Assembly (NCBI RefSeq): GCF_900105735.1
Contig: NZ_LT629793.1
Coordinates: 5,952,001-6,016,000 of the forward strand
Source: Pseudomonas yamanorum
GTDB lineage: Bacteria > Pseudomonadota > Gammaproteobacteria > Pseudomonadales > Pseudomonadaceae
Length of the DNA stretch: 64,000 bases
Direction of reading: 5' to 3'
The position numbers and the translations under genes are program-made. The notes beneath the pieces were generated by a model. The model saw only the letters and a list, made by a program, of their open reading frames with translations, had not been told where the DNA came from and made no database searches. Positions 1-64,000 of this stretch are shown here, one piece after another. Numbering within the stretch: position 1 is the first letter of the stretch; every line of letters starts with the position of its first letter.

Positions 1-2
1 AG

Positions 3-3000
3 GTTTCCGGCCGTGAGCAGGTGGTGTTCGGCACCGTGTTGCTGGGCCGGTTGCAAGGCGGTGAAGGCGCCGAGCGCGCATTGGGGGTGTTCATCAATAC
101 CTTGCCGCTGCGGATCGACCTGGGTGAGCGCACGGTGCACGCGGCGCTGATGGGGACCCATGCCAGCCTGACCCAACTGCTCAGTCACGAGCATGCGCCA
201 CTGGCCCTGGCCCAACGTTGCAGCGGGTTGCCGGCCAATACACCGCTGTTCAGCGTGCTGTTCAACTATCGCCACAGTGCGCCGCACGCTGGTGGGGTGG
301 CTGAAGCCTGGCAGGGCATGCAAGTGCTCAAGGCCGAGGAACGCACCAACTTTGCACTGTCCCTGAGTGTCGATGACCTGGGTGACGGGTTTGGCTTTGA
401 TGTCATGGGGCAGGGCGCGGCACGCCTCTGTGAGTACCTGCATGTCGCCCTGGAACACCTGGTGCAGGCCCTGGAGCAAAATGCAGCGGGCCCAATCAGC
501 CAACTGTCGATTCTGCCGCCGGCGGAGCGTGAAAAGCTACGGGTGGCGTTCAACGCCACCCAACGGGAGTTCCCTCGTGAACATACCGTGCAGCGCCTGT
601 TCGAAGCCCAGGCCCAGGCGCGCCCGAACGCCATCGCTGTGGCGCATGGCGAGGACACCCTGAGTTACGGCGCGCTGAACACCCGCGCCAACCAACTGGC
701 CCATCACCTGCGCACCCTGGGCGTGCAGCCCGGCGACCATGTGGCGATCCTGCTGCCGCGCTCGATTGACCTGCTGCTCAGTCAACTGGCAATCCTGAAA
801 TGCGCGGCGGCCTACGTGCCGCTGGACGTCAACGCCCCGGCCGAGCGCCAGGCCTTTATGGTGCAGGACAGCGGCGCGGTCTGGCTGCTGACCCACAGCA
901 GCGAGTCCGTCGAGTACCCGGCCCGGCGCATCGACCTCGATACCCTGGCGCTGGACCCGCAACCGAGCCACAACCCGGACCTGTCGCAGACCTCGGAGCG
1001 GGTGGCGTACATCATGTATACCTCCGGCTCCACCGGCACCCCCAAAGGCGTGCTGGTACCGCACCGGGGCATTACGCGGCTGGTGATCAATAACGGCTAC
1101 GCCGATTTCAACGCCCACGACCGCGTGGCGTTCGCCTCCAACCCGGCGTTCGACGCGAGCACCATGGACGTGTGGGGGCCGTTGCTCAACGGCGGCCAGG
1201 TGCTGGTGATCGACCATGCCACCTTGCTCGACCCGGGTGCGTTTGGTCGTGCATTGAAGGCGGGCGAGGCTACGGTCCTGTTCGTCACCACCGCGCTGTT
1301 CAACCAGTACGTGCAGCTGATTCCTGACGCGTTGGCCGGGCTGCGCATCCTGTTGTGCGGCGGCGAACGGGCGGACCCGGCGGCATTCCGCAGCCTGCTG
1401 GCCCGGGCGCCGGCGTTGCGCCTGGTGCACTGCTATGGCCCGACGGAAACCACCACCTACGCCACCACCTATGAGGTGCAGGCGATCGCCGCCGATGCTG
1501 AAAGCGTGCCGATCGGCAGGCCGATTTCCAACACGCAAATCCATGTGCTGGATGCGCACTTGCAGCCGGTGCCGCTGGGTGTAGTCGGGGAAATCTGTAT
1601 TGGCGGGCACGGTGTGGCCAAGGGGTATCTGAACCGGCCGGAGCTGACGGCTGAAAAATTTGTCGATGATCCATTTGGCGATGGTTTGCTGTACCGCACC
1701 GGCGACCTTGGGCGCTGGTCGGCGGACGGGCTGCTGGAGTGCGTCGGTCGTAATGACGACCAGGTGAAGATCCGTGGCTTCCGCATCGAGTTGGGTGAAA
1801 TCGAAGCGCGCCTGGCGACCTGCAACGGCATCAAGGATGTGGTGGTGCTTGCGCGGGAAGATGCGCCTGGCGATAAGCGCCTGGTGGCGTACTACACCGG
1901 CGAGCCGCTCGCCACCGACGTGTTGCGCAGCCATCTGCTGCAGCATTTGCCGGACTACATGGTGCCCTCGGCCTATGTGCCGCTGGAAAAAATGCCCCTG
2001 ACGGCCAACGGCAAAGTCGACCGCAAGGCCCTGCCGGTGCCTGCGATGGAAGCGCTGGTAAGCCGTGTGTTTGAAGCCCCGGCCAATGAGCTGGAACAGA
2101 CCCTGGCCCGCCTCTGGGGCGAAGTGTTGAGGTTGGAGCAGGTCGGTCGGCACGACAGTTTCTTTGAACTGGGCGGGCATTCGCTGCTGGCGATCCGGCT
2201 GGTCAACCTGATGGAAGAGGCGGGGCTTGAGGTGTCGTTGGCCGAGCTGTTCCAGCATGCCAGCGTCGCTTCGGTCGCCTCGATGCTTGGCCAGCGTACG
2301 ACGCGGGAGGACGACAGCGCGCTGATCACCGTGCGCGCCAGCGGCAGCCAGCCGCCATTGTTCCTGGTGCACGAATTCAGCGGCATGGACGTGTATTTCC
2401 CGGCGCTGGGCCGGCATTTGCTGGGGGATTACCCGATCTACGGCTTGCCCGGTGCGCCCCTCGGTGAACCGCAGTTGCAGACCATGGAAGGCCTGGCGGC
2501 GCGGCTGGTGGGGATCATTCGGTCGGTGCAGCCCCATGGGCCGTATCGGCTGGCGGGTTGGTCGTTTGGTGGGGTGTTGGCTTATGAAGTGGCGATGCAA
2601 CTGCAGGGCCTGGACGAGCCGGTGGCGTTCCTCGGGTTGATCGACAGCTACGTGCCGCGCATGACCGACCAGGGCAAGGCGCGCTGGGCCGGGCCGGATG
2701 CCCTCAAGCGGCATTTGCTGTTGCAGTGCATGGCGTATTGGAAGGCACAGGGAGGTGTGGATGAGCTGGCAAGCCTTGAGCAACTGGAAGCGCAGATTGG
2801 ACAGCTGGATTTTGCTGGGCTGTTGCAACGCTGCCGCGATCGGCATTTGTTGTACGCGCAGATGGCGGCGGCTTCGGACGCGGACCTGTTGAATTTTATC
2901 GAGCGGGAAGTCGGACATGGGCACGCGCTCGCGCATTACAGCCTGTTCCCGATGCCGTTGGCGGTGCACCTGTTCAGCGCCGCAGAGCGGCCGACGGAGC

Positions 3001-4019
3001 TGTCGCGGCGCAGCCTGGATTTGGGTTGGAATGAAGCGTTGGCCCCTGGGCAACTGCGCCAGGTTGAAGTGCCGGGGGATCACCAGAGCATGATGCAGGC
3101 ACCGCATATCCAGGCGTTGGGGCAGGCGTTGGGTGAGGCTCTGGCATTGAGTGAGGCTCCGAGTGTTGCGGTGCATCAGCCGTTGTTGCGGATCCAGAGT
3201 GGCCGCGCCGGGCATGCGCCGATTTTCTGTGTGCCGGGGGCGGGGGATAGCGTGACCGGGTTTGTGGGGTTGACCGAGGCGCTGGGCCGGGACTGGCCGA
3301 TCTTTGGCTTGCAGCCGCGTGGGCTGGATGGGGAGGGGGTGCCGCACAGCCAGGTTGAGGCGGCGGCGCGCTGTTGTTTGCAGGCCTTGGAGCAGGAGTG
3401 TCCTTCGGGGCCGGTGCATCTGGTTGGGCATTCGTTTGGCGGCTGGGTGGTGTTTGAAATGGCCGCGCGGTTGCAAGACCAGGGGCGTGAGGTGGCGTCG
3501 TTGACGTTGATCGACAGCGAGGCGCCCGGGGGGAATGGGGTGGTGGGTCGGCCCTATACCACGACGGCGGCGTTGTTACGGCTGATTGAGTCGATGCAGG
3601 TGGCTTCGGGTAAGTCGCTGGGGATTGATGCGGTGGATTTTGCCGGGCGCGATGAAGTGGAGCAGCGACGGTTGTTGCATGCGGGGATGGTGGGGGTCGG
3701 GTTGTTGCCGGTGCGGTCTTCAGTGGATGCCATGGATGGGCCGGCGCGCACGTATGCGTCGGCGTTGCGTACGGTTTATCGGCCTGGTCGGCGGTATGAG
3801 GGGGTGGTGCGGTTGGTGTTGGCGGAGGATCCGACCCTGGATGCGGCGGGGAATCAGCGGGAGCAGGGGTTGATGGTTGAAGGGTGGCGCCAGTGCACCG
3901 GGTCGTTGGAGGTTTGGTATGGGCCGGGGAATCATTTTTCGCTGCTCAAGGCGCCGAATGTTTTTAGTTTGGCGGCTTGGTGGCGGGATGGGGTTGTGGT
4001 TGGGGAGCGGGTTTCGTGA
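3..4019 (+). CDS. Non-ribosomal peptide synthetase, 3' part (C-A-T-TE-TE)
   Basis: This is the 5'-truncated end of a large NRPS; the frame is open from the window edge. About 1338 residues are visible. They are the end of a condensation domain (to about 170), an adenylation domain (about 190-680, with core YTSGSTGTPKG near 340, YGPTETT and YRTGDLG), a carrier domain (phosphopantetheine Ser in LGGHSL near 727), and two successive thioesterases with nucleophile elbows GWSFGG (near 853) and GHSFGG (near 1142). Tandem terminal thioesterases are typical of Pseudomonas cyclic lipopeptide synthetases (viscosin, massetolide, arthrofactin), where they release and cyclise the product. MacAB and a LuxR regulator downstream fit that setting. 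Specificity positions read by eye begin D-A-M-F-L-G; I do not assign the amino acid. The last 700 bases are very G-rich but the frame is intact. Confidence 0.95.
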   Translation, partial: VSGREQVVFGTVLLGRLQGGEGAERALGVFINTLPLRIDLGERTVHAALMGTHASLTQLLSHEHAPLALAQRCSGLPANTPLFSVLFNYRHSAPHAGGVAEAWQGMQVLKAEERTNFALSLSVDDLGDGFGFDVMGQGAARLCEYLHVALEHLVQALEQNAAGPISQLSILPPAEREKLRVAFNATQREFPREHTVQRLFEAQAQARPNAIAVAHGEDTLSYGALNTRANQLAHHLRTLGVQPGDHVAILLPRSIDLLLSQLAILKCAAAYVPLDVNAPAERQAFMVQDSGAVWLLTHSSESVEYPARRIDLDTLALDPQPSHNPDLSQTSERVAYIMYTSGSTGTPKGVLVPHRGITRLVINNGYADFNAHDRVAFASNPAFDASTMDVWGPLLNGGQVLVIDHATLLDPGAFGRALKAGEATVLFVTTALFNQYVQLIPDALAGLRILLCGGERADPAAFRSLLARAPALRLVHCYGPTETTTYATTYEVQAIAADAESVPIGRPISNTQIHVLDAHLQPVPLGVVGEICIGGHGVAKGYLNRPELTAEKFVDDPFGDGLLYRTGDLGRWSADGLLECVGRNDDQVKIRGFRIELGEIEARLATCNGIKDVVVLAREDAPGDKRLVAYYTGEPLATDVLRSHLLQHLPDYMVPSAYVPLEKMPLTANGKVDRKALPVPAMEALVSRVFEAPANELEQTLARLWGEVLRLEQVGRHDSFFELGGHSLLAIRLVNLMEEAGLEVSLAELFQHASVASVASMLGQRTTREDDSALITVRASGSQPPLFLVHEFSGMDVYFPALGRHLLGDYPIYGLPGAPLGEPQLQTMEGLAARLVGIIRSVQPHGPYRLAGWSFGGVLAYEVAMQLQGLDEPVAFLGLIDSYVPRMTDQGKARWAGPDALKRHLLLQCMAYWKAQGGVDELASLEQLEAQIGQLDFAGLLQRCRDRHLLYAQMAAASDADLLNFIEREVGHGHALAHYSLFPMPLAVHLFSAAERPTELSRRSLDLGWNEALAPGQLRQVEVPGDHQSMMQAPHIQALGQALGEALALSEAPSVAVHQPLLRIQSGRAGHAPIFCVPGAGDSVTGFVGLTEALGRDWPIFGLQPRGLDGEGVPHSQVEAAARCCLQALEQECPSGPVHLVGHSFGGWVVFEMAARLQDQGREVASLTLIDSEAPGGNGVVGRPYTTTAALLRLIESMQVASGKSLGIDAVDFAGRDEVEQRRLLHAGMVGVGLLPVRSSVDAMDGPARTYASALRTVYRPGRRYEGVVRLVLAEDPTLDAAGNQREQGLMVEGWRQCTGSLEVWYGPGNHFSLLKAPNVFSLAAWWRDGVVVGERVS

Positions 4020-4021
4020 GT

Positions 4022-4818
4022 GTACATATCCGTTGCTGCGGTAACGGCGGCTTATGGTTCCGCTCTTACAGCGGGTCACTTTTGGCAAACGCCCCAAAAG
4101 TAACCAAAAGGTCTTTGCCCCACCACTCGGTGCCTCGCCCAGGCTCGGCATGCCCGCACTCCGGCCCGGTTCCGCGGGCCGCCGCGACGGGCCATCCATG
4201 GCCCGGCGCGGCTAAATCGGCATCCTTGCCGATTTACCCGCTCCACCGTGCCTGCTTGCGGCCATCGTGGTTAACGGGGCCCGCAGATCAAGATCAAAAG
4301 CCAGATCAACAGCAAGAGCACGGCGGCCTGAAAGCCGACCTGAGTGTTAGAAGCAAAGGCAAAAGCTGCTTTTTTGTAGGAGCTGGCTTGCCTGCGATGC
4401 AGACACCTCGGTGTATCAGGCAGACCGAGGTGATGCCATCGCAGGCAAGCCAGCTCCCACATTTGACCGTGCCCGCTTTGGCTTTTGATTTGGCTTTTAA
4501 ACACTCAAGCCGGCCGGTAGGCCGCTGTGCTCTTGCTGTTGATCTTGATTTTGATCTTAGGCGCCCCGTTAAACCACGCTGGCCGAACGCAGGCTTTGGA
4601 GCGTGGGTAACCCGGCAGGACGCCGGGTTAGCCGTCCTGGGCCAAGGATGGCCCATGACGGCGGCCCACGCTCCAAAGCCGGAGTGAGGGCACACCGAGC
4701 CTAGGCGAGGTGCCGAGTGGTGGGGCAAGAGCGTTTTGCTTACTTTTGCGCTTTTCAAAAGTGAGCCGCTGTAAGAGCGGAACCAATATCAGCCGTTATC
4801 AAAAAAACGGATATGTAC
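4022..4818. repeat. Large palindromic intergenic repeat, copy 1
   Basis: About 800 bases starting three bases after the NRPS stop. Both ends carry the same inverted terminal sequence (GTACATATCCGTT, then a TAACGGC block, then GGTTCCGCTCTTACAGCGG). The arms remain imperfectly complementary inward, for example ACTCGGTGCCTCGCC on the left against GGCGAGGTGCCGAGT on the right. The centre (4376-4460) is a REP inverted pair. Three further copies lie in this window. The open frames inside it recur in the other copies on account of the repeat itself and are not supported as genes. Such elements are common in intergenic DNA of the P. fluorescens group. This copy separates the NRPS gene from macA. Confidence 0.9.
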
Positions 4819-4864
4819 TCCGAGCCAAAAGCCGGACCCATTTCAACACCTCTTATGGTCATTT

Positions 4865-6016
4865 ATGGAAAAGTCAAAGTATCGAAAAGCAGGATTGGCC
4901 CTGGTGTTGACCGTCGCAGCGGGCCTGATTATCTACACCGTGCAGGCCCCGGCAGACGCACCGCAATACCTGACCGCCACCGCCGAACGCAGTGACATCG
5001 AAAACGCCGTCCTGGCCACCGGCTTGCTCGAAGGCGTCAAACAGGTCGACGTCGGCGCCCAGGTCTCCGGCCAGCTCAAGTCCTTGAAGGTAAAGGTCGG
5101 CGACAAGGTCAAGAAAGGCCAATGGCTCGCCGAAATCGACCCGTTGATCCTGCAAAACACCCTGCGCAAAGCCGAGGTCGACGAAGAAAACCTCCAGGCC
5201 CAACGCCGCGCCACCGCGGCTCAACTCAAGGAAACCAAATCCGTCTACGAGCGCTACCAGGGCCTGCAAGAGGACGAATCCGTGTCCCGCCAGGACTTCG
5301 AAACCGCCGAATCCAACTACGAAGTGCAACGTGCCAACCTGATGTCCCTCGACGCCCAGATCAAAAGCGCCCACATCCAGATCGACACCGCCAAGATCAA
5401 CCTGGCCTACACCCGCATCGTCGCGCCAATCGACGGCGACGTGGTGGGCATCGTCACCCAGGAAGGCCAGACCGTGATCGCCAGCCAACTGGCACCGGTC
5501 CTGCTCAAGCTCGCCGACCTCGACACTATGACCGTCAAGGCCCAGGTCTCCGAGGCCGACGTGATCCACATCAGCCCCGGCCAGCAGGTGTACTTCACCA
5601 TCCTCGGCGAGGCCGACAAACGCTACTACGCCAAACTGCGCGGCACTGAACCCGCCCCGCAAAACTTCCTTGAAACTCAGACCGCCGGCACCCCCAAACA
5701 AAACACCGCGGTGTTCTATAACGCGCTGTTCGACGTACCCAACCCCGACCACCGCCTGCGCATCGCCATGACCGCCCAGGTGCGCATCGTGCTCGACACC
5801 GCCAAGGCCGCACTGACCGTGCCGGTGGCCGCACTCGGCCCGCGTAATGCCGACGGCAGCTTCCCGGTACGGGTGCTGGACGCCAAGGGCAAGGCCAACA
5901 CGCGGCAGGTGCAGACCGGCATCAACAACAACGTCAAGGTGCAGATCCTCGATGGCCTGGCCGAAGGCGACAAGGTGGTGATCGGCGATCCATCGCCCGC
6001 CGTGGCGGGGGGCTGA
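4865..6016 (+). CDS. macA: MacA-like periplasmic adaptor of a lipopeptide efflux pump
   Basis: This 383-residue membrane-fusion protein links an inner-membrane MacB transporter to an outer-membrane channel. The N-terminus has a single hydrophobic anchor (about residues 9-27). It is followed by a lipoyl-type half motif (VDVGAQVSGQLKSLKVKVGD), a long coiled-coil hairpin (about 95-160), the second lipoyl half (ARIVAPIDGDVVG in sense) and beta-barrel and membrane-proximal domains. It is directly followed by macB. In cyclic lipopeptide clusters this pair exports the peptide. A large repeat lies between it and the NRPS gene, so the pair may need its own promoter or readthrough. Confidence 0.92.
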   Translation: MEKSKYRKAGLALVLTVAAGLIIYTVQAPADAPQYLTATAERSDIENAVLATGLLEGVKQVDVGAQVSGQLKSLKVKVGDKVKKGQWLAEIDPLILQNTLRKAEVDEENLQAQRRATAAQLKETKSVYERYQGLQEDESVSRQDFETAESNYEVQRANLMSLDAQIKSAHIQIDTAKINLAYTRIVAPIDGDVVGIVTQEGQTVIASQLAPVLLKLADLDTMTVKAQVSEADVIHISPGQQVYFTILGEADKRYYAKLRGTEPAPQNFLETQTAGTPKQNTAVFYNALFDVPNPDHRLRIAMTAQVRIVLDTAKAALTVPVAALGPRNADGSFPVRVLDAKGKANTRQVQTGINNNVKVQILDGLAEGDKVVIGDPSPAVAGG

Positions 6017-6019
6017 TTG

Positions 6020-7978
6020 ATGACTCAGCCACTGCTGGAGCTTAAAGGCATCGTGCGCAGTTTCATGGCCGGTGACCGCGAATTCATTGCCCTCAAGGGC
6101 ATCGACCTGACCATCCATGCCGGGGAAATGGTGGCGATCACCGGGGCCTCGGGCTCGGGTAAATCGACCCTGATGAACATCCTCGGCGGCCTCGACTACG
6201 CCACCGCCGGCAGCTACAAGATCAATGGCATCGAAACCCGCACCCTGGGGGATGAGCAACTGGCCGAACTGCGCCGCGACTACTTCGGTTTTATCTTTCA
6301 GCGTTACCACTTGCTGGCGCACTTGAGCGCGTTGCACAACGTGGAAATGCCGGCGATTTATGCCGGTACGCCGGAAACCGCCAGGCATAGTCGGGCAGGG
6401 GAATTGCTGGCGCGACTGGGTTTGTCGGGGCATTTGACCCATCGGCCGAGCCAGCTTTCCGGCGGCCAGCAACAGCGGGTGAGTATCGCCAGGGCCTTGA
6501 TGAACGGCGGGGAAGTGATCCTCGCCGACGAACCCACCGGCGCCCTCGACACCCATAGCGGCAAGGAGGTGATGCGCATCCTGGCCGAGCTGCATGCCGC
6601 CGGGCACACGGTGATCATCGTCACCCATGACCCGAAAGTCGCGGCCAATGCCCAGCGGATCATTGAGGTGCGCGATGGCGAGATCGTCAGTGACCGCGCC
6701 AATGAGAGCGTCGGCCTCGACCTGCCCACCGAAGCCCCCATCGAGCCCAAGCGCAGCGGTGCGCGCAAGTTGGTGGCGAGCCTCGGGCTGTTCAAAGAGG
6801 CCTTCAACATGGCCTGGGTGGCGCTGATTTCCCATCGCATGCGCACCTTGCTGACTATGCTTGGCATCGTCATCGGCATCACCTCGGTGGTGTCGATCTC
6901 GGCCATCGGCGAAGGCGCCAAGCGCTATGTGCTCAAGGACATCCAGGCCATTGGCAGCAACACCATCGACATCTTTCCCGGCAAGAGTTTTGGTGACAGC
7001 CGCGCCTCGGCCATCGAGACATTGTTGCCGTCGGATGTGGAGGCGCTGAACCAGCTGTATTACGTCGACAGCGCCACGCCGGTGGTGGGGCGCAACCTGT
7101 TATTGCGCTACGGCAACATCGACCTGGATGCCCAGGTCAATGGCGTCAGCGACCGCTACTTCCAGGTCAAGGGCCTGAAGCTCGAAGCCGGGATTACCTT
7201 CAGCGAAAGCGACGCCCGGCGCCAGGCCCAGGTGGTGGTGATCGACCACAACACGCGCCATCGGTTGTTCGGGCCCGGGGTGGATCCGTTGGGCCAGGTG
7301 ATCCTGGTGGGCAGCCTGCCGTGCACGGTGATCGGGGTGACGGCGGACAACAAAAACATGTTCGCCGCCAGCAAGGCGTTGAACGTGTGGGTGCCGTATG
7401 AGACGGCAGCGGGGCGGCTGTTGGGCCAGCGTCATCTGGACAGCATCACCGTGCGCATCAAGGACGGCCAGCCGAGCAAGGTGGTGGAAGAGAACGTCAC
7501 CAAGCTGATGTTGCAGCGCCACGGCACCAAGGATTTCTTTACCAACAACCTCGACAGCATCATGCAGACGGTGCAGAAAACCAGCCGTTCCCTGGCGTTG
7601 CTGCTGTCGTTGATCGCGGTGATTTCGTTGTTGGTGGGGGGCATCGGGGTGATGAATATCATGCTGGTGTCGGTGACTGAGCGCACCCGTGAGATCGGGA
7701 TTCGCATGGCAGTGGGCGCACGGCAATCGGATATTCGCCAGCAGTTCCTGGTGGAAGCGGTGATGGTCTGCCTGATTGGCGGGATGATTGGCATCTCGCT
7801 GTCATTCGCCATTGGCTATCTGTTTTCGTTGTTTGTGAAAGAGTGGGAAATGGTGTTTTCCCTGGGGTCTGTGGTGACGGCGTTTGCGTGTTCGACGCTG
7901 ATCGGGATTGTGTTCGGGTTTGTGCCGGCGCGGAATGCGGCGCGTTTGGATCCGATCGAAGCCCTGGCCCGGGATTAA
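6020..7978 (+). CDS. macB: MacB-like ABC transporter (ATPase-permease fusion)
   Basis: This 652-residue protein has an N-terminal ATPase with Walker A GASGSGKST (about 42-50), signature LSGGQQQ and Walker B VILADEPTGALD. The C-terminal half is a MacB/FtsX-type permease with one membrane helix near 275, a periplasmic domain, and three helices near the C-terminus (one runs LALLLSLIAVISLLVGGIGV). ATG at 6020 is preferred over the TTG at 6017; the gene starts four bases after the macA stop, so the two are probably translationally coupled. With MacA it should use ATP to move substrate from the periplasm through a TolC-like channel, here most likely the lipopeptide made by the upstream synthetase. 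Confidence 0.93.
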   Translation: MTQPLLELKGIVRSFMAGDREFIALKGIDLTIHAGEMVAITGASGSGKSTLMNILGGLDYATAGSYKINGIETRTLGDEQLAELRRDYFGFIFQRYHLLAHLSALHNVEMPAIYAGTPETARHSRAGELLARLGLSGHLTHRPSQLSGGQQQRVSIARALMNGGEVILADEPTGALDTHSGKEVMRILAELHAAGHTVIIVTHDPKVAANAQRIIEVRDGEIVSDRANESVGLDLPTEAPIEPKRSGARKLVASLGLFKEAFNMAWVALISHRMRTLLTMLGIVIGITSVVSISAIGEGAKRYVLKDIQAIGSNTIDIFPGKSFGDSRASAIETLLPSDVEALNQLYYVDSATPVVGRNLLLRYGNIDLDAQVNGVSDRYFQVKGLKLEAGITFSESDARRQAQVVVIDHNTRHRLFGPGVDPLGQVILVGSLPCTVIGVTADNKNMFAASKALNVWVPYETAAGRLLGQRHLDSITVRIKDGQPSKVVEENVTKLMLQRHGTKDFFTNNLDSIMQTVQKTSRSLALLLSLIAVISLLVGGIGVMNIMLVSVTERTREIGIRMAVGARQSDIRQQFLVEAVMVCLIGGMIGISLSFAIGYLFSLFVKEWEMVFSLGSVVTAFACSTLIGIVFGFVPARNAARLDPIEALARD

Positions 7979-7998
7979 TCTGGATAGATGATCAAAAT

Positions 7999-8086
7999 GT
8001 GGGAGCGGGCTTGCCTGCGATGGCGGTATGTCAGCTTATAGATATGCTGGCTGACACACCGCCATCGCGGGCAAGCCCGCTCCCAC
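7999..8086. repeat. REP inverted pair
   Basis: Two REP units in head-to-head orientation: GTGGGAGCGGGCTTGCCTG on the left and its complement at the right end, around a short spacer. It lies between the convergent macB and LuxR-regulator genes. No REP-associated transposase is in the window. Confidence 0.9.
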
Positions 8087-8103
8087 ATTTGTCCTGCGGT
8101 GTT

Positions 8104-8805
8104 CTAGAACGTTGCGTTTTCTTCTGTGGCGTACATCCACCGCATCAACGAATGCCGGCCACTGATGCCCATCTTGATCGCCGCCCGCTTGAGGTAGCTC
8201 TCGATGGTGTTGAACTTCAGCGCCAACTGCTCCGCCAGTTCCGGGGCGGTACGCCCGGCCAGCAACCCCACGCATACCTCCAGCTCACGGCTGGACAGGG
8301 CCAGCCCCGATTGCGCGAGGCGTTCTTCAAAGCGCCGGCGCAAGGTGTCGATGCCTGGTTGCTGCGGCGCTTCACTGTCGGGGCCGCAGGGTTGCAGGGC
8401 GCTGATGTGCTTTTCAACCATCGGCAGCAGCAACGAGGAGAAGTCTTGCAGGATGATCCGTTCCTGCTGGGAAAAGCTTTCCGAGGGGTTCGAGCGATAC
8501 ACCGACAGCACGTAGCTGACGTCATCCTTGCGCCGGGTCAGGTGCAACTGTGCGGCGGCCTGGGCTTCGTCGAGTCCCGGCACCGTGTCGGTGTACACCG
8601 GGCTGATCCCCAGCATTCGCGAACTGCCGGCCTTGCGCGGGGCGCGTTCCCTTGGACTCACGGGCATTTGGGTGATGTGCGTGGCGTCGACTGCCAGTTG
8701 GGTGAGGATCAGGTCATGCAGCATGCGCGGGAAATGTCGGCTGCCGGTGCTGGCGATGACTTTGCCAATGTGGGGGAACAGGTGTGAGTTCATCATTTCA
8801 TCCAT
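8104..8805 (-). CDS. LuxR-family regulator of the lipopeptide cluster
   Basis: About 233 residues with a C-terminal LuxR/GerE helix-turn-helix (SSRELEVCVGLLAGRTAPELAEQ, then NTIESYLKRAAIKMG). The N-terminal half has no recognisable autoinducer or receiver domain. Its position directly downstream of macAB, on the opposite strand, matches the second LuxR regulator (ViscBCR/MassBCR type) that flanks viscosin and massetolide clusters and is needed for peptide production. The start is uncertain: ATGs at 8805, 8796 and 8793 are in frame and none has a strong ribosome site. I use 8805. Confidence 0.85.
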   Translation of the reverse strand: MDEMMNSHLFPHIGKVIASTGSRHFPRMLHDLILTQLAVDATHITQMPVSPRERAPRKAGSSRMLGISPVYTDTVPGLDEAQAAAQLHLTRRKDDVSYVLSVYRSNPSESFSQQERIILQDFSSLLLPMVEKHISALQPCGPDSEAPQQPGIDTLRRRFEERLAQSGLALSSRELEVCVGLLAGRTAPELAEQLALKFNTIESYLKRAAIKMGISGRHSLMRWMYATEENATF

Positions 8806-8928
8806 GAGTTTCAAGGAGGGCGGCGTACAGGGCAGTGATCTCCATGACTGCCGCCTCGTATGCTAGTACAGGCTTTCGCAAACGGGCCAATGAATGGATC
8901 AAATTTTTTGCAGTGCGGGGCGCAACGG

Positions 8929-8956
8929 GAAAAGCCCGACCTTTTCAGGCCGGGCT
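8929..8956 (-). terminator. Rho-independent terminator of mdeA
   Basis: Read on the minus strand, AGCCCG-GCCT-GAAA-AGGT-CGGGCT forms a 10-bp stem (one G-T pair) with a GAAA loop, followed by TTTT. It lies 35-60 bases beyond the mdeA stop. Confidence 0.85.
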
Positions 8957-8990
8957 ATTGGTAAACGTCGCGCCTGCGTGTGAATTTACC

Positions 8991-10235
8991 TCAAGCGTGA
9001 TGAACGTTTTGCTGCACAACCCTGGATTTCGGTTTCAGGGCACAGGCGTGCAGTGCCTGCTCAACGTCCACCAACAGATCGGCGACATCCTCAAGACCCG
9101 CCGAGAGCCGCACCAACCCTTCGGAAATCCCGTGGTGGACGCGTTGTTCCGGGGTGTAGGTGGAGTGGGTCATGCTGGCCGGGTGCTGGGCCAGTGACTC
9201 GGCGTCCCCCAGGCTCACCGCCCGGGTGAACAGCTTGAGGGCGTTCATGAACCGTCGGCCCATCTCGATGCCGCCCTTGAGTTCAAACGCGATCATGCCG
9301 CCGGATTGTTTCATCTGCCGGGCGGCCAATTCGTATTGGGGGAAGGAGCTCAGGCCGGGGTAGGTCACCCATTCCACCAAGGGATGGGCCTGCAAGGCTT
9401 CGGCGATGGCCAGGGCGTTGCTGCAATGACGGTCCATGCGCAGGGCCAGGGTCTTGAGGCCGCGCATCAACAGGGCCGCGTCCTGGGGCGACATCACCGC
9501 GCCGGTCAGGTCCTTGAGCCCTTGCAGACGAATGCGCTGGGCCAGGGCCTGGCTGCTGACGGCGATGCCGGCGGTGATATCGCCGTGGCCGCTGAGGTAT
9601 TTGGTGGCCGAGTGCACCACCACGTCGGCGCCCATTTCCAGCGGGCGTTGCAGGTAGGGCGTGCAGTAGGTGTTGTCCACCACCACGGTGATGCCGGGTT
9701 GTTGGTGGGCGATTTCGGCGACGGCGGTGATATCCACCAGTTGCAGGTTGGGGTTGGCCGGGGTCTCGAAATAGATCATGCGTGTGGCCGGGTTGATGGC
9801 CTCGCGCAGGGCGGCCAGGTCGGTGAGGTCGACGTGGCGCACCTTGATGCCGAACTCGCCGATGCCGTGATGCAACAGGGCGAAGGTGCAGCCGTAAAGA
9901 GTCTGGCTGACGATGATTTCGTCACCGGGGCGCAGCAGGGTCCAGAACGTCGCGGCAATCGCGCCCATGCCGGAGCTGAAGGCCACGGCGGCTTCGCCGT
10001 TTTCCAGGGTGGCCATGCGCGATTCCAGCAGGGCCAGGGTGGGGTTGGAGATGCGGGTGTAGAAGTGTCCGTTCTCTTCACCGGCAAAGCAGGCGGCACC
10101 GTATTCGGCGGTGGGGAAGGCGAAGGTGGCCGATAGATAGATGGGTGGCACGAGGGCGCCGTGGTGGTCCTGTGGGTCGTAGCCGTGATGGATGGCACGG
10201 GTGGAAAAGCCGAACGTATTGTGTTTATTTTTCAT
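8991..10235 (-). CDS. mdeA: Methionine gamma-lyase
   Basis: This 414-residue PLP enzyme of the Cys/Met metabolism family cleaves L-methionine to methanethiol, ammonia and 2-oxobutanoate. Residues near 112-118 read TLYGCTF, with Cys at 116, the cysteine that marks methionine gamma-lyase in P. putida. The PLP lysine is in SATKYLSGH (K212). Further conserved segments include TRAIHHGYDPQDHHGALVPP and VVVDNTYCTPYLQRPLE. The ATG at 10235 has an AAGGAG site 9 bases upstream; the longer open frame has no start signal. It is divergent from an Lrp-type gene, the mdeA-mdeR arrangement. Confidence 0.94.
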   Translation of the reverse strand: MKNKHNTFGFSTRAIHHGYDPQDHHGALVPPIYLSATFAFPTAEYGAACFAGEENGHFYTRISNPTLALLESRMATLENGEAAVAFSSGMGAIAATFWTLLRPGDEIIVSQTLYGCTFALLHHGIGEFGIKVRHVDLTDLAALREAINPATRMIYFETPANPNLQLVDITAVAEIAHQQPGITVVVDNTYCTPYLQRPLEMGADVVVHSATKYLSGHGDITAGIAVSSQALAQRIRLQGLKDLTGAVMSPQDAALLMRGLKTLALRMDRHCSNALAIAEALQAHPLVEWVTYPGLSSFPQYELAARQMKQSGGMIAFELKGGIEMGRRFMNALKLFTRAVSLGDAESLAQHPASMTHSTYTPEQRVHHGISEGLVRLSAGLEDVADLLVDVEQALHACALKPKSRVVQQNVHHA

Positions 10236-10359
10236 GGTCGGACGCTCCTTATTTCCTACAATGCTATGCTTATAACGGCGGCCGAACGTTCCATAGTTTG
10301 CTGAGAAAACCCGGTAGATTGGGATGAAAAACAATAAAAATGACGTTTTGAGGCAAGAT

Positions 10360-10830
10360 ATGCCCATTCATCTGGATCGGACTGACAAGGCACTTTTAAA
10401 CGCCTTGCAGGGCAATGCGCGGTTGACGGTGGCGGAGTTGGCGGAGCGGGTGTCGCTGACCACTTCGCCGTGTTGGCGGCGGGTGAAGAACCTCGAGGAC
10501 AGCGGGGTGATTGGGGGTTATCAGGCGATCCTGTCACCCAAGGCGCTGGGGTATGGGGTGACGGCGTTTGTCAGCATCATGATGGACACGCACTCCCGCG
10601 AAGTTGCCCGGGCGTTTGAGCAACGGTTGCTGGAGATTCCCGAGATTGTGGCGTGTCATAACGTTTCGGGGCGGTATGATTTTTTGTTGGAAGTGGTGGC
10701 GAAGGATCTGGAGTCGTTTGGGGAGTTTGCCCGGGAGGTGTTGCAGAGCTTGCCGTGTGTTAAGGAGATTTATTCGAGTTTTTCTTATAAGTCGGTGCGG
10801 CCGTTGCGGGTGATTCCGTTGCCGGAGTGA
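10360..10830 (+). CDS. mdeR: Lrp/AsnC-family regulator of mdeA
   Basis: A 156-residue protein with an N-terminal winged helix (DKALLNALQGNARLTVAEL, then TSPCWRRVKNLED) and a C-terminal ligand-binding alpha-beta domain. It lies back to back with methionine gamma-lyase, as the activator MdeR does in P. putida, so it probably senses methionine or a product and controls mdeA. ATG 10360 has GAGG at a normal distance; an in-frame ATG at 10324 lacks a ribosome site. The intergenic DNA between the two starts (10236-10359) includes the perfect palindrome GAACGTTC. Confidence 0.88.
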   Translation: MPIHLDRTDKALLNALQGNARLTVAELAERVSLTTSPCWRRVKNLEDSGVIGGYQAILSPKALGYGVTAFVSIMMDTHSREVARAFEQRLLEIPEIVACHNVSGRYDFLLEVVAKDLESFGEFAREVLQSLPCVKEIYSSFSYKSVRPLRVIPLPE

Positions 10831-10838
10831 TTGACTGT

Positions 10839-11419
10839 GTACATATCCGTTGCTGCGGTAACGGCCACTTATGGTTCCGCTCTTACAGCGGGTCACTTCA
10901 AAATCAAAAGCAGATCAAAAGCACGCAGCCTCGCTGGCGCTCGACAGCTGCTACGGGCGGGATGGCTCTGTTTTTCTGTGGGAGCTGGCTTGCCTGCGAT
11001 GCAGACAACTCGGTACATCAGACACACCGAGGTGATGCCATCGCAGGCAAGCCAGCTCCCACATTTGACCGTGCCCGCTTTAGCTTTTGATTTTGCTTCA
11101 CCACACTCAAGCCGGCCGGTAGGCCGCTGTGCCCTTGATCTGCTTTTGATCTTGATCTTAGGCGCCCCGTTAAACCACGCTGGCCGAACGCAGGCTTTGG
11201 AGCGTGGGTAACCCGGCAGGACGCCGGGTTAGCCGCGCTGGGCCAAGGATGGCCCATCGCGGCGGCCCACGGTCCAAAGCCGGAGTGAGGGCACACCGAG
11301 CCTGGGCGAGGTGCCGAGTGGTGGGGCAAGAGCGTTTTGCTTACTTTTGCGCTGTTCAAAAGTGAGCCGCTGTAAGAGCGGAACCATAAGCGGCCGTTAC
11401 CGCAGCAACGGATATGCAC
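10839..11419. repeat. Large palindromic intergenic repeat, copy 2
   Basis: Short version (about 580 bases) of the repeat also found at 4022, 42196 and 61423. It has the GTACATATCCGTTGCTGCG left end, a truncated left arm, the central REP pair (10978-11062) and a full right arm ending in its inverted complement. It fills the space between the convergent mdeR-like and DUF3087-like genes, 8 bases from each stop. No gene is supported inside. Confidence 0.9.
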
Positions 11420-11426
11420 ACCCCAA

Positions 11427-11948
11427 TCAGCGAGCCTTAACAGCCTCAACCCACCCCGGATCCAACCGCGTCTGGTCAGGCTCAATCCCCAACCCCCGCA
11501 TCTTCTCCAGATGCTCATCAACCTCCCGCACCAACTGCGCCTGAGAACTCGAATTAGCGTCCAGTTCGTGCATCTGCATCAACCCAAGGTGATAAAACCG
11601 CAGCAACTTGATCGCCACCGGATCATTCACCTTCACCCCGTCAGTCACCTTGTGCATCACATTCGTCACACTCATCAAACTGCGCTTGAGCTGCCACCCA
11701 TACACCGCCGGCGCCAGCCACGCCTGGCTCCAGAACGGCCCCCGCACCAACCCCACGGTAATCAACACCCCGGCAAACACCCCGCCCACATTAAAGCGAA
11801 AGTTATCCCCCCCAGGCTCACCAAACACCATCACCGCCAAGCTGGAAAGCACCATCGCCAACACCACAAACAGCCCCGCGACAATCAGCGTGCTACGGCG
11901 GGTCTGCTGGCGAAAGGTAATCGGGTCGCAGGGTTTGAGCTCAAACAT
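11427..11948 (-). CDS. DUF3087-like membrane protein
   Basis: A 173-residue protein with two predicted membrane helices (about residues 20-42 and 55-75: LIVAGLFVVLAMVLSSLAVMV and GVFAGVLITVGLVRG) and a charged helical C-terminal half. The sequence fits the DUF3087 family of gamma-proteobacteria, whose function is unknown. ATG 11948 is favoured because the preceding in-frame stretch is low-complexity and lacks a ribosome site. It is monocistronic and convergent with mdeR. Confidence 0.8.
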   Translation of the reverse strand: MFELKPCDPITFRQQTRRSTLIVAGLFVVLAMVLSSLAVMVFGEPGGDNFRFNVGGVFAGVLITVGLVRGPFWSQAWLAPAVYGWQLKRSLMSVTNVMHKVTDGVKVNDPVAIKLLRFYHLGLMQMHELDANSSSQAQLVREVDEHLEKMRGLGIEPDQTRLDPGWVEAVKAR

Positions 11949-12101
11949 CCGGGTGCAGTCTCCATGGGCTGAGTAAGGGTATAGCGTCGGCCGGCATCTT
12001 CTCATGCTTCGCCCGTCGGAGTGACGGTAATCAGGTTGAACGATGGATCAGCGCAATTTCTCTAACCCCTGTAGGCAACCGACCCCCAAGCGAGGTGAAC
12101 C

Positions 12102-12275
12102 ATGACCCGGTACCAGCAACAGCCGCCCGGCACACCCAACCCCGACCGCACCCCAGGCGAAGAGGAACGTGACAACGACGCCCTGCGCCCCAACGATCCC
12201 GCCGAACGGCAAGACGACGAAGAGCAGGTCGAAGAAGACCTGGAAAACCTGCACGATAAGGCCCGCCCGTTGTAA
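12102..12275 (+). CDS. Small acidic hypothetical protein (57 aa)
   Basis: A 57-residue frame starting at ATG 12102 with GAGGTGA about 6 bases upstream. The product is very hydrophilic (starts MTRYQQQPPGTPNPD; has runs of E and D such as RQDDEEQVEEDLENLHDK) and has no membrane or catalytic signature, so it is probably disordered. It precedes a second small acidic protein by 24 bases and the two probably form one transcript. I do not recognise a family. Confidence 0.6.
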   Translation: MTRYQQQPPGTPNPDRTPGEEERDNDALRPNDPAERQDDEEQVEEDLENLHDKARPL

Positions 12276-12299
12276 ACCAGGCGCGTCAAGGAGACAGCT

Positions 12300-12494
12300 A
12301 TGACTAACAGTACAAGCGGCCCGCATTCATCGGAGCACTCCAGCGGCAAGGACGAATTGGGCTTCGATCCCGATTCCCCGGACGTCGCCGACCCGCAGGT
12401 CGACCCGGTAGGCCCTGCCATTGCCCCGTTGGACAAGCCAGAAAAAACCGGCAAGAAGCCGGCCTATGATCCCCTCGGTGATCTGAAGAAGTGA
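12300..12494 (+). CDS. Small conserved acidic protein (64 aa)
   Basis: A 64-residue protein with AAGGAGA before the ATG. The sequence is rich in D, P and S and ends PAYDPLGDLKK. It resembles a small uncharacterised Pseudomonas family (I believe DUF6021) of unknown function. Its natural terminator directly follows but has been split by an IS4-family insertion, so transcripts may now run into the IS antisense to its transposase. Confidence 0.7.
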   Translation: MTNSTSGPHSSEHSSGKDELGFDPDSPDVADPQVDPVGPAIAPLDKPEKTGKKPAYDPLGDLKK

Positions 12495-12497
12495 AAC

Positions 12498-12515
12498 AAG
12501 CCCCGCCGTCGAGCG
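12498..12515. terminator. Left half of a terminator split by an IS
   Basis: AAGCCCCG-CCGTCGAG-CG is the 5' arm and loop of a hairpin. Joining it to GGGCTTTCTTT at 13950-13960 rebuilds the stem AAGCCCCG/CGGGGCTT plus a T-rich tail. It would have served the convergent genes at 12300 and 13963. The last 12 bases (12504-12515) are the target duplicate of the IS. Confidence 0.8.
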
Positions 12516-12524
12516 TAATGCTGT

Positions 12525-13856
12525 TCACTTAAGCGGAGCAGCCTTACGGTCTACTGGAAATCGGGTTTTTGAGATCTTCACCGTCCTTGGCCTCGAAGGC
12601 CTTGGACGGTGATCCAGAAACAATCCTCCGATACCTGCCCTTAACTCTGCCAATCGTCTCCCTGTCGCTGAAATCGGGTTGGCCGCAGCCATCACAATCA
12701 ATTGCACCGCGATGTACTGACAAGCCGGTTTGAAACGGATGTCCGAGGGCGCTCGGCCAAACGCCACCGCTGCCTGACTGGCTTCCCGACGAATTACGTT
12801 GTAAGCCAGCAAAAGTCCCCACACCTCCTGATAAATCAGCTCGACTTTTTTGCTGCGCAAGGTCATAGCGTTCTGTTGCATCGAACTCTTGATGTCCCTG
12901 AAGCCCAGCTCGATCTCCCAGCGTTCCTGATAAAGCTTGGCAACGGCCTTGGTGTTGTAGGTCTCGGCCGGCAAGGACGTCATGACGGTCTTCACTTTGC
13001 CTTGTATTTCATAGCTGACTTCACGTACCTCCCAGTGCGATGGAAGGACCGGATTTCGCTTTCTGGCCTGCGGTGAGACTTTCATGCGCACCAAACGGTC
13101 ATGCACGCTGTAACGGGCCACTTCCTCACAGACCAGTCCTTTTTTTGCCGGGATCAACCAATGACGGTGGGTGCCCGAACGGCTCAAACTCGACAGTAGC
13201 TCGGCGCCCCAGAACCCTTTGTCGAACAGCGTCACTGAGTGGTCGGGAATCTGCTGCAAAAACTCGTCGGCCAAGCGCATTTCACTGCGTCGGTAAGGGC
13301 TCAATTGAGCATCCAGGATCACATGCGAACGCACATTCATCAGCGCCACCAGGCGCAGCATGGGAAACGGTGTCTGGCGCTCACTCGGGGTGTTTCCCGA
13401 TCCAAAGTGATCTCGCAGCTCGGGCGTATCCGGAGTGCGTAAAAGTGCACCGTCCACCGCGAATACCTGCAGGTCGTGCCAGGCATCATCGTCGTAGCGC
13501 TCCGCCCCCCATTGAGTACCGGTCTTGCGAAACAGCCACTCAACAGGATCGGCACCGAGCCGCTTTCGCGCCTCGGTCACACCGCTGCGGGCCAACAAGT
13601 GGTCAGAAGCCAGGCCTTGGGCGCAGATGTTCAAACGTCTGGCCACTTCGTGAACCGGCTCATCTCGAAATAGCGCCATCCCCAGTACCAACCAAAGCAC
13701 TTGATCAGCGGGCAGGCGACGCCGGCGAATGGTGGCCTGACTGGAAAGATCCAGCGCAGACGCTACCCACTCAATGGGAATATTTTGGGTAAAGGTGCTC
13801 AGGTCGCAGAAGTTGAAAAGGTCGCCGAGGTCAAGCAGGTCCTGTTGAACAGACAT
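12525..13856 (-). CDS. IS4-family DDE transposase
   Basis: A 443-residue transposase with a DDE_Tnp_1 core. The first Asp is in the segment QVFAVDGALLRTP, the second in SVTLFDKGFWG, and the Glu is in the YQERWEIELGFRDIK motif (the Y-2-R-3-E-6-K pattern of IS4). It cuts and joins the ends of its own IS. A strong hairpin with a T run sits immediately before its start codon. Confidence 0.95.
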   Translation of the reverse strand: MSVQQDLLDLGDLFNFCDLSTFTQNIPIEWVASALDLSSQATIRRRRLPADQVLWLVLGMALFRDEPVHEVARRLNICAQGLASDHLLARSGVTEARKRLGADPVEWLFRKTGTQWGAERYDDDAWHDLQVFAVDGALLRTPDTPELRDHFGSGNTPSERQTPFPMLRLVALMNVRSHVILDAQLSPYRRSEMRLADEFLQQIPDHSVTLFDKGFWGAELLSSLSRSGTHRHWLIPAKKGLVCEEVARYSVHDRLVRMKVSPQARKRNPVLPSHWEVREVSYEIQGKVKTVMTSLPAETYNTKAVAKLYQERWEIELGFRDIKSSMQQNAMTLRSKKVELIYQEVWGLLLAYNVIRREASQAAVAFGRAPSDIRFKPACQYIAVQLIVMAAANPISATGRRLAELRAGIGGLFLDHRPRPSRPRTVKISKTRFPVDRKAAPLK

Positions 13857-13859
13857 AAA

Positions 13860-13891
13860 AAATCCGATGCCAGAGGTCTGGTATCGGATTT
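13860..13891 (-). terminator. Hairpin with T run just before the transposase start
   Basis: On the minus strand AAATCCGATACCAGA-CC-TCTGGCATCGGATTT is a 15-bp stem (one wobble pair) followed by a run of T that leads straight into the transposase ATG at 13856. It should stop transcription entering from outside and limit transposase expression. Confidence 0.75.
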
Positions 13892-13937
13892 TCTAGGAAG
13901 CCCGGCGTGGGCTCAAATGCTTAAGTGAACAGCATTA

Positions 13938-13960
13938 CGCCGTCGAGCGGGGCTTTCTTT
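13938..13960. terminator. Right half of the split terminator, with target duplicate
   Basis: The second copy of the 12-bp duplicate (13938-13949), then GGGCTTTCTTT, the 3' arm and T tail of the hairpin whose first arm is at 12498. Confidence 0.75.
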
Positions 13961-13962
13961 CC

Positions 13963-14208
13963 TCAGCCAAGCCGTTTCGGAGCTACCCAGGTCACCTCAG
14001 TGATGCCGAACTTCTCCGCCCAGGGCCGAGTGGTCTTTTTCACCCGCTCATGGCCCGGCCGGCCTATCCGCCCCACGTGGGCAATGTCGGCGTCAACGGC
14101 CGCCCAATGCCACGCTTCGGCGTTGTTCATGACCTCGGCACGCACCACAAAGGTTTTTGGTTCGCCGTGTAGCAAGTAGTGGATGGTGTAGATCATTGCG
14201 GTACTCAT
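13963..14208 (-). CDS. Conserved hypothetical protein (81 aa)
   Basis: An 81-residue protein starting MSTAMIYTIHYLLHGEPK, with GGGAGGC before the ATG at 14208. It is a soluble alpha-beta-like sequence with no catalytic motif; I believe it belongs to a small Pseudomonas family (DUF6555) of unknown function. It was convergent with the gene at 12300 before an IS entered the shared terminator. The 158 bases upstream, to the next gene, hold nothing I can identify. Confidence 0.7.
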   Translation of the reverse strand: MSTAMIYTIHYLLHGEPKTFVVRAEVMNNAEAWHWAAVDADIAHVGRIGRPGHERVKKTTRPWAEKFGITEVTWVAPKRLG

Positions 14209-14366
14209 GATGCCTCCCTGTCTTGTTTTGAATGGATATAAATCGGTTCAGAAAGGTTCAGAAAGTTTATGCATCCGAGGGCTTGCATTTGATTCAAATC
14301 ACAATTGGCAAACAACGGCCGTCAGGGTATTAGTGGAGCCTTCGCCACCGACTCAAGGATTGCGTC

Positions 14367-15197
14367 ATGCCTGAGCTGACCCACAGCCGCCTCTACCTGC
14401 AACGTTTGGGCTACGACACGCCGCCACCGCCCACCTTGCAAACCCTGCAGGATTTGCAGTTGCGCCACGTCAGTACCTTCGCGTTTGAAAACCTGTCGAC
14501 CTTGCTGCGCGTGCCTGTACCCATCGATTTGCCGAGCGTTGAGCACAAAGTCCTGTTCGACGGGCGGGGGGGTTATTGCTATGAGCTGAACCAGATGTTC
14601 CTGGCCTTGTTGCAGGAGTTGGGCTTCGACGCGCGGGGCATCACCGGTCGCGTGGTGATGGGCGGGCCGCCCGATGCGCTGACTGGGCGCACCCACCGCC
14701 TGAGCCTGGTGACCCTGGATGGCGTGCGTTACATCAGCGATGTGGGCTTTGGTGGCATGGTGCCCACCAGCCCGTTGCAACTGGACACCGACGCCACCCA
14801 GGCCACGGCCCATGAACCCTATCGCCTGAGCCTGAACGAGGGCAGCTACACCTTGTGGGCGCAGGTGGCGGGGGAGTGGCGCGGGCTGTATGTATTCGAC
14901 CTGCAGTTGCAGTCACGCATCGACTACGAAATCGGCAACTGGTACGTCTCTACCCACCCGGACTCGTCGTTCCTCAGCCAGTTGAAAGTCGCACTCATCG
15001 GCCCGGGATTTCGCCGCACACTGAACAACGGCCAGTACGCGATTCACCACCTGGGCCGTGCCAGCGAGAAGCGTGTCATCGAGGATGTGGACGAGCTGCT
15101 GACGCTGCTGCAAGCCAGCTTTGGCATTCGCCTGCCGGAGCATCCACAGTTGCGGCCAATGCTCGGTCGTTTGCTGGTCCCTGTCCAAGAGGGCTGA
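14367..15197 (+). CDS. Arylamine N-acetyltransferase
   Basis: A 276-residue NAT-family enzyme that moves acetyl from acetyl-CoA to arylamines, hydrazines or arylhydroxylamines through a cysteine intermediate. The Cys-His-Asp triad is visible: Cys71 in RGGYCYELN, His110 in GRTHRLSL, Asp125 in SDVGFGG, at the spacing of the Salmonella enzyme (69/107/122). The length is normal. AAGGA precedes the ATG. It stands alone, so the physiological substrate cannot be read from context. Confidence 0.93.
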   Translation: MPELTHSRLYLQRLGYDTPPPPTLQTLQDLQLRHVSTFAFENLSTLLRVPVPIDLPSVEHKVLFDGRGGYCYELNQMFLALLQELGFDARGITGRVVMGGPPDALTGRTHRLSLVTLDGVRYISDVGFGGMVPTSPLQLDTDATQATAHEPYRLSLNEGSYTLWAQVAGEWRGLYVFDLQLQSRIDYEIGNWYVSTHPDSSFLSQLKVALIGPGFRRTLNNGQYAIHHLGRASEKRVIEDVDELLTLLQASFGIRLPEHPQLRPMLGRLLVPVQEG

Positions 15198-15321
15198 TAT
15201 AGAGCCATCGCTGAACCGTTTTACTTCGAAAAAAGGTGCAAAATAATTCGAACCTTTCGCCAAAACGAGGGTTCGAAGCGTTTCCTGAATAATTTGCCAC
15301 CTACAATGGAGACGTAAAACG

Positions 15322-16074
15322 ATGTCCAAACTATTCGGAAAAATCCTCAAGAATTCCTCGGTCCTGGCCCTGATTGCTGCACCGGGTGTGGTGTTCGCCG
15401 CAGCGCCGACCGACCCGATTTCCACCTTCGGTATCCTCGGCAGCTACAACGACTTCAAACTCGAAGGCGGTAGCCAGAGCGACAAGGACCACATGCCCGA
15501 AGCCGGCCTGTTCTACAACTTCGGCAACAAGCTGACGGCTGAATCCGGCTTTATCTACCAGGCCGGTATCGAAGCCAAGTACGGTGAAAAAAGCGACAAC
15601 AAGCTCAAGGAAGGCCAGGCCGACCTCGACCTCGGCTGGCGTGCCGCGCTGGATGCGCGCAACTTCGTCGACGTGCTGGTGGGCGGCGGCTACAGCTGGA
15701 CCCGCTACGAGCCGGACTCGGGCGACTACGACATGAAACTCACCAACAAATCGCCGTTCGCCAAGGCGGCCCTGGGCTACAACCACCAGTTCGATGACAT
15801 GACCATGCGCGTTGAACTGGGTGCCCGCCGCACCATCGACGGCCGCGCCAAGCTCAAGGTCGACGGCATCGGCAGCGACACCGTGGACCTCAAGGACCGC
15901 ACCAACCCGTACGCCGAAGTCAGCCTGCTGATGAACCAGAAAGGCGACCTGCCGGTGATGGCGGGCCTGTACTACACCCGCACCGAGTACAAGCTCGATG
16001 GCGACTCGTACGTGGCCGACAACACCAAGCTCAAGCGTGACGAGTATGGGTTCAAGGTCGGTATAGCCTTCTAA
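15322..16074 (+). CDS. Outer-membrane beta-barrel protein
   Basis: A 250-residue protein with a signal peptide (about 1-26, cleaved after VVFA). The mature part has alternating amphipathic strands and ends in phenylalanine (FKVGIAF), as expected for an outer-membrane barrel. Size and strand number suggest a small barrel of the OmpA/OmpW size class. I see no ligand signature. GGAGACG lies before the ATG. The function is unknown; it is transcribed alone and followed by a REP pair. Confidence 0.8.
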   Translation: MSKLFGKILKNSSVLALIAAPGVVFAAAPTDPISTFGILGSYNDFKLEGGSQSDKDHMPEAGLFYNFGNKLTAESGFIYQAGIEAKYGEKSDNKLKEGQADLDLGWRAALDARNFVDVLVGGGYSWTRYEPDSGDYDMKLTNKSPFAKAALGYNHQFDDMTMRVELGARRTIDGRAKLKVDGIGSDTVDLKDRTNPYAEVSLLMNQKGDLPVMAGLYYTRTEYKLDGDSYVADNTKLKRDEYGFKVGIAF

Positions 16075-16093
16075 GCCCACCTCGATTCTAACG

Positions 16094-16180
16094 GTGGGAG
16101 CGGGCTTGCTCGCGAATGCGGTGTATCAGTTAAAAATTTGGTGGCTGACACACCGCATTCGCGAGCAAGCCCGCTCCCAC
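16094..16180. repeat. REP inverted pair
   Basis: GTGGGAGCGGGCTTGCTCGC and its inverted copy around a short spacer, between the barrel gene and the cytochrome c operon. Confidence 0.9.
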
Positions 16181-16207
16181 ATTTGATCGGCGTTGCGGCT
16201 CAATCAA

Positions 16208-16246
16208 CTGTCCGCCCAAGCCCCCCTTTCTGTCCCCCAATACCCT
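16208..16246 (+). promoter_or_regulatory. Putative SphR box upstream of the cytochrome c operon
   Basis: A 39-base segment 65 bases before the cytochrome c start that is 33/39 identical to 20481-20519 (opposite strand) before sphA. It begins CTGTCCGCC and ends CCAATACCCT. CTGTCCGCC recurs as CTGTCCCCC 22 bases later, a two-turn direct repeat as bound by AraC-family proteins. Both copies are followed, 20 bases on, by a CTTAxTxT block where a -10 region should be. Confidence 0.75.
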
Positions 16247-16310
16247 CAACGCCGCGCCCTGGCTGCCTTAGTGTGGATCACGCTTTCACACAATAAGAGA
16301 GAAGGTGGCT

Positions 16311-16679
16311 ATGCGGGCAATCAACCCCCGTCGCATCAGTCTGCTGCTGGCCGTGACCTGCCTGCTGACAGCCTGTGACGACAAACCGAAACATCCCCCC
16401 GAACGTGCCACGGCGGCCAATGCCATGCCCGGCGACGCAGCCCTGGCCCAGGTCTACGACACCAGTTGCAAGCTGTGCCACGCCAACCCGGCCTCCGGTG
16501 CGCCGCTCACCGGTGACGGCCCGGCCTGGAGCCCGCGCATCGCCCAGGGCCCGGACACCCTGCTGGACCACACCATCAACGGCTATAACGGCATGCCCCC
16601 GATGGGCCTGTGCGTGCAGTGCTCCGAAGAGCAATTCCTGGGGCTGATCAGTTTTATGTCGGGTCAACACATCCAATAA
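16311..16679 (+). CDS. Monohaem cytochrome c lipoprotein of the sphingosine-response operon
   Basis: A 122-residue secreted lipoprotein. The lipobox is LLTAC (Cys22), the haem site CKLCH (53-57), the likely distal Met is in GMPPMG, and a CVQC pair lies near the end as in cytochrome c5 types. It is first in an operon with an FAD oxidase and a PLP enzyme and probably accepts their electrons in the periplasm. Gene order matches P. aeruginosa PA5328-PA5326 (part of sphBCD), next to sphA and sphR. ATG 16311 has GAGAAGG upstream. I leave the letter unassigned because I am unsure of the naming order. Confidence 0.85.
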   Translation: MRAINPRRISLLLAVTCLLTACDDKPKHPPERATAANAMPGDAALAQVYDTSCKLCHANPASGAPLTGDGPAWSPRIAQGPDTLLDHTINGYNGMPPMGLCVQCSEEQFLGLISFMSGQHIQ

Positions 16680-16696
16680 GAATAACGGGGTAGGCG

Positions 16697-18085
16697 ATGG
16701 CGCTTTCACGGCGAGAATTATTGCAGCGCGGCGCGGTAGCCGGCGCGTTCATGGCATTGACCAGTAACCCGGTGCTGGCACAGTTGGCCCGGGCACCGCG
16801 GCTGATTCCCTGGCGCAATTGGTCAGGGGCACAAACCTGTCTGCCCCTGGCGCGGCTGGCGCCGAAGAATCTTGATGAACTGGTGCAGGTCATCGGCCAG
16901 GCGCCGGGTAAGGTGCGGCCGGTGGGCTCGGGCCATTCGTTCAGTGCGCTGGTGCCCACCGACGGCACGTTGCTGTCCCTGAGTTACTTCAATGGTTTGC
17001 TGGATCACGACCCGCACACCTTGCAGGCCACCTTCGCCGCCGGCACGCCGATGTCGCGCATGGGCCAGGCGTTGAAGGACGTTGGCCAGGCGCTGCCGAA
17101 CATGGCGGATATCGACTACCAGACCCTGGCCGGGGCGATCTCCACCTCGACCCACGGCACGGGCGTGGGCTTCACCTCTTACTCCGGTTGCGTCACCGGC
17201 CTGCAACTGGTGACCGCCCAGGGTGAGGTGCTGGAGTGCGACGCCAAGCGCCACCCCGAGGTGTTCAGCGCCGCCCGGGTGTCCCTCGGCGCCCTGGGCG
17301 TGGCCACTCAAATCCGCCTGCAAAACCGCGCGCCTTACCGCCTGCGAGAGCGCCAGTGGATCGCCAAGACCGAAGAACTGCTGGAAGACGTGGGGAAAAA
17401 CACCCGGGAAAACCAGCACTGGGAAATGCTCGTGGTGACCCATTCCGACTACGCCTTGTCCATCGCCCTGAATGAAACCACCGACCCCGAAACCCCGCCC
17501 ATCGACCCGGCCGAGGCGGGCGGCAACGAGTTTGTGTCGATCATCGAGAAACTCGACAAATACGGCAGCGATTTCCCCGACGCCCGCCGTACCTTGCTTA
17601 ACAGCCTGCGCTTTTTCGCCAGCTTCGATGACCGCGTGGCCGAGTCGTTTCAGGTGTACGCCAACGTGCGCAACGTGCGTTTCAACGAGATGGAATACTC
17701 GGTGCCCGCCGAACACGGCCCGGCCTGCCTGCGGGAAATCCTCAAGCTGATCAACGACAAGGACCTGCGTACCTGGTTTCCCATCGAGTACCGCTACGTC
17801 AAGGCCGATGACATTCCGCTGAGCATGTTCGAGGGCCGCGACAGCTGTTCGATTTCCGTGCACCAGCACTACACCATGGACCACCACAACTTCTTCGCCG
17901 CCGTGGAGCCGATCTTCTGGAAATACGCCGGCCGTCCGCACTGGGGCAAATTGCACACCCTTAACGCGCGCACCTTGCAGCCGCTGTATTCGCGCTGGGA
18001 GGAATTCACCCGGGTGCGCCGCGAGCTGGACCCCAGCGGCAAATTTCTCAATGCGCACCTGTCATCAATTTTGGGAGTGGCCTGA
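16697..18085 (+). CDS. FAD-linked oxidoreductase, aldonolactone-oxidase type
   Basis: A 462-residue protein with a twin-arginine-like signal (SRRELLQRGAVAG), an FAD-binding_4 domain (VRPVGSGHSFSALVPTDG, where the His is the usual covalent FAD site) and a C-terminal ALO domain ending in RPHWGKLHTL and LDPSGKFLNAHL. The family includes L-gulonolactone and D-arabinonolactone oxidases. Here the neighbours (cytochrome c upstream by 17 bases, a PLP enzyme overlapping downstream) match the sphingosine-induced sphBCD genes. The substrate is thus more likely linked to long-chain amino alcohols than to sugar acids; that is inference. Confidence 0.85.
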   Translation: MALSRRELLQRGAVAGAFMALTSNPVLAQLARAPRLIPWRNWSGAQTCLPLARLAPKNLDELVQVIGQAPGKVRPVGSGHSFSALVPTDGTLLSLSYFNGLLDHDPHTLQATFAAGTPMSRMGQALKDVGQALPNMADIDYQTLAGAISTSTHGTGVGFTSYSGCVTGLQLVTAQGEVLECDAKRHPEVFSAARVSLGALGVATQIRLQNRAPYRLRERQWIAKTEELLEDVGKNTRENQHWEMLVVTHSDYALSIALNETTDPETPPIDPAEAGGNEFVSIIEKLDKYGSDFPDARRTLLNSLRFFASFDDRVAESFQVYANVRNVRFNEMEYSVPAEHGPACLREILKLINDKDLRTWFPIEYRYVKADDIPLSMFEGRDSCSISVHQHYTMDHHNFFAAVEPIFWKYAGRPHWGKLHTLNARTLQPLYSRWEEFTRVRRELDPSGKFLNAHLSSILGVA

Positions 18086-19353
18086 TGAACCGCAGACATT
18101 TCATGCTCGGCACCGGCGTGTTGCTGGTGGGTGGTGCGATTTTGCTCAGGCCCGGCGACCGGGGCAGCCCGTACACCGAGTATTTCCGCAGCCTCAACCA
18201 GGAACTCAAGGCCCATGGGCCGATGCGCCCGGTGATGCTGATCGACCTGGACAAGCTGGACCACAACATCGACGTGGTCATGCAGTCGGTGCAGCGCGGC
18301 GGCAAACACCTGCGGCTGGTGGAGAAATCCCTGCCGTCGCCGGGGCTGCTGGCCTACATCGCCAAGCGTGCCGGCACCCAGCGCCTGATGTCGTTTCACC
18401 AGCCATTTCTGAACCACGACGCCCAGGTCTTTCCCGACGCTGACATCCTGCTGGGCAAGCCGTTGCCGGTGCGCTCGGCCGAGCTGTTTTACCAAACCCA
18501 CAAGGGGCCGTTCGACCCGTCCCGCCAGTTGCAATGGCTGCTGGACACGCCCGAGCGGCTGCAGCAATACCTGGCGCTGGCCCAGGGGTTGGGCACGAAA
18601 CTGCGGGTCAATATCGAGCTGGATGTGGGCCTGCATCGCGGCGGCATCAGCGACAACGCGGTGCTGGGGCAGATGCTGACGATGATCAGCGCGCATCCGC
18701 AGCAGCTGGAGTTCGCCGGGTTTATGGGCTACGACCCGTTCGTGGGCATGGGCGTGCCGGGGATTCTCGGCTCGCCCCAGGACCTGTTCGACAAGGTCAT
18801 GCAGCGCTACAACGGCTATGTGGATTACACCCGCCAGCACTTTGCGCCGCTGTGGCGGGACGGCCTGACGTTGAACACGGCGGGCAGCCCGAGTTATCGC
18901 ATTCACGAGCAGGAAAAGCTCAGCAGCGAGGTGTCGGTGGGCACCGCGTTGCTCAAGCCGACGCACTATGACTTGCCGTCGCTGAGCGAGCATGTGCCGG
19001 CGGCCTTTATCGCCACGCCCGTGTTGAAAAGCACCGGGCCGGTGGATATCCCGGCGCTGGATGGCAAATCGCGGTTGTTCTCGTGGTGGGATGCGAATCA
19101 GCGCGCCACGTTTTTTATTTATGGGGGTAACTGGATGGCCGAGTTTGAATCGCCCAAAGGCTTGCAGAGTAATGACCTGTACGGGCGCAGCTCCAATCAG
19201 GAAATGGTCAACGGCTCGCCCAAGGTGGGGCTGAACGTGGAAGATCAGGTGTTCCTGCGCCCGACCCAGAGCGAGTTTGTGTTGTTGCAATTCGGGGATT
19301 TGCTGGCGGTGCGGGGCGGGAAAATCGTCGATACCTGGCCGGTCTACACCTGA
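18085..19353 (+). CDS. Fold-III PLP enzyme (alanine racemase / D-threonine aldolase-like)
   Basis: A 422-residue protein with an N-terminal signal or anchor (RRHFMLGTGVLLVGGAILL, preceded by twin Arg). It has an alanine-racemase N-domain: PVMLIDLDKLDHNIDVV, the probable PLP lysine in LVEKSLPSP, and VNIELDVGLHRGG. A DSD1-like C-terminal domain follows. Its ATG overlaps the preceding stop (TGATG). Members cleave or epimerise beta-hydroxy amino compounds. It lies in the position of PA5326 in the P. aeruginosa sphingosine locus, which would fit cleavage of an amino-alcohol-derived substrate; the exact reaction is unknown. Confidence 0.82.
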   Translation: MNRRHFMLGTGVLLVGGAILLRPGDRGSPYTEYFRSLNQELKAHGPMRPVMLIDLDKLDHNIDVVMQSVQRGGKHLRLVEKSLPSPGLLAYIAKRAGTQRLMSFHQPFLNHDAQVFPDADILLGKPLPVRSAELFYQTHKGPFDPSRQLQWLLDTPERLQQYLALAQGLGTKLRVNIELDVGLHRGGISDNAVLGQMLTMISAHPQQLEFAGFMGYDPFVGMGVPGILGSPQDLFDKVMQRYNGYVDYTRQHFAPLWRDGLTLNTAGSPSYRIHEQEKLSSEVSVGTALLKPTHYDLPSLSEHVPAAFIATPVLKSTGPVDIPALDGKSRLFSWWDANQRATFFIYGGNWMAEFESPKGLQSNDLYGRSSNQEMVNGSPKVGLNVEDQVFLRPTQSEFVLLQFGDLLAVRGGKIVDTWPVYT

Positions 19354-19371
19354 AGAAACCCCGATCAACAT

Positions 19372-19456
19372 GTGGGAGCTGGCTTGCCTGCGATGCAGGC
19401 AACTCGGTTTTTCAGTGATACCGAGGTGATGCTATCGCAGGCAAGCCAGCTCCCAC
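19372..19456. repeat. REP inverted pair
   Basis: GTGGGAGCTGGCTTGCCTGC and its inverted copy between the convergent PLP-enzyme and sphA genes. Confidence 0.9.
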
Positions 19457-19470
19457 ATGTTCAACCGGGT

Positions 19471-20412
19471 TTACAAGGCAAACGGAATCGTCAACTTCGC
19501 CCACAACATGTCGCCTTCCGGCCGGTTCTGCACATCAAACTCCTTGGCCCAGCGCACCTCGGCACTCGCGTACTTGAGGAAGGTGAAATACACCGCCGGA
19601 CCGATCGCAAACACCTGGCCCTTGACCCCGTCATCCACATCTTCGCCATAGATGTTCACCACGGTATGCCCGTACTGCTTATCGTCGGTGGTCTGCTTGA
19701 GGTAATAACCGTTGAGCCCAAGGCTGAGGTTATCCGTCACCTTGTAGCTGGCCGAGTAGTCGAAGTGAAAAATCTGCCCCGAACGGTAATGAGTGTCGGG
19801 GTTTTCCTTGTTGAAGCTGTAGGTGGTCTTGATCGACAGCTCGGTACGGTCGTTGGGCAACCAGGTCGCCGACACCAACGGCTTGTAGGTGTAGAAATTG
19901 TTGCTGGTATTGGCCAGGCGCGTGGCGTCGTACTCACCGGTGGGCAGGGTGATTTCCAGGGCGGTGCCCACCGTCAGGTTTTTGCCCAGGTCCCAGAGGA
20001 TGATCGGCGCCACGGTGGTGTCGCCCATGCTTTCCCGGGTGTCGGACATGCCGAACAGCGACACCTGTTGCTTCAGGTACGGCTGGGCGATGTAGCCGCC
20101 CAGGCGCCCGCCGAATACCCGCAGTGGGCTGAGGTAATCCAGGCGCGGGATGATCGCGTCGGACTTGATCTTCACGTCCGACACCTTGCCACCCAACGAG
20201 CTGATATCGAGCTTCTTGGCTTCGTAATGGTTGTAGTAAATATTGAAGGCGAACATGTGGTCGGGCAGGTTGTTCACGTCCAGCGGCAGGATGTAGAAGC
20301 CATCGGTGCCGGGGCCGATGTTGTCGACGCCGCCTTCGGTGGCCAGGGCCGGCAGGCTGATGAGGGCCAACAGGGCGAGTTGCACGGGGTAAAACGCACG
20401 GGTCGTGTTCAT
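19471..20412 (-). CDS. sphA: SphA-like outer-membrane porin (Phenol_MetA_deg family)
   Basis: A 313-residue protein with a signal peptide (ends SLPALA). The mature sequence is a barrel of the Phenol_MetA_deg type (DNIGPGTDGFYILPLDV, then TVGTALEITLPTGEYDATR) and ends in a strand (AKLTIPFAL). It lies divergent to an AraC regulator and next to the cytochrome/oxidase/PLP operon, exactly as sphA (PA5325) does in P. aeruginosa, where it is induced by sphingosine. It may pass sphingoid bases across the outer membrane. I place the start at 20412 to give a normal signal peptide; 20424 is also in frame. Confidence 0.8.
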   Translation of the reverse strand: MNTTRAFYPVQLALLALISLPALATEGGVDNIGPGTDGFYILPLDVNNLPDHMFAFNIYYNHYEAKKLDISSLGGKVSDVKIKSDAIIPRLDYLSPLRVFGGRLGGYIAQPYLKQQVSLFGMSDTRESMGDTTVAPIILWDLGKNLTVGTALEITLPTGEYDATRLANTSNNFYTYKPLVSATWLPNDRTELSIKTTYSFNKENPDTHYRSGQIFHFDYSASYKVTDNLSLGLNGYYLKQTTDDKQYGHTVVNIYGEDVDDGVKGQVFAIGPAVYFTFLKYASAEVRWAKEFDVQNRPEGDMLWAKLTIPFAL

Positions 20413-20480
20413 GTCTGGGCTCATTATTATTGTTAGGGCGACGCTACCTATACAAATAAGCCCTCAACGGCCAGCGGGGC

Positions 20481-20519
20481 AGGGTATTGGCGGCCACATA
20501 GGGGGACTTTGGCGGACAG
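20481..20519 (-). promoter_or_regulatory. Putative SphR box upstream of sphA
   Basis: On the minus strand it begins CTGTCCGCC and ends CCAATACCCT. It differs at 6 of 39 positions from the box at 16208 and lies 69 bases before the sphA start. A block CTTATTTGTATAGG lies 20 bases downstream and may contain the -10 element. It is also about 100 bases before sphR. Confidence 0.75.
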
Positions 20520-20615
20520 CTTTCATCCAGAGTGCAGCAGTTCTTGCAAGCGCCTATGATTGTCAGGATGTTTCCAAAACAAGAACTGAAGCACTCAGTC
20601 GGGAATCGAACACCC

Positions 20616-21653
20616 ATGCAAAGGAAAGCCGTTGATCCGCACTATGACCTGGCCCTGGTCTCGCCATTTCTGCTGCAAACCCTCGGACAAGTGGTCGCGC
20701 ACAAGGGCGCGAGTGCCGAGCACCTGTGCCGTGGCCTGGGATTTACCCTGGCCGATCTGGACGACCCGGCCCAACGGATTTCCTATCGCCAGGCGGTAGC
20801 GATGATCCAGCGTGCACTCAAGGTATTGCCTGACCAGGGGCTGGGCCTGTGGGTAGGCCATCAGAATGTACTCGGCACCTTGGGCCTGCTCGGCCATGTG
20901 ATTTCACTGTGCAAGACGTTGCGCGATGCGTTTGCCATAGGGGAGCGTCATCAGCACACCTCCGGCGGTATCGCCACTTCGCGCACCCATGAGGGCCCCC
21001 AGGAAGTGTTCGTCGATATCGAATGCCTGCTGCCGTATGCCGAGGTCCAGGTGTTCGCCGCGGAGGAGTTCTTTGCGAGCCTGATGGTGTATGGCCGGGC
21101 GCTGGTGGGCGAGGGTTTCATGCCGCTGCGGGTCGAATTTATCCACGCTGCGCCCACCTACGTCGCCGACTATCACCAGCTGTTTGGCGCCGATGTGCGC
21201 TTCGGCTGCCTGCATAACCGCATGGTCCTGGCCAGCCAGTGGCTGGACGTGCGCCTGCCCAATCACCACGCCCTGGCCCTGCGCCAGGCCCTGGAATTGC
21301 TGGAGCTGGAAAGTGCGCAACTGCATCAGAAAATGGATTTGATCCAGGCGGTGGAGCGCGCGATTTCCCGGGATTTGCAGGGCAGCCAGCTAGAAAAGGT
21401 CGCCAGTGACTTGAACATGAGCGGGCGTACCTTGCGCCGGCGCCTGACCGAGCACGGGCTGACGTTCGAAGGCTTGCTGGAACAGGTGCGCAGGGCACGG
21501 ACCATGGGGTTGTTGAGCAACCCGGGGTTGTCCATCGAACGGATCACCGAGGAAGTCGGCTACAGCGATGTGCGCAGTTTTCGGCGGGCGTTCAAGCGCT
21601 GGACCGGGCTGAGCCCCAGTGCATTCCGTGGCGAAGGCACAGGGCCGGGGTGA
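20616..21653 (+). CDS. sphR: AraC-family regulator, SphR-like
   Basis: About 345 residues. There is a large N-terminal sensor domain of the Arabinose_bd type and a C-terminal double helix-turn-helix (LEKVASDLNMSGRTLRRRL, then ITEEVGYSDVRSFRRAFKRW). It is divergent from sphA; in P. aeruginosa the equivalent protein (PA5324) binds sphingosine and activates sphA and the neutral ceramidase gene. The duplicated 39-bp box at the two target promoters supports the same role here. Several in-frame ATGs exist (20532, 20556, 20568, 20616); 20616 gives the usual family length. Confidence 0.8.
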   Translation: MQRKAVDPHYDLALVSPFLLQTLGQVVAHKGASAEHLCRGLGFTLADLDDPAQRISYRQAVAMIQRALKVLPDQGLGLWVGHQNVLGTLGLLGHVISLCKTLRDAFAIGERHQHTSGGIATSRTHEGPQEVFVDIECLLPYAEVQVFAAEEFFASLMVYGRALVGEGFMPLRVEFIHAAPTYVADYHQLFGADVRFGCLHNRMVLASQWLDVRLPNHHALALRQALELLELESAQLHQKMDLIQAVERAISRDLQGSQLEKVASDLNMSGRTLRRRLTEHGLTFEGLLEQVRRARTMGLLSNPGLSIERITEEVGYSDVRSFRRAFKRWTGLSPSAFRGEGTGPG

Positions 21654-21764
21654 TCGTCAGGATTGGTCCCATTGGCTACCTGATCTTTCCCCGGATTGGC
21701 TATTTGTCCAACGCACCCGCCTCACTACTCTAGACACCAATCCCCACTGTTCTGGAGTATCACC

Positions 21765-22202
21765 ATGCAAACTCGTACCGACTTCTACACCGCCTCCCCG
21801 GACGCCATGAAAGCCATGCTCGCCCTGGAGGCCGCCGTCGGCAAACTGTCCATCGAACTGCCGCTGCTGGAGTTGATTCGCCTGCGCGTATCGCAGATCA
21901 ACGGCTGCGCCTTCTGCCTCGACATGCACACCGCCGACGCCCGCAAGGGTGGCGAGACCGAGCGCCGCCTGTACACCGTGTCGGCCTGGCGTGAAACGCC
22001 GTTCTTCACGCCCCGTGAACGTGCCGCGCTGGCCTGGGCCGAAAGCCTGACCCTGCTCAGCCAGACCCACGCACCGGATGCAGACTTCACCGAACTGGCT
22101 GCCCACTTCAGCCCGCAAGAGCAAGTCGACCTGAGCGTGGCGATCGCCACCATCAACAGCTGGAACCGTCTGGCGGTGGGCTTTCGCAAGATGCCTAAAT
22201 AA
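21765..22202 (+). CDS. AhpD-like / carboxymuconolactone-decarboxylase-family protein
   Basis: A 145-residue all-helical protein with the alkylhydroperoxidase core: NGCAFCLDMHTADARKGGE holds the CxxC pair and the downstream His of AhpD-type redox sites. Members reduce peroxides or act as gamma-carboxymuconolactone decarboxylases; the CxxC-x3-H pattern favours the peroxidase type. The ATG at 21765 has a GGAG site. It is transcribed alone and followed by a palindromic repeat. Confidence 0.88.
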   Translation: MQTRTDFYTASPDAMKAMLALEAAVGKLSIELPLLELIRLRVSQINGCAFCLDMHTADARKGGETERRLYTVSAWRETPFFTPRERAALAWAESLTLLSQTHAPDADFTELAAHFSPQEQVDLSVAIATINSWNRLAVGFRKMPK

Positions 22203-22225
22203 CCTCAAAAGACGCCGGGATGACT

Positions 22226-22360
22226 GATCGTTCCCGCGCTCTGCGTGGGAATGCCGCCCCGGACGCTCTGCGTCCAGCGGGCGATGCAAGGCTCAAGTCT
22301 TGCGCATTGGTGACGCGGAGCGTCACGGGATGCATTCCCACGCAGAGCGCGGGAACGATC
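22226..22360. repeat. GATCGTTCCC-type nested palindromic repeat, copy 1
   Basis: The outer arms are GATCGTTCCC-GCGCTCTGCGTGGGAATGC and its complement; the inner arms are built on GACGCTCTGCGTC and GTGACGCGGAGCGTCAC. Related copies at 27661 and 37254. This copy has a longer middle. Confidence 0.88.
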
Positions 22361-22434
22361 AACGAAGCCGATCCACCGCCATCGCGGCCTCGCTAAAGCT
22401 CGACCGCTCCCACCGGGTTATAGCCAATCGGCAT

Positions 22435-23199
22435 TCACTTGAAGTAACCCCGGGGCGTGGTGCCAGTCATGGCCTTGAAGAAGGCAATCAGCGCACTGTC
22501 ACTGGCAAAGCCCAACTCAAAGGCGCAGTACCCGAGACTGCGCCCGGTGGCGAGCAACTCGATGGCGCGCATCAAGCGCCACTGTTGACGCCATTGCTGA
22601 TAGCCCATGCCGGTTTCCCGCAGGAAGATCCGGCCGATGGTTTTGCCGCTGGCGGCCACCTGGTGTTGCAAGGCTTGCAGCTCCGGCGGCAGCGCGTCGA
22701 GGTTCTCCAATAACGGCGCCAGGCGTTTGTCCGTGGGCAGGGGCAGCAGCAGCGGTTGCTCGACCGCCTCGCGGATTTCACTCAAGCACAGCGCCAGCAA
22801 ATGCGCATATTTGCCCTGTTGCCAATCGGTGTCGAACGCCGCCATTGCCATTGGCTCCAGCACCGCCCGCAGCAGTGCACTCACCTCAATCACCCGCACC
22901 TGTGCCGGCAACTGTCCGGCCAATTTCGGGCTGAAGTACACCGAACGATAATCCACGGTCTGTTGCATCACTGCCCGGTGCGGCACACCGCCGGGAATCC
23001 ACGCTGCCCGAGTGGGCGGCAACAAGCACAGCTGGTTGGCCAGGGTAATGCGCGTGCAGCCCTGTTGGGTGAACAGCAATTGCCCGCGCTGATGCTGATG
23101 TACACCGGAGTCGTGATCACCCAGCAGGGCGGCGATGCCCACCACGGGTGCGTCGAAGCGGTCGGGATTGAACGGTGTCTGCGCCGCAAGCCATGCCAT
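22435..23199 (-). CDS. AraC-family transcriptional regulator
   Basis: A 254-residue protein with a small N-terminal cupin-like sensor (GVHQHQRGQLLFTQQGCTRI) and a C-terminal AraC helix-turn-helix (YCAFELGFASDSALIAFFKAMTGTTPRGYF). It is divergent from an MFS exporter, with 98 bases between starts, and probably controls it. This short cupin-AraC type often governs drug or siderophore efflux genes. Confidence 0.88.
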   Translation of the reverse strand: MAWLAAQTPFNPDRFDAPVVGIAALLGDHDSGVHQHQRGQLLFTQQGCTRITLANQLCLLPPTRAAWIPGGVPHRAVMQQTVDYRSVYFSPKLAGQLPAQVRVIEVSALLRAVLEPMAMAAFDTDWQQGKYAHLLALCLSEIREAVEQPLLLPLPTDKRLAPLLENLDALPPELQALQHQVAASGKTIGRIFLRETGMGYQQWRQQWRLMRAIELLATGRSLGYCAFELGFASDSALIAFFKAMTGTTPRGYFK

Positions 23200-23297
23200 G
23201 GAATGTCCGATTTCATTGATAACGTGTCAGAGTCTGGATAATACGCCAGCCAGCGCTGTTTAGACTCCCTGGCCTGTTTACCGGGAAGAGCCTTTCG

Positions 23298-24428
23298 ATG
23301 ATGTTGAAAAAATTGCTGGTGCTGGCGGTGGCATTGTTGATGTTCCCGCAGATCGGACAAACCCTGTACAGCCCCGCGCTGGCGGATATTGGCCAGGCGT
23401 TTGCGGTAGGGCCTGAGGCTGCGGGGCAGACCTTGTCGGTGTACTTTCTCGCCTTCGCGTTTGGGGTGGTGGTGTGGGGCCGGTTGTGCGACCGCTTTGG
23501 TCGGCGCCCGGTGATGCTGGCCGGGTTGGCCCTTTACGGCGTAGCCATGGCGCTGGCCTTGGGCGTGCGCTCGTTCAACGGCTTGTTGCTGGCCCAGGCG
23601 CTGGCGGCGTTTGGTGCGGCGGTAGGGTCGGTGGTGACGCAAACCGTGCTGCGCGACCGCTTCAGCGGCGCCGAACTGGCGCAGGTGTTTTCAGTCGTGG
23701 GCATTGCCCTGGCGGCCAGCCCCGCGATTGGCCTGTTCACCGGCGCGGGCCTCGTGCAGCACTTTGGCTATCGCGGGGTGCTCACAGGCTTGTTGCTGCT
23801 GGCGCTAACGTTATTGGCCTGGTGCCTGTGGGCATTGCCGGAAACCCGCCCGGCCTCGCTGCCCACGGCCTCGTTGCGTGGCACCCTGGGCCTGATGCTC
23901 AAGGATGCGGCCCTGTGGCGTTCGGTGGGGCTGGTCGCGGTCTTCAATATCGCGCTGTTCAGTTATTACAGCCTGGGGCCGTTTGTTTTCCAGCGCCTGG
24001 GATTGTCTGCCGAGCAGTTCGGCTATAGCGGCGTACTGCTGGCGTTGGGATCGGGGCTTGGGGCCTGGCTCAACAAGGGGTTGCTCAAGCGCGGGGCCGG
24101 CAGCGAACAGCTGGTGCTGGCAGCCGGTGGCGTGATGTTAGTGGGCAGCGTGATGGTGGTGCTGTTGCAGGAGCGTTGGCTGTTCGTGTTGCCGATGCTG
24201 TTGGTGGTCATGGCCTTCGGGATGGCGATTCCCAATGTGCTGGGGGCAGCGCTGACGGCTTATCGCGACCGCCTCGGCACCGCCGGTGCCTTGTTCGGTT
24301 TGCTGTATTACCTGGTGATCGGTGCGGGGTTGACCGTGGCGGCCTGGGCCCAGCAGTTGGGCTGGACCCTGTTGGTGTGCGCCTTGGCGGCGCTATGCCT
24401 GGCGATCCCGCGTACCGTCAGAAGTTGA
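23298..24428 (+). CDS. MFS exporter, Bcr/CflA type
   Basis: A 376-residue, 11-12 helix membrane protein. The MFS loop motif is GRLCDRFGRRPVML (after helix 2), and the first helix carries QTLYSPALADIG as in Bcr/CflA drug exporters. It is a proton-driven exporter in the inner membrane. It lies next to an AraC regulator and convergent with a TonB siderophore receptor, whose 3' end it overlaps by 11 bases, so export of a siderophore or another metabolite is plausible. An 8-bp inverted repeat (GTTGACCG at 24425, CGGTCAAC at 24448) lies at its stop codon and may end its transcript. Confidence 0.87.
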   Translation: MMLKKLLVLAVALLMFPQIGQTLYSPALADIGQAFAVGPEAAGQTLSVYFLAFAFGVVVWGRLCDRFGRRPVMLAGLALYGVAMALALGVRSFNGLLLAQALAAFGAAVGSVVTQTVLRDRFSGAELAQVFSVVGIALAASPAIGLFTGAGLVQHFGYRGVLTGLLLLALTLLAWCLWALPETRPASLPTASLRGTLGLMLKDAALWRSVGLVAVFNIALFSYYSLGPFVFQRLGLSAEQFGYSGVLLALGSGLGAWLNKGLLKRGAGSEQLVLAAGGVMLVGSVMVVLLQERWLFVLPMLLVVMAFGMAIPNVLGAALTAYRDRLGTAGALFGLLYYLVIGAGLTVAAWAQQLGWTLLVCALAALCLAIPRTVRS

Positions 24429-26562
24429 CCGTTGCACTCAAGCGTGCGGTCAACGGCGCGCCCTGGAACAGATAGTCATCGCCCATGTATTCACCGGCAT
24501 CACGCCAGTAACGCTTGTCGAACAGGTTGTCGACGCTCAGGCGAAACACCGTTTCATAGCCATCGAGCTTTGTGGTGTAGCGGCTGCCCACGTTGACGAT
24601 GGCGTAGTCGCCCACTTCCACATCACCGGTGCGATTGGCGTACTTGTTGGCGCTGTATTGCACACCGCCGAGCAACGCCAGGCCGTCGACCCAGGGCAGG
24701 GCGTAGTCGGCATACAGGCTGGCGCGCAGTTTCGGCACGTTGATCGCCTGATGGCCTTCGTATTCCGGTGTGCCGCTGCCCGACACTCGTGCACGGATGG
24801 CCGCGACGCTGGCGGCGATCTGCAAGCGCTCGGTGGCCCAGCCGTTGGCGGATAACTCCAGGCCGGTGTTTTTCTGTTGGCCTTGTTGCACGTAGGTGAA
24901 CGCACCCGCGTCGTCGGGTTTGGCGTATTGATAGGCCTGGCGAGTCTGGAAGATCGCGGCTGCGAAGCTGATGCGGCGCCAGTCGTATTTCACACCGGCT
25001 TCGATTTGGCGGGAGACGGTTGGGGCAAGGGTGTCGAGGTTGTTGAGGGCGTACCACGGCGCCGTGCCGCCCAGAGACAAACCCTTGCTGTAGCTGGTAT
25101 AGAGCGACAGGTTTTCAATCGGCTTGTAGATCAGCGCTGCCTGGGGCAGGAACATGTATTGCTGGGTATGGCGCGATTCATCACCGTTGGTATCGTAGGC
25201 GCGCTCGTCGAGACGTACCTCACGGCCACCCAGCACGGTCTGCCATTGTTCATTGAAACGTATGGTGTCAGTCAGGAACAGGCCGTACTGGCGGCTGTCC
25301 AGGCGACGGTGGCTGGGGTTGAGTTCGCCGTCGTAGCGCGGGAAGTTTTCCGGCTCCTGATTGATATTGCCCGTGCCGATCCATTGATTGATCGGTACAC
25401 GATTGTCCACGACTCGGCGAAACGCGCTCGTACCAAACGTCAGCTCATGCCCCAGCCCACCGGTATCAAACAACCCGGTCATCGCCGCCTGAATTTCATC
25501 ATCGCGGCGGGTGTCATCCGGGCTGCGGAAGTCGTAAATGCCATAGTCGCCTTCCGGGCTGAAGTAATTGCCGTTGCCCGCAGTGTCGCCACCCCACGCA
25601 AACGAACTGTAATCATCAATCACCACCTTGCTGCGCGCCGCGCTCACGCTGCCTTTCCATTGGTCATTGAAGCGGTACTCAAACTTGCCATTGAGGTTCA
25701 GCGAATCGATCCCTACCTGATTCGCACCGCTCTGATGCCCCAGCAGTTTTTTCGGTGACGCGTCGTGCGGCACCTCGGTCCCGCCCAGCAATTGATAACC
25801 CGGCACCGAGCGCTGCTGCTTGTTCTGATACTCGGCATCCAGCTGCAATACCGCGTCGGGGCTGATGTTCCAGTCGAAGGCCAGGGACAGGAAATCCCGG
25901 TGGCCATTGGCATGTTCGACATAAGCGTTGAGGTCTTCATGGGCCACGTTCGCGCGCAGGCCGAACTGCTGCTCGCTGCCAAACCAGCCGCCCACGTCGG
26001 TGGCCAGGTAGCCGCTGCCGCGATCATCGGTGGACACCGTCACCGAGCGCACATCTTCCGGACGCTTGGTCACGTAATTGATCACGCCGCTGGGCTCGGA
26101 GATCCCGCTTTGCAGGCCCGACAATCCCTTGAGCAACTCCACGCGCTGCTTGTTCTCCAGGGCAACGTTCTGCTCGCCGGTGATGGTGCGGCCATTGATC
26201 TTGTAGCTGCTGGCGGCATTCAGCGAGAAGCCGCGCACCACGAAGTTTTCGTAGTAGCCGATGGGTGCATAGCTGTCGCCCACCGAGGCGTCATTGCGCA
26301 GCACTTCGCTGAGCAAGCGCGCCTGTTGATCCTTGATCAGCGACTCGTTGAACACCGCGATCGAGGCCGGCGTGTCGAGCAGCGGCGCCTCATTGAAACC
26401 GCCCACCGACGCAGTGTCGCTGTTATAGCCGGATTCATCCTGGCCCTGGACCTTCACCTCCGACAGCTCGATATCAGCCGCCTGGCTGCTACCGATGCCT
26501 GTGCTGAGCAACAGGCCGAGGGCGAAATGTGAAGGAACAGCGGGGCGAAGACGCAAAACCAT
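24418..26562 (-). CDS. TonB-dependent siderophore receptor
   Basis: About 714 residues: signal peptide, plug domain (DTPASIAVFNESLIKDQQARLLSEVLRNDASV, SSYKINGRTITGEQNVALENKQRVELLKG, SGVINYVTKRP) and a 22-strand barrel ending ARLSATVNF. It should import a ferric siderophore with TonB energy. There is no N-terminal signalling domain, so it does not act through a FecR/sigma pair. The probable TonB box is near IELSEVKVQG. The start is uncertain (26562 or 26598). The stop overlaps the MFS gene on the other strand. Confidence 0.92.
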   Translation of the reverse strand: MVLRLRPAVPSHFALGLLLSTGIGSSQAADIELSEVKVQGQDESGYNSDTASVGGFNEAPLLDTPASIAVFNESLIKDQQARLLSEVLRNDASVGDSYAPIGYYENFVVRGFSLNAASSYKINGRTITGEQNVALENKQRVELLKGLSGLQSGISEPSGVINYVTKRPEDVRSVTVSTDDRGSGYLATDVGGWFGSEQQFGLRANVAHEDLNAYVEHANGHRDFLSLAFDWNISPDAVLQLDAEYQNKQQRSVPGYQLLGGTEVPHDASPKKLLGHQSGANQVGIDSLNLNGKFEYRFNDQWKGSVSAARSKVVIDDYSSFAWGGDTAGNGNYFSPEGDYGIYDFRSPDDTRRDDEIQAAMTGLFDTGGLGHELTFGTSAFRRVVDNRVPINQWIGTGNINQEPENFPRYDGELNPSHRRLDSRQYGLFLTDTIRFNEQWQTVLGGREVRLDERAYDTNGDESRHTQQYMFLPQAALIYKPIENLSLYTSYSKGLSLGGTAPWYALNNLDTLAPTVSRQIEAGVKYDWRRISFAAAIFQTRQAYQYAKPDDAGAFTYVQQGQQKNTGLELSANGWATERLQIAASVAAIRARVSGSGTPEYEGHQAINVPKLRASLYADYALPWVDGLALLGGVQYSANKYANRTGDVEVGDYAIVNVGSRYTTKLDGYETVFRLSVDNLFDKRYWRDAGEYMGDDYLFQGAPLTARLSATVNF

Positions 26563-26648
26563 GGGGGAAGGCCTGAGAGTACAGAGCGGAGGGCGCATAA
26601 GCTAGGCATAACGGCGGCGTTTTACAAGTTTGCGAGAAGGATTCGCGT

Positions 26649-26665
26649 TGAGACGCCCCGTCTCA
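26649..26665. promoter_or_regulatory. AcoR-type operator upstream of budC
   Basis: TGAGAC-GCCCC-GTCTCA, a 17-base inverted repeat with 6-bp arms. The same arms and spacing occur at 33908 between acoR and acoA. It lies 88 bases before the acetoin reductase start. I could not find a clear -24/-12 promoter here. Confidence 0.65.
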
Positions 26666-26752
26666 GCCCGCAGACCAATCCTGCTGCTGCTCGACAGCGG
26701 CCCCTGGCAACTGCGATAGACAAGGCTTCTCTCACCGTTGAAGGGGATCGTC

Positions 26753-27532
26753 ATGAGTATCGCTGGAAAAGTTGCACTGGTGACCGGCGCCGGGCAAGGC
26801 ATCGGCCGGGCCATCGCCTTGCGCCTGGCCCGGGATGGCGCCGACATTGCGTTGGTGGACATCAACAGCGCGAAGATTGAAGCGGTGGCGGCCGAGATCG
26901 CTGCACAGGGGCGCAAGGCCTCGGTGTTTGTTGCCGACGTCTCGAAGCTGGAGCAAGTGGTCGCGGCGGTGGACCATGCCCACCAGACCCTGGGCGGCTT
27001 CCACATCATCATCAACAACGCCGGCGTCGCACAGATCGACGCACTGCTGGACGTAACCCCGGAACAGGTCGACCGCACGCTGCGTATAAACGTGCAGGGC
27101 ACACTCTGGGGCATCCAGGCCGCGGGCAAGAAATTCAAGGCGCTGAAGCAGAAGGGCAAGATCATCAATGCCTGCTCGATTGCCGGTCATGAAGGCTTTG
27201 CGCTGCTGGGGGTGTATTCGGCCACCAAGTTTGCCGTGCGCGCGCTGACCCAGGCCGCCGCGAGGGAGTTGGCCAGTGACGGGATTACCGTCAACGCCTA
27301 CTGCCCGGGTGTGGTGGGCACGGATATGTGGGTCGAGATCGACAAACGCATGGCCGAGATTACCGGCGCCGAGGTAGGGGCGACGTACAAGAAGTATGTG
27401 GACGGGATTGCGTTGGGCCGGGCGGAAACGCCGGAGGATGTGGCGGGGCTGGTGTCGTACCTGGCGGGGCCGGATTCGGATTACATGACCGGGCAATCGC
27501 CGTTGATTGATGGGGGGATTCTCTACCGCTGA
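26753..27532 (+). CDS. budC: Diacetyl/acetoin reductase (short-chain dehydrogenase)
   Basis: A 259-residue classical SDR with NAD(P)-binding TGAGQGIGRA (about 11-20), NNAG, and catalytic Ser in NACSIAGHEG and Tyr-x3-Lys in YSATK. The overall sequence is closest to (S)-acetoin-forming diacetyl reductases / 2,3-butanediol dehydrogenases. It would interconvert diacetyl, acetoin and butanediol and feed AcoABC. ATG 26753 follows AAGGGGAT. A shared operator with acoA indicates control by AcoR. Confidence 0.88.
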   Translation: MSIAGKVALVTGAGQGIGRAIALRLARDGADIALVDINSAKIEAVAAEIAAQGRKASVFVADVSKLEQVVAAVDHAHQTLGGFHIIINNAGVAQIDALLDVTPEQVDRTLRINVQGTLWGIQAAGKKFKALKQKGKIINACSIAGHEGFALLGVYSATKFAVRALTQAAARELASDGITVNAYCPGVVGTDMWVEIDKRMAEITGAEVGATYKKYVDGIALGRAETPEDVAGLVSYLAGPDSDYMTGQSPLIDGGILYR

Positions 27533-27557
27533 AACGGCTGAATCACGCGGTCAAAAT

Positions 27558-27644
27558 GTGGGAGCGGGCTTGCTCGCGAATGCAGAGTGTAAGGCACCTA
27601 CTATGTGACTGATACACCGCATTCGCGAGCAAGCCCGCTCCCAC
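27558..27644. repeat. REP inverted pair
   Basis: GTGGGAGCGGGCTTGCTCGC and its inverted copy, directly after budC. Confidence 0.9.
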
Positions 27645-27660
27645 ATTTTTTACCGCGTTT

Positions 27661-27772
27661 GATCGTTCCCACGCTCTGCGTGGGAATGCCGCCTGGACGC
27701 TCCGCGTCCGCTTCTGCAGTCGTGACGCGGAGCGTCACAGGATGCATTCCCACGCGGAGCGTGGGAACGATC
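27661..27772. repeat. GATCGTTCCC-type nested palindromic repeat, copy 2
   Basis: Complete element: GATCGTTCCCACGCTCTGCG outer arm, inner GACGCTCCGCGTC and GTGACGCGGAGCGTCAC, then the complementary outer arm. It ends 2 bases before the stop of the acoR fragment. A near-identical copy ends the acoABC operon at 37254. Confidence 0.9.
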
Positions 27773-27773
27773 A

Positions 27774-27955
27774 TCAGTGCTTGCCGGGCATGTCGATACC
27801 CAGCTGGTTAACCCGCCGATACAAGGTCGCCCTGGAAATCCCCAGCGCCTGCGCCGCCGCCAGCGGTTTCCACCGATGCCGAATCAACGCATCCAGCACC
27901 CGTTGCTGCTCCGGGCTCACGCTTTCCTGCTCTTCAACCGCAACCGCTTCATCGG
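27774..27955 (-). pseudogene. Detached 3' end of acoR
   Basis: It encodes the last 50-60 residues of AcoR: VSPEQQRVLDALIRHRWKPL, the Fis-type helix-turn-helix and the terminal IDMPGKH, including the stop. It matches 31949-32130 at about 95% over the first 105 bases and less well beyond, then becomes unrelated AT-rich sequence. It has no start and no catalytic domain. It abuts the repeat at 27661, which is probably the ancestral neighbour of acoR, so this is likely the original gene end cut off by the island. Confidence 0.85.
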
Positions 27956-28025
27956 GACATCTACCGATTGAATCACCTCTCACAAATCGCGCAGACATAG
28001 GCGGCGCGTGTAAGTACGCTCGCAC

Positions 28026-28602
28026 AAAAAATATATAAGGATCAATCGAAGCTCTTTGGTGGATGTATCATCTCTGATTCTGCGAAAGTTCCGTAGGACA
28101 CTACTACTGTGCCTGTAGGGGTAATGTTATCTGTTGGTGAGTAAGTTGGTCTGAAAGTTGAATTTTTATGTGATTTATCAATTGCTTCTACTTTGTTTTT
28201 TTACGTATACGGCTGATTTATAAGAGTAATTTTCTGTTGTGGTGTGGGTAGGCTTGGTTTTTTTCAAAAAAACTTCACATCTGAAGGGGTTGCATTAAGT
28301 GTTGTTTCATTGTTTTATATTTGTGCCTTCTGCTTTATATGGGTTCCAAGATTTATCTGGTACTGGTTCTTCTGAAGGTTCTTCGCCAGTTTATTTTTAT
28401 CAGTATTGAGGGTTTTTTTGAATGCATCGTGGTGCTTCTTTTGAATTGTACTTCGCGATATTGATTGAATGATTTTGATAGGCTGAAATGCTTCGCCGGT
28501 TTTTAAGCTTGAGTTGCTACGTGATCAAATTTCGTTCTGATTGGGTTGCGCGGGAGCCTTGGCTATTGAGGATTTATTGTCGGCTTCCATGGAGGAAATA
28601 AA
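28026..28602. other. AT-rich leader region of the island, no gene seen
   Basis: About 575 bases with no convincing frame. It contains a GTTTTTTT-C-AAAAAAAC hairpin near 28257-28273 and many T runs. The promoter of the cassette must lie here, but I cannot pick -35/-10 boxes with confidence. A 42-codon hydrophobic frame at 28339 lacks a ribosome site. Confidence 0.6.
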
Positions 28603-29697
28603 ATGGGTGCTCTTAGTGTGTCGAATAATATGGTTGAAGTGTCATTGATTTTTGGAGGGATGTCGCCGGAGCACGCCGCATCTAGGGAGTCCTTCAGCTA
28701 TGTATATGATCAGTTGTGTACTGAAAATTGTGGTGTGTGTATAAGTCATGTTTATTATGTTGATTCTGATAATGACGTTAGTTTTTATGATTTTGACAGA
28801 AGTTGGCACTCTCGTGACTATATGGTCTCAAAGGATGCAGTGGATTATGCGACTTTCGCAAAGCATGTATTAGGTGCCAATGGTTATATCGTTAATCTTT
28901 TGCATGGTAATTATGGGGAGGATGGGCATATTCAAGGTTTGGCTAATATTGTTGGTCTTCGTGGTACTTTTGGGCCAGTTTTGCCGTCAAGTTTGGCAAT
29001 GAGCAAAATTCACATGCAGTGCTACGTATCAGGGTCGCAAAGTACTATAAAAGTACCTGCGACGTTAACGTTAACAGACGCTAAGTCTTGCTCGGCAGTC
29101 GCGGAGATAAAAAATCTCTTTGATGGGCTTGAAGTAGTCGTTAAGCCTAACTCATTGGGGGCGTCTTTGTTTACTGAGCGATATACGGTTTCCGATATTG
29201 AAATATCTATAATAGAAGATAATCTGCGCGCTATATTCAAATATGACGAAAGAGCTTTGATTCAAGAGTTTGTTGAGGGTCAAGAGTATTCTATAGGGTG
29301 CATAAGGCTTGATCATAAAGTCGTTGTCTTACCAGCGATTAGAATTGATACAAAGAGAGGCTTTTTTGGACACGAGGAGAAGCACCGGATTGGTAGCGCT
29401 GATGAGGTCCTGATGGAGGAGGATACTGTGGAGATCCTGCATATGAAGCGTGTTTCTCGGGATCTATTTGATGAGTTAGGTTTTTCACACATGTGCCGTT
29501 TTGATTACATTTTAACTCCAAGTGGTGATGTGTATTTTTTAGAGGCCAATCCAATCCCTGGGCTGATGCGTAATAGTATTCTTCCAAAAATGTTGAATGG
29601 ATATGGGCTTTCCTTGGCAGATATGATACTTAACTTTGTCTCTCAGGATGATATGAAGGTTATGAGGCTTTCTAAAGTTGACTACACGATAGATTAA
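28603..29697 (+). CDS. D-Ala-D-Ala-ligase-fold ATP-grasp enzyme
   Basis: A 364-residue protein of the Ddl/Van family, first gene of the island, with GGAGGAAATAAA before the ATG. N-domain: VSLIFGGMSPEH (the Glu at 23 aligns with the substrate-amine Glu of DdlB) and HGNYGEDG (101-108). ATP-grasp domain: VVKPNSLGAS (179-188), LIQEFVEGQEYSIG. Metal ligands: Asp301 in CRFDYIL, Glu314 and Asn316 in LEANPIPG. It should join two amino or hydroxy acids with ATP. The omega-loop reads FFGHEEKH (254-261), with His where Ddl has Tyr (usual FYDYEAKY), so the second substrate is unlikely to be simply D-Ala. A housekeeping ddl would sit with mur genes, which are absent here. Confidence 0.88.
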   Translation: MGALSVSNNMVEVSLIFGGMSPEHAASRESFSYVYDQLCTENCGVCISHVYYVDSDNDVSFYDFDRSWHSRDYMVSKDAVDYATFAKHVLGANGYIVNLLHGNYGEDGHIQGLANIVGLRGTFGPVLPSSLAMSKIHMQCYVSGSQSTIKVPATLTLTDAKSCSAVAEIKNLFDGLEVVVKPNSLGASLFTERYTVSDIEISIIEDNLRAIFKYDERALIQEFVEGQEYSIGCIRLDHKVVVLPAIRIDTKRGFFGHEEKHRIGSADEVLMEEDTVEILHMKRVSRDLFDELGFSHMCRFDYILTPSGDVYFLEANPIPGLMRNSILPKMLNGYGLSLADMILNFVSQDDMKVMRLSKVDYTID

Positions 29698-29708
29698 GGA
29701 GCAATGGC

Positions 29709-30422
29709 ATGGAACGCATTGGTTTGATTGGAGGTGTAAGTTGGGTTTCTACAATGGAGTATTATCGTAGGTTCAATCTGATCGCGCAGGAAGCAGGTGG
29801 GCACAAATCGGCGGATCTTATGGTGTTTAGTCTAGATTTTAGTAAAATCCTAAAGTGTCAAAAAGAAGATGATTTTAAAGGTGAGTTTGAGATTCTGTTA
29901 AGTGCGGCGATTAAGTTGGAGTGTGCGGGGGTAACCAAGATATTAATATGTTCCAATACCACTAGTAAGACTTGCGACTTGCTCAAAAATAAGATTTCCA
30001 TTCCGGTTATAAATGTCATAGATGCAACGATTTCCGCGGTTAAGGCCTCTGGATTCAAAAAAGTGGGATTGCTGGGGACCAAGTACGTGATGGAACGTGG
30101 TTTTTATGTCGATAGATTTGGAGTGGAAGATATTGAGGTTTCTTTGCCGGAGGCGCATCTCCGTTATGCTGTCCATGCCGCGATTTATGATGACTTGTGT
30201 CTACATAATTTTTCCAAGAAAGCCAAGAGCGCGGTCTATCGAGCGATGGATAATCTGATTGATCAGGGTGTAGAAAGTCTAATATTGGGGTGTACTGAGT
30301 TGCCTTTGATTGTCGATGAACGATCAGAATATGGCGGGGTTGATTTGATTGACTCAATTGATGTGCATATTGCGGCGGCTTTAGGTCGCCAGAGAGTTTC
30401 AAGAGGCTTAGGGGCTAGTTAA
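29709..30422 (+). CDS. Aspartate/glutamate-racemase-family protein
   Basis: A 237-residue cofactor-independent racemase. Two catalytic cysteines are present, in ICSNTTSK (about 77-84) and LILGCTELPLIV, with N-terminal GLIGGVSWVSTMEYYR as in YgeA-type broad amino acid racemases. The first motif is usually CTNTMHK; here MH is replaced by TS, which may alter substrate choice. The start has AAGGAG 7 bases upstream and lies 11 bases after the ligase stop. In this operon it would supply a D-amino acid to the ligase. Confidence 0.87.
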   Translation: MERIGLIGGVSWVSTMEYYRRFNLIAQEAGGHKSADLMVFSLDFSKILKCQKEDDFKGEFEILLSAAIKLECAGVTKILICSNTTSKTCDLLKNKISIPVINVIDATISAVKASGFKKVGLLGTKYVMERGFYVDRFGVEDIEVSLPEAHLRYAVHAAIYDDLCLHNFSKKAKSAVYRAMDNLIDQGVESLILGCTELPLIVDERSEYGGVDLIDSIDVHIAAALGRQRVSRGLGAS

Positions 30423-31268
30423 TTGAGCTTCGTTCAAGGGTTAGCATTTCTGTCGATACTATTATGTGTTACTTTGAGAACTCTGTTCTTTCGAAGTGTA
30501 GCGAGTAAAGCTCTTCCAAAAACTACTGCTTGGGCGATTGGGTCTGGAACTACCTGTATTTGTTTGTTGTTGTTTCCTATTGCTTGGGTAACTGGACTGG
30601 CGAATACGGATATGCTCCTGAATGCGTCGGGAGCGATAGCGGGGCTAACTAAGGGGGTGTTGCTTACGATGCTCCTTGTTGTCCAGCAACAGATAATTGG
30701 CCGTAGCGTTTCTGCCACGGCATATGTTTTTCCGATTGCCATCGGTGCGATAGTTTTTTTGGAGTATTGGCTTTTTGGTAGTCAGATATCAGGGCAGGGC
30801 ATACTTTCAGTACTCGTTCTTTTTATAGGGGGGATTTGTTTTGTGATTTTTGGTCATCTGAGTTTTATGCCTCGGATTGATACATTAAGATTCTATTTTA
30901 TGATTCTCGCCGTAATAGGATTTGCTGGATGTGACAAGGTTGGAATACCAGCGTCTGGTTGGTACGTATATTTACTATATGTCGGAATTGGCAATTGGGT
31001 GTCCGCGCGATTTTTTATATATGAGAAGTCTGGAATGAGATTTGGTTTGTGGGTGATGATCGCGTTAGGATGGACCATTCCTGAGTTAATTTTTAATTTT
31101 GCGCTGGCGGGGACTCTACCAGTTAGCTATGGATATTTAGCAATTTCAATGAGAGTTCCATTGCTTATGATCGTCGCCTATTTCTTATATAAAGAAGGGC
31201 GTGCAAAATCCCAAATTTTCTTTGGGGCTATCGCTTTTTTAGGAACCGTTCCACTTTTTATTAAATGA
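30423..31268 (+). CDS. EamA/DMT-like 10-helix membrane transporter
   Basis: A 281-residue, very hydrophobic protein with about ten membrane helices in two halves. Each half ends in an EamA-like segment (AYVFPIAIGAIVFLEYWLFG then GISVLVLFIGG-type helix; YLAISMRVPLLMIVAYFLYK then FFGAIAFLGTVPLF). The start is TTG directly after the racemase stop (TAATTG) with AGGGG upstream. EamA proteins usually export amino acids or small metabolites, so this is the likely exporter of the cassette product. The family call rests on topology and weak motif similarity. Confidence 0.65.
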   Translation: MSFVQGLAFLSILLCVTLRTLFFRSVASKALPKTTAWAIGSGTTCICLLLFPIAWVTGLANTDMLLNASGAIAGLTKGVLLTMLLVVQQQIIGRSVSATAYVFPIAIGAIVFLEYWLFGSQISGQGILSVLVLFIGGICFVIFGHLSFMPRIDTLRFYFMILAVIGFAGCDKVGIPASGWYVYLLYVGIGNWVSARFFIYEKSGMRFGLWVMIALGWTIPELIFNFALAGTLPVSYGYLAISMRVPLLMIVAYFLYKEGRAKSQIFFGAIAFLGTVPLFIK

Positions 31269-31277
31269 GGTGTGTTT

Positions 31278-31880
31278 ATGGTCGCATGCGTTCCTTATTT
31301 CTGCCAATGGGAATCCCGACTTTTGGCTGCCGATATAATTTCTGGCGAGAAGACGGTTTCTGAGGATCCGCTTTGGATAAACTCTGGAGCCCGATGCGTG
31401 GATGAGTATGCATTGTGGGCTAATCACGTATGTGGCATGGCCTGCCTTAAGATGCTTCTTGCCGCCAAGACGGGTCTCGTTCACTCAACGTTCAGCCTTC
31501 TGGAAAAGGCGTTGGCCTACGGAGCCTACGTAGTCGATGGCGAAAGTATCCATGGGATGATTTATGCGCCGGCGATTGAGATGTTAAATAAAGAATTTGG
31601 TCTGAAGGCACAGATTGTCACCGGTATCTCTGCGGAGGAGATCAAGCCGATGTTTACTGACGGTCATTTCTTTATTGCGTCTGTGCACCCTTCTATTCGA
31701 TGGCCTGAGCAAGAGCCGCCAAAGAAAGGAGGTCATCTTGTATTGGTAACAGACGCAACTGACGACTTCCTGAAGTTTCATAACCCATCGGGTCATAACT
31801 CACATTCGCAGGAAAACGTCGTCATGAATGCTGAGTCCTTCGGAAGGTACTTTGCGGGTCGAGGAGTCTTAATTAGATAA
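31278..31880 (+). CDS. C39-like cysteine peptidase
   Basis: A 200-residue protein with the pattern of Peptidase_C39_2 domains: a catalytic Cys in NHVCGMACLKMLLA (near 52), His in KKGGHLVLVTDA and Asn/Asp in LKFHNPSGH. It has no signal peptide, no ABC transporter domain and no leader peptide gene nearby, unlike bacteriocin-processing C39 proteins. It could hydrolyse or transfer amide bonds of the ligase product, or give self-protection. GC content here is somewhat higher than in the other island genes. GAGGTG precedes the ATG at 31278; GTG 31272 is an alternative. Confidence 0.72.
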   Translation: MVACVPYFCQWESRLLAADIISGEKTVSEDPLWINSGARCVDEYALWANHVCGMACLKMLLAAKTGLVHSTFSLLEKALAYGAYVVDGESIHGMIYAPAIEMLNKEFGLKAQIVTGISAEEIKPMFTDGHFFIASVHPSIRWPEQEPPKKGGHLVLVTDATDDFLKFHNPSGHNSHSQENVVMNAESFGRYFAGRGVLIR

Positions 31881-31948
31881 GAGTAGAAGTGGTTTTTGAT
31901 AACGCCTGTCTGGGGTAGGCAGCTATAAGCTGCCATTCGATGGGCTTG

Positions 31949-33814
31949 TCAGTGTTTTCCGGGCATATCGATACCCAGCTGGTTAACCCGCCGATACAAG
32001 GTTGCCCTGGAAATCCCCAGCGCCTGCGCCGCCGCCAGCGGCTTCCACCGATGCCGGATCAGTGCGTCCAGCACCAACTGCCGCTCTGGGCTGACGCTTT
32101 CCGATGTTTCCACCGCAACCGCGTCACCGCGAACTTCCACCGGCAAATCCGCCAATTGAATCGTCCCGCCATCGCACACCGCACACGCATACGCCAACAC
32201 ATGCCGCAGTTGCCGCACATTCCCCGGCCAGGCATAACCCAGCAGCAACTCCAGCGCCGCTGCCGCGATCCCGACCGCAACACCGCTGTGCCGCGCCTCT
32301 TGCTCCAGAAGCCGATTGATCAACGCCAGTTTGTCCGTGCGCTCGCGCAATGGCGGCACACAGAACCGCGCACAGCCCAACCGGAAATACAAATCCTCGC
32401 GAAAGCTTCCAGCACTCACCAGTGCCGCCAAGTCCCGATGGCTGGCGCAGATCACCTGGATATCCACCGCCCGGGTTTTCGCTCCGCCCAGCGGCGCCAC
32501 TTCACCTTCAGCCATCACCCGCAGCAGTCGCGTCTGCAACGCCAGTGGCATGTCGCCGATCTCGTCGAGAAACAACGTGCCGCCATCGGCCTGCAACAGC
32601 AGCCCGGTCATGCCCTTGCTGGAGGCACCGGTAAACGCCCCGGCCACGTAGCCGAACAGTTCGCTCTCAATCAGGTTTTCCGGGATCGCCGCGCAGTTCA
32701 CCGCCACAAAGGGGCCGTCGCGGCGGGCGCTGCGTTCATGCAACTGGCGGGCAAACACTTCCTTGCCGGCGCCGGTTTCGCCCTGGACCAGCACCGGCAG
32801 GTTGCGGTCCTTGACCCGCACGGCCAGGCGCAAATGCTCTTCCACACGCGGGTCTATCTGACTGGCCAAGGACGTTACCGCCCGCGCCGCTTTACGCCGT
32901 GGCGCGCTGACCCGTACCTGCAAGGCTCCAGGTTCGCCGAGCCAGTGCAACTGCTGCGTCGATTGATCGGTCACGGCGCGCAACGCGTCCAGGTCAAACA
33001 CTTCGCCGATATGCTCCGGCAACTGCCCGAAGCGCACCCTCAGGGCCTGCCGCGCCTTGCTGTTCAAGGCTTGCAGCCGCCCGTCCTGATCCCACGCCAG
33101 CAGCATGTCCGGCTGGCTGTCGACGTAACCCGGCGTGCTGTGGGCCTGCAACACCCAGTGCTGCCGGGCGCTGTGCATGAAAAACGCGTTCTCGATGGCC
33201 CGTGCACTTTGCGCCACCATCTGCCGCACCAGGTGCTGGCTGCGCCGATCATCCGGTGACTTGAGGGCAGAGGCATCCATCACGCCCAGCAGGTTGCCCT
33301 GGGGATCGAAGATCGGTGCGGCAGAGCAGGTCAGGCCAATAAATGCCGCCCGAAAGTGGTCGCGTTTGTGCACGGTGACCGCGGCCTTGCTGGTCAGCAC
33401 CGTGGCCACGCCGCAAGTGCCTTCCTCGGCTTCCGACCAGCAGGTACCGAGGTACAGGCCGGCCTTGCGGCAGTCGTTACGAATGCCGGCGTCCACACGA
33501 TGGTCGATGGTCTGGCCCTGGGCGTCGGTGAGCATCACGCAGTAATCGGCGTGGCGCACCCGGTTGTGAATCTGCCCGACTTCCTCGCTGGCGATGCGCA
33601 TGAACAGTTCGGCGCGTTCGCGGCACTCCTTGAGCAGGGTGCTGGTGAGAATGCGCGGCCCTTGCAGGGAACCGGGGTCGAGGTGGTGCTGCTCCATGGA
33701 GCGGCGCCAGGAGTCAAAAATCAGCGACGGCACCGGCGCCTGGGGCAGGCGGTCGGCGTTGCGAACCACACGGCTGACGCAGTCGACATGGTCCTTGGAG
33801 TTCACGGCGAGCAT
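31949..33814 (-). CDS. acoR: Sigma-54-dependent activator of acetoin catabolism
   Basis: A 621-residue enhancer-binding protein. It has an N-terminal GAF-like sensor region, a PAS-like middle, a AAA+ domain with Walker A GETGAGKE (near 343), the sigma-54 contact loop GAFTGA (near 393) and Walker B GGTLFLDEIGD, and a C-terminal Fis helix-turn-helix ending IDMPGKH. It activates acoABC in response to acetoin. GGAGGC precedes the ATG at 33814. Operators with TGAGAC/GTCTCA arms lie between it and acoA. Its last 180 bases are present again at 27774, beyond the island. Confidence 0.93.
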   Translation of the reverse strand: MLAVNSKDHVDCVSRVVRNADRLPQAPVPSLIFDSWRRSMEQHHLDPGSLQGPRILTSTLLKECRERAELFMRIASEEVGQIHNRVRHADYCVMLTDAQGQTIDHRVDAGIRNDCRKAGLYLGTCWSEAEEGTCGVATVLTSKAAVTVHKRDHFRAAFIGLTCSAAPIFDPQGNLLGVMDASALKSPDDRRSQHLVRQMVAQSARAIENAFFMHSARQHWVLQAHSTPGYVDSQPDMLLAWDQDGRLQALNSKARQALRVRFGQLPEHIGEVFDLDALRAVTDQSTQQLHWLGEPGALQVRVSAPRRKAARAVTSLASQIDPRVEEHLRLAVRVKDRNLPVLVQGETGAGKEVFARQLHERSARRDGPFVAVNCAAIPENLIESELFGYVAGAFTGASSKGMTGLLLQADGGTLFLDEIGDMPLALQTRLLRVMAEGEVAPLGGAKTRAVDIQVICASHRDLAALVSAGSFREDLYFRLGCARFCVPPLRERTDKLALINRLLEQEARHSGVAVGIAAAALELLLGYAWPGNVRQLRHVLAYACAVCDGGTIQLADLPVEVRGDAVAVETSESVSPERQLVLDALIRHRWKPLAAAQALGISRATLYRRVNQLGIDMPGKH

Positions 33815-33907
33815 TGAAGCCTCCGGTTCTCGATCCTTGTTGTTATGCCCGCCATTAAGCGCCCATGGGCCGGGCGGGACAAGGGCGGCCTGACCAACTG
33901 CCCGAGG

Positions 33908-33924
33908 TGAGACGCAACGTCTCA
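33908..33924. promoter_or_regulatory. AcoR operator 1
   Basis: TGAGACG-CAA-CGTCTCA, a 17-base palindrome with 7-bp arms, about 120 bases above the acoA -24/-12 promoter, a normal enhancer distance. It matches 26649 upstream of budC. Confidence 0.75.
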
Positions 33925-33931
33925 TCCCGGC

Positions 33932-33967
33932 TGAGACGCTGCGGGCAGGTTGCAACGGCGCGTCTCA
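33932..33967. promoter_or_regulatory. AcoR operator 2 (widely spaced arms)
   Basis: TGAGACGC at the left and GCGTCTCA at the right, the same half-sites as operator 1 but 20 bases apart. It may be bound as two half-sites next to operator 1. Confidence 0.6.
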
Positions 33968-34045
33968 TTGAACGGGCCACAGTGGCATGCCCGGGACTTC
34001 CGGCAGCTGCTCTGGATCAAGGCTTTCCCAGGTTTTCCAGCGGAT

Positions 34046-34061
34046 TGGCACAGGCCGTGCT
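34046..34061 (+). promoter_or_regulatory. Sigma-54 promoter of acoABC
   Basis: TGGCAC-AGGCCG-TGCT has the GG and GC doublets at the exact 12-base spacing of -24/-12 promoters. It lies 64 bases before acoA and 80-140 bases below the AcoR operators. Confidence 0.8.
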
Positions 34062-34124
34062 GAGTGCCTTGCAGCTGGCCTGATCCAGCCTTTTGTGTGT
34101 CGAGACAACCTGGAGAACAACAAG

Positions 34125-35102
34125 ATGTCCACTCACCTGTCCACCGATCAATTGCTCCATGCCTACACCGTGATGCGCACCATCCGTGATTTCGAAGAAC
34201 GCCTGCATGTGGAATTCGCCACCGGCGAGATTCCCGGTTTCGTGCATTTGTATGCCGGCCAGGAAGCCAGTGCCGCCGGGGTCATGGCCCACCTCAACGA
34301 TGAAGATTGCATCGCCTCCAACCACCGTGGCCACGGCCATTGCATCGCCAAGGGCGTGGATGTGTTCGGCATGATGGCCGAGATCTACGGCAAGAAAACC
34401 GGGGTGTGCGGCGGCAAGGGCGGCTCGATGCACATTGCCGACCAGGAGAAGGGCATGCTCGGCGCCAACGGCATTGTGGGGGCCGGTGCGCCGCTGGCAG
34501 CCGGTGCTGCCCTGGCGGCCAAGCTCAAGGGCAGCGCGGGTGTGGCGGTCGCGTTTTTCGGTGACGGCGGCTCCAACGAGGGCGCGGTGTTTGAAGCCAT
34601 GAACCTGGCCTCGATCATGAACCTGCCGTGCCTGTTCGTGGCCGAGAACAACGGTTACGCCGAAGCCACGGGGTCCGGCTGGTCGGTGGCCTGCAAGGAC
34701 ATTGCCGAGCGCGCCGTGGGCTTTGGCATGCCAGGGGTGATTGTCGACGGCAACGACTTTTTCGCTGTACACGCCGCCCTTGGCGTTGCGGTAGAACGTG
34801 CCCGCAGCGGTAAGGGGCCGACGCTGGTGGAGGTCAAACTGAGCCGTTTCTACGGGCACTTCGAAGGCGATGCGCAAACCTATCGCGGCCCGGACGAGGT
34901 GAAAAACCTGCGGGAAACCGGCGACTGCCTGAGCCTGTTTCGCCAGCGTTGCACCGCCGAAGGCTGGCTCGACGCGGCTCAGTTCGAACGCATCGACACC
35001 GAAGTCGCGCAACTGATCGAAGACGCGGTGCGCCTGGCCAAGTCCGACCCCAAACCCCAGGCCGCCGACCTGCTCAGTGATGTCTACGTCGCCTACCGCT
35101 AA
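34125..35102 (+). CDS. acoA: Acetoin dehydrogenase E1 alpha subunit
   Basis: A 325-residue TPP-dependent E1 alpha subunit. The TPP/Mg motif runs from GDGGSNEG to the terminal AENN (about 140-170). It forms an alpha2beta2 unit with AcoB and cleaves acetoin, passing acetyl to the lipoyl arm of AcoC and releasing acetaldehyde. GGAGA precedes ATG 34125. The upstream sigma-54 promoter and AcoR sites explain its control. Confidence 0.93.
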   Translation: MSTHLSTDQLLHAYTVMRTIRDFEERLHVEFATGEIPGFVHLYAGQEASAAGVMAHLNDEDCIASNHRGHGHCIAKGVDVFGMMAEIYGKKTGVCGGKGGSMHIADQEKGMLGANGIVGAGAPLAAGAALAAKLKGSAGVAVAFFGDGGSNEGAVFEAMNLASIMNLPCLFVAENNGYAEATGSGWSVACKDIAERAVGFGMPGVIVDGNDFFAVHAALGVAVERARSGKGPTLVEVKLSRFYGHFEGDAQTYRGPDEVKNLRETGDCLSLFRQRCTAEGWLDAAQFERIDTEVAQLIEDAVRLAKSDPKPQAADLLSDVYVAYR

Positions 35103-35141
35103 CCGCCACCCACTACAAAAACAATCCGTGGAGAAGTCATC

Positions 35142-36161
35142 ATGGCTAGAAAAATCAGCTATCAGCAGGCAATCAACGAAGCCCTGGCCCAGGAAATGCG
35201 CCGGGACCAGAGCGTGTTCATCATCGGCCAGGACGTGTCCGGCGGTACCGGTTCGCCCGGTGAACAGGACGCCTGGGGCGGGGTACTCGGCGTCACCAAG
35301 GGCCTGTACCCGGAATTCCCCGACCGCGTGCTCGACGCGCCGCTCTCCGAGGTCGGCTATGTAGGCATGGCCGTCGGCGCCGCCACCCGAGGCATGCGCC
35401 CGGTGTGCGAATTGATGTTCGTCGACTTTATCGGCTGCTGCCTCGACCAGCTGCTCAACCAGGCGGCGAAGTTTCGCTACATGTTCGGCGGCAAGACCAC
35501 TACGCCGCTGGTGGTGCGCGCCATGTACGGCGCCGGCCTGCGTGCGGCGGCCCAGCACTCGCAGATGCTCACCTCGATGTGGACCCATATTCCCGGGCTC
35601 AAGGTGGTGTGCCCGGCCACGCCCTATGACGCCAAGGGCATGCTGATCCAGGCGATCCGCGACAACGATCCGGTGATTTTCCTCGAACACAAAATGCTCT
35701 ACAGCCTCCAGGGCGAAGTGCCGGAAGAGCTGTACACCGTGCCGTTCGGCGAAGCCAACTTCGTGCGTGAAGGCAATGACGTAACCCTGGTGACCTACGG
35801 GCGCATGGTGCACATCGCCCTGGAAGCCGCAGCCAACCTGGCGCGCCAAGGCATCGATTGCGAAGTGCTGGACCTGCGCACCACCAGCCCGCTGGACGAA
35901 GACAGCATCCTTGAAAGCGTCGAGAAAACCGGGCGCCTGGTGGTGATCGACGAGTCCAACCCACGTTGTTCGATTGCCACGGACATCAGTGCATTGGTGG
36001 CGCAACGCGCGTTCAGCTTCCTGCGCGCGCCGATCGAAATGGTCACCGCGCCCCATACCCCGGTGCCGTTCTCCGATGCCCTGGAAGACCTGTACATCCC
36101 CAACGCGGCGAAGATCGAAGCTGCGGTGCTGAAGATCGCCGACAAGAGGAATGCCGCATGA
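35142..36161 (+). CDS. acoB: Acetoin dehydrogenase E1 beta subunit
   Basis: A 339-residue E1 beta protein of the pyruvate-dehydrogenase family with N-terminal YQQAINEALAQEM, RVLDAPLSEVGYVGMAVGAA and a C-terminal transketolase domain (VTYGRMVHIALEAA). It lies 39 bases after acoA with a GGAGAAG site and overlaps acoC by 4 bases (ATGA). Confidence 0.93.
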   Translation: MARKISYQQAINEALAQEMRRDQSVFIIGQDVSGGTGSPGEQDAWGGVLGVTKGLYPEFPDRVLDAPLSEVGYVGMAVGAATRGMRPVCELMFVDFIGCCLDQLLNQAAKFRYMFGGKTTTPLVVRAMYGAGLRAAAQHSQMLTSMWTHIPGLKVVCPATPYDAKGMLIQAIRDNDPVIFLEHKMLYSLQGEVPEELYTVPFGEANFVREGNDVTLVTYGRMVHIALEAAANLARQGIDCEVLDLRTTSPLDEDSILESVEKTGRLVVIDESNPRCSIATDISALVAQRAFSFLRAPIEMVTAPHTPVPFSDALEDLYIPNAAKIEAAVLKIADKRNAA

Positions 36162-37255
36162 TCCATACACTGACCATGCCCAAGTGGGGGCTGTCGATGA
36201 CCGAGGGCCGGGTCGATGTCTGGCTCAAGCAGCCGGGCGACCGGGTGGAGAAGGGCGAAGAAGTGCTGGATGTCGAGACCGACAAGATCTCCAGCAGCGT
36301 CGAGGCGCCGTTCAGCGGAGTGCTGCGGCGGGTGTTGGCCCAGAGCGATGAGACCTTGCCGGTGGGGGCATTGCTGGCAATCGTAGTGGAAGGCGAGGCC
36401 AGCGAGGCCGAGATTGATGGGGTAATCGAGGCGTTCCAGGCGGGGTTCGTTTCCAATGCTGCCGAGGCTGAAGCCAGCGGGCCATCGGCACAGAAGGTTG
36501 AAGTGGGCGGGCGCTTGTTGCGCTATCTGGACCTCGGGGAGGGCGGCACACCGCTGGTGCTGATCCATGGCTTTGGCGGCGACCTGAATAACTGGCTGTT
36601 CAATCACCCGGTGCTCGCGGCTGAGCGGCGGGTGATCGCCCTGGATTTGCCGGGGCATGGCGAGTCGGGCAAGTACCTGAAAGACGGCGATCTTGAGGCG
36701 TTGAGTCAGGCGGTATTGGCACTGTTGGATCATCTGAAGATTGACCGGGTACACCTCGCCGGGCATTCCATGGGCGGGCTGGTTTCGCTGAATATTGCGC
36801 GACTGGCGCCGGCGCGTGTGGCGTCATTGACGCTGATCGCCAGTGCTGGATTGGGTACGCAGATCAACGGTGATTACCTGCAAGGTTTTATCGACGCGAG
36901 CAATCGCAATGCACTCAAGCCGCACCTGGTGCAACTGTTCAGTGACCCGGCGCTGGTGACCCGGCAGATGCTGGAAGACATGCTCAAGTTCAAGCGCCTG
37001 GAGGGGGTGGATCAGGCGTTGCGGCAGATCACCGGGGCGTTGTTCAGCGGTGGTCGGCAATTGGTGGATTTGCGCAACGTTGTCGGGCAGCAGCCGAGCC
37101 TGGTGATCTGGGGCAGTGAGGACGCAATCATCCCGGCGAGCCATGCCCAGGGGTTGGAGGCTCAGGTGGAGATACTGCCGGGGCAGGGGCATATGGTGCA
37201 GCTGGAGGCGGCGGAGCGAGTGAATCAGTTGATGCTGGCGTTTCTTCGGACCTGA
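36158..37255 (+). CDS. acoC: Acetoin dehydrogenase E2 (lipoyl / alpha-beta hydrolase)
   Basis: A 365-residue protein with an N-terminal lipoyl domain (lipoyl Lys43 in ETDKISS) joined to an alpha/beta-hydrolase domain (LVLIHGFGGD, nucleophile elbow GHSMGG near 205, C-terminal His in GQGHMVQLE). This unusual architecture, without a CoA-acyltransferase core, is diagnostic of AcoC. It accepts the acetyl group and yields acetyl-CoA. The operon here lacks acoX, acoL and a butanediol dehydrogenase, so E3 must come from elsewhere. Confidence 0.93.
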   Translation: MIHTLTMPKWGLSMTEGRVDVWLKQPGDRVEKGEEVLDVETDKISSSVEAPFSGVLRRVLAQSDETLPVGALLAIVVEGEASEAEIDGVIEAFQAGFVSNAAEAEASGPSAQKVEVGGRLLRYLDLGEGGTPLVLIHGFGGDLNNWLFNHPVLAAERRVIALDLPGHGESGKYLKDGDLEALSQAVLALLDHLKIDRVHLAGHSMGGLVSLNIARLAPARVASLTLIASAGLGTQINGDYLQGFIDASNRNALKPHLVQLFSDPALVTRQMLEDMLKFKRLEGVDQALRQITGALFSGGRQLVDLRNVVGQQPSLVIWGSEDAIIPASHAQGLEAQVEILPGQGHMVQLEAAERVNQLMLAFLRT

Positions 37256-37359
37256 TCGTTCCCACGCTCCGCGTGGGAATGCCGCGCTGGACGCTCCGCG
37301 TCCCGAGGGTGACGCGGAGCGTCACAGGATGCATTCCCACGCAGAGCGTGGGAACGATC
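37254..37359. repeat. GATCGTTCCC-type nested palindromic repeat, copy 3
   Basis: It starts within the acoC stop codon (TGATC) and ends 8 bases before the AraC gene stop. The structure is as at 27661, and it probably acts as the shared 3' end of both convergent genes. Confidence 0.9.
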
Positions 37360-37367
37360 TTCAACAC

Positions 37368-38270
37368 TTACCTCTGGCGTTTCAGAGTCTCGCTGGGCAA
37401 CTCCTGAAACAACGCCCGATAGCTGTTTGAAAACCGCCCCAAATGCCAGAACGACCAATTCATCGCCACTTCCGCCACGGTGGTGTCCACTGACGGCGGG
37501 TTCAACAACTCCCGCCGTGCACTGTTCAACCGGCGCAACCTCAACCATTGCGCCGGGCTCATCCCGGTGTACGTCTTGAACCCCTGCTGCAACTGGCGCA
37601 ACGGCACGCCGGCAATGCGCGCCAGCTCCAGCAGGTTGACGGTTTCATCCGGCACATCCGCCGCCCATTCGCCGACGCGCGCCATGATGATTCGCTCCTC
37701 GGTGCGCCGCTGCAATGAACCCTTGTCCAGGCACACGCAGGCGTTGTCGAGGATGAACAGGCAGTCGTCCAGCAACTGTTGCGTGAGGGCATCACGACTC
37801 GGCGGGTCAAACGTCGCCGACAGCCGCGTCAGCGTGCCGCTGAGCCAGCGGCTGAACAAGGCGTTTTGCAGGGAATTGAGCGGGGCCATGAACAACCCCT
37901 CCAGCTTCGCCACCTCCAAACCGTGGCGCTGGACGAACTGCGGCCCGAACACCACCGCTACTTCGCGGTAGTTTTCCGGGGTGATCCAGGTGTTGCGGCT
38001 TTCGCCATTGAGCACATACAGCGCGTTGTCGCTGCCATCGAAACAGAACGCCAGGGAGCCCGGTGGCGCGTTGAAGTTCTGCTCCACCCGGGTATTCATC
38101 CGCTCTTCGTACACCTCGACACCTTGCAGGTCGAGGTAGCGAATCTGTCCGGCAAAATGCCCCGGGGACATCTGCTGGTACTGCTGCACCCAACCGGGTG
38201 TCGCACTGCATTGAGCGGCCACATCACCGGTGGTGAAGGCCTGTACGCGCAAAGCTGTTGCCTGTGTCAT
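37368..38270 (-). CDS. AraC-family regulator, probably of the polyamine operon
   Basis: A 300-residue protein with an N-terminal cupin-like sensor and a C-terminal AraC domain (LLELARIAGVPLRQLQQGFKTYTGMSPAQWLRLRRL, then VAEVAMNWSFWHLGRFSNSYRALF). It is divergent from a gamma-glutamyl-polyamine synthetase gene (140 bases between starts) and is the likely local regulator. The sequence resembles EutR/FeaR-like amine-responsive regulators. Confidence 0.83.
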   Translation of the reverse strand: MTQATALRVQAFTTGDVAAQCSATPGWVQQYQQMSPGHFAGQIRYLDLQGVEVYEERMNTRVEQNFNAPPGSLAFCFDGSDNALYVLNGESRNTWITPENYREVAVVFGPQFVQRHGLEVAKLEGLFMAPLNSLQNALFSRWLSGTLTRLSATFDPPSRDALTQQLLDDCLFILDNACVCLDKGSLQRRTEERIIMARVGEWAADVPDETVNLLELARIAGVPLRQLQQGFKTYTGMSPAQWLRLRRLNSARRELLNPPSVDTTVAEVAMNWSFWHLGRFSNSYRALFQELPSETLKRQR

Positions 38271-38410
38271 GGGTAACCTGGGCGCACTCTATTGGTGCGT
38301 TGTGGTTGGTGCAAAGTGGATAGATGCCGTCGGACGGCTGGCCCAAGATAGACCTCAATGCGCGGCGAGGGAAGCCCGCGGCGCATCATCCAACCCATGA
38401 CGAGGTCCTT

Positions 38411-39769
38411 ATGAACGCCCCCTTCGATCAGCTGTCCGCCTGGCTGAAAGAACACAAGATTACCGAAGTCGAATGCGTGATCAGTGATTTGACTGGTATC
38501 GCACGCGGCAAGATTTCGCCCACCAACAAGTTCCTGCATGAGCGAGGCATGCGCCTGCCGGAAAGTGTGTTGCTGCAAACGGTAACCGGGGACTTTGTCG
38601 ACGACGACATCTACTACGACCTGCTGGACCCGGCCGACATCGACATGATCTGCCGCCCGGTGTCCAACGCCACCTACGTGGTGCCGTGGGCCATCGAGCC
38701 CACTGCCATCGTGATCCACGACACCTTCGACAAGCAGGGCAACCCCATCGAATTGTCGCCGCGCAACGTGCTGAAAAAGGTCCTGCAGCTGTATACCGAT
38801 CAAGGCTGGCAGCCGATTGTCGCGCCGGAAATGGAGTTCTACCTGACCCAGCGCTGCGAAGACCCGGACCTGCCGCTGAAGACCCCGCTGGGCCGTTCCG
38901 GCCGCGCCGAAAGTGGCCGCCAATCGTTCTCCATCGACGCCGCCAACGAGTTCGATCCGCTGTTCGAAGACGTCTACGACTGGTGCGAAGCCCAGGGCCT
39001 GGACCTCGACACGCTGATCCACGAAGACGGCCCGGCGCAGATGGAAATCAACTTCCGCCACGGCGATGCCCTCGACCTGGCCGACCAGATTACCGTGTTC
39101 AAACGCACCCTGCGGGAGGCGGCGCTCAAGCACAACGTTGCCGCCACCTTCATGGCCAAACCCGTGGCCGACGAGCCCGGCAGCGCCATGCACCTGCACC
39201 AGAGCGTGGTGGAGATCGCCACCGGCAAGCAGGTGTTTGTCGATGAGCATGGCAACAAGAGCCAACTGTTCCTGAACCACATTGGCGGCTTGCAGAAGTA
39301 CATCCCCAAGCTGCTGCCGATGTTTGCGCCCAACGTGAACTCGTTCCGCCGTTTCCTGCCGGACACCTCGGCACCGGTCAACGTGGAGTGGGGCGAAGAA
39401 AACCGCACCGTCGGCCTGCGCGTACCGAGCTCCAGCCCCGACGCCATGCGCGTGGAAAACCGCCTGCCGGGTGCCGACGCCAACCCGTACCTGGCCATCG
39501 CCGCCAGCCTGCTTTGCGGCTACCTCGGCATGATCGAAAAGGTCGAGCCCAGCGCCCCGGTGGAAGGCCGTGCCTACGAACGCCGCAACCTGCGCCTGCC
39601 GATCACCATCGAAGACGCCCTGGCGCGCATGGAAGAGTGCGACACCGTCAAGCAGTACCTGGGGGGCAAGTTTGTGCGCGGCTACGTCGCGGTCAAGCGC
39701 GCCGAACACGAGAACTTCAAGCGGGTGATCAGCTCCTGGGAACGTGAATTCCTGCTGCTGAGCGTCTGA
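38411..39769 (+). CDS. Gamma-glutamylpolyamine synthetase (glutamine synthetase fold)
   Basis: A 452-residue GS-family enzyme. Its N-terminus (VECVISDLTGIARGKISP) and catalytic block (EMEFYLTQR, HEDGPAQMEINF, SAMHLHQSV, NRLPGADANPYLAIA) match the PuuA/PauA branch, which ligates glutamate to putrescine or related amines with ATP. The neighbours, a putrescine-type binding protein and a PuuB-like oxidase, support this over ordinary glutamine synthetase. ATG 38411 has GAGG upstream. Confidence 0.9.
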   Translation: MNAPFDQLSAWLKEHKITEVECVISDLTGIARGKISPTNKFLHERGMRLPESVLLQTVTGDFVDDDIYYDLLDPADIDMICRPVSNATYVVPWAIEPTAIVIHDTFDKQGNPIELSPRNVLKKVLQLYTDQGWQPIVAPEMEFYLTQRCEDPDLPLKTPLGRSGRAESGRQSFSIDAANEFDPLFEDVYDWCEAQGLDLDTLIHEDGPAQMEINFRHGDALDLADQITVFKRTLREAALKHNVAATFMAKPVADEPGSAMHLHQSVVEIATGKQVFVDEHGNKSQLFLNHIGGLQKYIPKLLPMFAPNVNSFRRFLPDTSAPVNVEWGEENRTVGLRVPSSSPDAMRVENRLPGADANPYLAIAASLLCGYLGMIEKVEPSAPVEGRAYERRNLRLPITIEDALARMEECDTVKQYLGGKFVRGYVAVKRAEHENFKRVISSWEREFLLLSV

Positions 39770-39782
39770 GAAACCACACTAA

Positions 39783-42187
<2,405 letters not shown>

Positions 42188-42245
42188 TTGGTTGAGTACA
42201 TATCCGTTTCTTCGGTAACGGCCGCCTATGGTTCCGCTCTTACAG

Positions 42246-43711
42246 CCATCCCTTTCAAGGTCTGCGTTTAAAAGTCCGTTTAAGGCCATGTTTAAGTACG
42301 TTTATCCGACTTGGCCGCCTTAAGCACCCTAGCTGTTGAGACATGCGCCCGTGCTGCCTTACCTTCCAGCCACTCCTTGGGCTTGGCTACTTTGGGGCCA
42401 CGAGGGCTTTTTGCTACGGACTTAGGTTTGATCATCCTTGCCAGGGCCAGCAATCGCTCTGCCAGCCCTTGCGGAGTCTTTTCAAGAGGGAAATTTTCCG
42501 CAGGCAATGCGATCTGCAAGCCTTGATAATCACTGCGAACATGCACCGCCAAATGGAAAATCGAAACCTGCCAACCCTCTGGCTGCGTTTCGCGGTGCGC
42601 CTGCTCAACGCTACGCTTGAGAACCGACAAAACGTTGTAAGCCAGGACCGCCGAGGCAAAGCCCAATAGCGCGGCTTTCGGGCTGCCAAGGCCTGTAATT
42701 TCACTGTCCAGTACCGACTCAAGGCGCTGAAACATTCCCTCGATACTCCAGCGATGACGGTATAAATCGGCTATCTGCCGGGCACCGATGGTGTCGGGCA
42801 AATTGCTCCAGAACCACATCACCAAATCACCTGAGTCATTCGCCGTTTGCAGGCTCAACTCAACACGTCGCCAGCGGCGGCCACCCTTCACTTCGATGAT
42901 TTGTTCGCGAACGGTTCCGCTATCGACCGTCCCTGAGTCTTGCCACTCACTTTCCTGGACCAGGCGTGGATGCTTACTGGGTTGGCGAACGATGAACGAA
43001 GCCCCCGTGTCCTCGCAGGCTTGCAGGATGGGCAGCGTGCAATAGAGCCGGTCAGCCATCCACAACTGGCCCGCGCATGCGCGGGCCAGCAGCGGTAAAA
43101 CACTGACTCGCTCACTGGCGTAGGCATCTTCCCACGGCTGAAGATCAACGACTAAATCCAGATCCGGATCGTAGGCAACTACTGAAAATCCTGGGCGCGC
43201 TGCGCCGCGCTCATTGCGCAGAGCGCCTAGACGTTTTTCAGTGGCCGGCAAGTGGTTGCCATCCACAATACGCAACTGCCAGCCGGGCAGGATCGATGAA
43301 TGGCCGAGCGTTTCGACGGTTGGTATCAAACGCTCGGCACTGCCCGAAATGAGGGCGCGAAGCAGCTCGGGTTCGGTTCGCTTGATCTTGTCATAGAGTG
43401 CCGAAACACTGACCGAAAGGCCCTCCATCTTGCGCGCCGCCGCGTGCAACGACGGCCTCAAGCCCAATGAAACAAGGGACATCAGCTCAACAACGGTTGA
43501 AAACAAAAGCTCACGTGAGTACTGCCGTTGGCGGTGATCATCGAACACCTTGTCAACCCAAGCGGCATCTACTGCCTGCTCTAATATCAACTTGGTCATG
43601 ACGCTGGCCGGAGCCTGTTTTTCAAACCGTTCTAAAACCTTTTCCCACATAGTTTCGTCGTCCTGACTGGATTGGTTAGGGGATTTTAAACCAAGACCTT
43701 GAAAGGGATGG
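42246..43711 (-). mobile_element. IS4-family insertion sequence (1466 bp)
   Basis: 18-bp perfect terminal inverted repeats (CCATCCCTTTCAAGGTCT) and a 9-bp target duplicate CTCTTACAG (42237-42245 and 43712-43720). The target is the loop and 3' arm of the terminal hairpin CCGCT-CTTAC-AGCGG of the large repeat. It is intact, with one transposase, and differs from the IS at 12516 in ends and protein. Confidence 0.94.
42292..43650 (-). CDS. IS4-family DDE transposase
   Basis: A 452-residue transposase. DDE core: Asp in LRIVDGNHLPAT, Asp in LWMADRLYC, Glu in YRHRWSIEGMFQRLE (IS4 Y-R-E signature). A start at 43650 keeps the gene inside the IS and has AGGACGA upstream; an upstream in-frame ATG lies outside the element. 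Confidence 0.93.
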   Translation of the reverse strand: MWEKVLERFEKQAPASVMTKLILEQAVDAAWVDKVFDDHRQRQYSRELLFSTVVELMSLVSLGLRPSLHAAARKMEGLSVSVSALYDKIKRTEPELLRALISGSAERLIPTVETLGHSSILPGWQLRIVDGNHLPATEKRLGALRNERGAARPGFSVVAYDPDLDLVVDLQPWEDAYASERVSVLPLLARACAGQLWMADRLYCTLPILQACEDTGASFIVRQPSKHPRLVQESEWQDSGTVDSGTVREQIIEVKGGRRWRRVELSLQTANDSGDLVMWFWSNLPDTIGARQIADLYRHRWSIEGMFQRLESVLDSEITGLGSPKAALLGFASAVLAYNVLSVLKRSVEQAHRETQPEGWQVSIFHLAVHVRSDYQGLQIALPAENFPLEKTPQGLAERLLALARMIKPKSVAKSPRGPKVAKPKEWLEGKAARAHVSTARVLKAAKSDKRT

Positions 43712-44501
43712 CTCTTACAGCGGCTCACTTTGGAAAAGCCCCAAAGTAAGCAAAGGGCTCTGCCCCGCCTGTCGGCGCCTCGCTGGGGCTCGGCGTTCCC
43801 TCACTCCGGCATTGCTCCGCGGGCCGCCGCGACGGGCCATCCATGGCCCGGCGCGGCTAAACCGGCGTCCTGCCGGTTTACCCGCTCCGCACTGCCTGCG
43901 TTCGGCCTCGGGCTTATTGGGGCAGTCAGATCAAGATCAAAAGCAAGAGCACAGCGGCCTACCGGCCGGCTTGAGTGTTAAAAACCAGATCAAAAGACAG
44001 AGCGAAAGCCAAATCTGAAGCTGATGCAGCTCTGCTTTTCTGTGGGAGCTGGCTTGCCTGCGATGCAGACACCTCGGTCTTCCAGATGCACCCAGTTGAT
44101 GCCATCGCAGGCAAGCCAGCTCCCACATTTGACCGTGCCCGCTTTTGATTTGGCTTTTATTTTTGCTCTTCAACACTCAAGCCGGCCGGTAGGCCGCTGT
44201 GCTCTTGCTTTTGATCTTGATCTTGATCTTAGGCGCCCCGTTAAACCACGCTGGCCGAACGCAGGCTTTGGAGCGTGGGTAACCCGGCAGGACGCCGGGT
44301 TAGCCGTCCTGGGCCAAGGATGGCCCATGACGGCGGCCCACGGTCCAAAGCCGGAGTGAGGGCACACCGAGCCTAAGCGAGGTGCCGAGTGGTGGGGCAA
44401 GAGCCTTTTGGTTACTTTTGGGCTCCTTTCAAAAGTGACCCGCTGTAAGAGCGGAACCAATTTAAGCCATCACCCAAATAACGGATATTCACCCCCAAAG
44501 C

Positions 44502-45539
44502 CTACCGCTCAATCGACCGACTCCACCGCGCATTCCACTCCGGCCGCGCCTGGTTCACCTGATCCCAGTCAATCGAAATCGCCGTCTGCAAATAACTGTT
44601 CATTGCCTCCACCCGAGCCCGAGTCTTATCCGTGGTCGGCGTAGTAGGATTCGAAGGAATCTGATCCCCCAACTCTAAAGCCGGCGCCTGCGCCTCAGCG
44701 GTCAACAAAAATTGCGCCAGTTTCTGCGCCAACTCCGGCTGGTCATTCCGCGCAATCACACACTCCGCCACGTTCAACACCACCGCGCCTTCCTTCGGCT
44801 GCGCATACTCCATCGGCACACCCAACAACTGCTGCGTGGTCACCTGCGTCGGCGTCAGCGGAAAGATCGCCGCCTCATCCGTCTGCACCATCTCGGAAAT
44901 CTTCGCCGAGCTGGCGATGTACTCCAGCACATTCGGCCCAACCGTCTTCGGCCACGCCTTGAACCCCGGCTCCACGTTGGTCTCGCTACCCCCCTGAATC
45001 CGGTTGAACATCAAGAACCCATGCAACCCAAACGTGGACGAGGCCAGGGACTGAAACACCACCTTGTCCTTGAACCGTGGATCCGCCAGGTCCATCCACG
45101 ATGTCGGCGGCGCCCAGCCCTTTTCCTTGAACATCTTGGCGTTGTAACCCAACCCGGTCACCCCGAGCGTCACCGCAACTGCCTCTTCCTTGATTTTGGC
45201 CTTGGCCGGAATCTGATCCAGGGTCGGGTTAGGCGTGAGCTTCTCGCACAACCCCATGGAGATAGCGCGGTACATGATGCCGTCGTCGAGGAACATCACG
45301 TGCATCTGCGGGTTGTCCTTGTTGGCCTGCACCTTGGCCAGGATGTCCGACGAGGTGCCCGGCACGATCACCACCTTGACGTTGTTGGCCTTCTCGAACG
45401 CAGGCAGCACCTTGTCGGCGTAGACCCGCTCCATGGTGCCGCCGTTCATGCCCAGGTACAGCGTCGGTGCAGCATGGGCCGCCGTGCTCAACAGGGCGAG
45501 GGACAGGCAAGACAGCGCAGTACGTTTGATCATGTGCAT
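44502..45539 (-). CDS. Extracellular solute-binding protein of a polyamine-type ABC importer
   Basis: A 345-residue protein with a signal peptide (ends STAAHA). The mature sequence (TLYLGMNGGTMERVYADKVLPAFEKANNVKV) is of the SBP_bac_6/8 group used by spermidine/putrescine- and iron-type importers. It is the last gene of the seven-gene operon starting at 50950 and 12 bases after the DAO gene. GAGAGGAAG precedes the ATG. The ligand is unknown. Confidence 0.88.
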   Translation of the reverse strand: MHMIKRTALSCLSLALLSTAAHAAPTLYLGMNGGTMERVYADKVLPAFEKANNVKVVIVPGTSSDILAKVQANKDNPQMHVMFLDDGIMYRAISMGLCEKLTPNPTLDQIPAKAKIKEEAVAVTLGVTGLGYNAKMFKEKGWAPPTSWMDLADPRFKDKVVFQSLASSTFGLHGFLMFNRIQGGSETNVEPGFKAWPKTVGPNVLEYIASSAKISEMVQTDEAAIFPLTPTQVTTQQLLGVPMEYAQPKEGAVVLNVAECVIARNDQPELAQKLAQFLLTAEAQAPALELGDQIPSNPTTPTTDKTRARVEAMNSYLQTAISIDWDQVNQARPEWNARWSRSIER

Positions 45540-45550
45540 GAATCTTCCTC

Positions 45551-46654
45551 TCAGGCTTGGAAACGACGGATGGAAAATGCTTCGATGGGCTGCCGGCTGG
45601 CCCCCGTGCAGACGATTTCTGCCAGGGCTTCACCGACCGCAGGGCCGAGCTGGAACCCGGCGCCGGCAAAGCCGAAACCGTGAAGCAGGCCGGGTTGGGT
45701 GCTGCTGTCGCCGATCACCGGTTCGTGGTCGGGTAGATAACCTTCGGTGCCACTCCAGGTACGGATCGCCTGGGCACCTTTGAGGAACGGGTACAACTCG
45801 CCGGCGTTGCGCAGAATTTCCAGCACCGCCGCTTGCCCCGGGCGGGCCTGTTGCGGGCTCAGGGCAAAGCCGCGACCACCACCGAGGATGCAATTGCCCC
45901 GGGCAACCTGCCGCGCATAGATTCCGCCGCCTTCGACGCCGGTACTCACGTCCATCACCACCGGCAACGGCTCGGTCACCAGCATCGCCGGGTGCGCCGA
46001 GGTCATCGGCACCGGTTCGCCAAATTGCGCGGCCACGGTACTGGCCCAGGCGCCGGCGCAGTTCAACAGCCAGCGGGCTTGCAGCTGCACACCATTGGCA
46101 CAGCGCACCTGAAACAGCTGGCCGTCATGTTCAACCTGGGTGACTTCGGTTTGCTCCATCACCCTCGCACCGTGGTGTTGGGCGGCGCGGGCAAAGGCGG
46201 GAGAGACCAGGCGCGGATTGGCGTGGCCGTCTTCGGGGCATAACGAGGCGCCGACCGCCACATCACCCACCCACGGAAACCGCGCACGCAGTTGAGCGTG
46301 ATCCAGCATTTGCAGGCCCAGGCCAAAGCCCCGAGTGGCGTCGGCGTAAGCCTGCAAGGCGGCCAGGTCTTCGTGACTGCGGGCCAGTTTCAAATGCCCG
46401 GAGCGCACGTATTCGCCATCGATCCCAATCAGCCCCGGCAAGTCGGACCACAGCTCATGGGCACGTTGCGATAACGGCAACTGATGCAATGGACGACCCT
46501 GGCGCCGCACGCCGCCATAATTCACGCCGCTTGAATGCGAACCACAAAAGTCCCGCTCCAGCAGCACCACGCGCCGACCTTTCTGCGCCAGCATCAAGGC
46601 GGCTGACGCGCCGACAATCCCGCCGCCCAACACGATCACTTCGCTGTCGATCAT
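45551..46654 (-). CDS. DAO-family FAD oxidoreductase (HcnC / opine oxidase B-like)
   Basis: A 367-residue flavoprotein: EVIVLGGGIVGASAALMLAQKG at the N-terminus, then SSGVNYGGVRRQGR, and GFGFAGAGFQLGPAVGE at the end. With the two preceding genes it forms a three-subunit dehydrogenase arranged like hcnABC and the opine oxidase ooxAB sets. The start overlaps the preceding stop (ATGA) and has GGAGGTG. It probably holds the site where the imported amine or amino acid is oxidised. Confidence 0.87.
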   Translation of the reverse strand: MIDSEVIVLGGGIVGASAALMLAQKGRRVVLLERDFCGSHSSGVNYGGVRRQGRPLHQLPLSQRAHELWSDLPGLIGIDGEYVRSGHLKLARSHEDLAALQAYADATRGFGLGLQMLDHAQLRARFPWVGDVAVGASLCPEDGHANPRLVSPAFARAAQHHGARVMEQTEVTQVEHDGQLFQVRCANGVQLQARWLLNCAGAWASTVAAQFGEPVPMTSAHPAMLVTEPLPVVMDVSTGVEGGGIYARQVARGNCILGGGRGFALSPQQARPGQAAVLEILRNAGELYPFLKGAQAIRTWSGTEGYLPDHEPVIGDSSTQPGLLHGFGFAGAGFQLGPAVGEALAEIVCTGASRQPIEAFSIRRFQA

Positions 46655-47994
46655 GGCTGCACCTCCACGCCAAACGGCAAGGGTTTGATCGGTGCCTGGC
46701 CCCGCAGGCGGCCAACGTTTTGAATCTCGCGCCCACTGCGTTCGGCAATGATTTCTGCCGCTGCGAGCCCACACATCCGGCCCTGGCAACGGCCCATGCC
46801 AACCCGGCAATGGGCCTTGACCCGGTTCACTTCCCAGTGGCCTTCGTCCACCACCGCGCGTACTTCGCCGACGCTGACTTCTTCACAGCGGCACAAGATC
46901 AGTTCATCCGGGGCTTCGGCGGCCCAGTTTTCCGGGAAGGGAAACGCGGTTTCCAGACCGTGGCGAAAGCGCTGGATACCTGCCAGTTGCTGTTCCAGCA
47001 CGGGCCCGCGACGGTGGTCGATGGCAACACCGCTGTCTTCGAGCAAGGCCAATGCCGCTCTCTCGCCGGCCATTTGCGCCGCATCGGCGCCCATGATTCC
47101 GGCACCGTCGCCAGCCAAATACACGCCTGCGACACTGCTACGCCCGGCCGCATCTCGCTGTGGCAACCAGGCGCGGTTCAATGCATTCCAGGAAAATTCA
47201 CAGCCGAGCAAGTCCGCCAGTTGGGTCTCGCTGCGCAGGGCATGGGCGAAGGCCACGGCATCACAGGCGATTTCCTGTTGATCCCAGTGGATGCCCGTCA
47301 CTCGTTGTTCGCCGTCGATGTGCGACAGCGTTGCACCTTGATACACCGGGATGCCGTGGGCCGTGAGCCAGGCGCGGTAGTACAAACCTTTTGCCAGGGT
47401 CGCCGGCTGGCCGAGCAATGCCGGCAAGGCGCGGCACTGGGCGCTGAACGGCGCGCTGTCGAGCACCGCCACCACCTTGGCCCCGGCCTTGGCGTACTGA
47501 TACGCCACCAGGTACAGCAACGGCCCGCTGCCGCAAAACGCCACGCGCTCGCCGATGGCGCAGCCTTGATACTTCAGCGCGATTTGCGCCGCGCCCAAAC
47601 TGTACACACCGGGCAGCGTCCAGCCGGGCACCGGCAGGATGCGGTCAGTGGCGCCCGTAGCGACGATGATCTGCGCGTATTCGATGCTTTCGGCGTGGCC
47701 GTTGTTGAGCATGTCCAGGCGACCGTTCTCGGCATTCCACACCAGGGTTTCCGGCCGGTAGTCGATCCGGGTTGCCAGCTCATCCATGGTGCGATGCAGC
47801 GCCGCCGCCTTGCCCGCTTCAAAGCCATACAACTGCTTGGCCGAGCGCCGGAAGTTCGCCGGTTGGCGCCGATAAATCTGGCCGCCGCCGCGCAGGCTCT
47901 CGTCCACCAACACCGGGGTTACGCCATGCTCGAGCAAGGTCCGGGCGGCGGTAATGCCCGCCGGGCCTGCGCCGACTATCACCACTGTCTTCAT
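46651..47994 (-). CDS. FAD/NAD(P) oxidoreductase with BFD-type 2Fe-2S domain (HcnB / OoxA-like)
   Basis: A 447-residue protein. N-terminal GAGPAGITAARTLLEHG, a GGGQIYRR loop, second dinucleotide site VAFCGSGPLLYLVAYQYAKAG, and a C-terminal Fer2_BFD cluster: CRCEEVSVGEV then CRVGMGRCQGRMC. It should relay electrons from the DAO subunit. It overlaps both neighbours by 4 bases. Confidence 0.87.
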   Translation of the reverse strand: MKTVVIVGAGPAGITAARTLLEHGVTPVLVDESLRGGGQIYRRQPANFRRSAKQLYGFEAGKAAALHRTMDELATRIDYRPETLVWNAENGRLDMLNNGHAESIEYAQIIVATGATDRILPVPGWTLPGVYSLGAAQIALKYQGCAIGERVAFCGSGPLLYLVAYQYAKAGAKVVAVLDSAPFSAQCRALPALLGQPATLAKGLYYRAWLTAHGIPVYQGATLSHIDGEQRVTGIHWDQQEIACDAVAFAHALRSETQLADLLGCEFSWNALNRAWLPQRDAAGRSSVAGVYLAGDGAGIMGADAAQMAGERAALALLEDSGVAIDHRRGPVLEQQLAGIQRFRHGLETAFPFPENWAAEAPDELILCRCEEVSVGEVRAVVDEGHWEVNRVKAHCRVGMGRCQGRMCGLAAAEIIAERSGREIQNVGRLRGQAPIKPLPFGVEVQP

Positions 47995-48281
47995 GCCTGG
48001 CGCCCCGGATCACGGCGAATCGCCTGGCCGTCTTCCAGCAAGGTCGAACAGGCGCGCACTCGGCGACCGTCCTCAAGCCGCACCCAGCAATCCTGGCAGG
48101 CGCCCATCAGGCAGAAACCGGCGCGGCGTTCGGCGCTGAAATCACTGCCCCGCAGGTGCTCGGCGCAGGTCAGTACGGCGGTCAGCAAGGTGTCCCCGAG
48201 CAAGCCTGTGGCAGGCTGCCCGTCGAGGGTGAAGGCGAGGGTGGGCCGCTGGGTCTCGACCAGTCGTTTGAACAGTGCCAT
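47991..48281 (-). CDS. Small 2Fe-2S ferredoxin-like subunit (HcnA-like)
   Basis: A 96-residue Fer2_4 protein with cysteines in GFCLMGACQDCWV and RRVRACST. It is the small subunit of the heterotrimeric dehydrogenase. The ATG overlaps the stop of the upstream permease gene (TGATG); an in-frame TTG three bases earlier is less likely. Confidence 0.87.
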   Translation of the reverse strand: MALFKRLVETQRPTLAFTLDGQPATGLLGDTLLTAVLTCAEHLRGSDFSAERRAGFCLMGACQDCWVRLEDGRRVRACSTLLEDGQAIRRDPGRQA

Positions 48282-49075
48282 CAATGTTTCCCTACCAACA
48301 CGCGGTCCAGGCCGTAGACCCGGTCCAGCAGAATCATGGCCGCCGCGGTCAACCCGATCACCAGCGCGGACACGGCCGCCATCATCGGGTCGATGGATTC
48401 GGTGGCGTACACGTACATGCGCACCGGCAAGGTCTGGGTGGCCGGCGAGCTGACAAAAATCGACAAAGTGACTTCATCGAAACTGTTGATGAACGCCAGC
48501 AACCAGCCGCCGGCCACGCCGGGCAAAATCATCGGCAAGGTGATCTGGCGAAACAGGGTGAAGCGGCTGGCACCCAGGGATTCGGCAGCCTGTTCGGCGC
48601 TGCGATCGATGCCGATGGCGGCGGCCAATACCAGGCGCAACACGTAAGGCGTGATGATCACCACGTGTGCCAGCATCAGCCAGGTGAAGCTGCCGTTGAC
48701 GCCCATCATTGCGAACAGCCGCAGCATCGCCACCCCCAGCACCAGGTGCGGAATGATGATCGGCGAGAGGAACAGCGCACTGAAGAAGTTACGGCCGGGG
48801 AACTGGTAGCGACTGATCGCCAGGGCTGCCGGCACCGCGATCAAGGTCGCCAAGGTAGCGGCCACGAAGGCCAGGACCAGGCTGTTATAGAACGCCTGGA
48901 TAAAGTCGGCACGTTCGAACACTGCATGAAACCAACGCAGGGAGAAGCCCGACGTCGGCAGGCTCAAGGTGTTTTCCGGAGTGAAGGCCACCAGGCACAC
49001 CACCACCAGCGGCGCCATCATGAACAGCACCACCAGGCCGTGAAAGCCCAGGGCCAAAGGACCGTTTCTGGACAT
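48281..49075 (-). CDS. ABC permease, PotC type
   Basis: A 264-residue inner-membrane protein with six helices and the EAA loop EQAAESLGASRFTLFRQITLP. It is the second permease of the importer, 4 bases after the first. The substrate cannot be named from sequence; operon partners suggest an amine or imino-acid-like compound that is oxidised after uptake. Confidence 0.9.
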   Translation of the reverse strand: MSRNGPLALGFHGLVVLFMMAPLVVVCLVAFTPENTLSLPTSGFSLRWFHAVFERADFIQAFYNSLVLAFVAATLATLIAVPAALAISRYQFPGRNFFSALFLSPIIIPHLVLGVAMLRLFAMMGVNGSFTWLMLAHVVIITPYVLRLVLAAAIGIDRSAEQAAESLGASRFTLFRQITLPMILPGVAGGWLLAFINSFDEVTLSIFVSSPATQTLPVRMYVYATESIDPMMAAVSALVIGLTAAAMILLDRVYGLDRVLVGKH

Positions 49076-49079
49076 CGTC

Positions 49080-49925
49080 TTATACTCCCAGGGACTTTTT
49101 GTAGCGGCCTTCGACCATGCGGTTCCAGCTCAGCATGATCAGCAAGTTGACCAACAGCAGCACCACCGCGATGGTCGCGCCCATGGGCCAGTTGAGTTCC
49201 GAGAGGTATTGGTCGTAGACCACCGTGGCGACCATCTTCAGTCGACGTCCGCCCAGCAGGCCGGGGATCGCGAAGGAGCTGGCGGCCAGGCCAAACACGA
49301 TCAGGGTGCCGGAGAGCACGCCGGGCATTACCTGCGGCAACACGATCTTGCGCATCACCGTGGCCTGGCTGGCACCCAGGGACAGCGCCGCCTGTTCCGC
49401 CGACGGGTCGAGCTTCTGCAGGGAGGTCCACACCGGAATGATCATGAACGGCAGCATCACGTGCACCAGTGCGATGATCACCGCGAACGAGGTGTAGAGC
49501 AGCTTCACCGGTTTGCCACCGAGGGCCTGGATCACCTGGTTCACCAGACCATCGGCACCCAGCAGCAGGCTCCAGCCAAAGGCCCGCACCACCACTGAAA
49601 TCAGCAGCGGGGTGAGGATCAGGATCAGGAAGATCGAGCGCCACGGCGTGCCCATGCGGCTGAGGATGTAAGCCTCGGGCACCCCGATCACCACGCAGAG
49701 CAAGGTCACCAGGGCACTGATCCAGAAGGTGCGCCAGAAGATCTCGTAGAAGTACGAATCGCTGAACAGCGACAGGTAGTGGGCGAAGGTCCACTCATCG
49801 GCCTTCACCCCCACCTGGTAGTCGAACACGTTGAATGACAGCACCAGCGTCAGACCCAGGGGCAGGATCAGCAGCCCGAAAAACAACACCAGTGCCGGCA
49901 ACGACAGCAGGTAACCACGGCTCAT
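49080..49925 (-). CDS. ABC permease, PotB type
   Basis: A 281-residue, six-helix inner-membrane protein with the EAA loop EQAALSLGASQATVMRKIVLP. It overlaps the ATPase gene by 4 bases (ATGA). Confidence 0.9.
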   Translation of the reverse strand: MSRGYLLSLPALVLFFGLLILPLGLTLVLSFNVFDYQVGVKADEWTFAHYLSLFSDSYFYEIFWRTFWISALVTLLCVVIGVPEAYILSRMGTPWRSIFLILILTPLLISVVVRAFGWSLLLGADGLVNQVIQALGGKPVKLLYTSFAVIIALVHVMLPFMIIPVWTSLQKLDPSAEQAALSLGASQATVMRKIVLPQVMPGVLSGTLIVFGLAASSFAIPGLLGGRRLKMVATVVYDQYLSELNWPMGATIAVVLLLVNLLIMLSWNRMVEGRYKKSLGV

Positions 49926-50950
49926 GCGCGCACCTCATCGGCCGCCAGCACCCGCAGCAGGCTCGACTCCCAGTCCAGGCCTACCGCCGCGCCGCAACCC
50001 AAGGGCGCACTGCCGTCGTTGCGGCGGACGACGGTCAGCTCGCCGATCCGGGTCTTGATGCGGTACAGCCATTGGCTGCCGAAGAAATAGCTGTCGAGGA
50101 TCGTGCCTTGCAGGCGCCCCGAGCCGGCGGCCACCAGGTCGATCTTTTCCGGGCGCAGGCTCAGGGTCAGTTCGCCGTTGCCGGGCTCGAAGCGCACTTG
50201 CGGCGCGCCGAGTTGATCGAAGTCGCCCGCCAGCAGGTTGGCCTTGCCGACAAAGTCCGAGATGAAGCGCGTGCGCGGGTGTTCATAAAGTTTGTACGGC
50301 GCGTCGATCTGGGTGACGCGCCCGGCCTGCATCACCACCACGCGGTCGCTGATGGACAGCGCTTCGGCCTGATCGTGGGTGACCATCAGGGTGGTGATCC
50401 CGACTTCGCACTGGATGCGGCGGATTTCGAACTGCATCTCTTCCCGCAGGTTGGCGTCGAGGTTGGAGAGGGGCTCGTCCAGCAGCAACACCGGCGGCTC
50501 GATCACCAGGGCGCGGGCCAGGGCCACGCGCTGGCGCTGGCCGCCGGACAGTTCCCGCGGGTAGCGCTCGGCGTGAGGGGCCAGGCGCACCAGTTCCAGC
50601 ACGGTCTTGACTCTGCTTGCGATCTCGCCGGCGGGCACCTTGCGCATCTTCAGGCCGAAGGCAACGTTGTCGCGCACGCTCATGTGGGGGAACAGCGCGT
50701 AGCTCTGGAACACCACGCCCAGGCCACGGCTGGCGGGTTTGGCGTGGGTGATGTCGCGACCATCGAGGACGATCTGCCCACCGGTGACGTCGACGAAGCC
50801 GGCGATCATTTGCAAGGTGGTGGTCTTGCCGCAGCCCGAGGGGCCGAGCAGGGACACGAATTCGCCTTTTTCCACCGCAAGATCAGTGGCGACCACCGCG
50901 TCGACGGCGCCGTAGCGTTTGCTCAAGGCGTTGAGTTGGAGAAAAGCCAT
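49922..50950 (-). CDS. ABC ATPase, PotA type
   Basis: A 342-residue ATPase: Walker A GPSGCGKTT, signature LSGGQRQRVALARA, Walker B LLLDEPLSNLDANLREEM, then a TOBE domain. It is the first gene of the operon, facing away from an IclR regulator. The 240 bases between them (50951-51191) must contain both promoters; I see no clear operator. Confidence 0.92.
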   Translation of the reverse strand: MAFLQLNALSKRYGAVDAVVATDLAVEKGEFVSLLGPSGCGKTTTLQMIAGFVDVTGGQIVLDGRDITHAKPASRGLGVVFQSYALFPHMSVRDNVAFGLKMRKVPAGEIASRVKTVLELVRLAPHAERYPRELSGGQRQRVALARALVIEPPVLLLDEPLSNLDANLREEMQFEIRRIQCEVGITTLMVTHDQAEALSISDRVVVMQAGRVTQIDAPYKLYEHPRTRFISDFVGKANLLAGDFDQLGAPQVRFEPGNGELTLSLRPEKIDLVAAGSGRLQGTILDSYFFGSQWLYRIKTRIGELTVVRRNDGSAPLGCGAAVGLDWESSLLRVLAADEVRA

Positions 50951-51191
50951 GTCTGCGTTCCACCTTTTTGAGTCGCGTCGAAACGCGCTTTTTTGTTTTG
51001 GGCAGATGCGAAAAGGGTGTTGCGGGTGCGTTGGCGCTCGATCTTGAGTCGGCTGCCGTTAGTTGTTCATTTCGCCCCTGTGGACGCAGATTAGGGCGAA
51101 AGACTAGGATGGCGGAAGATGGAATTTCACTGGATAGAGTACTTTTTTCAGTTTCATTCACTGATCAGAATTTAGTGTGAGATATCGGCTT

Positions 51192-52022
51192 ATGGATTCC
51201 ACTGAGCGGAATGAAAGTGTCAAGGAAGTCGGCGCCGGTGGCGTCTCCCGGTTGTTTGCATTACTGCGCATCCTCGGCGCGGCGCCGGACGGTGGTGAAC
51301 GGGTGACGCAACTGGCGCAGCAGGTCGGGCTGTCGCAACCCACCACCCACCGACTGCTGCGCAGCCTGATGGACGAGGGCATGGTGGAGCAGGATGCGCG
51401 CACCAAGCGCTATCGGCTGAGCCTGGAGTTCTTCGCCCTGGCGGCAAATGCAGGCAATACCGGCAACCTGCGGGACCTGGTGCGGCCGAGCATGTTGCGC
51501 CTGAGTGCTTCGCTGGGGGATTCATTGTTCCTGCTGGCGCGCAGCGGGTTTGATGCGATCTGCCTGGACCGCAGTGAAGGGCCGTACCCGATCCGTACCT
51601 TCACCGGTGACATCGGCGGGCGCGTAGCGCTGGGCGTAGGGCAGGGCAGTTTGGCGATCCTGGCGTTTTTGCCGGAGGAAGAGCGCGAGACGGTGATCCG
51701 CTACAACTTGCCACGGCTCAAGGATTTTCACCTGTACGACGAGGTGTTTTTGCGCTCGGAGGTGGAGAGTGTGCGGCGGTTGGGGTATGCGGCGCGCAAT
51801 ACCGGAGTGCTGGAAGGCATGGCCGGGTTGGCGGTGCCGATCCTGGATCGCAATGGGCATGCGGTGGCAGCGTTGAGTGTGGCAACCATCAGTGACCGCC
51901 TGGGGCCGGGGCGACTGCCGACGGTGGTGGAGTTGCTCAAACGGGAAGCGGCGGCGATCGGGCCGAAGATCAATCCGTTTGATCCGACGTTGCGCCGGCC
52001 TTCGCAGATCTTCGGTGGTTAG
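51192..52022 (+). CDS. IclR-family regulator of the transport/oxidase operon
   Basis: A 276-residue protein with an N-terminal winged helix (RVTQLAQQVGLSQPTTHRLLRSLMDEGMV) and a C-terminal IclR effector domain (ending near RLPTVVELLKREAAAIG). It is divergent from the PotA-type gene and probably controls that operon in response to its substrate. ATG 51192 is used; GTG 51177 is in frame. Confidence 0.87.
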   Translation: MDSTERNESVKEVGAGGVSRLFALLRILGAAPDGGERVTQLAQQVGLSQPTTHRLLRSLMDEGMVEQDARTKRYRLSLEFFALAANAGNTGNLRDLVRPSMLRLSASLGDSLFLLARSGFDAICLDRSEGPYPIRTFTGDIGGRVALGVGQGSLAILAFLPEEERETVIRYNLPRLKDFHLYDEVFLRSEVESVRRLGYAARNTGVLEGMAGLAVPILDRNGHAVAALSVATISDRLGPGRLPTVVELLKREAAAIGPKINPFDPTLRRPSQIFGG

Positions 52023-52050
52023 CAGTTGTCAGCCACAACAGAGATCAAAT

Positions 52051-52137
52051 GTGGGAGCTGGCTTGCCTGCGATAGCGGTGGGTCAGCCAGCATTGTTGTC
52101 ACTGATAGACCGCCATCGCAGGCAAGCCAGCTCCCAC
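52051..52137. repeat. REP inverted pair
   Basis: GTGGGAGCTGGCTTGCCTGC and its inverted copy, between the convergent IclR and response-regulator genes. Confidence 0.9.
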
Positions 52138-52138
52138 A

Positions 52139-52837
52139 TTAGATAGTCGCCATCGTTTGAGCGCGCACCGGACTCATCGCCGCCATCGCCACCGAAGTCG
52201 CCGCCGTCCTGGTCTCCACCCCCAACTTCACATACACATGCTCCAGATGCTTGTTCACCGTCCTCGGGCTCAGCCCAAGAATGTCGCCAATGTCCCGATT
52301 GGTCTTGCCACACGCCACCCAGCGCAACACCTCGACTTCCCGCTCCGTCAGCTGAAACCGCGCCGACAACAACTTATGCGCCGGCTCATCCTCCAGAGTA
52401 ATCACGCTCGGCTGCGTCGCCGCCCGCGCCGACAACAATATCCGCGACGTCCGCAAATGCGCTGCCACCCGCGCCAGCACTTCATCCGTCTGGATCGGCT
52501 TGGTCACGTAGTCACTGCCGCCCACCTCAAACCCCTGCACCACATGCTTGCTGTCGGTCAGCCCGGTCATGAACACCACCGGAATGTCCGCGCTGGCCGG
52601 TTGTGCCTTGAGCCGGCGGCAGGTTTCAAAGCCGTCCAGGCCGGGCATCACCGCGTCCAGCAGGATCAAGTCCGGGCGCCGGCGTTGCACGCGGTTCAGC
52701 GCGCTGAGGCCGTCCAGCGCCACCAGCACCATGTAGCCGGCGTCGTCCAGGGCGTCGGAGAGCATGGCCAGGTTGTCCGGGGTGTCGTCGACAATCAGCA
52801 CCACGCCGGGCTCAGCGCTGTGGGTCAAGGCATTCAT
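52139..52837 (-). CDS. LuxR-type response regulator
   Basis: A 232-residue protein: receiver domain (VVLIVDDTPDN, phospho-Asp in LILLDAVMPGLDG, Lys in YVTKPIQ) and C-terminal LuxR helix-turn-helix (LTEREVEVLRWVACGKTNRDIG, SPRTVNKHLEHVYVKLG). Its start lies inside the end of the kinase gene (26-base overlap), with AAGGAGG, so the two are a pair. The likely target is the TACGTCA operator before urtA. Confidence 0.9.
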   Translation of the reverse strand: MNALTHSAEPGVVLIVDDTPDNLAMLSDALDDAGYMVLVALDGLSALNRVQRRRPDLILLDAVMPGLDGFETCRRLKAQPASADIPVVFMTGLTDSKHVVQGFEVGGSDYVTKPIQTDEVLARVAAHLRTSRILLSARAATQPSVITLEDEPAHKLLSARFQLTEREVEVLRWVACGKTNRDIGDILGLSPRTVNKHLEHVYVKLGVETRTAATSVAMAAMSPVRAQTMATI

Positions 52838-55800
52838 CTTCGGCCTCCTTCAGGATTCGGTTGAGTTCTTCCAGGCGAAAGCTTTTCAGCAGCGCCCGGA
52901 GCTTGTTGATGAACGGTGCGGTGCCTGGGCTTTCCAGCACGATGGCGTCGAGCTTTTCATGCAAACCACGCACATAGCCAATGGCGCTCAGTTCGGCGAG
53001 CACCGCGAGTTCTTCAGCACTGGGCAGCACGCCCGGTGTGATGACCGGTGCGACGATCGGCGTCCGGCGGCGCAGCCACTGCAAATCCAGGTGCAGTTGC
53101 ACGCGCCCAAGCAATTCCGGAGTGCGCACCGGCTTGGCCAGGTAGTCGTTGCAGGCACCGGCGATGCTGCGTTCGCGGTCGTCGGTGAAGGCGTTGGCGG
53201 AGATGATGATAATCGGCGCGGCAGACAGCGCATTACGCCGGATCATCCGGCTGGTGGCCCAGCCGTCCATGGTCGGCATCGACAGGTCCATCAGGATCAG
53301 GTCCGGCGACAGCAGGGCCACCTGGCGAATCGCCTCCTGGCCGTTGCTGGCCTGGGACACCTCGAAGCCCAAGGGCGTGAGCATGCCGCTGAGCACCTTG
53401 CGATGGTCCACGTGGTCGTCCACCACCAGGATCCGCCGCCGCTCGCCGTGGTAGCCGATGATGTCGTGTTCAACATGCACCACCGCCTGCGGCACCCGGA
53501 CCTGGGACAGGAACAGCCGCACCTGGAAGCAGGTGCCCTTGTCCAGTTCGCTGACCACACGCAATTCGCCCCCCATCAGTGAGGTCAGCATGCGTGTGAT
53601 GGTCAGGCCCAGACCCACGCCCTTGTCCTGGCGCATCAGGTCGCCGCGTTCGAATGGCTGGAAAATCCGTTCGATCTGCTCCGGGTCAATGCCGATGCCG
53701 GTGTCGATGATCTCGAAGTTGGCGGTCTCGCGCATGTAGCTGACCCGCAGGCGCACCTCGCCGCTGTCGGTAAAGTTGATCGCGTTGCCCAGCAGGTTGA
53801 TCAGGATCTGCCGCACGCGTTTTTCATCGCCGCGCACTACGGCGGGAATCTTGCCCACGCAATCCAGGCGAAAGCGCAGGCCCTTGTCTTCGGCCTGGGG
53901 GGTGAACATCTGTTCCAGGTCGTGGATCAGTTCCGGGAAGGGGATTTCGGTGAGTTCCAGGCGCAGCTTGCCGGCCTCGATCTTGGCCACGTCCAGCAGG
54001 CCGTCGATCAGCGACAGCAGGTGCGAGCCGCTGCGCAGGATGGTCGCCAGGGCGTCCTGATGCTGTTCGGGCATGGCGCTGTCACGCTGCAGAATCTGGG
54101 TGAAACCGAGGATGCTGTTTAGAGGTGTGCGCAGCTCATGGGACAGCCCGGTAACGTAGCGACTCTTGGCTGCGTTCGCCGCTTCCGAGGCTTCCTTGGC
54201 TTGTTGCAGGGCCTGGTCAGTGAGGCTGTGGGCGGCGATCTCCTGCATCAGCAGCGAGGTTTGCCGGTCGGATTCTTCCTGGGCGACCCGCCGGCTTTCG
54301 CGGGTGAGTACCACCCACCAGGCGAGCACGGCGGCCAACACCGAGAGGGTCAGGAACGCCTTGAAGAACGCCTGGTACAAGGTCTGCGAGTGGGGCAAAC
54401 CCTGGGCGGCCTGCATGTAGATCAGCGCCAGCGCCCCGGCGAGCATCAGCACCAGCGCCATTAACAATCCGAGGTAGTGCGCCAGTCGGGTATGCAGGCG
54501 CGGCACCAACGTCGTCGGCAACAACCAGCGCAACACGCCTTCGAACTGGCTGGCCAGTCGCGCATGGGGTTTGCAGCGGTCGCCACAGCGTGCATCCAGT
54601 GAGCAGCAAAGCGAGCAGATCGGCGTGCTGTAGGCCGGACAGAACGCCATGTCGGCGGTTTCGAACGGGTTGCTGCACAGCCCGCAGATCACCAGCCCGG
54701 TGCCGGGTTGCGGATGAATCAACTGCGCTTCGCTGCTGCGGGCAATGTAGTAGCGGCCCTTGGTCAGCCATGCCAGCAGCGGCGCCATGACCAGTGCGGT
54801 GCCCAGCGCGACGAAGGGCGGCGCGGCCTGGGCCAGGGCGCCGAACAGGCCGAAGTGGGCGAGGATCGACAGCAGCGAGGCAATCAGCATCGAGCCGACG
54901 CCCACCGGGTTGATGTCGTAGAGGTGCGCACGCTTGAATTCGATGTGTTTGGGCGACAGGCCCAGGGGCTTGTTGATCACCAGGTCCGCTACCAGCGTGC
55001 CGATCCAGGCAATCGCGATATTCGCGTAGAGCCCCAGCACCTGCTCGATCACATCGAACACCCCCAGCTCCATCAGCATCAAGGCGATTGCCACGTTGAA
55101 CACCAGCCACACCACGCGGCCGGGGTGGCTGTGGGTCACGCGGGCGAAGAAGTTCGACCAGGCCAGGGAGCCGGCGTAGGCGTTGGTCAGGTTGATCTTC
55201 ATCTGCGAGATGAACACGAACAGCACCATCGCCCCCAGCGCCCATTCGGGAGAGGAGAACACATAGCCGAACGCGACCAGGTACATCTGGGTCGGCTCGG
55301 CGGCGCGCTCCATGGGGATTTCATGTTGCAGGGCAAGGAAGGCCAGGAACGCCCCGGCGAACATCTTCAACGCCCCCGGCACGATCCAGCCCGGGCCGGC
55401 GCACAACAGCGCGGCCCACCAGCGCTTGCGGTTGGCGCTGGTTTTTTCCGGAAGGAAGCGCAGGTAGTCCACCTGTTCGCCGATTTGCGTGACCAACGAC
55501 AGCGCCACGGTGCAGGCGGCGCAGAACGACAGCAGGTTGAAGTCACCACCGTCGCTGCTGCGGCCGACGAAGCTGGTCCAGTCGCTGAAGGCCTCGGGGT
55601 TTTTCCACAACACGAAGCCATAGGGCAGCACCAGCAGCACCAGCCACAGGGGTTGCGTCCACAGTTGCAGGCGGCTGATCAGCGTTACGCCGTAGGCCAC
55701 CAGTGGGATCACCAACACTGAACAAATGACATAGGCGATGGCCAGCGGGATATGGAAATACAACTCCAGGGCCAGGGCCATGATCGCCGCTTCCAGGGCG

Positions 55801-56198
55801 AAGAACAGGAAGGTGAAGCTGGCGTAGATCAGCGAGGTGATGGTGGAGCCGATGTAACCGAAGCCTGCGCCGCGGGTCAGCAGGTCCATGTCCACGCCGT
55901 AGCGGGCGGCGTAGTAGCTGATGGGCAGGCCGGTGAGGAAGATCACCAGGCTGATGGCAAGGATCGCCCAGAAGGTGTTGGTGAACCCGTAGCTCAAGGC
56001 CAATACGCCGCCGATGGCTTCCAGCGCCAGGAACGACACCGCGCCGAGGGCGGTGTTGGCGATGCGCAGTTCCGACCATTTGCGGAAGGACTTTGGGGTG
56101 TAGCGCAGGGCGTAGTCTTCCATGGTCTCGTCGGCGACCCAGGAGTTGTAGTCGCGGCGAATCTTGACGATGCGCTGGGTGCCGGGGAGGGGTTGCAC
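52812..56198 (-). CDS. NCS1 permease fused to a hybrid histidine kinase
   Basis: About 1128 residues from GTG 56198 (GGAG site; TTG 56237 is in frame). Residues 20-480 are a 12-helix nucleobase-cation-symport (NCS1) type permease (RRDYNSWVADETMEDYALRY, FLTGLPISYYAARYGVDMDLLTR). Residues about 505-542 carry seven cysteines (CGLC, AFCPAY, CSLCC, RCGDRC). Two further helices follow, then a kinase (phospho-His near 687 in LSHELRTPLN; GTGIG/GVGLGL ATP motifs) and a receiver (Asp in LILMDLSMPTMDG). It probably senses nitrogen compounds at the membrane and signals to the LuxR partner and urtABCDE. Confidence 0.88.
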   Translation of the reverse strand: MQPLPGTQRIVKIRRDYNSWVADETMEDYALRYTPKSFRKWSELRIANTALGAVSFLALEAIGGVLALSYGFTNTFWAILAISLVIFLTGLPISYYAARYGVDMDLLTRGAGFGYIGSTITSLIYASFTFLFFALEAAIMALALELYFHIPLAIAYVICSVLVIPLVAYGVTLISRLQLWTQPLWLVLLVLPYGFVLWKNPEAFSDWTSFVGRSSDGGDFNLLSFCAACTVALSLVTQIGEQVDYLRFLPEKTSANRKRWWAALLCAGPGWIVPGALKMFAGAFLAFLALQHEIPMERAAEPTQMYLVAFGYVFSSPEWALGAMVLFVFISQMKINLTNAYAGSLAWSNFFARVTHSHPGRVVWLVFNVAIALMLMELGVFDVIEQVLGLYANIAIAWIGTLVADLVINKPLGLSPKHIEFKRAHLYDINPVGVGSMLIASLLSILAHFGLFGALAQAAPPFVALGTALVMAPLLAWLTKGRYYIARSSEAQLIHPQPGTGLVICGLCSNPFETADMAFCPAYSTPICSLCCSLDARCGDRCKPHARLASQFEGVLRWLLPTTLVPRLHTRLAHYLGLLMALVLMLAGALALIYMQAAQGLPHSQTLYQAFFKAFLTLSVLAAVLAWWVVLTRESRRVAQEESDRQTSLLMQEIAAHSLTDQALQQAKEASEAANAAKSRYVTGLSHELRTPLNSILGFTQILQRDSAMPEQHQDALATILRSGSHLLSLIDGLLDVAKIEAGKLRLELTEIPFPELIHDLEQMFTPQAEDKGLRFRLDCVGKIPAVVRGDEKRVRQILINLLGNAINFTDSGEVRLRVSYMRETANFEIIDTGIGIDPEQIERIFQPFERGDLMRQDKGVGLGLTITRMLTSLMGGELRVVSELDKGTCFQVRLFLSQVRVPQAVVHVEHDIIGYHGERRRILVVDDHVDHRKVLSGMLTPLGFEVSQASNGQEAIRQVALLSPDLILMDLSMPTMDGWATSRMIRRNALSAAPIIIISANAFTDDRERSIAGACNDYLAKPVRTPELLGRVQLHLDLQWLRRRTPIVAPVITPGVLPSAEELAVLAELSAIGYVRGLHEKLDAIVLESPGTAPFINKLRALLKSFRLEELNRILKEAEDECLDPQR

Positions 56199-56259
56199 GG
56201 TGGGTGGCTCCGGGAAGTGGGCTAGGAGGATGAGCAAGTTCCATGCCCTGATTCAAAAT

Positions 56260-56346
56260 GTGGGAGCTGGCTTGCCTGCGATAGCGCTGGGTCAGGCACA
56301 GGGGCTTCGACTGACACACCGCTATCGCAGGCAAGCCAGCTCCCAC
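56260..56346. repeat. REP inverted pair
   Basis: GTGGGAGCTGGCTTGCCTGC and its inverted copy in the divergent kinase-urtA intergenic region, on the kinase side. Confidence 0.9.
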
Positions 56347-56396
56347 ATTGATCGGTGGTGTTTGGGCGGGCGGGATCCTGCTCGAAAATGGTGCGC

Positions 56397-56432
56397 AACG
56401 GCATACGTCAAATGACGTACGCCGTTACGTCA
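56397..56432. promoter_or_regulatory. Triple TACGTCA operator upstream of urtA
   Basis: AACGGCATACGTCA and TGACGTACGCCGTT are 13/14 complementary arms around AA (56397-56426). A third direct half-site TACGTCA ends at 56432, 22 bases after the first. A TATACC box at 56440-56445 could be the -10 of urtA, which places the operator over the -35, as for an activator of the LuxR response-regulator type. Confidence 0.7.
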
Positions 56433-56498
56433 GGCTGCGTATACCCGCCGTGGCCACCTGCCGCCATGCTGAACCCCTCATTGCAGAGGAGTCGCCCC

Positions 56499-57707
56499 AT
56501 GGAATCACGATTGATCCGCTCCAAACCGTTGTTGGCCTTATCACTGCTGGCGGCGAGTCTGTTCAGCCATGGCGTCATGGCCGACAACGAAGGCCTGGCG
56601 GTGACGCCGACGGAAGTCACCGTCGGCCAGCTGCACTCGGCCACCGGCACCATGGCGATTTCCGAAACCGGTTCGATCCAGGCCGAACGCCTGGCCATCG
56701 AGCAGATCAATGCCTCGGGCGGGATCCTCGGGCGGCAGATCAAGGTGATCCAGGAAGACGGCGCGTCCGACTGGCCGACCTTCGCCGAAAAGGCCAAGAA
56801 ACTGCTGGTGAACGACAAGGTGGCGGCGGTGTTCGGCTGCTGGACCTCGGCCTCACGCAAAGCCGTATTGCCGATCTTCGAAAAAGAAAACGGCCTGCTC
56901 TACTACCCGACCTTCTACGAAGGCCTGGAACAGTCGAAAAACGTGATCTACACCGGGCAGGAAGCGACCCAGCAAATCCTCGCCAGCCTCGACTGGATCG
57001 CCAAGACCAAGGGCGCCAAAACCTTCTACCTGGTGGGCTCGGACTACATCTGGCCGCGCACCTCGATGAAGATCGCGCGCAAGCACATTGAAAACGTCCT
57101 GCACGGCACCGTGGTCGGCGAAGACTACTACCCGCTGGGCAACACCCAGTTCGGTTCGCTGATCAACAAGGTCAAGCTGAAAAAGCCTGACGTGGTGTTC
57201 GCCGCCGTAGTGGGCGGCTCCAACGTGGCCTTCTACAAACAACTCAACGCGGCGGGCGTGAATTCATCCAAGCAAACCCTGCTGACCCTGTCGGTGACCG
57301 AAGACGAACTGCTGGGCATCGGCGGCGAAAACATGGCCGGCTTCTATGCCTCGATGAAGTACTTCCAGAGCCTCGACAACCCGAACAACAAAGCCTTCGT
57401 GGAAGCGTTCAAGGCCAAGTACGGCAAGGACGCGGTGATCGGCGACGTGACCCAGGCGGCCTACCTCGGCCCATGGTTGTGGAAAGCGGCAGTGGAGAAA
57501 GCCGGCAGTTTCGACGTGGATAAAGTCGTCGCCGCCTCCCCGGGCATCGAGCTGAAAAACGCGCCGGAAGGCTATGTGAAGATCCACGAAAACCATCACC
57601 TGTGGAGCAAGTCGCGCATCGGTGAAGTGCAGCCAAACGGGCAGTTCAAGGTGATCTATGAGTCGGATCTGATCGAGCCGAATCCGTTTCCGAAAGGCTA
57701 TCAATAA
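56499..57707 (+). CDS. urtA: Urea ABC transporter substrate-binding protein
   Basis: A 402-residue, Leu/Ile/Val-binding-type periplasmic protein with a signal peptide (ends SHGVMA). VGQLHSATGTMAISETG and DGASDWPTFAEKAKKLL, FGCWTSASRKAVLPIFE are typical of UrtA. It delivers urea to UrtBCDE. GAGGAG precedes the ATG at 56499; the longer upstream frame is not translated. Confidence 0.94.
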   Translation: MESRLIRSKPLLALSLLAASLFSHGVMADNEGLAVTPTEVTVGQLHSATGTMAISETGSIQAERLAIEQINASGGILGRQIKVIQEDGASDWPTFAEKAKKLLVNDKVAAVFGCWTSASRKAVLPIFEKENGLLYYPTFYEGLEQSKNVIYTGQEATQQILASLDWIAKTKGAKTFYLVGSDYIWPRTSMKIARKHIENVLHGTVVGEDYYPLGNTQFGSLINKVKLKKPDVVFAAVVGGSNVAFYKQLNAAGVNSSKQTLLTLSVTEDELLGIGGENMAGFYASMKYFQSLDNPNNKAFVEAFKAKYGKDAVIGDVTQAAYLGPWLWKAAVEKAGSFDVDKVVAASPGIELKNAPEGYVKIHENHHLWSKSRIGEVQPNGQFKVIYESDLIEPNPFPKGYQ

Positions 57708-57732
57708 CCTTTGCCGTGTAAACCCGGCTTCT

Positions 57733-57818
57733 GTGGGAGCCGGGCTTGCCCGCGATGCAGGCGACTCGGTCTTTCAGTGACACCGAGGTGATTCCATCGC
57801 AGGCAAGCCCGCTCCTAC
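57733..57818. repeat. REP inverted pair within the urt operon
   Basis: GTGGGAGCCGGGCTTGCCCG and an inverted, slightly altered partner (GCTCCTAC) between urtA and urtB. It may separate expression of the binding protein from that of the membrane complex. Confidence 0.85.
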
Positions 57819-57869
57819 ATAAAGCAGAAGCAGATTGCATTTCAACCTCCCGCTCAGGAGACCATCATC

Positions 57870-58787
57870 ATGGAATGGCTATCGGAATTTGGAGCCATCG
57901 CGGCGATGCAGGGGTTCAACGGCTTGTCCGTGTTCTGCGTGCTGTTGCTGATGGCATTGGGACTGGCAATCATCTTCGGCCAGATGGGCGTGATCAACAT
58001 GGCCCACGGTGAGTTCCTGACCATTGGCGCCTACACCACTTACGTCTGTTCCAGCCTCACCGCGCACTTCGCGCCGAGCTTTCAGCCGTATTACTTTTTC
58101 ATTGCCATTGCCCTGTCTTTCCTCGTCGCTGGCGCCGTCGGCTGGCTGGTGGAGTGGGCAATGATCAGCCGTTTGTACAAGCGGCCCCTGGACACCTTGC
58201 TCGCCACCTGGGGGCTGTCCCTGGTGATGCAGCAAACCTTCCGCTCGGTGTTCGGCGCCCGTGAAGTGAGTGCCGAACCGCCTGCCTGGCTGATGGGGTC
58301 GGTGAACCTCACCGACGCCATCGAAATCCCGCGCAACGGCCTGTTCATGATGGGCCTGACCCTGCTGCTGACCGGGGCGATTTTTGTCATGCTCTACCGT
58401 TCGCGTTGGGGCCTGCAGGTGCGGGCTACCGTGCAAAACCGCTTGATGAGCCGCGCCGTGGGCATCAATACACGCAAGGTCGACCGCATGACCTTCGCCC
58501 TCGGTTGCGGCGTGGCGGGCGTGGCCGGTGCGGCCTTCACCACCATCGGCTCGACCGGGCCAACCGCCGGTTCGCAGTACATCGTCGACACCTTCCTGGT
58601 CGTCGTATTCGGCGGCGCGCAAAGCCTGTTCGGCACCATTGCCTCGGCGTTCGTGATTGCCCAGACCCAATCGCTGTCGGAGTTTTTCCTCAGTGGCTCG
58701 ATGGCCAAGGTGCTGACGCTGTCGTCGGTGATCCTGATCCTGATGCTGCGCCCGCAAGGGTTGTTCTCCATCAAAGTGCGCAAGTAG
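57870..58787 (+). CDS. urtB: Urea ABC transporter permease UrtB
   Basis: A 305-residue, LivH-like permease (IIFGQMGVINMAHGEFLTIGAY). CAGGAG precedes the ATG. It forms the membrane channel with UrtC. Confidence 0.93.
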   Translation: MEWLSEFGAIAAMQGFNGLSVFCVLLLMALGLAIIFGQMGVINMAHGEFLTIGAYTTYVCSSLTAHFAPSFQPYYFFIAIALSFLVAGAVGWLVEWAMISRLYKRPLDTLLATWGLSLVMQQTFRSVFGAREVSAEPPAWLMGSVNLTDAIEIPRNGLFMMGLTLLLTGAIFVMLYRSRWGLQVRATVQNRLMSRAVGINTRKVDRMTFALGCGVAGVAGAAFTTIGSTGPTAGSQYIVDTFLVVVFGGAQSLFGTIASAFVIAQTQSLSEFFLSGSMAKVLTLSSVILILMLRPQGLFSIKVRK

Positions 58788-58797
58788 AGGCGAACCG

Positions 58798-59954
58798 ATG
58801 AAGGCTCTAGACAAACTGCTGGGCGGCCAGCAAAACCTGATCGGCATCGTGCTGCTGGCGGTGTTGATCCTCGTGGTGTTTCCGCTGACCCTGGATGCGT
58901 TTCGCCTGAACATGGTCGGCAAGTACCTGACCTACGCGTTCGTCGCCGTGGGCCTGGTGCTGTGCTGGGGTTATGGCGGGATTCTCAGCCTCGGGCAGGG
59001 GGTGTTTTTTGGCGTCGGCGGCTACTGCATGGCGATGTTCCTGAAGCTGGAAGCGTCCGATCCCGAGAGCACCAAGATCCAGTCGACGCCGGGCATTCCG
59101 GACTTCATGGACTGGAACCAGATCACCGAACTGCCGTGGCTGTGGCAGCCGTTCCACAGCTTCACCTTCACCCTGTTCGCGGTGATTGCGGTGCCGGTGT
59201 TGCTGGCGTTCATCATCGGCATGGCGCTGTTCAAGCGGCGGGTGGGCGATGTGTATTTCTCCATCGTCACCCAGGCGATTGCGCTGATCCTCACGGTGCT
59301 GATCGTCGGCCAGCAAGGCCTGACCGGTGGTGTCAATGGCATTACTGACCTCAAGACCCTGCTGGGCTGGGACCTGCGCGGTGACGGCGCGAAGATGATC
59401 CTGTATTTCATCAACGCCGGGCTGTTGTTCGGCTGCATCTTCATTGGCCGTTTCATCCTCGCCTCGAAGCTGGGCCGGCTGTTGATGGCCATGCGCGACA
59501 AGGAAGAGCGGGTACGGTTTTCCGGGTATGACGTGGCCAGCTTCAAGATTTTCGTGTTCTGCGTGGCAGCGGCGTTCTCGGCGATTGGCGGGGCGATGTT
59601 TGCCTTGCAGGTAGGCTTTATGTCGCCGTCGTTCGTGGGCATCGTGCCGTCCATCGAGATGGTGATCTTTGCCGCGGTGGGCGGGCGCATGTCGTTGCTG
59701 GGCGCGGTGTACGGCGCGTTGCTGGTGAACTACGGCAAGACCTACTTTTCCGAGTCCTTCCCCGAGCTGTGGCTGTACCTGATGGGCGGGTTGTTTATCG
59801 CCGTGGTCATGTACTTCCCCAACGGCCTGGCGGGGTTGTGGGACAGCCATGGTCGCCAGGCCCTGGCCCGACTGTTGCGGCGCAAGCCGGTGGTCAAGGC
59901 CGAGCCCGCGAAGATCAAGCCCAAGGCTGAAGCCAAGATCCTGGAGACACAGCC

Positions 59955-59958
<4 letters not shown>
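58798..59958 (+). CDS. urtC: Urea ABC transporter permease UrtC
   Basis: A 386-residue, LivM-like permease (GYGGILSLGQGVFFGVGGYCMAMFLKLE) with a lysine-rich C-terminal tail. It lies 10 bases after urtB and overlaps urtD by 4. Confidence 0.93.
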
Positions 59959-60713
<755 letters not shown>

Positions 60714-60723
60714 GGAGTCGGGC

Positions 60724-61413
60724 ATGTTCAAGATCGACAAACTGTCGTGCGGGTACGGGCAGAGCCAGATTCTTCATGACTTGGAGCTGAACGTGGCCAA
60801 GCGTGAGATCGTCGCGGTGATGGGGCGCAACGGGATGGGCAAGACCACGCTGTTCAAGAGCCTGATGGGGATTCTGCCGCAGTGGCAGGGGCAGGTGAGT
60901 GTGGATGGGCATGATGTGTCTGCGCTTGAAACCCATGAGCGGGTGGAGCGGGGGATTGCCTATGTGCCGCAGGGGCGGATGATTTTTCCCAGCATGAGTG
61001 TGTTGGAGAATATCCAGACGGGGTTGCCGGCGTCAGCTCGGGGCAAGGTGCCTGAGGATTTGTATGCGTTGTTTCCGGTGTTGTATGACATGCGTTCGCG
61101 CAAGGGTGGGAATTTGTCTGGGGGGCAGCAACAGCAGTTGGCGATTGCCCGGGCGTTGGCGACGAATCCCAAGGTGCTGTTGCTGGATGAGCCGACTGAG
61201 GGGATTCAGCCTTCGATCATCAAGGACATTGCTCGTACGCTTAAGGAGATTCGTAATTTGCGGGATTTGACGATTGTTGTTTCTGAGCAGGTGTTGTCGT
61301 TCACGCTGGAGATTGCTGATCGGTTTTTGGTGATTGAGAAGGGGAGGTTTGTGATTGAGGAGACTCGGGATCGGGTGGATGAGGCGACTATTAGTCGGTA
61401 TTTGTCGGTGTGA
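60724..61413 (+). CDS. urtE: Urea ABC transporter ATPase UrtE
   Basis: A 229-residue, LivF-like ATPase: Walker A GRNGMGKTT, signature LSGGQQQQLAIARAL, Walker B LLLDEPTEGIQPS. It lies 10 bases after urtD and is the last gene of urtABCDE; a large repeat starts 9 bases after its stop. Confidence 0.94.
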   Translation: MFKIDKLSCGYGQSQILHDLELNVAKREIVAVMGRNGMGKTTLFKSLMGILPQWQGQVSVDGHDVSALETHERVERGIAYVPQGRMIFPSMSVLENIQTGLPASARGKVPEDLYALFPVLYDMRSRKGGNLSGGQQQQLAIARALATNPKVLLLDEPTEGIQPSIIKDIARTLKEIRNLRDLTIVVSEQVLSFTLEIADRFLVIEKGRFVIEETRDRVDEATISRYLSV

Positions 61414-62148
61414 CCTGGTTGAGTACATATCCGTTATTTAGGTAACGGCCGCTTATGGTTTCGCTCTTACAGCGACTCACTTTGGAAAAGCCGGAATGCC
61501 GGCCCAGCCCAAAGTAAGCAAAGGGCTCTGCCCCGCCTGTCGGCACCTCGCCTAGGCTCGGTGTTCCCTCACTCCGGCATTGCTCCGCGGGCCGCCGCGA
61601 CGGGCCATCCATGGCCCGGCGCGGCTAAACCGGCGTCCTGCCGGTTTACCCGCTCCGCAATACCTGCGTTCGGCCTCGGGCTTATTGGGGCAGTCAGATC
61701 AAGATCAAAAGCAGATCAAGAGCACAGCGGCCTCCCGGCCGGCTTGAGTGTTAAAAGCAAAGGCAAGATCCAGAGCGAAAGCCAAATCTGAAGCTGATGC
61801 AGCTCTGCTTTTCTGTGGGAGCTGGCTTGCCTGCGATGCAGACACCTCGGTGTATCAGGCAGACCCAGTTGATGCCATCGCAGGCAAGCCAGCTCCCACA
61901 TTTTGACCGTGCCCGCTTTAGCTTTTGATTTTGCTGTTGCTTCACCACACTCAAGCCGGCCGGGAGGCCGCTGTGCTCTTGATCTGCTTTTGATCTTGAT
62001 CTTAGGCGCCCCGTTAAACCACGCTGGCCGAACGCAGGCTTTGGAGCGTGGGTAACCCGGCAGGACGCCGGGTTAGCCGTCCTGGGCCAGGGATGGCCCA
62101 TGACGGCGGCCCACGGTCCAAAGCCGGAGTGAGCAACCGTGTCGAATC

Positions 62149-63230
<1,082 letters not shown>

Positions 63231-63400
63231 AAAATAATCTTACAAGGGCACACCGAGCCTAAGCGAGGTGCCGAGTGGTGGGGCAAGAGCGTTTTGCTTA
63301 CTTTTGCGCTTTTCAAAAGTGAGCCGCTGTAAGAGCGGAACCATAAGCGGCCGTTACCTAAATAACGGATATGTACACAACCCAGCCCAGCCCAGCCCAG

Positions 63401-64000
63401 TTACAGCACCAGCCGAACCTCGGCACACAACCCACCACCATCCCGATTGCTCAAGGTCAACTCCCCACCAATCGCCACCGCCAGTTGCTGGGCAATCGCC
63501 AACCCCAGCCCTGTACCACCAGTGCCACGATTACGCGAACTCTCCACCCGATAAAACGGCTGCATCACCTGCACCAGCTCATCCGCCGCAATCCCCGGTC
63601 CCCGGTCCAGCACCTTGATCGAAAGCTCACCCGCCGACGTCGACCCCACCTCCAACTGTGCCGCCCCGGCAAATTTCAGCGCGTTATCCACCAGGTTCAC
63701 CAGCACCCGACGCAACGCATGGGGCCGTGTATCCAAAACCACCGCGCTTTTACCGGTCAAACTCACTTGCTTGTTCATGTCCTGGTAATCAAACACCAGG
63801 CTGTCGAGAAACGCATCCAGGTCGATCCGGCAACTGGCCTCGGTGGACCCATGCACACTGCGGGCATACGCCACACCCTCGCGCACCAGATGCTCCATTT
63901 CCCCCAGGTCACTCCAGAGCTTCTCCCGATCCACCGAGTCCTCCATAAACTCGGCGCGCAATTTCATGCGGGTAATCGGCGTCTGCAAGTCATGGGAAAT
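63401..64000 (-). CDS. Sensor histidine kinase, C-terminal part
   Basis: The gene enters from beyond the window edge. About 199 residues are visible: the H box ISHDLQTPITRMKLRAEF at the edge, N box LVNLVDNALKFAG, G1 DRGPGIAADE, F/G2 GTGGTGLGLAIAQQLA. This is the EnvZ/OmpR-type HATPase arrangement. The sensor domain and partner regulator lie outside, so the signal is unknown. It is convergent with urtE. Confidence 0.92.
   Translation of the reverse strand: MSHDLQTPITRMKLRAEFMEDSVDREKLWSDLGEMEHLVREGVAYARSVHGSTEASCRIDLDAFLDSLVFDYQDMNKQVSLTGKSAVVLDTRPHALRRVLVNLVDNALKFAGAAQLEVGSTSAGELSIKVLDRGPGIAADELVQVMQPFYRVESSRNRGTGGTGLGLAIAQQLAVAIGGELTLSNRDGGGLCAEVRLVL

Follow-up and report, generated by a model that had tools for sequence, protein, structure and literature searches.

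What does a compact, AT-rich operon inserted beside acetoin genes do for Pseudomonas yamanorum, and do its ligase, racemase, transporter and cysteine enzyme serve one pathway? The question was addressed in a window of 64,000 nucleotides (the whole stretch of DNA analysed), where, as the initial annotation had described, four consecutive and tightly packed genes lie on the + strand within 28603-31880. In 500-base steps, G+C is 38-48% over 28000-31999 as opposed to 58-67% elsewhere in 20000-39999, and, because of this low value relative to the surroundings, the four-gene cassette is probably foreign. The limits first proposed for the insert, 27956-31948, agree with both junctions: on the left, a 184-bp duplicate of the 3′ end of a regulator gene (27774-27957, - strand, 87% identical to the right-hand copy at 31949-32132) and, on the right, position 31949, the end of the intact gene itself. 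That gene (31949-33955, - strand) encodes an acoR-like regulator of the sigma-54 type, PDH-E1-like alpha and beta genes extend from 33987 onward, and the left neighbour of the insertion site is an acetoin reductase (26738-27532, + strand) scoring above the TIGR02415 cut-off. The earlier placement in an acetoin locus holds; since all specific NCBIfam models stayed below cut-off for the regulator, its name AcoR is presumptive and owed to its position.

No mobility genes were found among the insert ORFs of at least 80 aa, as had been claimed. The AT-rich leader (27958-28602), presumably the promoter region, contains no convincing gene or Rfam match, and promoter and terminator scans gave scores no better than those of shuffled sequence. 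An RNA element or a tRNA insertion site was discarded, with no Rfam match in 26500-33500 and no tRNA in the 64-kb window, as was a known defence system, with one weak PADLOC match (E 0.014). One relative with an identical insertion site is without the four genes.

The first gene (28603-29697, + strand) encodes a divergent ATP-grasp ligase of the Ddl fold (364 aa), which was characterised by Pfam, NCBIfam, alignment and tree. Both Dala_Dala_lig_N and Dala_Dala_lig_C exceed their Pfam cut-offs and the catalytic residues are present, with K181, R299, D301, E314 and N316 invariant in 29 sequences. None of the 25 NCBIfam models listed reaches its cut-off with this protein, the scores being 147.5 bits against 310 for the best model, 147.1 against 245.65 for TIGR01205, 115.5 against 495 for VanG, 110.4 against 520 for D_ala_D_ser and 78.2 against 550 for D_ala_D_lac. 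Additionally, two Ddl active-site positions are changed, Ser to Ala187 and Tyr to His261, and the motifs read GAS and K-H (omega loop) in the cassette ligase versus GSS and K-Y in the host's own DdlA. In BpDdl, Tyr221 touches D-Ala-D-Ala (PMC6899670), and His261 aligns with this residue, the numbering being counted by hand. Owing to Ala187 and His261, plain D-Ala-D-Ala is an unlikely product of this enzyme. In the tree, where L087 and L158 form long branches, the ligase belongs to a group of 21 rows separated from 9 Ddl/Van-like rows at 100/100; C39 labels on this tree were kept out of all counts, because they score database proteins of undetermined context as C39-free. The host genome (7.09 Mb) carries two further Ddl-family genes outside the cassette, making three ligase-family genes in total. 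An ordinary Ddl duplicate was dropped on the NCBIfam scores, the active-site changes, the tree split and these two other genes; judged from its sequence, the cassette enzyme departs from ordinary D-Ala-D-Ala ligases, as the initial interpretation required.

The second gene (29709-30422, + strand) encodes a YgeA-like amino-acid racemase of PF01177 (237 aa), assigned by Pfam, TIGR00035 and structure alignment. It scores above cut-off with Asp_Glu_race (114.8 bits, cut-off 31) and TIGR00035 (160 bits, cut-off 93.1) and, with 167 bits, below the 417-bit cut-off of the YgeA-type equivalog PRK10200. The C-terminal GCTE cysteine is present, and a Ser stands at what we take to be the usual position of the first Cys. 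The YgeA-type structures 3ojc, 5hqt and 5ell resemble the protein over nearly its full length, although they read NTMH where the cassette racemase reads NTTS.

The third gene (30423-31268, + strand, TTG start) encodes a transporter of a rare family (281 aa), which the initial annotation had called EamA-like. This label is right for the fold, since the AlphaFold model has the DMT fold, but not for the family, since no Pfam family, EamA (PF00892) included, was matched at E 0.1. The closest solved fold is that of the choline importer LicB (7paf, 14% identity), and the identity to 5i20, an entry that we take to be YddG, is 8%; DMT proteins include importers. In a search requiring shared 5-residue words, 6073 candidates yielded 9 related protein clusters at E 0.001, the protein's own 98% cluster included. 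The transporter was found in 1 of 298 genomes of the genus, its own, and in no plasmid record, and among viral contigs 79 pattern matches yielded 0 relatives. Query A4 matched 1 of 369 genomes of the class, that of the host.

A second copy of the cassette was found in Pseudomonas sp. LP_7_YM (L002), where the same four genes, the transporter among them, keep their order at a site unrelated to the first (58-67% identity), the racemase gene being split. The proposed co-occurrence as a unit is thus borne out by this copy, although the two complete loci read are both from Pseudomonas. From the ligase side, a C39 match was seen in 5 of the 86 pieces brought in (L002-L087), most of the others holding ordinary-looking Ddl at 23-33% identity. 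Relatives within the ligase group that occur in peptide-making settings are distant members (30-44% identity). In Streptomyces, a LAL-type ATP-grasp gene lies near the ligase in L004, another ATP-grasp gene in L004, L005 and L007, and MFS (tested in L005) and M55 genes also occur near such relatives. In Sinorhizobium meliloti (L086), a LAL-type gene is found about 4 kb from the ligase; in P. phymatum, a MATE transporter gene and a 4.3-kb AMP-binding gene, which appears NRPS-like, are nearby; and in Mesorhizobium (L087), alr and S58 peptidase genes are. No C39 gene was present in the fetched pieces of these last three. A nifH-like leader ahead of the rhizobial ligases (L086, L087) looked plausible by eye and was set aside, as Pfam matched nothing in two short ORFs. 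At E 1e-50, none of 200 genomes from the G612 family matched query P0019, a search with no positive control.

The fourth gene (31278-31880, + strand, with an alternative GTG start at 31272) encodes a C39-like enzyme of the papain fold (200 aa), recognised by its fold and by the invariant C52, H153 and N169. Peptidase_C39_2 (PF13529) reached 22.3 bits against a gathering cut-off of 24, and precomputed annotation assigns this family to part of the 120 homologues listed. No signal peptide was seen by eye. The protein is not peculiar to the cassette, belonging to a large family (at least 2609 proteins) that often lies beside Ddl/Van ligases. Specifically, a Ddl/Van-type ligase adjoins the C39 gene in 27 of 47 loci, 12 of which are plasmid loci hand-picked from 54 and 51 records, and one of these (L199) was chosen for the vanX in its listing and was also met in the ligase search. 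Among the loci reached by C39 queries the fraction is 21/41, or 20/40 as an independent count without L199, for which the three ligase-family genes of the 7.09-Mb host genome serve as a rough yardstick and not as a matched control. In these counts, L160 lies in a genome reached via another ligase (L003), the ligase next to C39 is incomplete or fragmented in L145, L152 and L197, the C39 gene is broken into two parts in L107, and L007 was excluded because about 8 kb separate its C39 gene from the ligase, which places it outside the fetched piece. The 25 Streptomyces matches are represented by 19 fetched loci and L005, with G910, G954, G960, G962 and G966 left out.

VanX, M15, M55 or MurF genes also occur at some of these loci. 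In three vanH-vanA/O-vanX operons (L158, L159 and L199) the C39 gene stands directly 3′ of vanX; the van genes of L158 pass their NCBIfam cut-offs, the three of L159 are 89-91% identical to them and those of L199, a record labelled vanO cluster, 85-90%. By hhalign, the L158 protein belongs to the same family as the cassette enzyme, and orf2 of vanO, to guess from where it lies, may be C39-like as well. A MurF-like gene or MurF C-terminal domain is found near Ddl and C39 genes in seven Streptomyces loci (L143, L144, L147, L158, L159, L196 and L197), of which L196 was tested whole and scored above cut-off. The company of VanX, M15, M55 and MurF, together with the frequent ligase neighbours, points to a link of this family with D-dipeptide or cell-wall-precursor chemistry. 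However, the same-phylum ligase partners resemble normal Ddl (GSS, K-Y), and therefore C39 company by itself is no sign of an unusual dipeptide.

The reading that we favour, at a probability of about 0.45, is that the horizontally acquired cassette makes and exports a small (pseudo)dipeptide containing a D-amino acid. The racemase, to judge from its family, would turn out the D form of an L-amino acid; the ligase, considering its fold and conserved ATP-grasp residues, would activate one D-amino acid as an acyl phosphate and couple it to a second amino or hydroxy acid; and the dedicated DMT transporter would export the product. The C39-like enzyme, given its gene neighbours in other genomes, could be a cysteine hydrolase of the cytosol that cleaves D-dipeptides, or wall precursors ending in a D-dipeptide, and thereby prevents the product from entering the peptidoglycan of the cell that makes it. 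This reading is supported by the conserved order at the unrelated LP_7_YM site, the rare transporter, the divergent ligase, the two further Ddl-family genes, the ligase relatives in peptide-making settings and the C39-ligase neighbourhoods described above. It is weakened by the restriction of peptide-cluster neighbours to distant ligase members and by the low C39 pairing from the ligase side; additionally, the export step suffers from LicB being an importer, and a secreted product from the C39 relatives found with vanHAX and MurF, which suggest wall-precursor work. As a whole, the earlier interpretation is partly supported.

Those same relatives lend weight to the main alternative, a tentative and less probable one, in which a VanC-like cassette rewrites the peptidoglycan stem of a Gram-negative bacterium. 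Here the transporter would import an L-amino acid, the racemase would convert it to the D form and the ligase would make D-Ala-D-X for installation by the housekeeping MurF, with the C39-like enzyme stripping D-Ala-D-Ala or precursor ends, as VanX/VanXY do, so that the changed wall would escape some lytic enzyme or wall-binding agent. The C39 genes directly after vanX and the MurF-like genes of the Streptomyces loci fit this scheme, as does the combination of racemase, ligase and peptidase in D-Ala-D-Ser logic (VanT, the ligase and VanXY in the account of PMC8541618), which the cassette resembles. Among the van loci of Ktedonobacteria, a gain of M15B and C39 genes goes together with the disappearance of vanX (PMC9689679), and in Actinobacteria a published set of racemase, Ddl-like and VanY-like genes has been proposed as alternative wall remodelling and one of PALP, Ddl-like and VanX-like genes likened to vanHAX (PMC8698665). 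On the other hand, the four genes include no van-type regulator, M15 peptidase or MurF, the ligase falls outside the Van/Ddl group, and import by the transporter is an assumption of the scheme. Glycopeptides, moreover, hardly reach the Gram-negative wall. A bolder and rather unlikely version holds that the C39-like protein might be the first of a new class of cysteine D,D-peptidases acting in the cytosol, functional counterparts of VanX/VanY and partners of Ddl/Van/MurF genes across phyla, and that the Pseudomonas cassette might be a self-contained Gram-negative system placing a non-alanine D-residue at the stem terminus, all VanC parts except the ligase fold being replaced by unrelated proteins.

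It is improbable that the set serves scavenging or recycling, with the transporter and C39-like enzyme taking up and splitting D-residue peptides and the ligase and racemase only rebalancing D-amino-acid pools. In Mesorhizobium terrae, genes for a dipeptide ABC transporter and for an M19 dipeptidase do precede the C39 gene, and an alanine-aminotransferase-like gene (one tested, below its equivalog cut-off) adjoins C39 in 8 of 19 Streptomyces loci, but a ligase that spends ATP on forming dipeptides within that operon would create a futile cycle, and the transporter, itself rare, belongs to the cassette at each of the two loci read. That the genes are neighbours by chance, or have hitch-hiked with an ordinary extra Ddl, would agree with there being two complete loci, both from Pseudomonas; such an origin is nevertheless very improbable considering the conserved order at two unrelated sites, the unusual ligase and the C39-ligase adjacency set against the rough yardstick.

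Should D-dipeptides or UDP-MurNAc-pentapeptide prove to be substrates of the C39-like family, it would represent a so far overlooked class of enzymes that control cell-wall precursors, found in some vanHAX operons and in soil and plant bacteria, and a function would be gained for a kind of gene that has been noticed in van loci but has lacked an explanation. As for the cassette, it is a minimal four-gene candidate route to a D-amino-acid dipeptide, whether as a new secreted metabolite or as new Pseudomonas wall chemistry. It differs from the VanC type in its racemase and peptidase families, its ligase position, its separate DMT transporter and its Gram-negative host; VanT is Alr-type and VanXY an M15 protein, whereas the cassette racemase belongs to PF01177 and none of the four proteins matched M15. 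The initial statement that no described pathway has this gene set stands for the four genes together, on which the literature search returned no paper, but related three-gene sets have been published (PMC8698665). Among these, the pdx operon of Micromonosporales combines PALP, Ddl-like and VanX-like genes with VanRS, and thereby resembles the cassette by gene type (amino-acid enzyme, Ddl-like ligase and peptidase); the window, in contrast, contains no PALP, VanX or VanRS but the C39-like and DMT genes instead. PALP and Ddl-like genes adjoin the C39 family in L004, L005, L008, L084 and L196, a likeness to pdx in gene content alone. In the Ktedonobacteria van loci (PMC9689679), similar by gene type alone, a C39-type gene lies inside a D-Ala-D-X cluster, where, unlike in the cassette, its partners are M15B and vanHA.

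The compact AT-rich four-gene set described in the initial annotation was confirmed at 28603-31880 on the plus strand, where gaps of 0-11 bases separate the genes of a ligase with the Ddl fold, a racemase of family PF01177, a membrane protein and a C39-like protein, with a G+C content of 38-48% in the block versus 58-67% around it. The left neighbour is an acetoin reductase gene; on the right, the gene for a regulator of the sigma-54 type is accompanied by PDH-E1-like genes. The same four genes were found in Pseudomonas sp. LP_7_YM (locus L002), with identities to the window of 58% for the ligase, 67% and 60% for two pieces of the racemase, 60% for the transporter and 60-61% for the C39-like protein. 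Thus, the proposed co-occurrence as a unit held within Pseudomonas; outside the genus it is reduced to a hint of the ligase-racemase pair, from a Brevibacillus borstelensis cluster (P0058) in which a ligase end is fused to a racemase piece. The members of the cluster pairs P0014/P0006, P0033/P0009 and P0094/P0002 agree in the length of their longest contigs, a suggestion, short of proof, that each pair lies on a common contig. The transporter search returned 9 protein clusters at E 0.001 (6073 candidates), one being the window's own 98% cluster, and within the genus the transporter was found in 1 of 298 genomes, that of P. yamanorum itself. Additionally, Pseudomonas sp. NA-150 carries a C39-like protein (P0132, 63%) and is not named in the ligase or transporter match lists, so this gene may also occur in the genus without the rest of the cassette.

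The ligase is no ordinary D-Ala-D-Ala ligase, since it reached the cut-off of none of the 25 NCBIfam models shown, whether Ddl or Van, and, in a midpoint-rooted tree of 30 rows, belongs to a group of 21 that separates at 100/100 from the remaining nine (the genome's own DdlA and DdlB, a ligase of VanO type, and Ddl-like ligases from Streptomyces and from the same phylum). It also carries GAS (Ala187) for the Ddl motif GSS and K-H (His261) for the omega-loop K-Y, FFGHxxKH being invariant in 14/14 aligned sequences. A His at position 261 recalls VanA-type depsipeptide ligases. This residue aligns with Tyr221 of Burkholderia pseudomallei Ddl, which PMC6899670 lists among the D-Ala-D-Ala contacts. 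The two further Ddl-family genes of the genome share 29% and 26% identity with the cassette ligase. The racemase aligns to YgeA-type structures over almost its full length and misses the PRK10200 cut-off.

The company kept by the C39-like family and that of the ligase group pull apart. C39-like genes immediately follow vanX in vanH-vanA/O-vanX operons (L158 6747-10063; L159 6693-10009; L199 856-4163) and, by position, could be the orf2 that PMC8698665 places after vanX in vanO-type operons and describes as of unknown function. In three Streptomyces, a MurF C-terminal domain encoded on its own (118-123 aa; L143 7393-7764; L144 6725-7087; L147 7121-7477; Pfam on L143 only) comes after a Ddl-like and C39 pair. 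Such van and MurF neighbours indicate wall precursors, as expected if the cassette performed a VanC-like rewriting of the peptidoglycan stem, whereas the ligase's own group indicates small-peptide making, since its members lie near ATP-grasp, MFS (tested in L005) and M55 genes in Streptomyces (L004, L005, L007), a LAL-type gene on an S. meliloti plasmid (L086), and a MATE gene and one long AMP-binding gene in P. phymatum. On a Mesorhizobium plasmid (L087), the Ddl-like ligase adjoins alr, panD and an S58 peptidase gene. Short nifH-like leader ORFs were seen by eye at the L086 and L087 ligases, with zero Pfam matches.

Because the transporter is dedicated, production of a dipeptide metabolite, in which the C39-like putative hydrolase would guard the wall, is tentatively favoured (probability about 0.45), and stem rewriting is ranked below it as a possible, somewhat less likely alternative. 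Whichever holds, the order C39, Ddl, EamA transporter in R. rhizogenes speaks for transport being a component of some gene sets of this kind, although this transporter has no detectable similarity to that of the window (BLAST E 0.41). Elsewhere, a C39-like gene stands in a Mesorhizobium terrae row with dipeptide ABC transporter genes and an M19 dipeptidase (L190 387-4106), and second-type C39-like proteins directly adjoin a gene resembling alanine aminotransferase in 8 of 19 Streptomyces loci (L149, L150, L151, L153-L157).

Parts of the published record already cover C39 with M15B in Ktedonobacteria van loci (PMC9689679), and PALP+Ddl+VanX and racemase+Ddl+VanY sets (PMC8698665). In agreement with the earlier statement that no pathway with this gene set had been described, the open-licence literature searched yielded no paper on the four-gene unit, nor on C39 beside Ddl in Proteobacteria.

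Regarding the insertion site, the relative with the closest regulator (G004, 88%) lacks the cassette between its reductase, ending at 5653, and its regulator, ending at 5852 (L184); three other relatives (L185-L187) are uninformative, since different genes adjoin the regulator there. At the left edge of the window cassette, an extra copy of the regulator 3' end (27774-27957, 184 bp) is 87% identical to the intact end at 31949-32132, and the two copies are about equally distant from G004 (71% and 72%). The L002 cassette has an intact minus-strand Mrr-type nuclease gene on one side and, on the other, a partial copy of the 3' part of that gene that has diverged (segments 7100-7487 and 11481-12170; 88% identity in stretches of 322 bp and 86 bp). 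This shared geometry, an intact minus-strand gene on one side and an 87-88% partial 3' copy on the other, at two unrelated genes, suggests a common mechanism of arrival; no recombinase was visible at either cassette. Two large imperfect inverted repeats, with arms of 48 and 36 nt, lie at 27553-27773, in the interval separating the acetoin reductase gene from the left copy of the regulator end.
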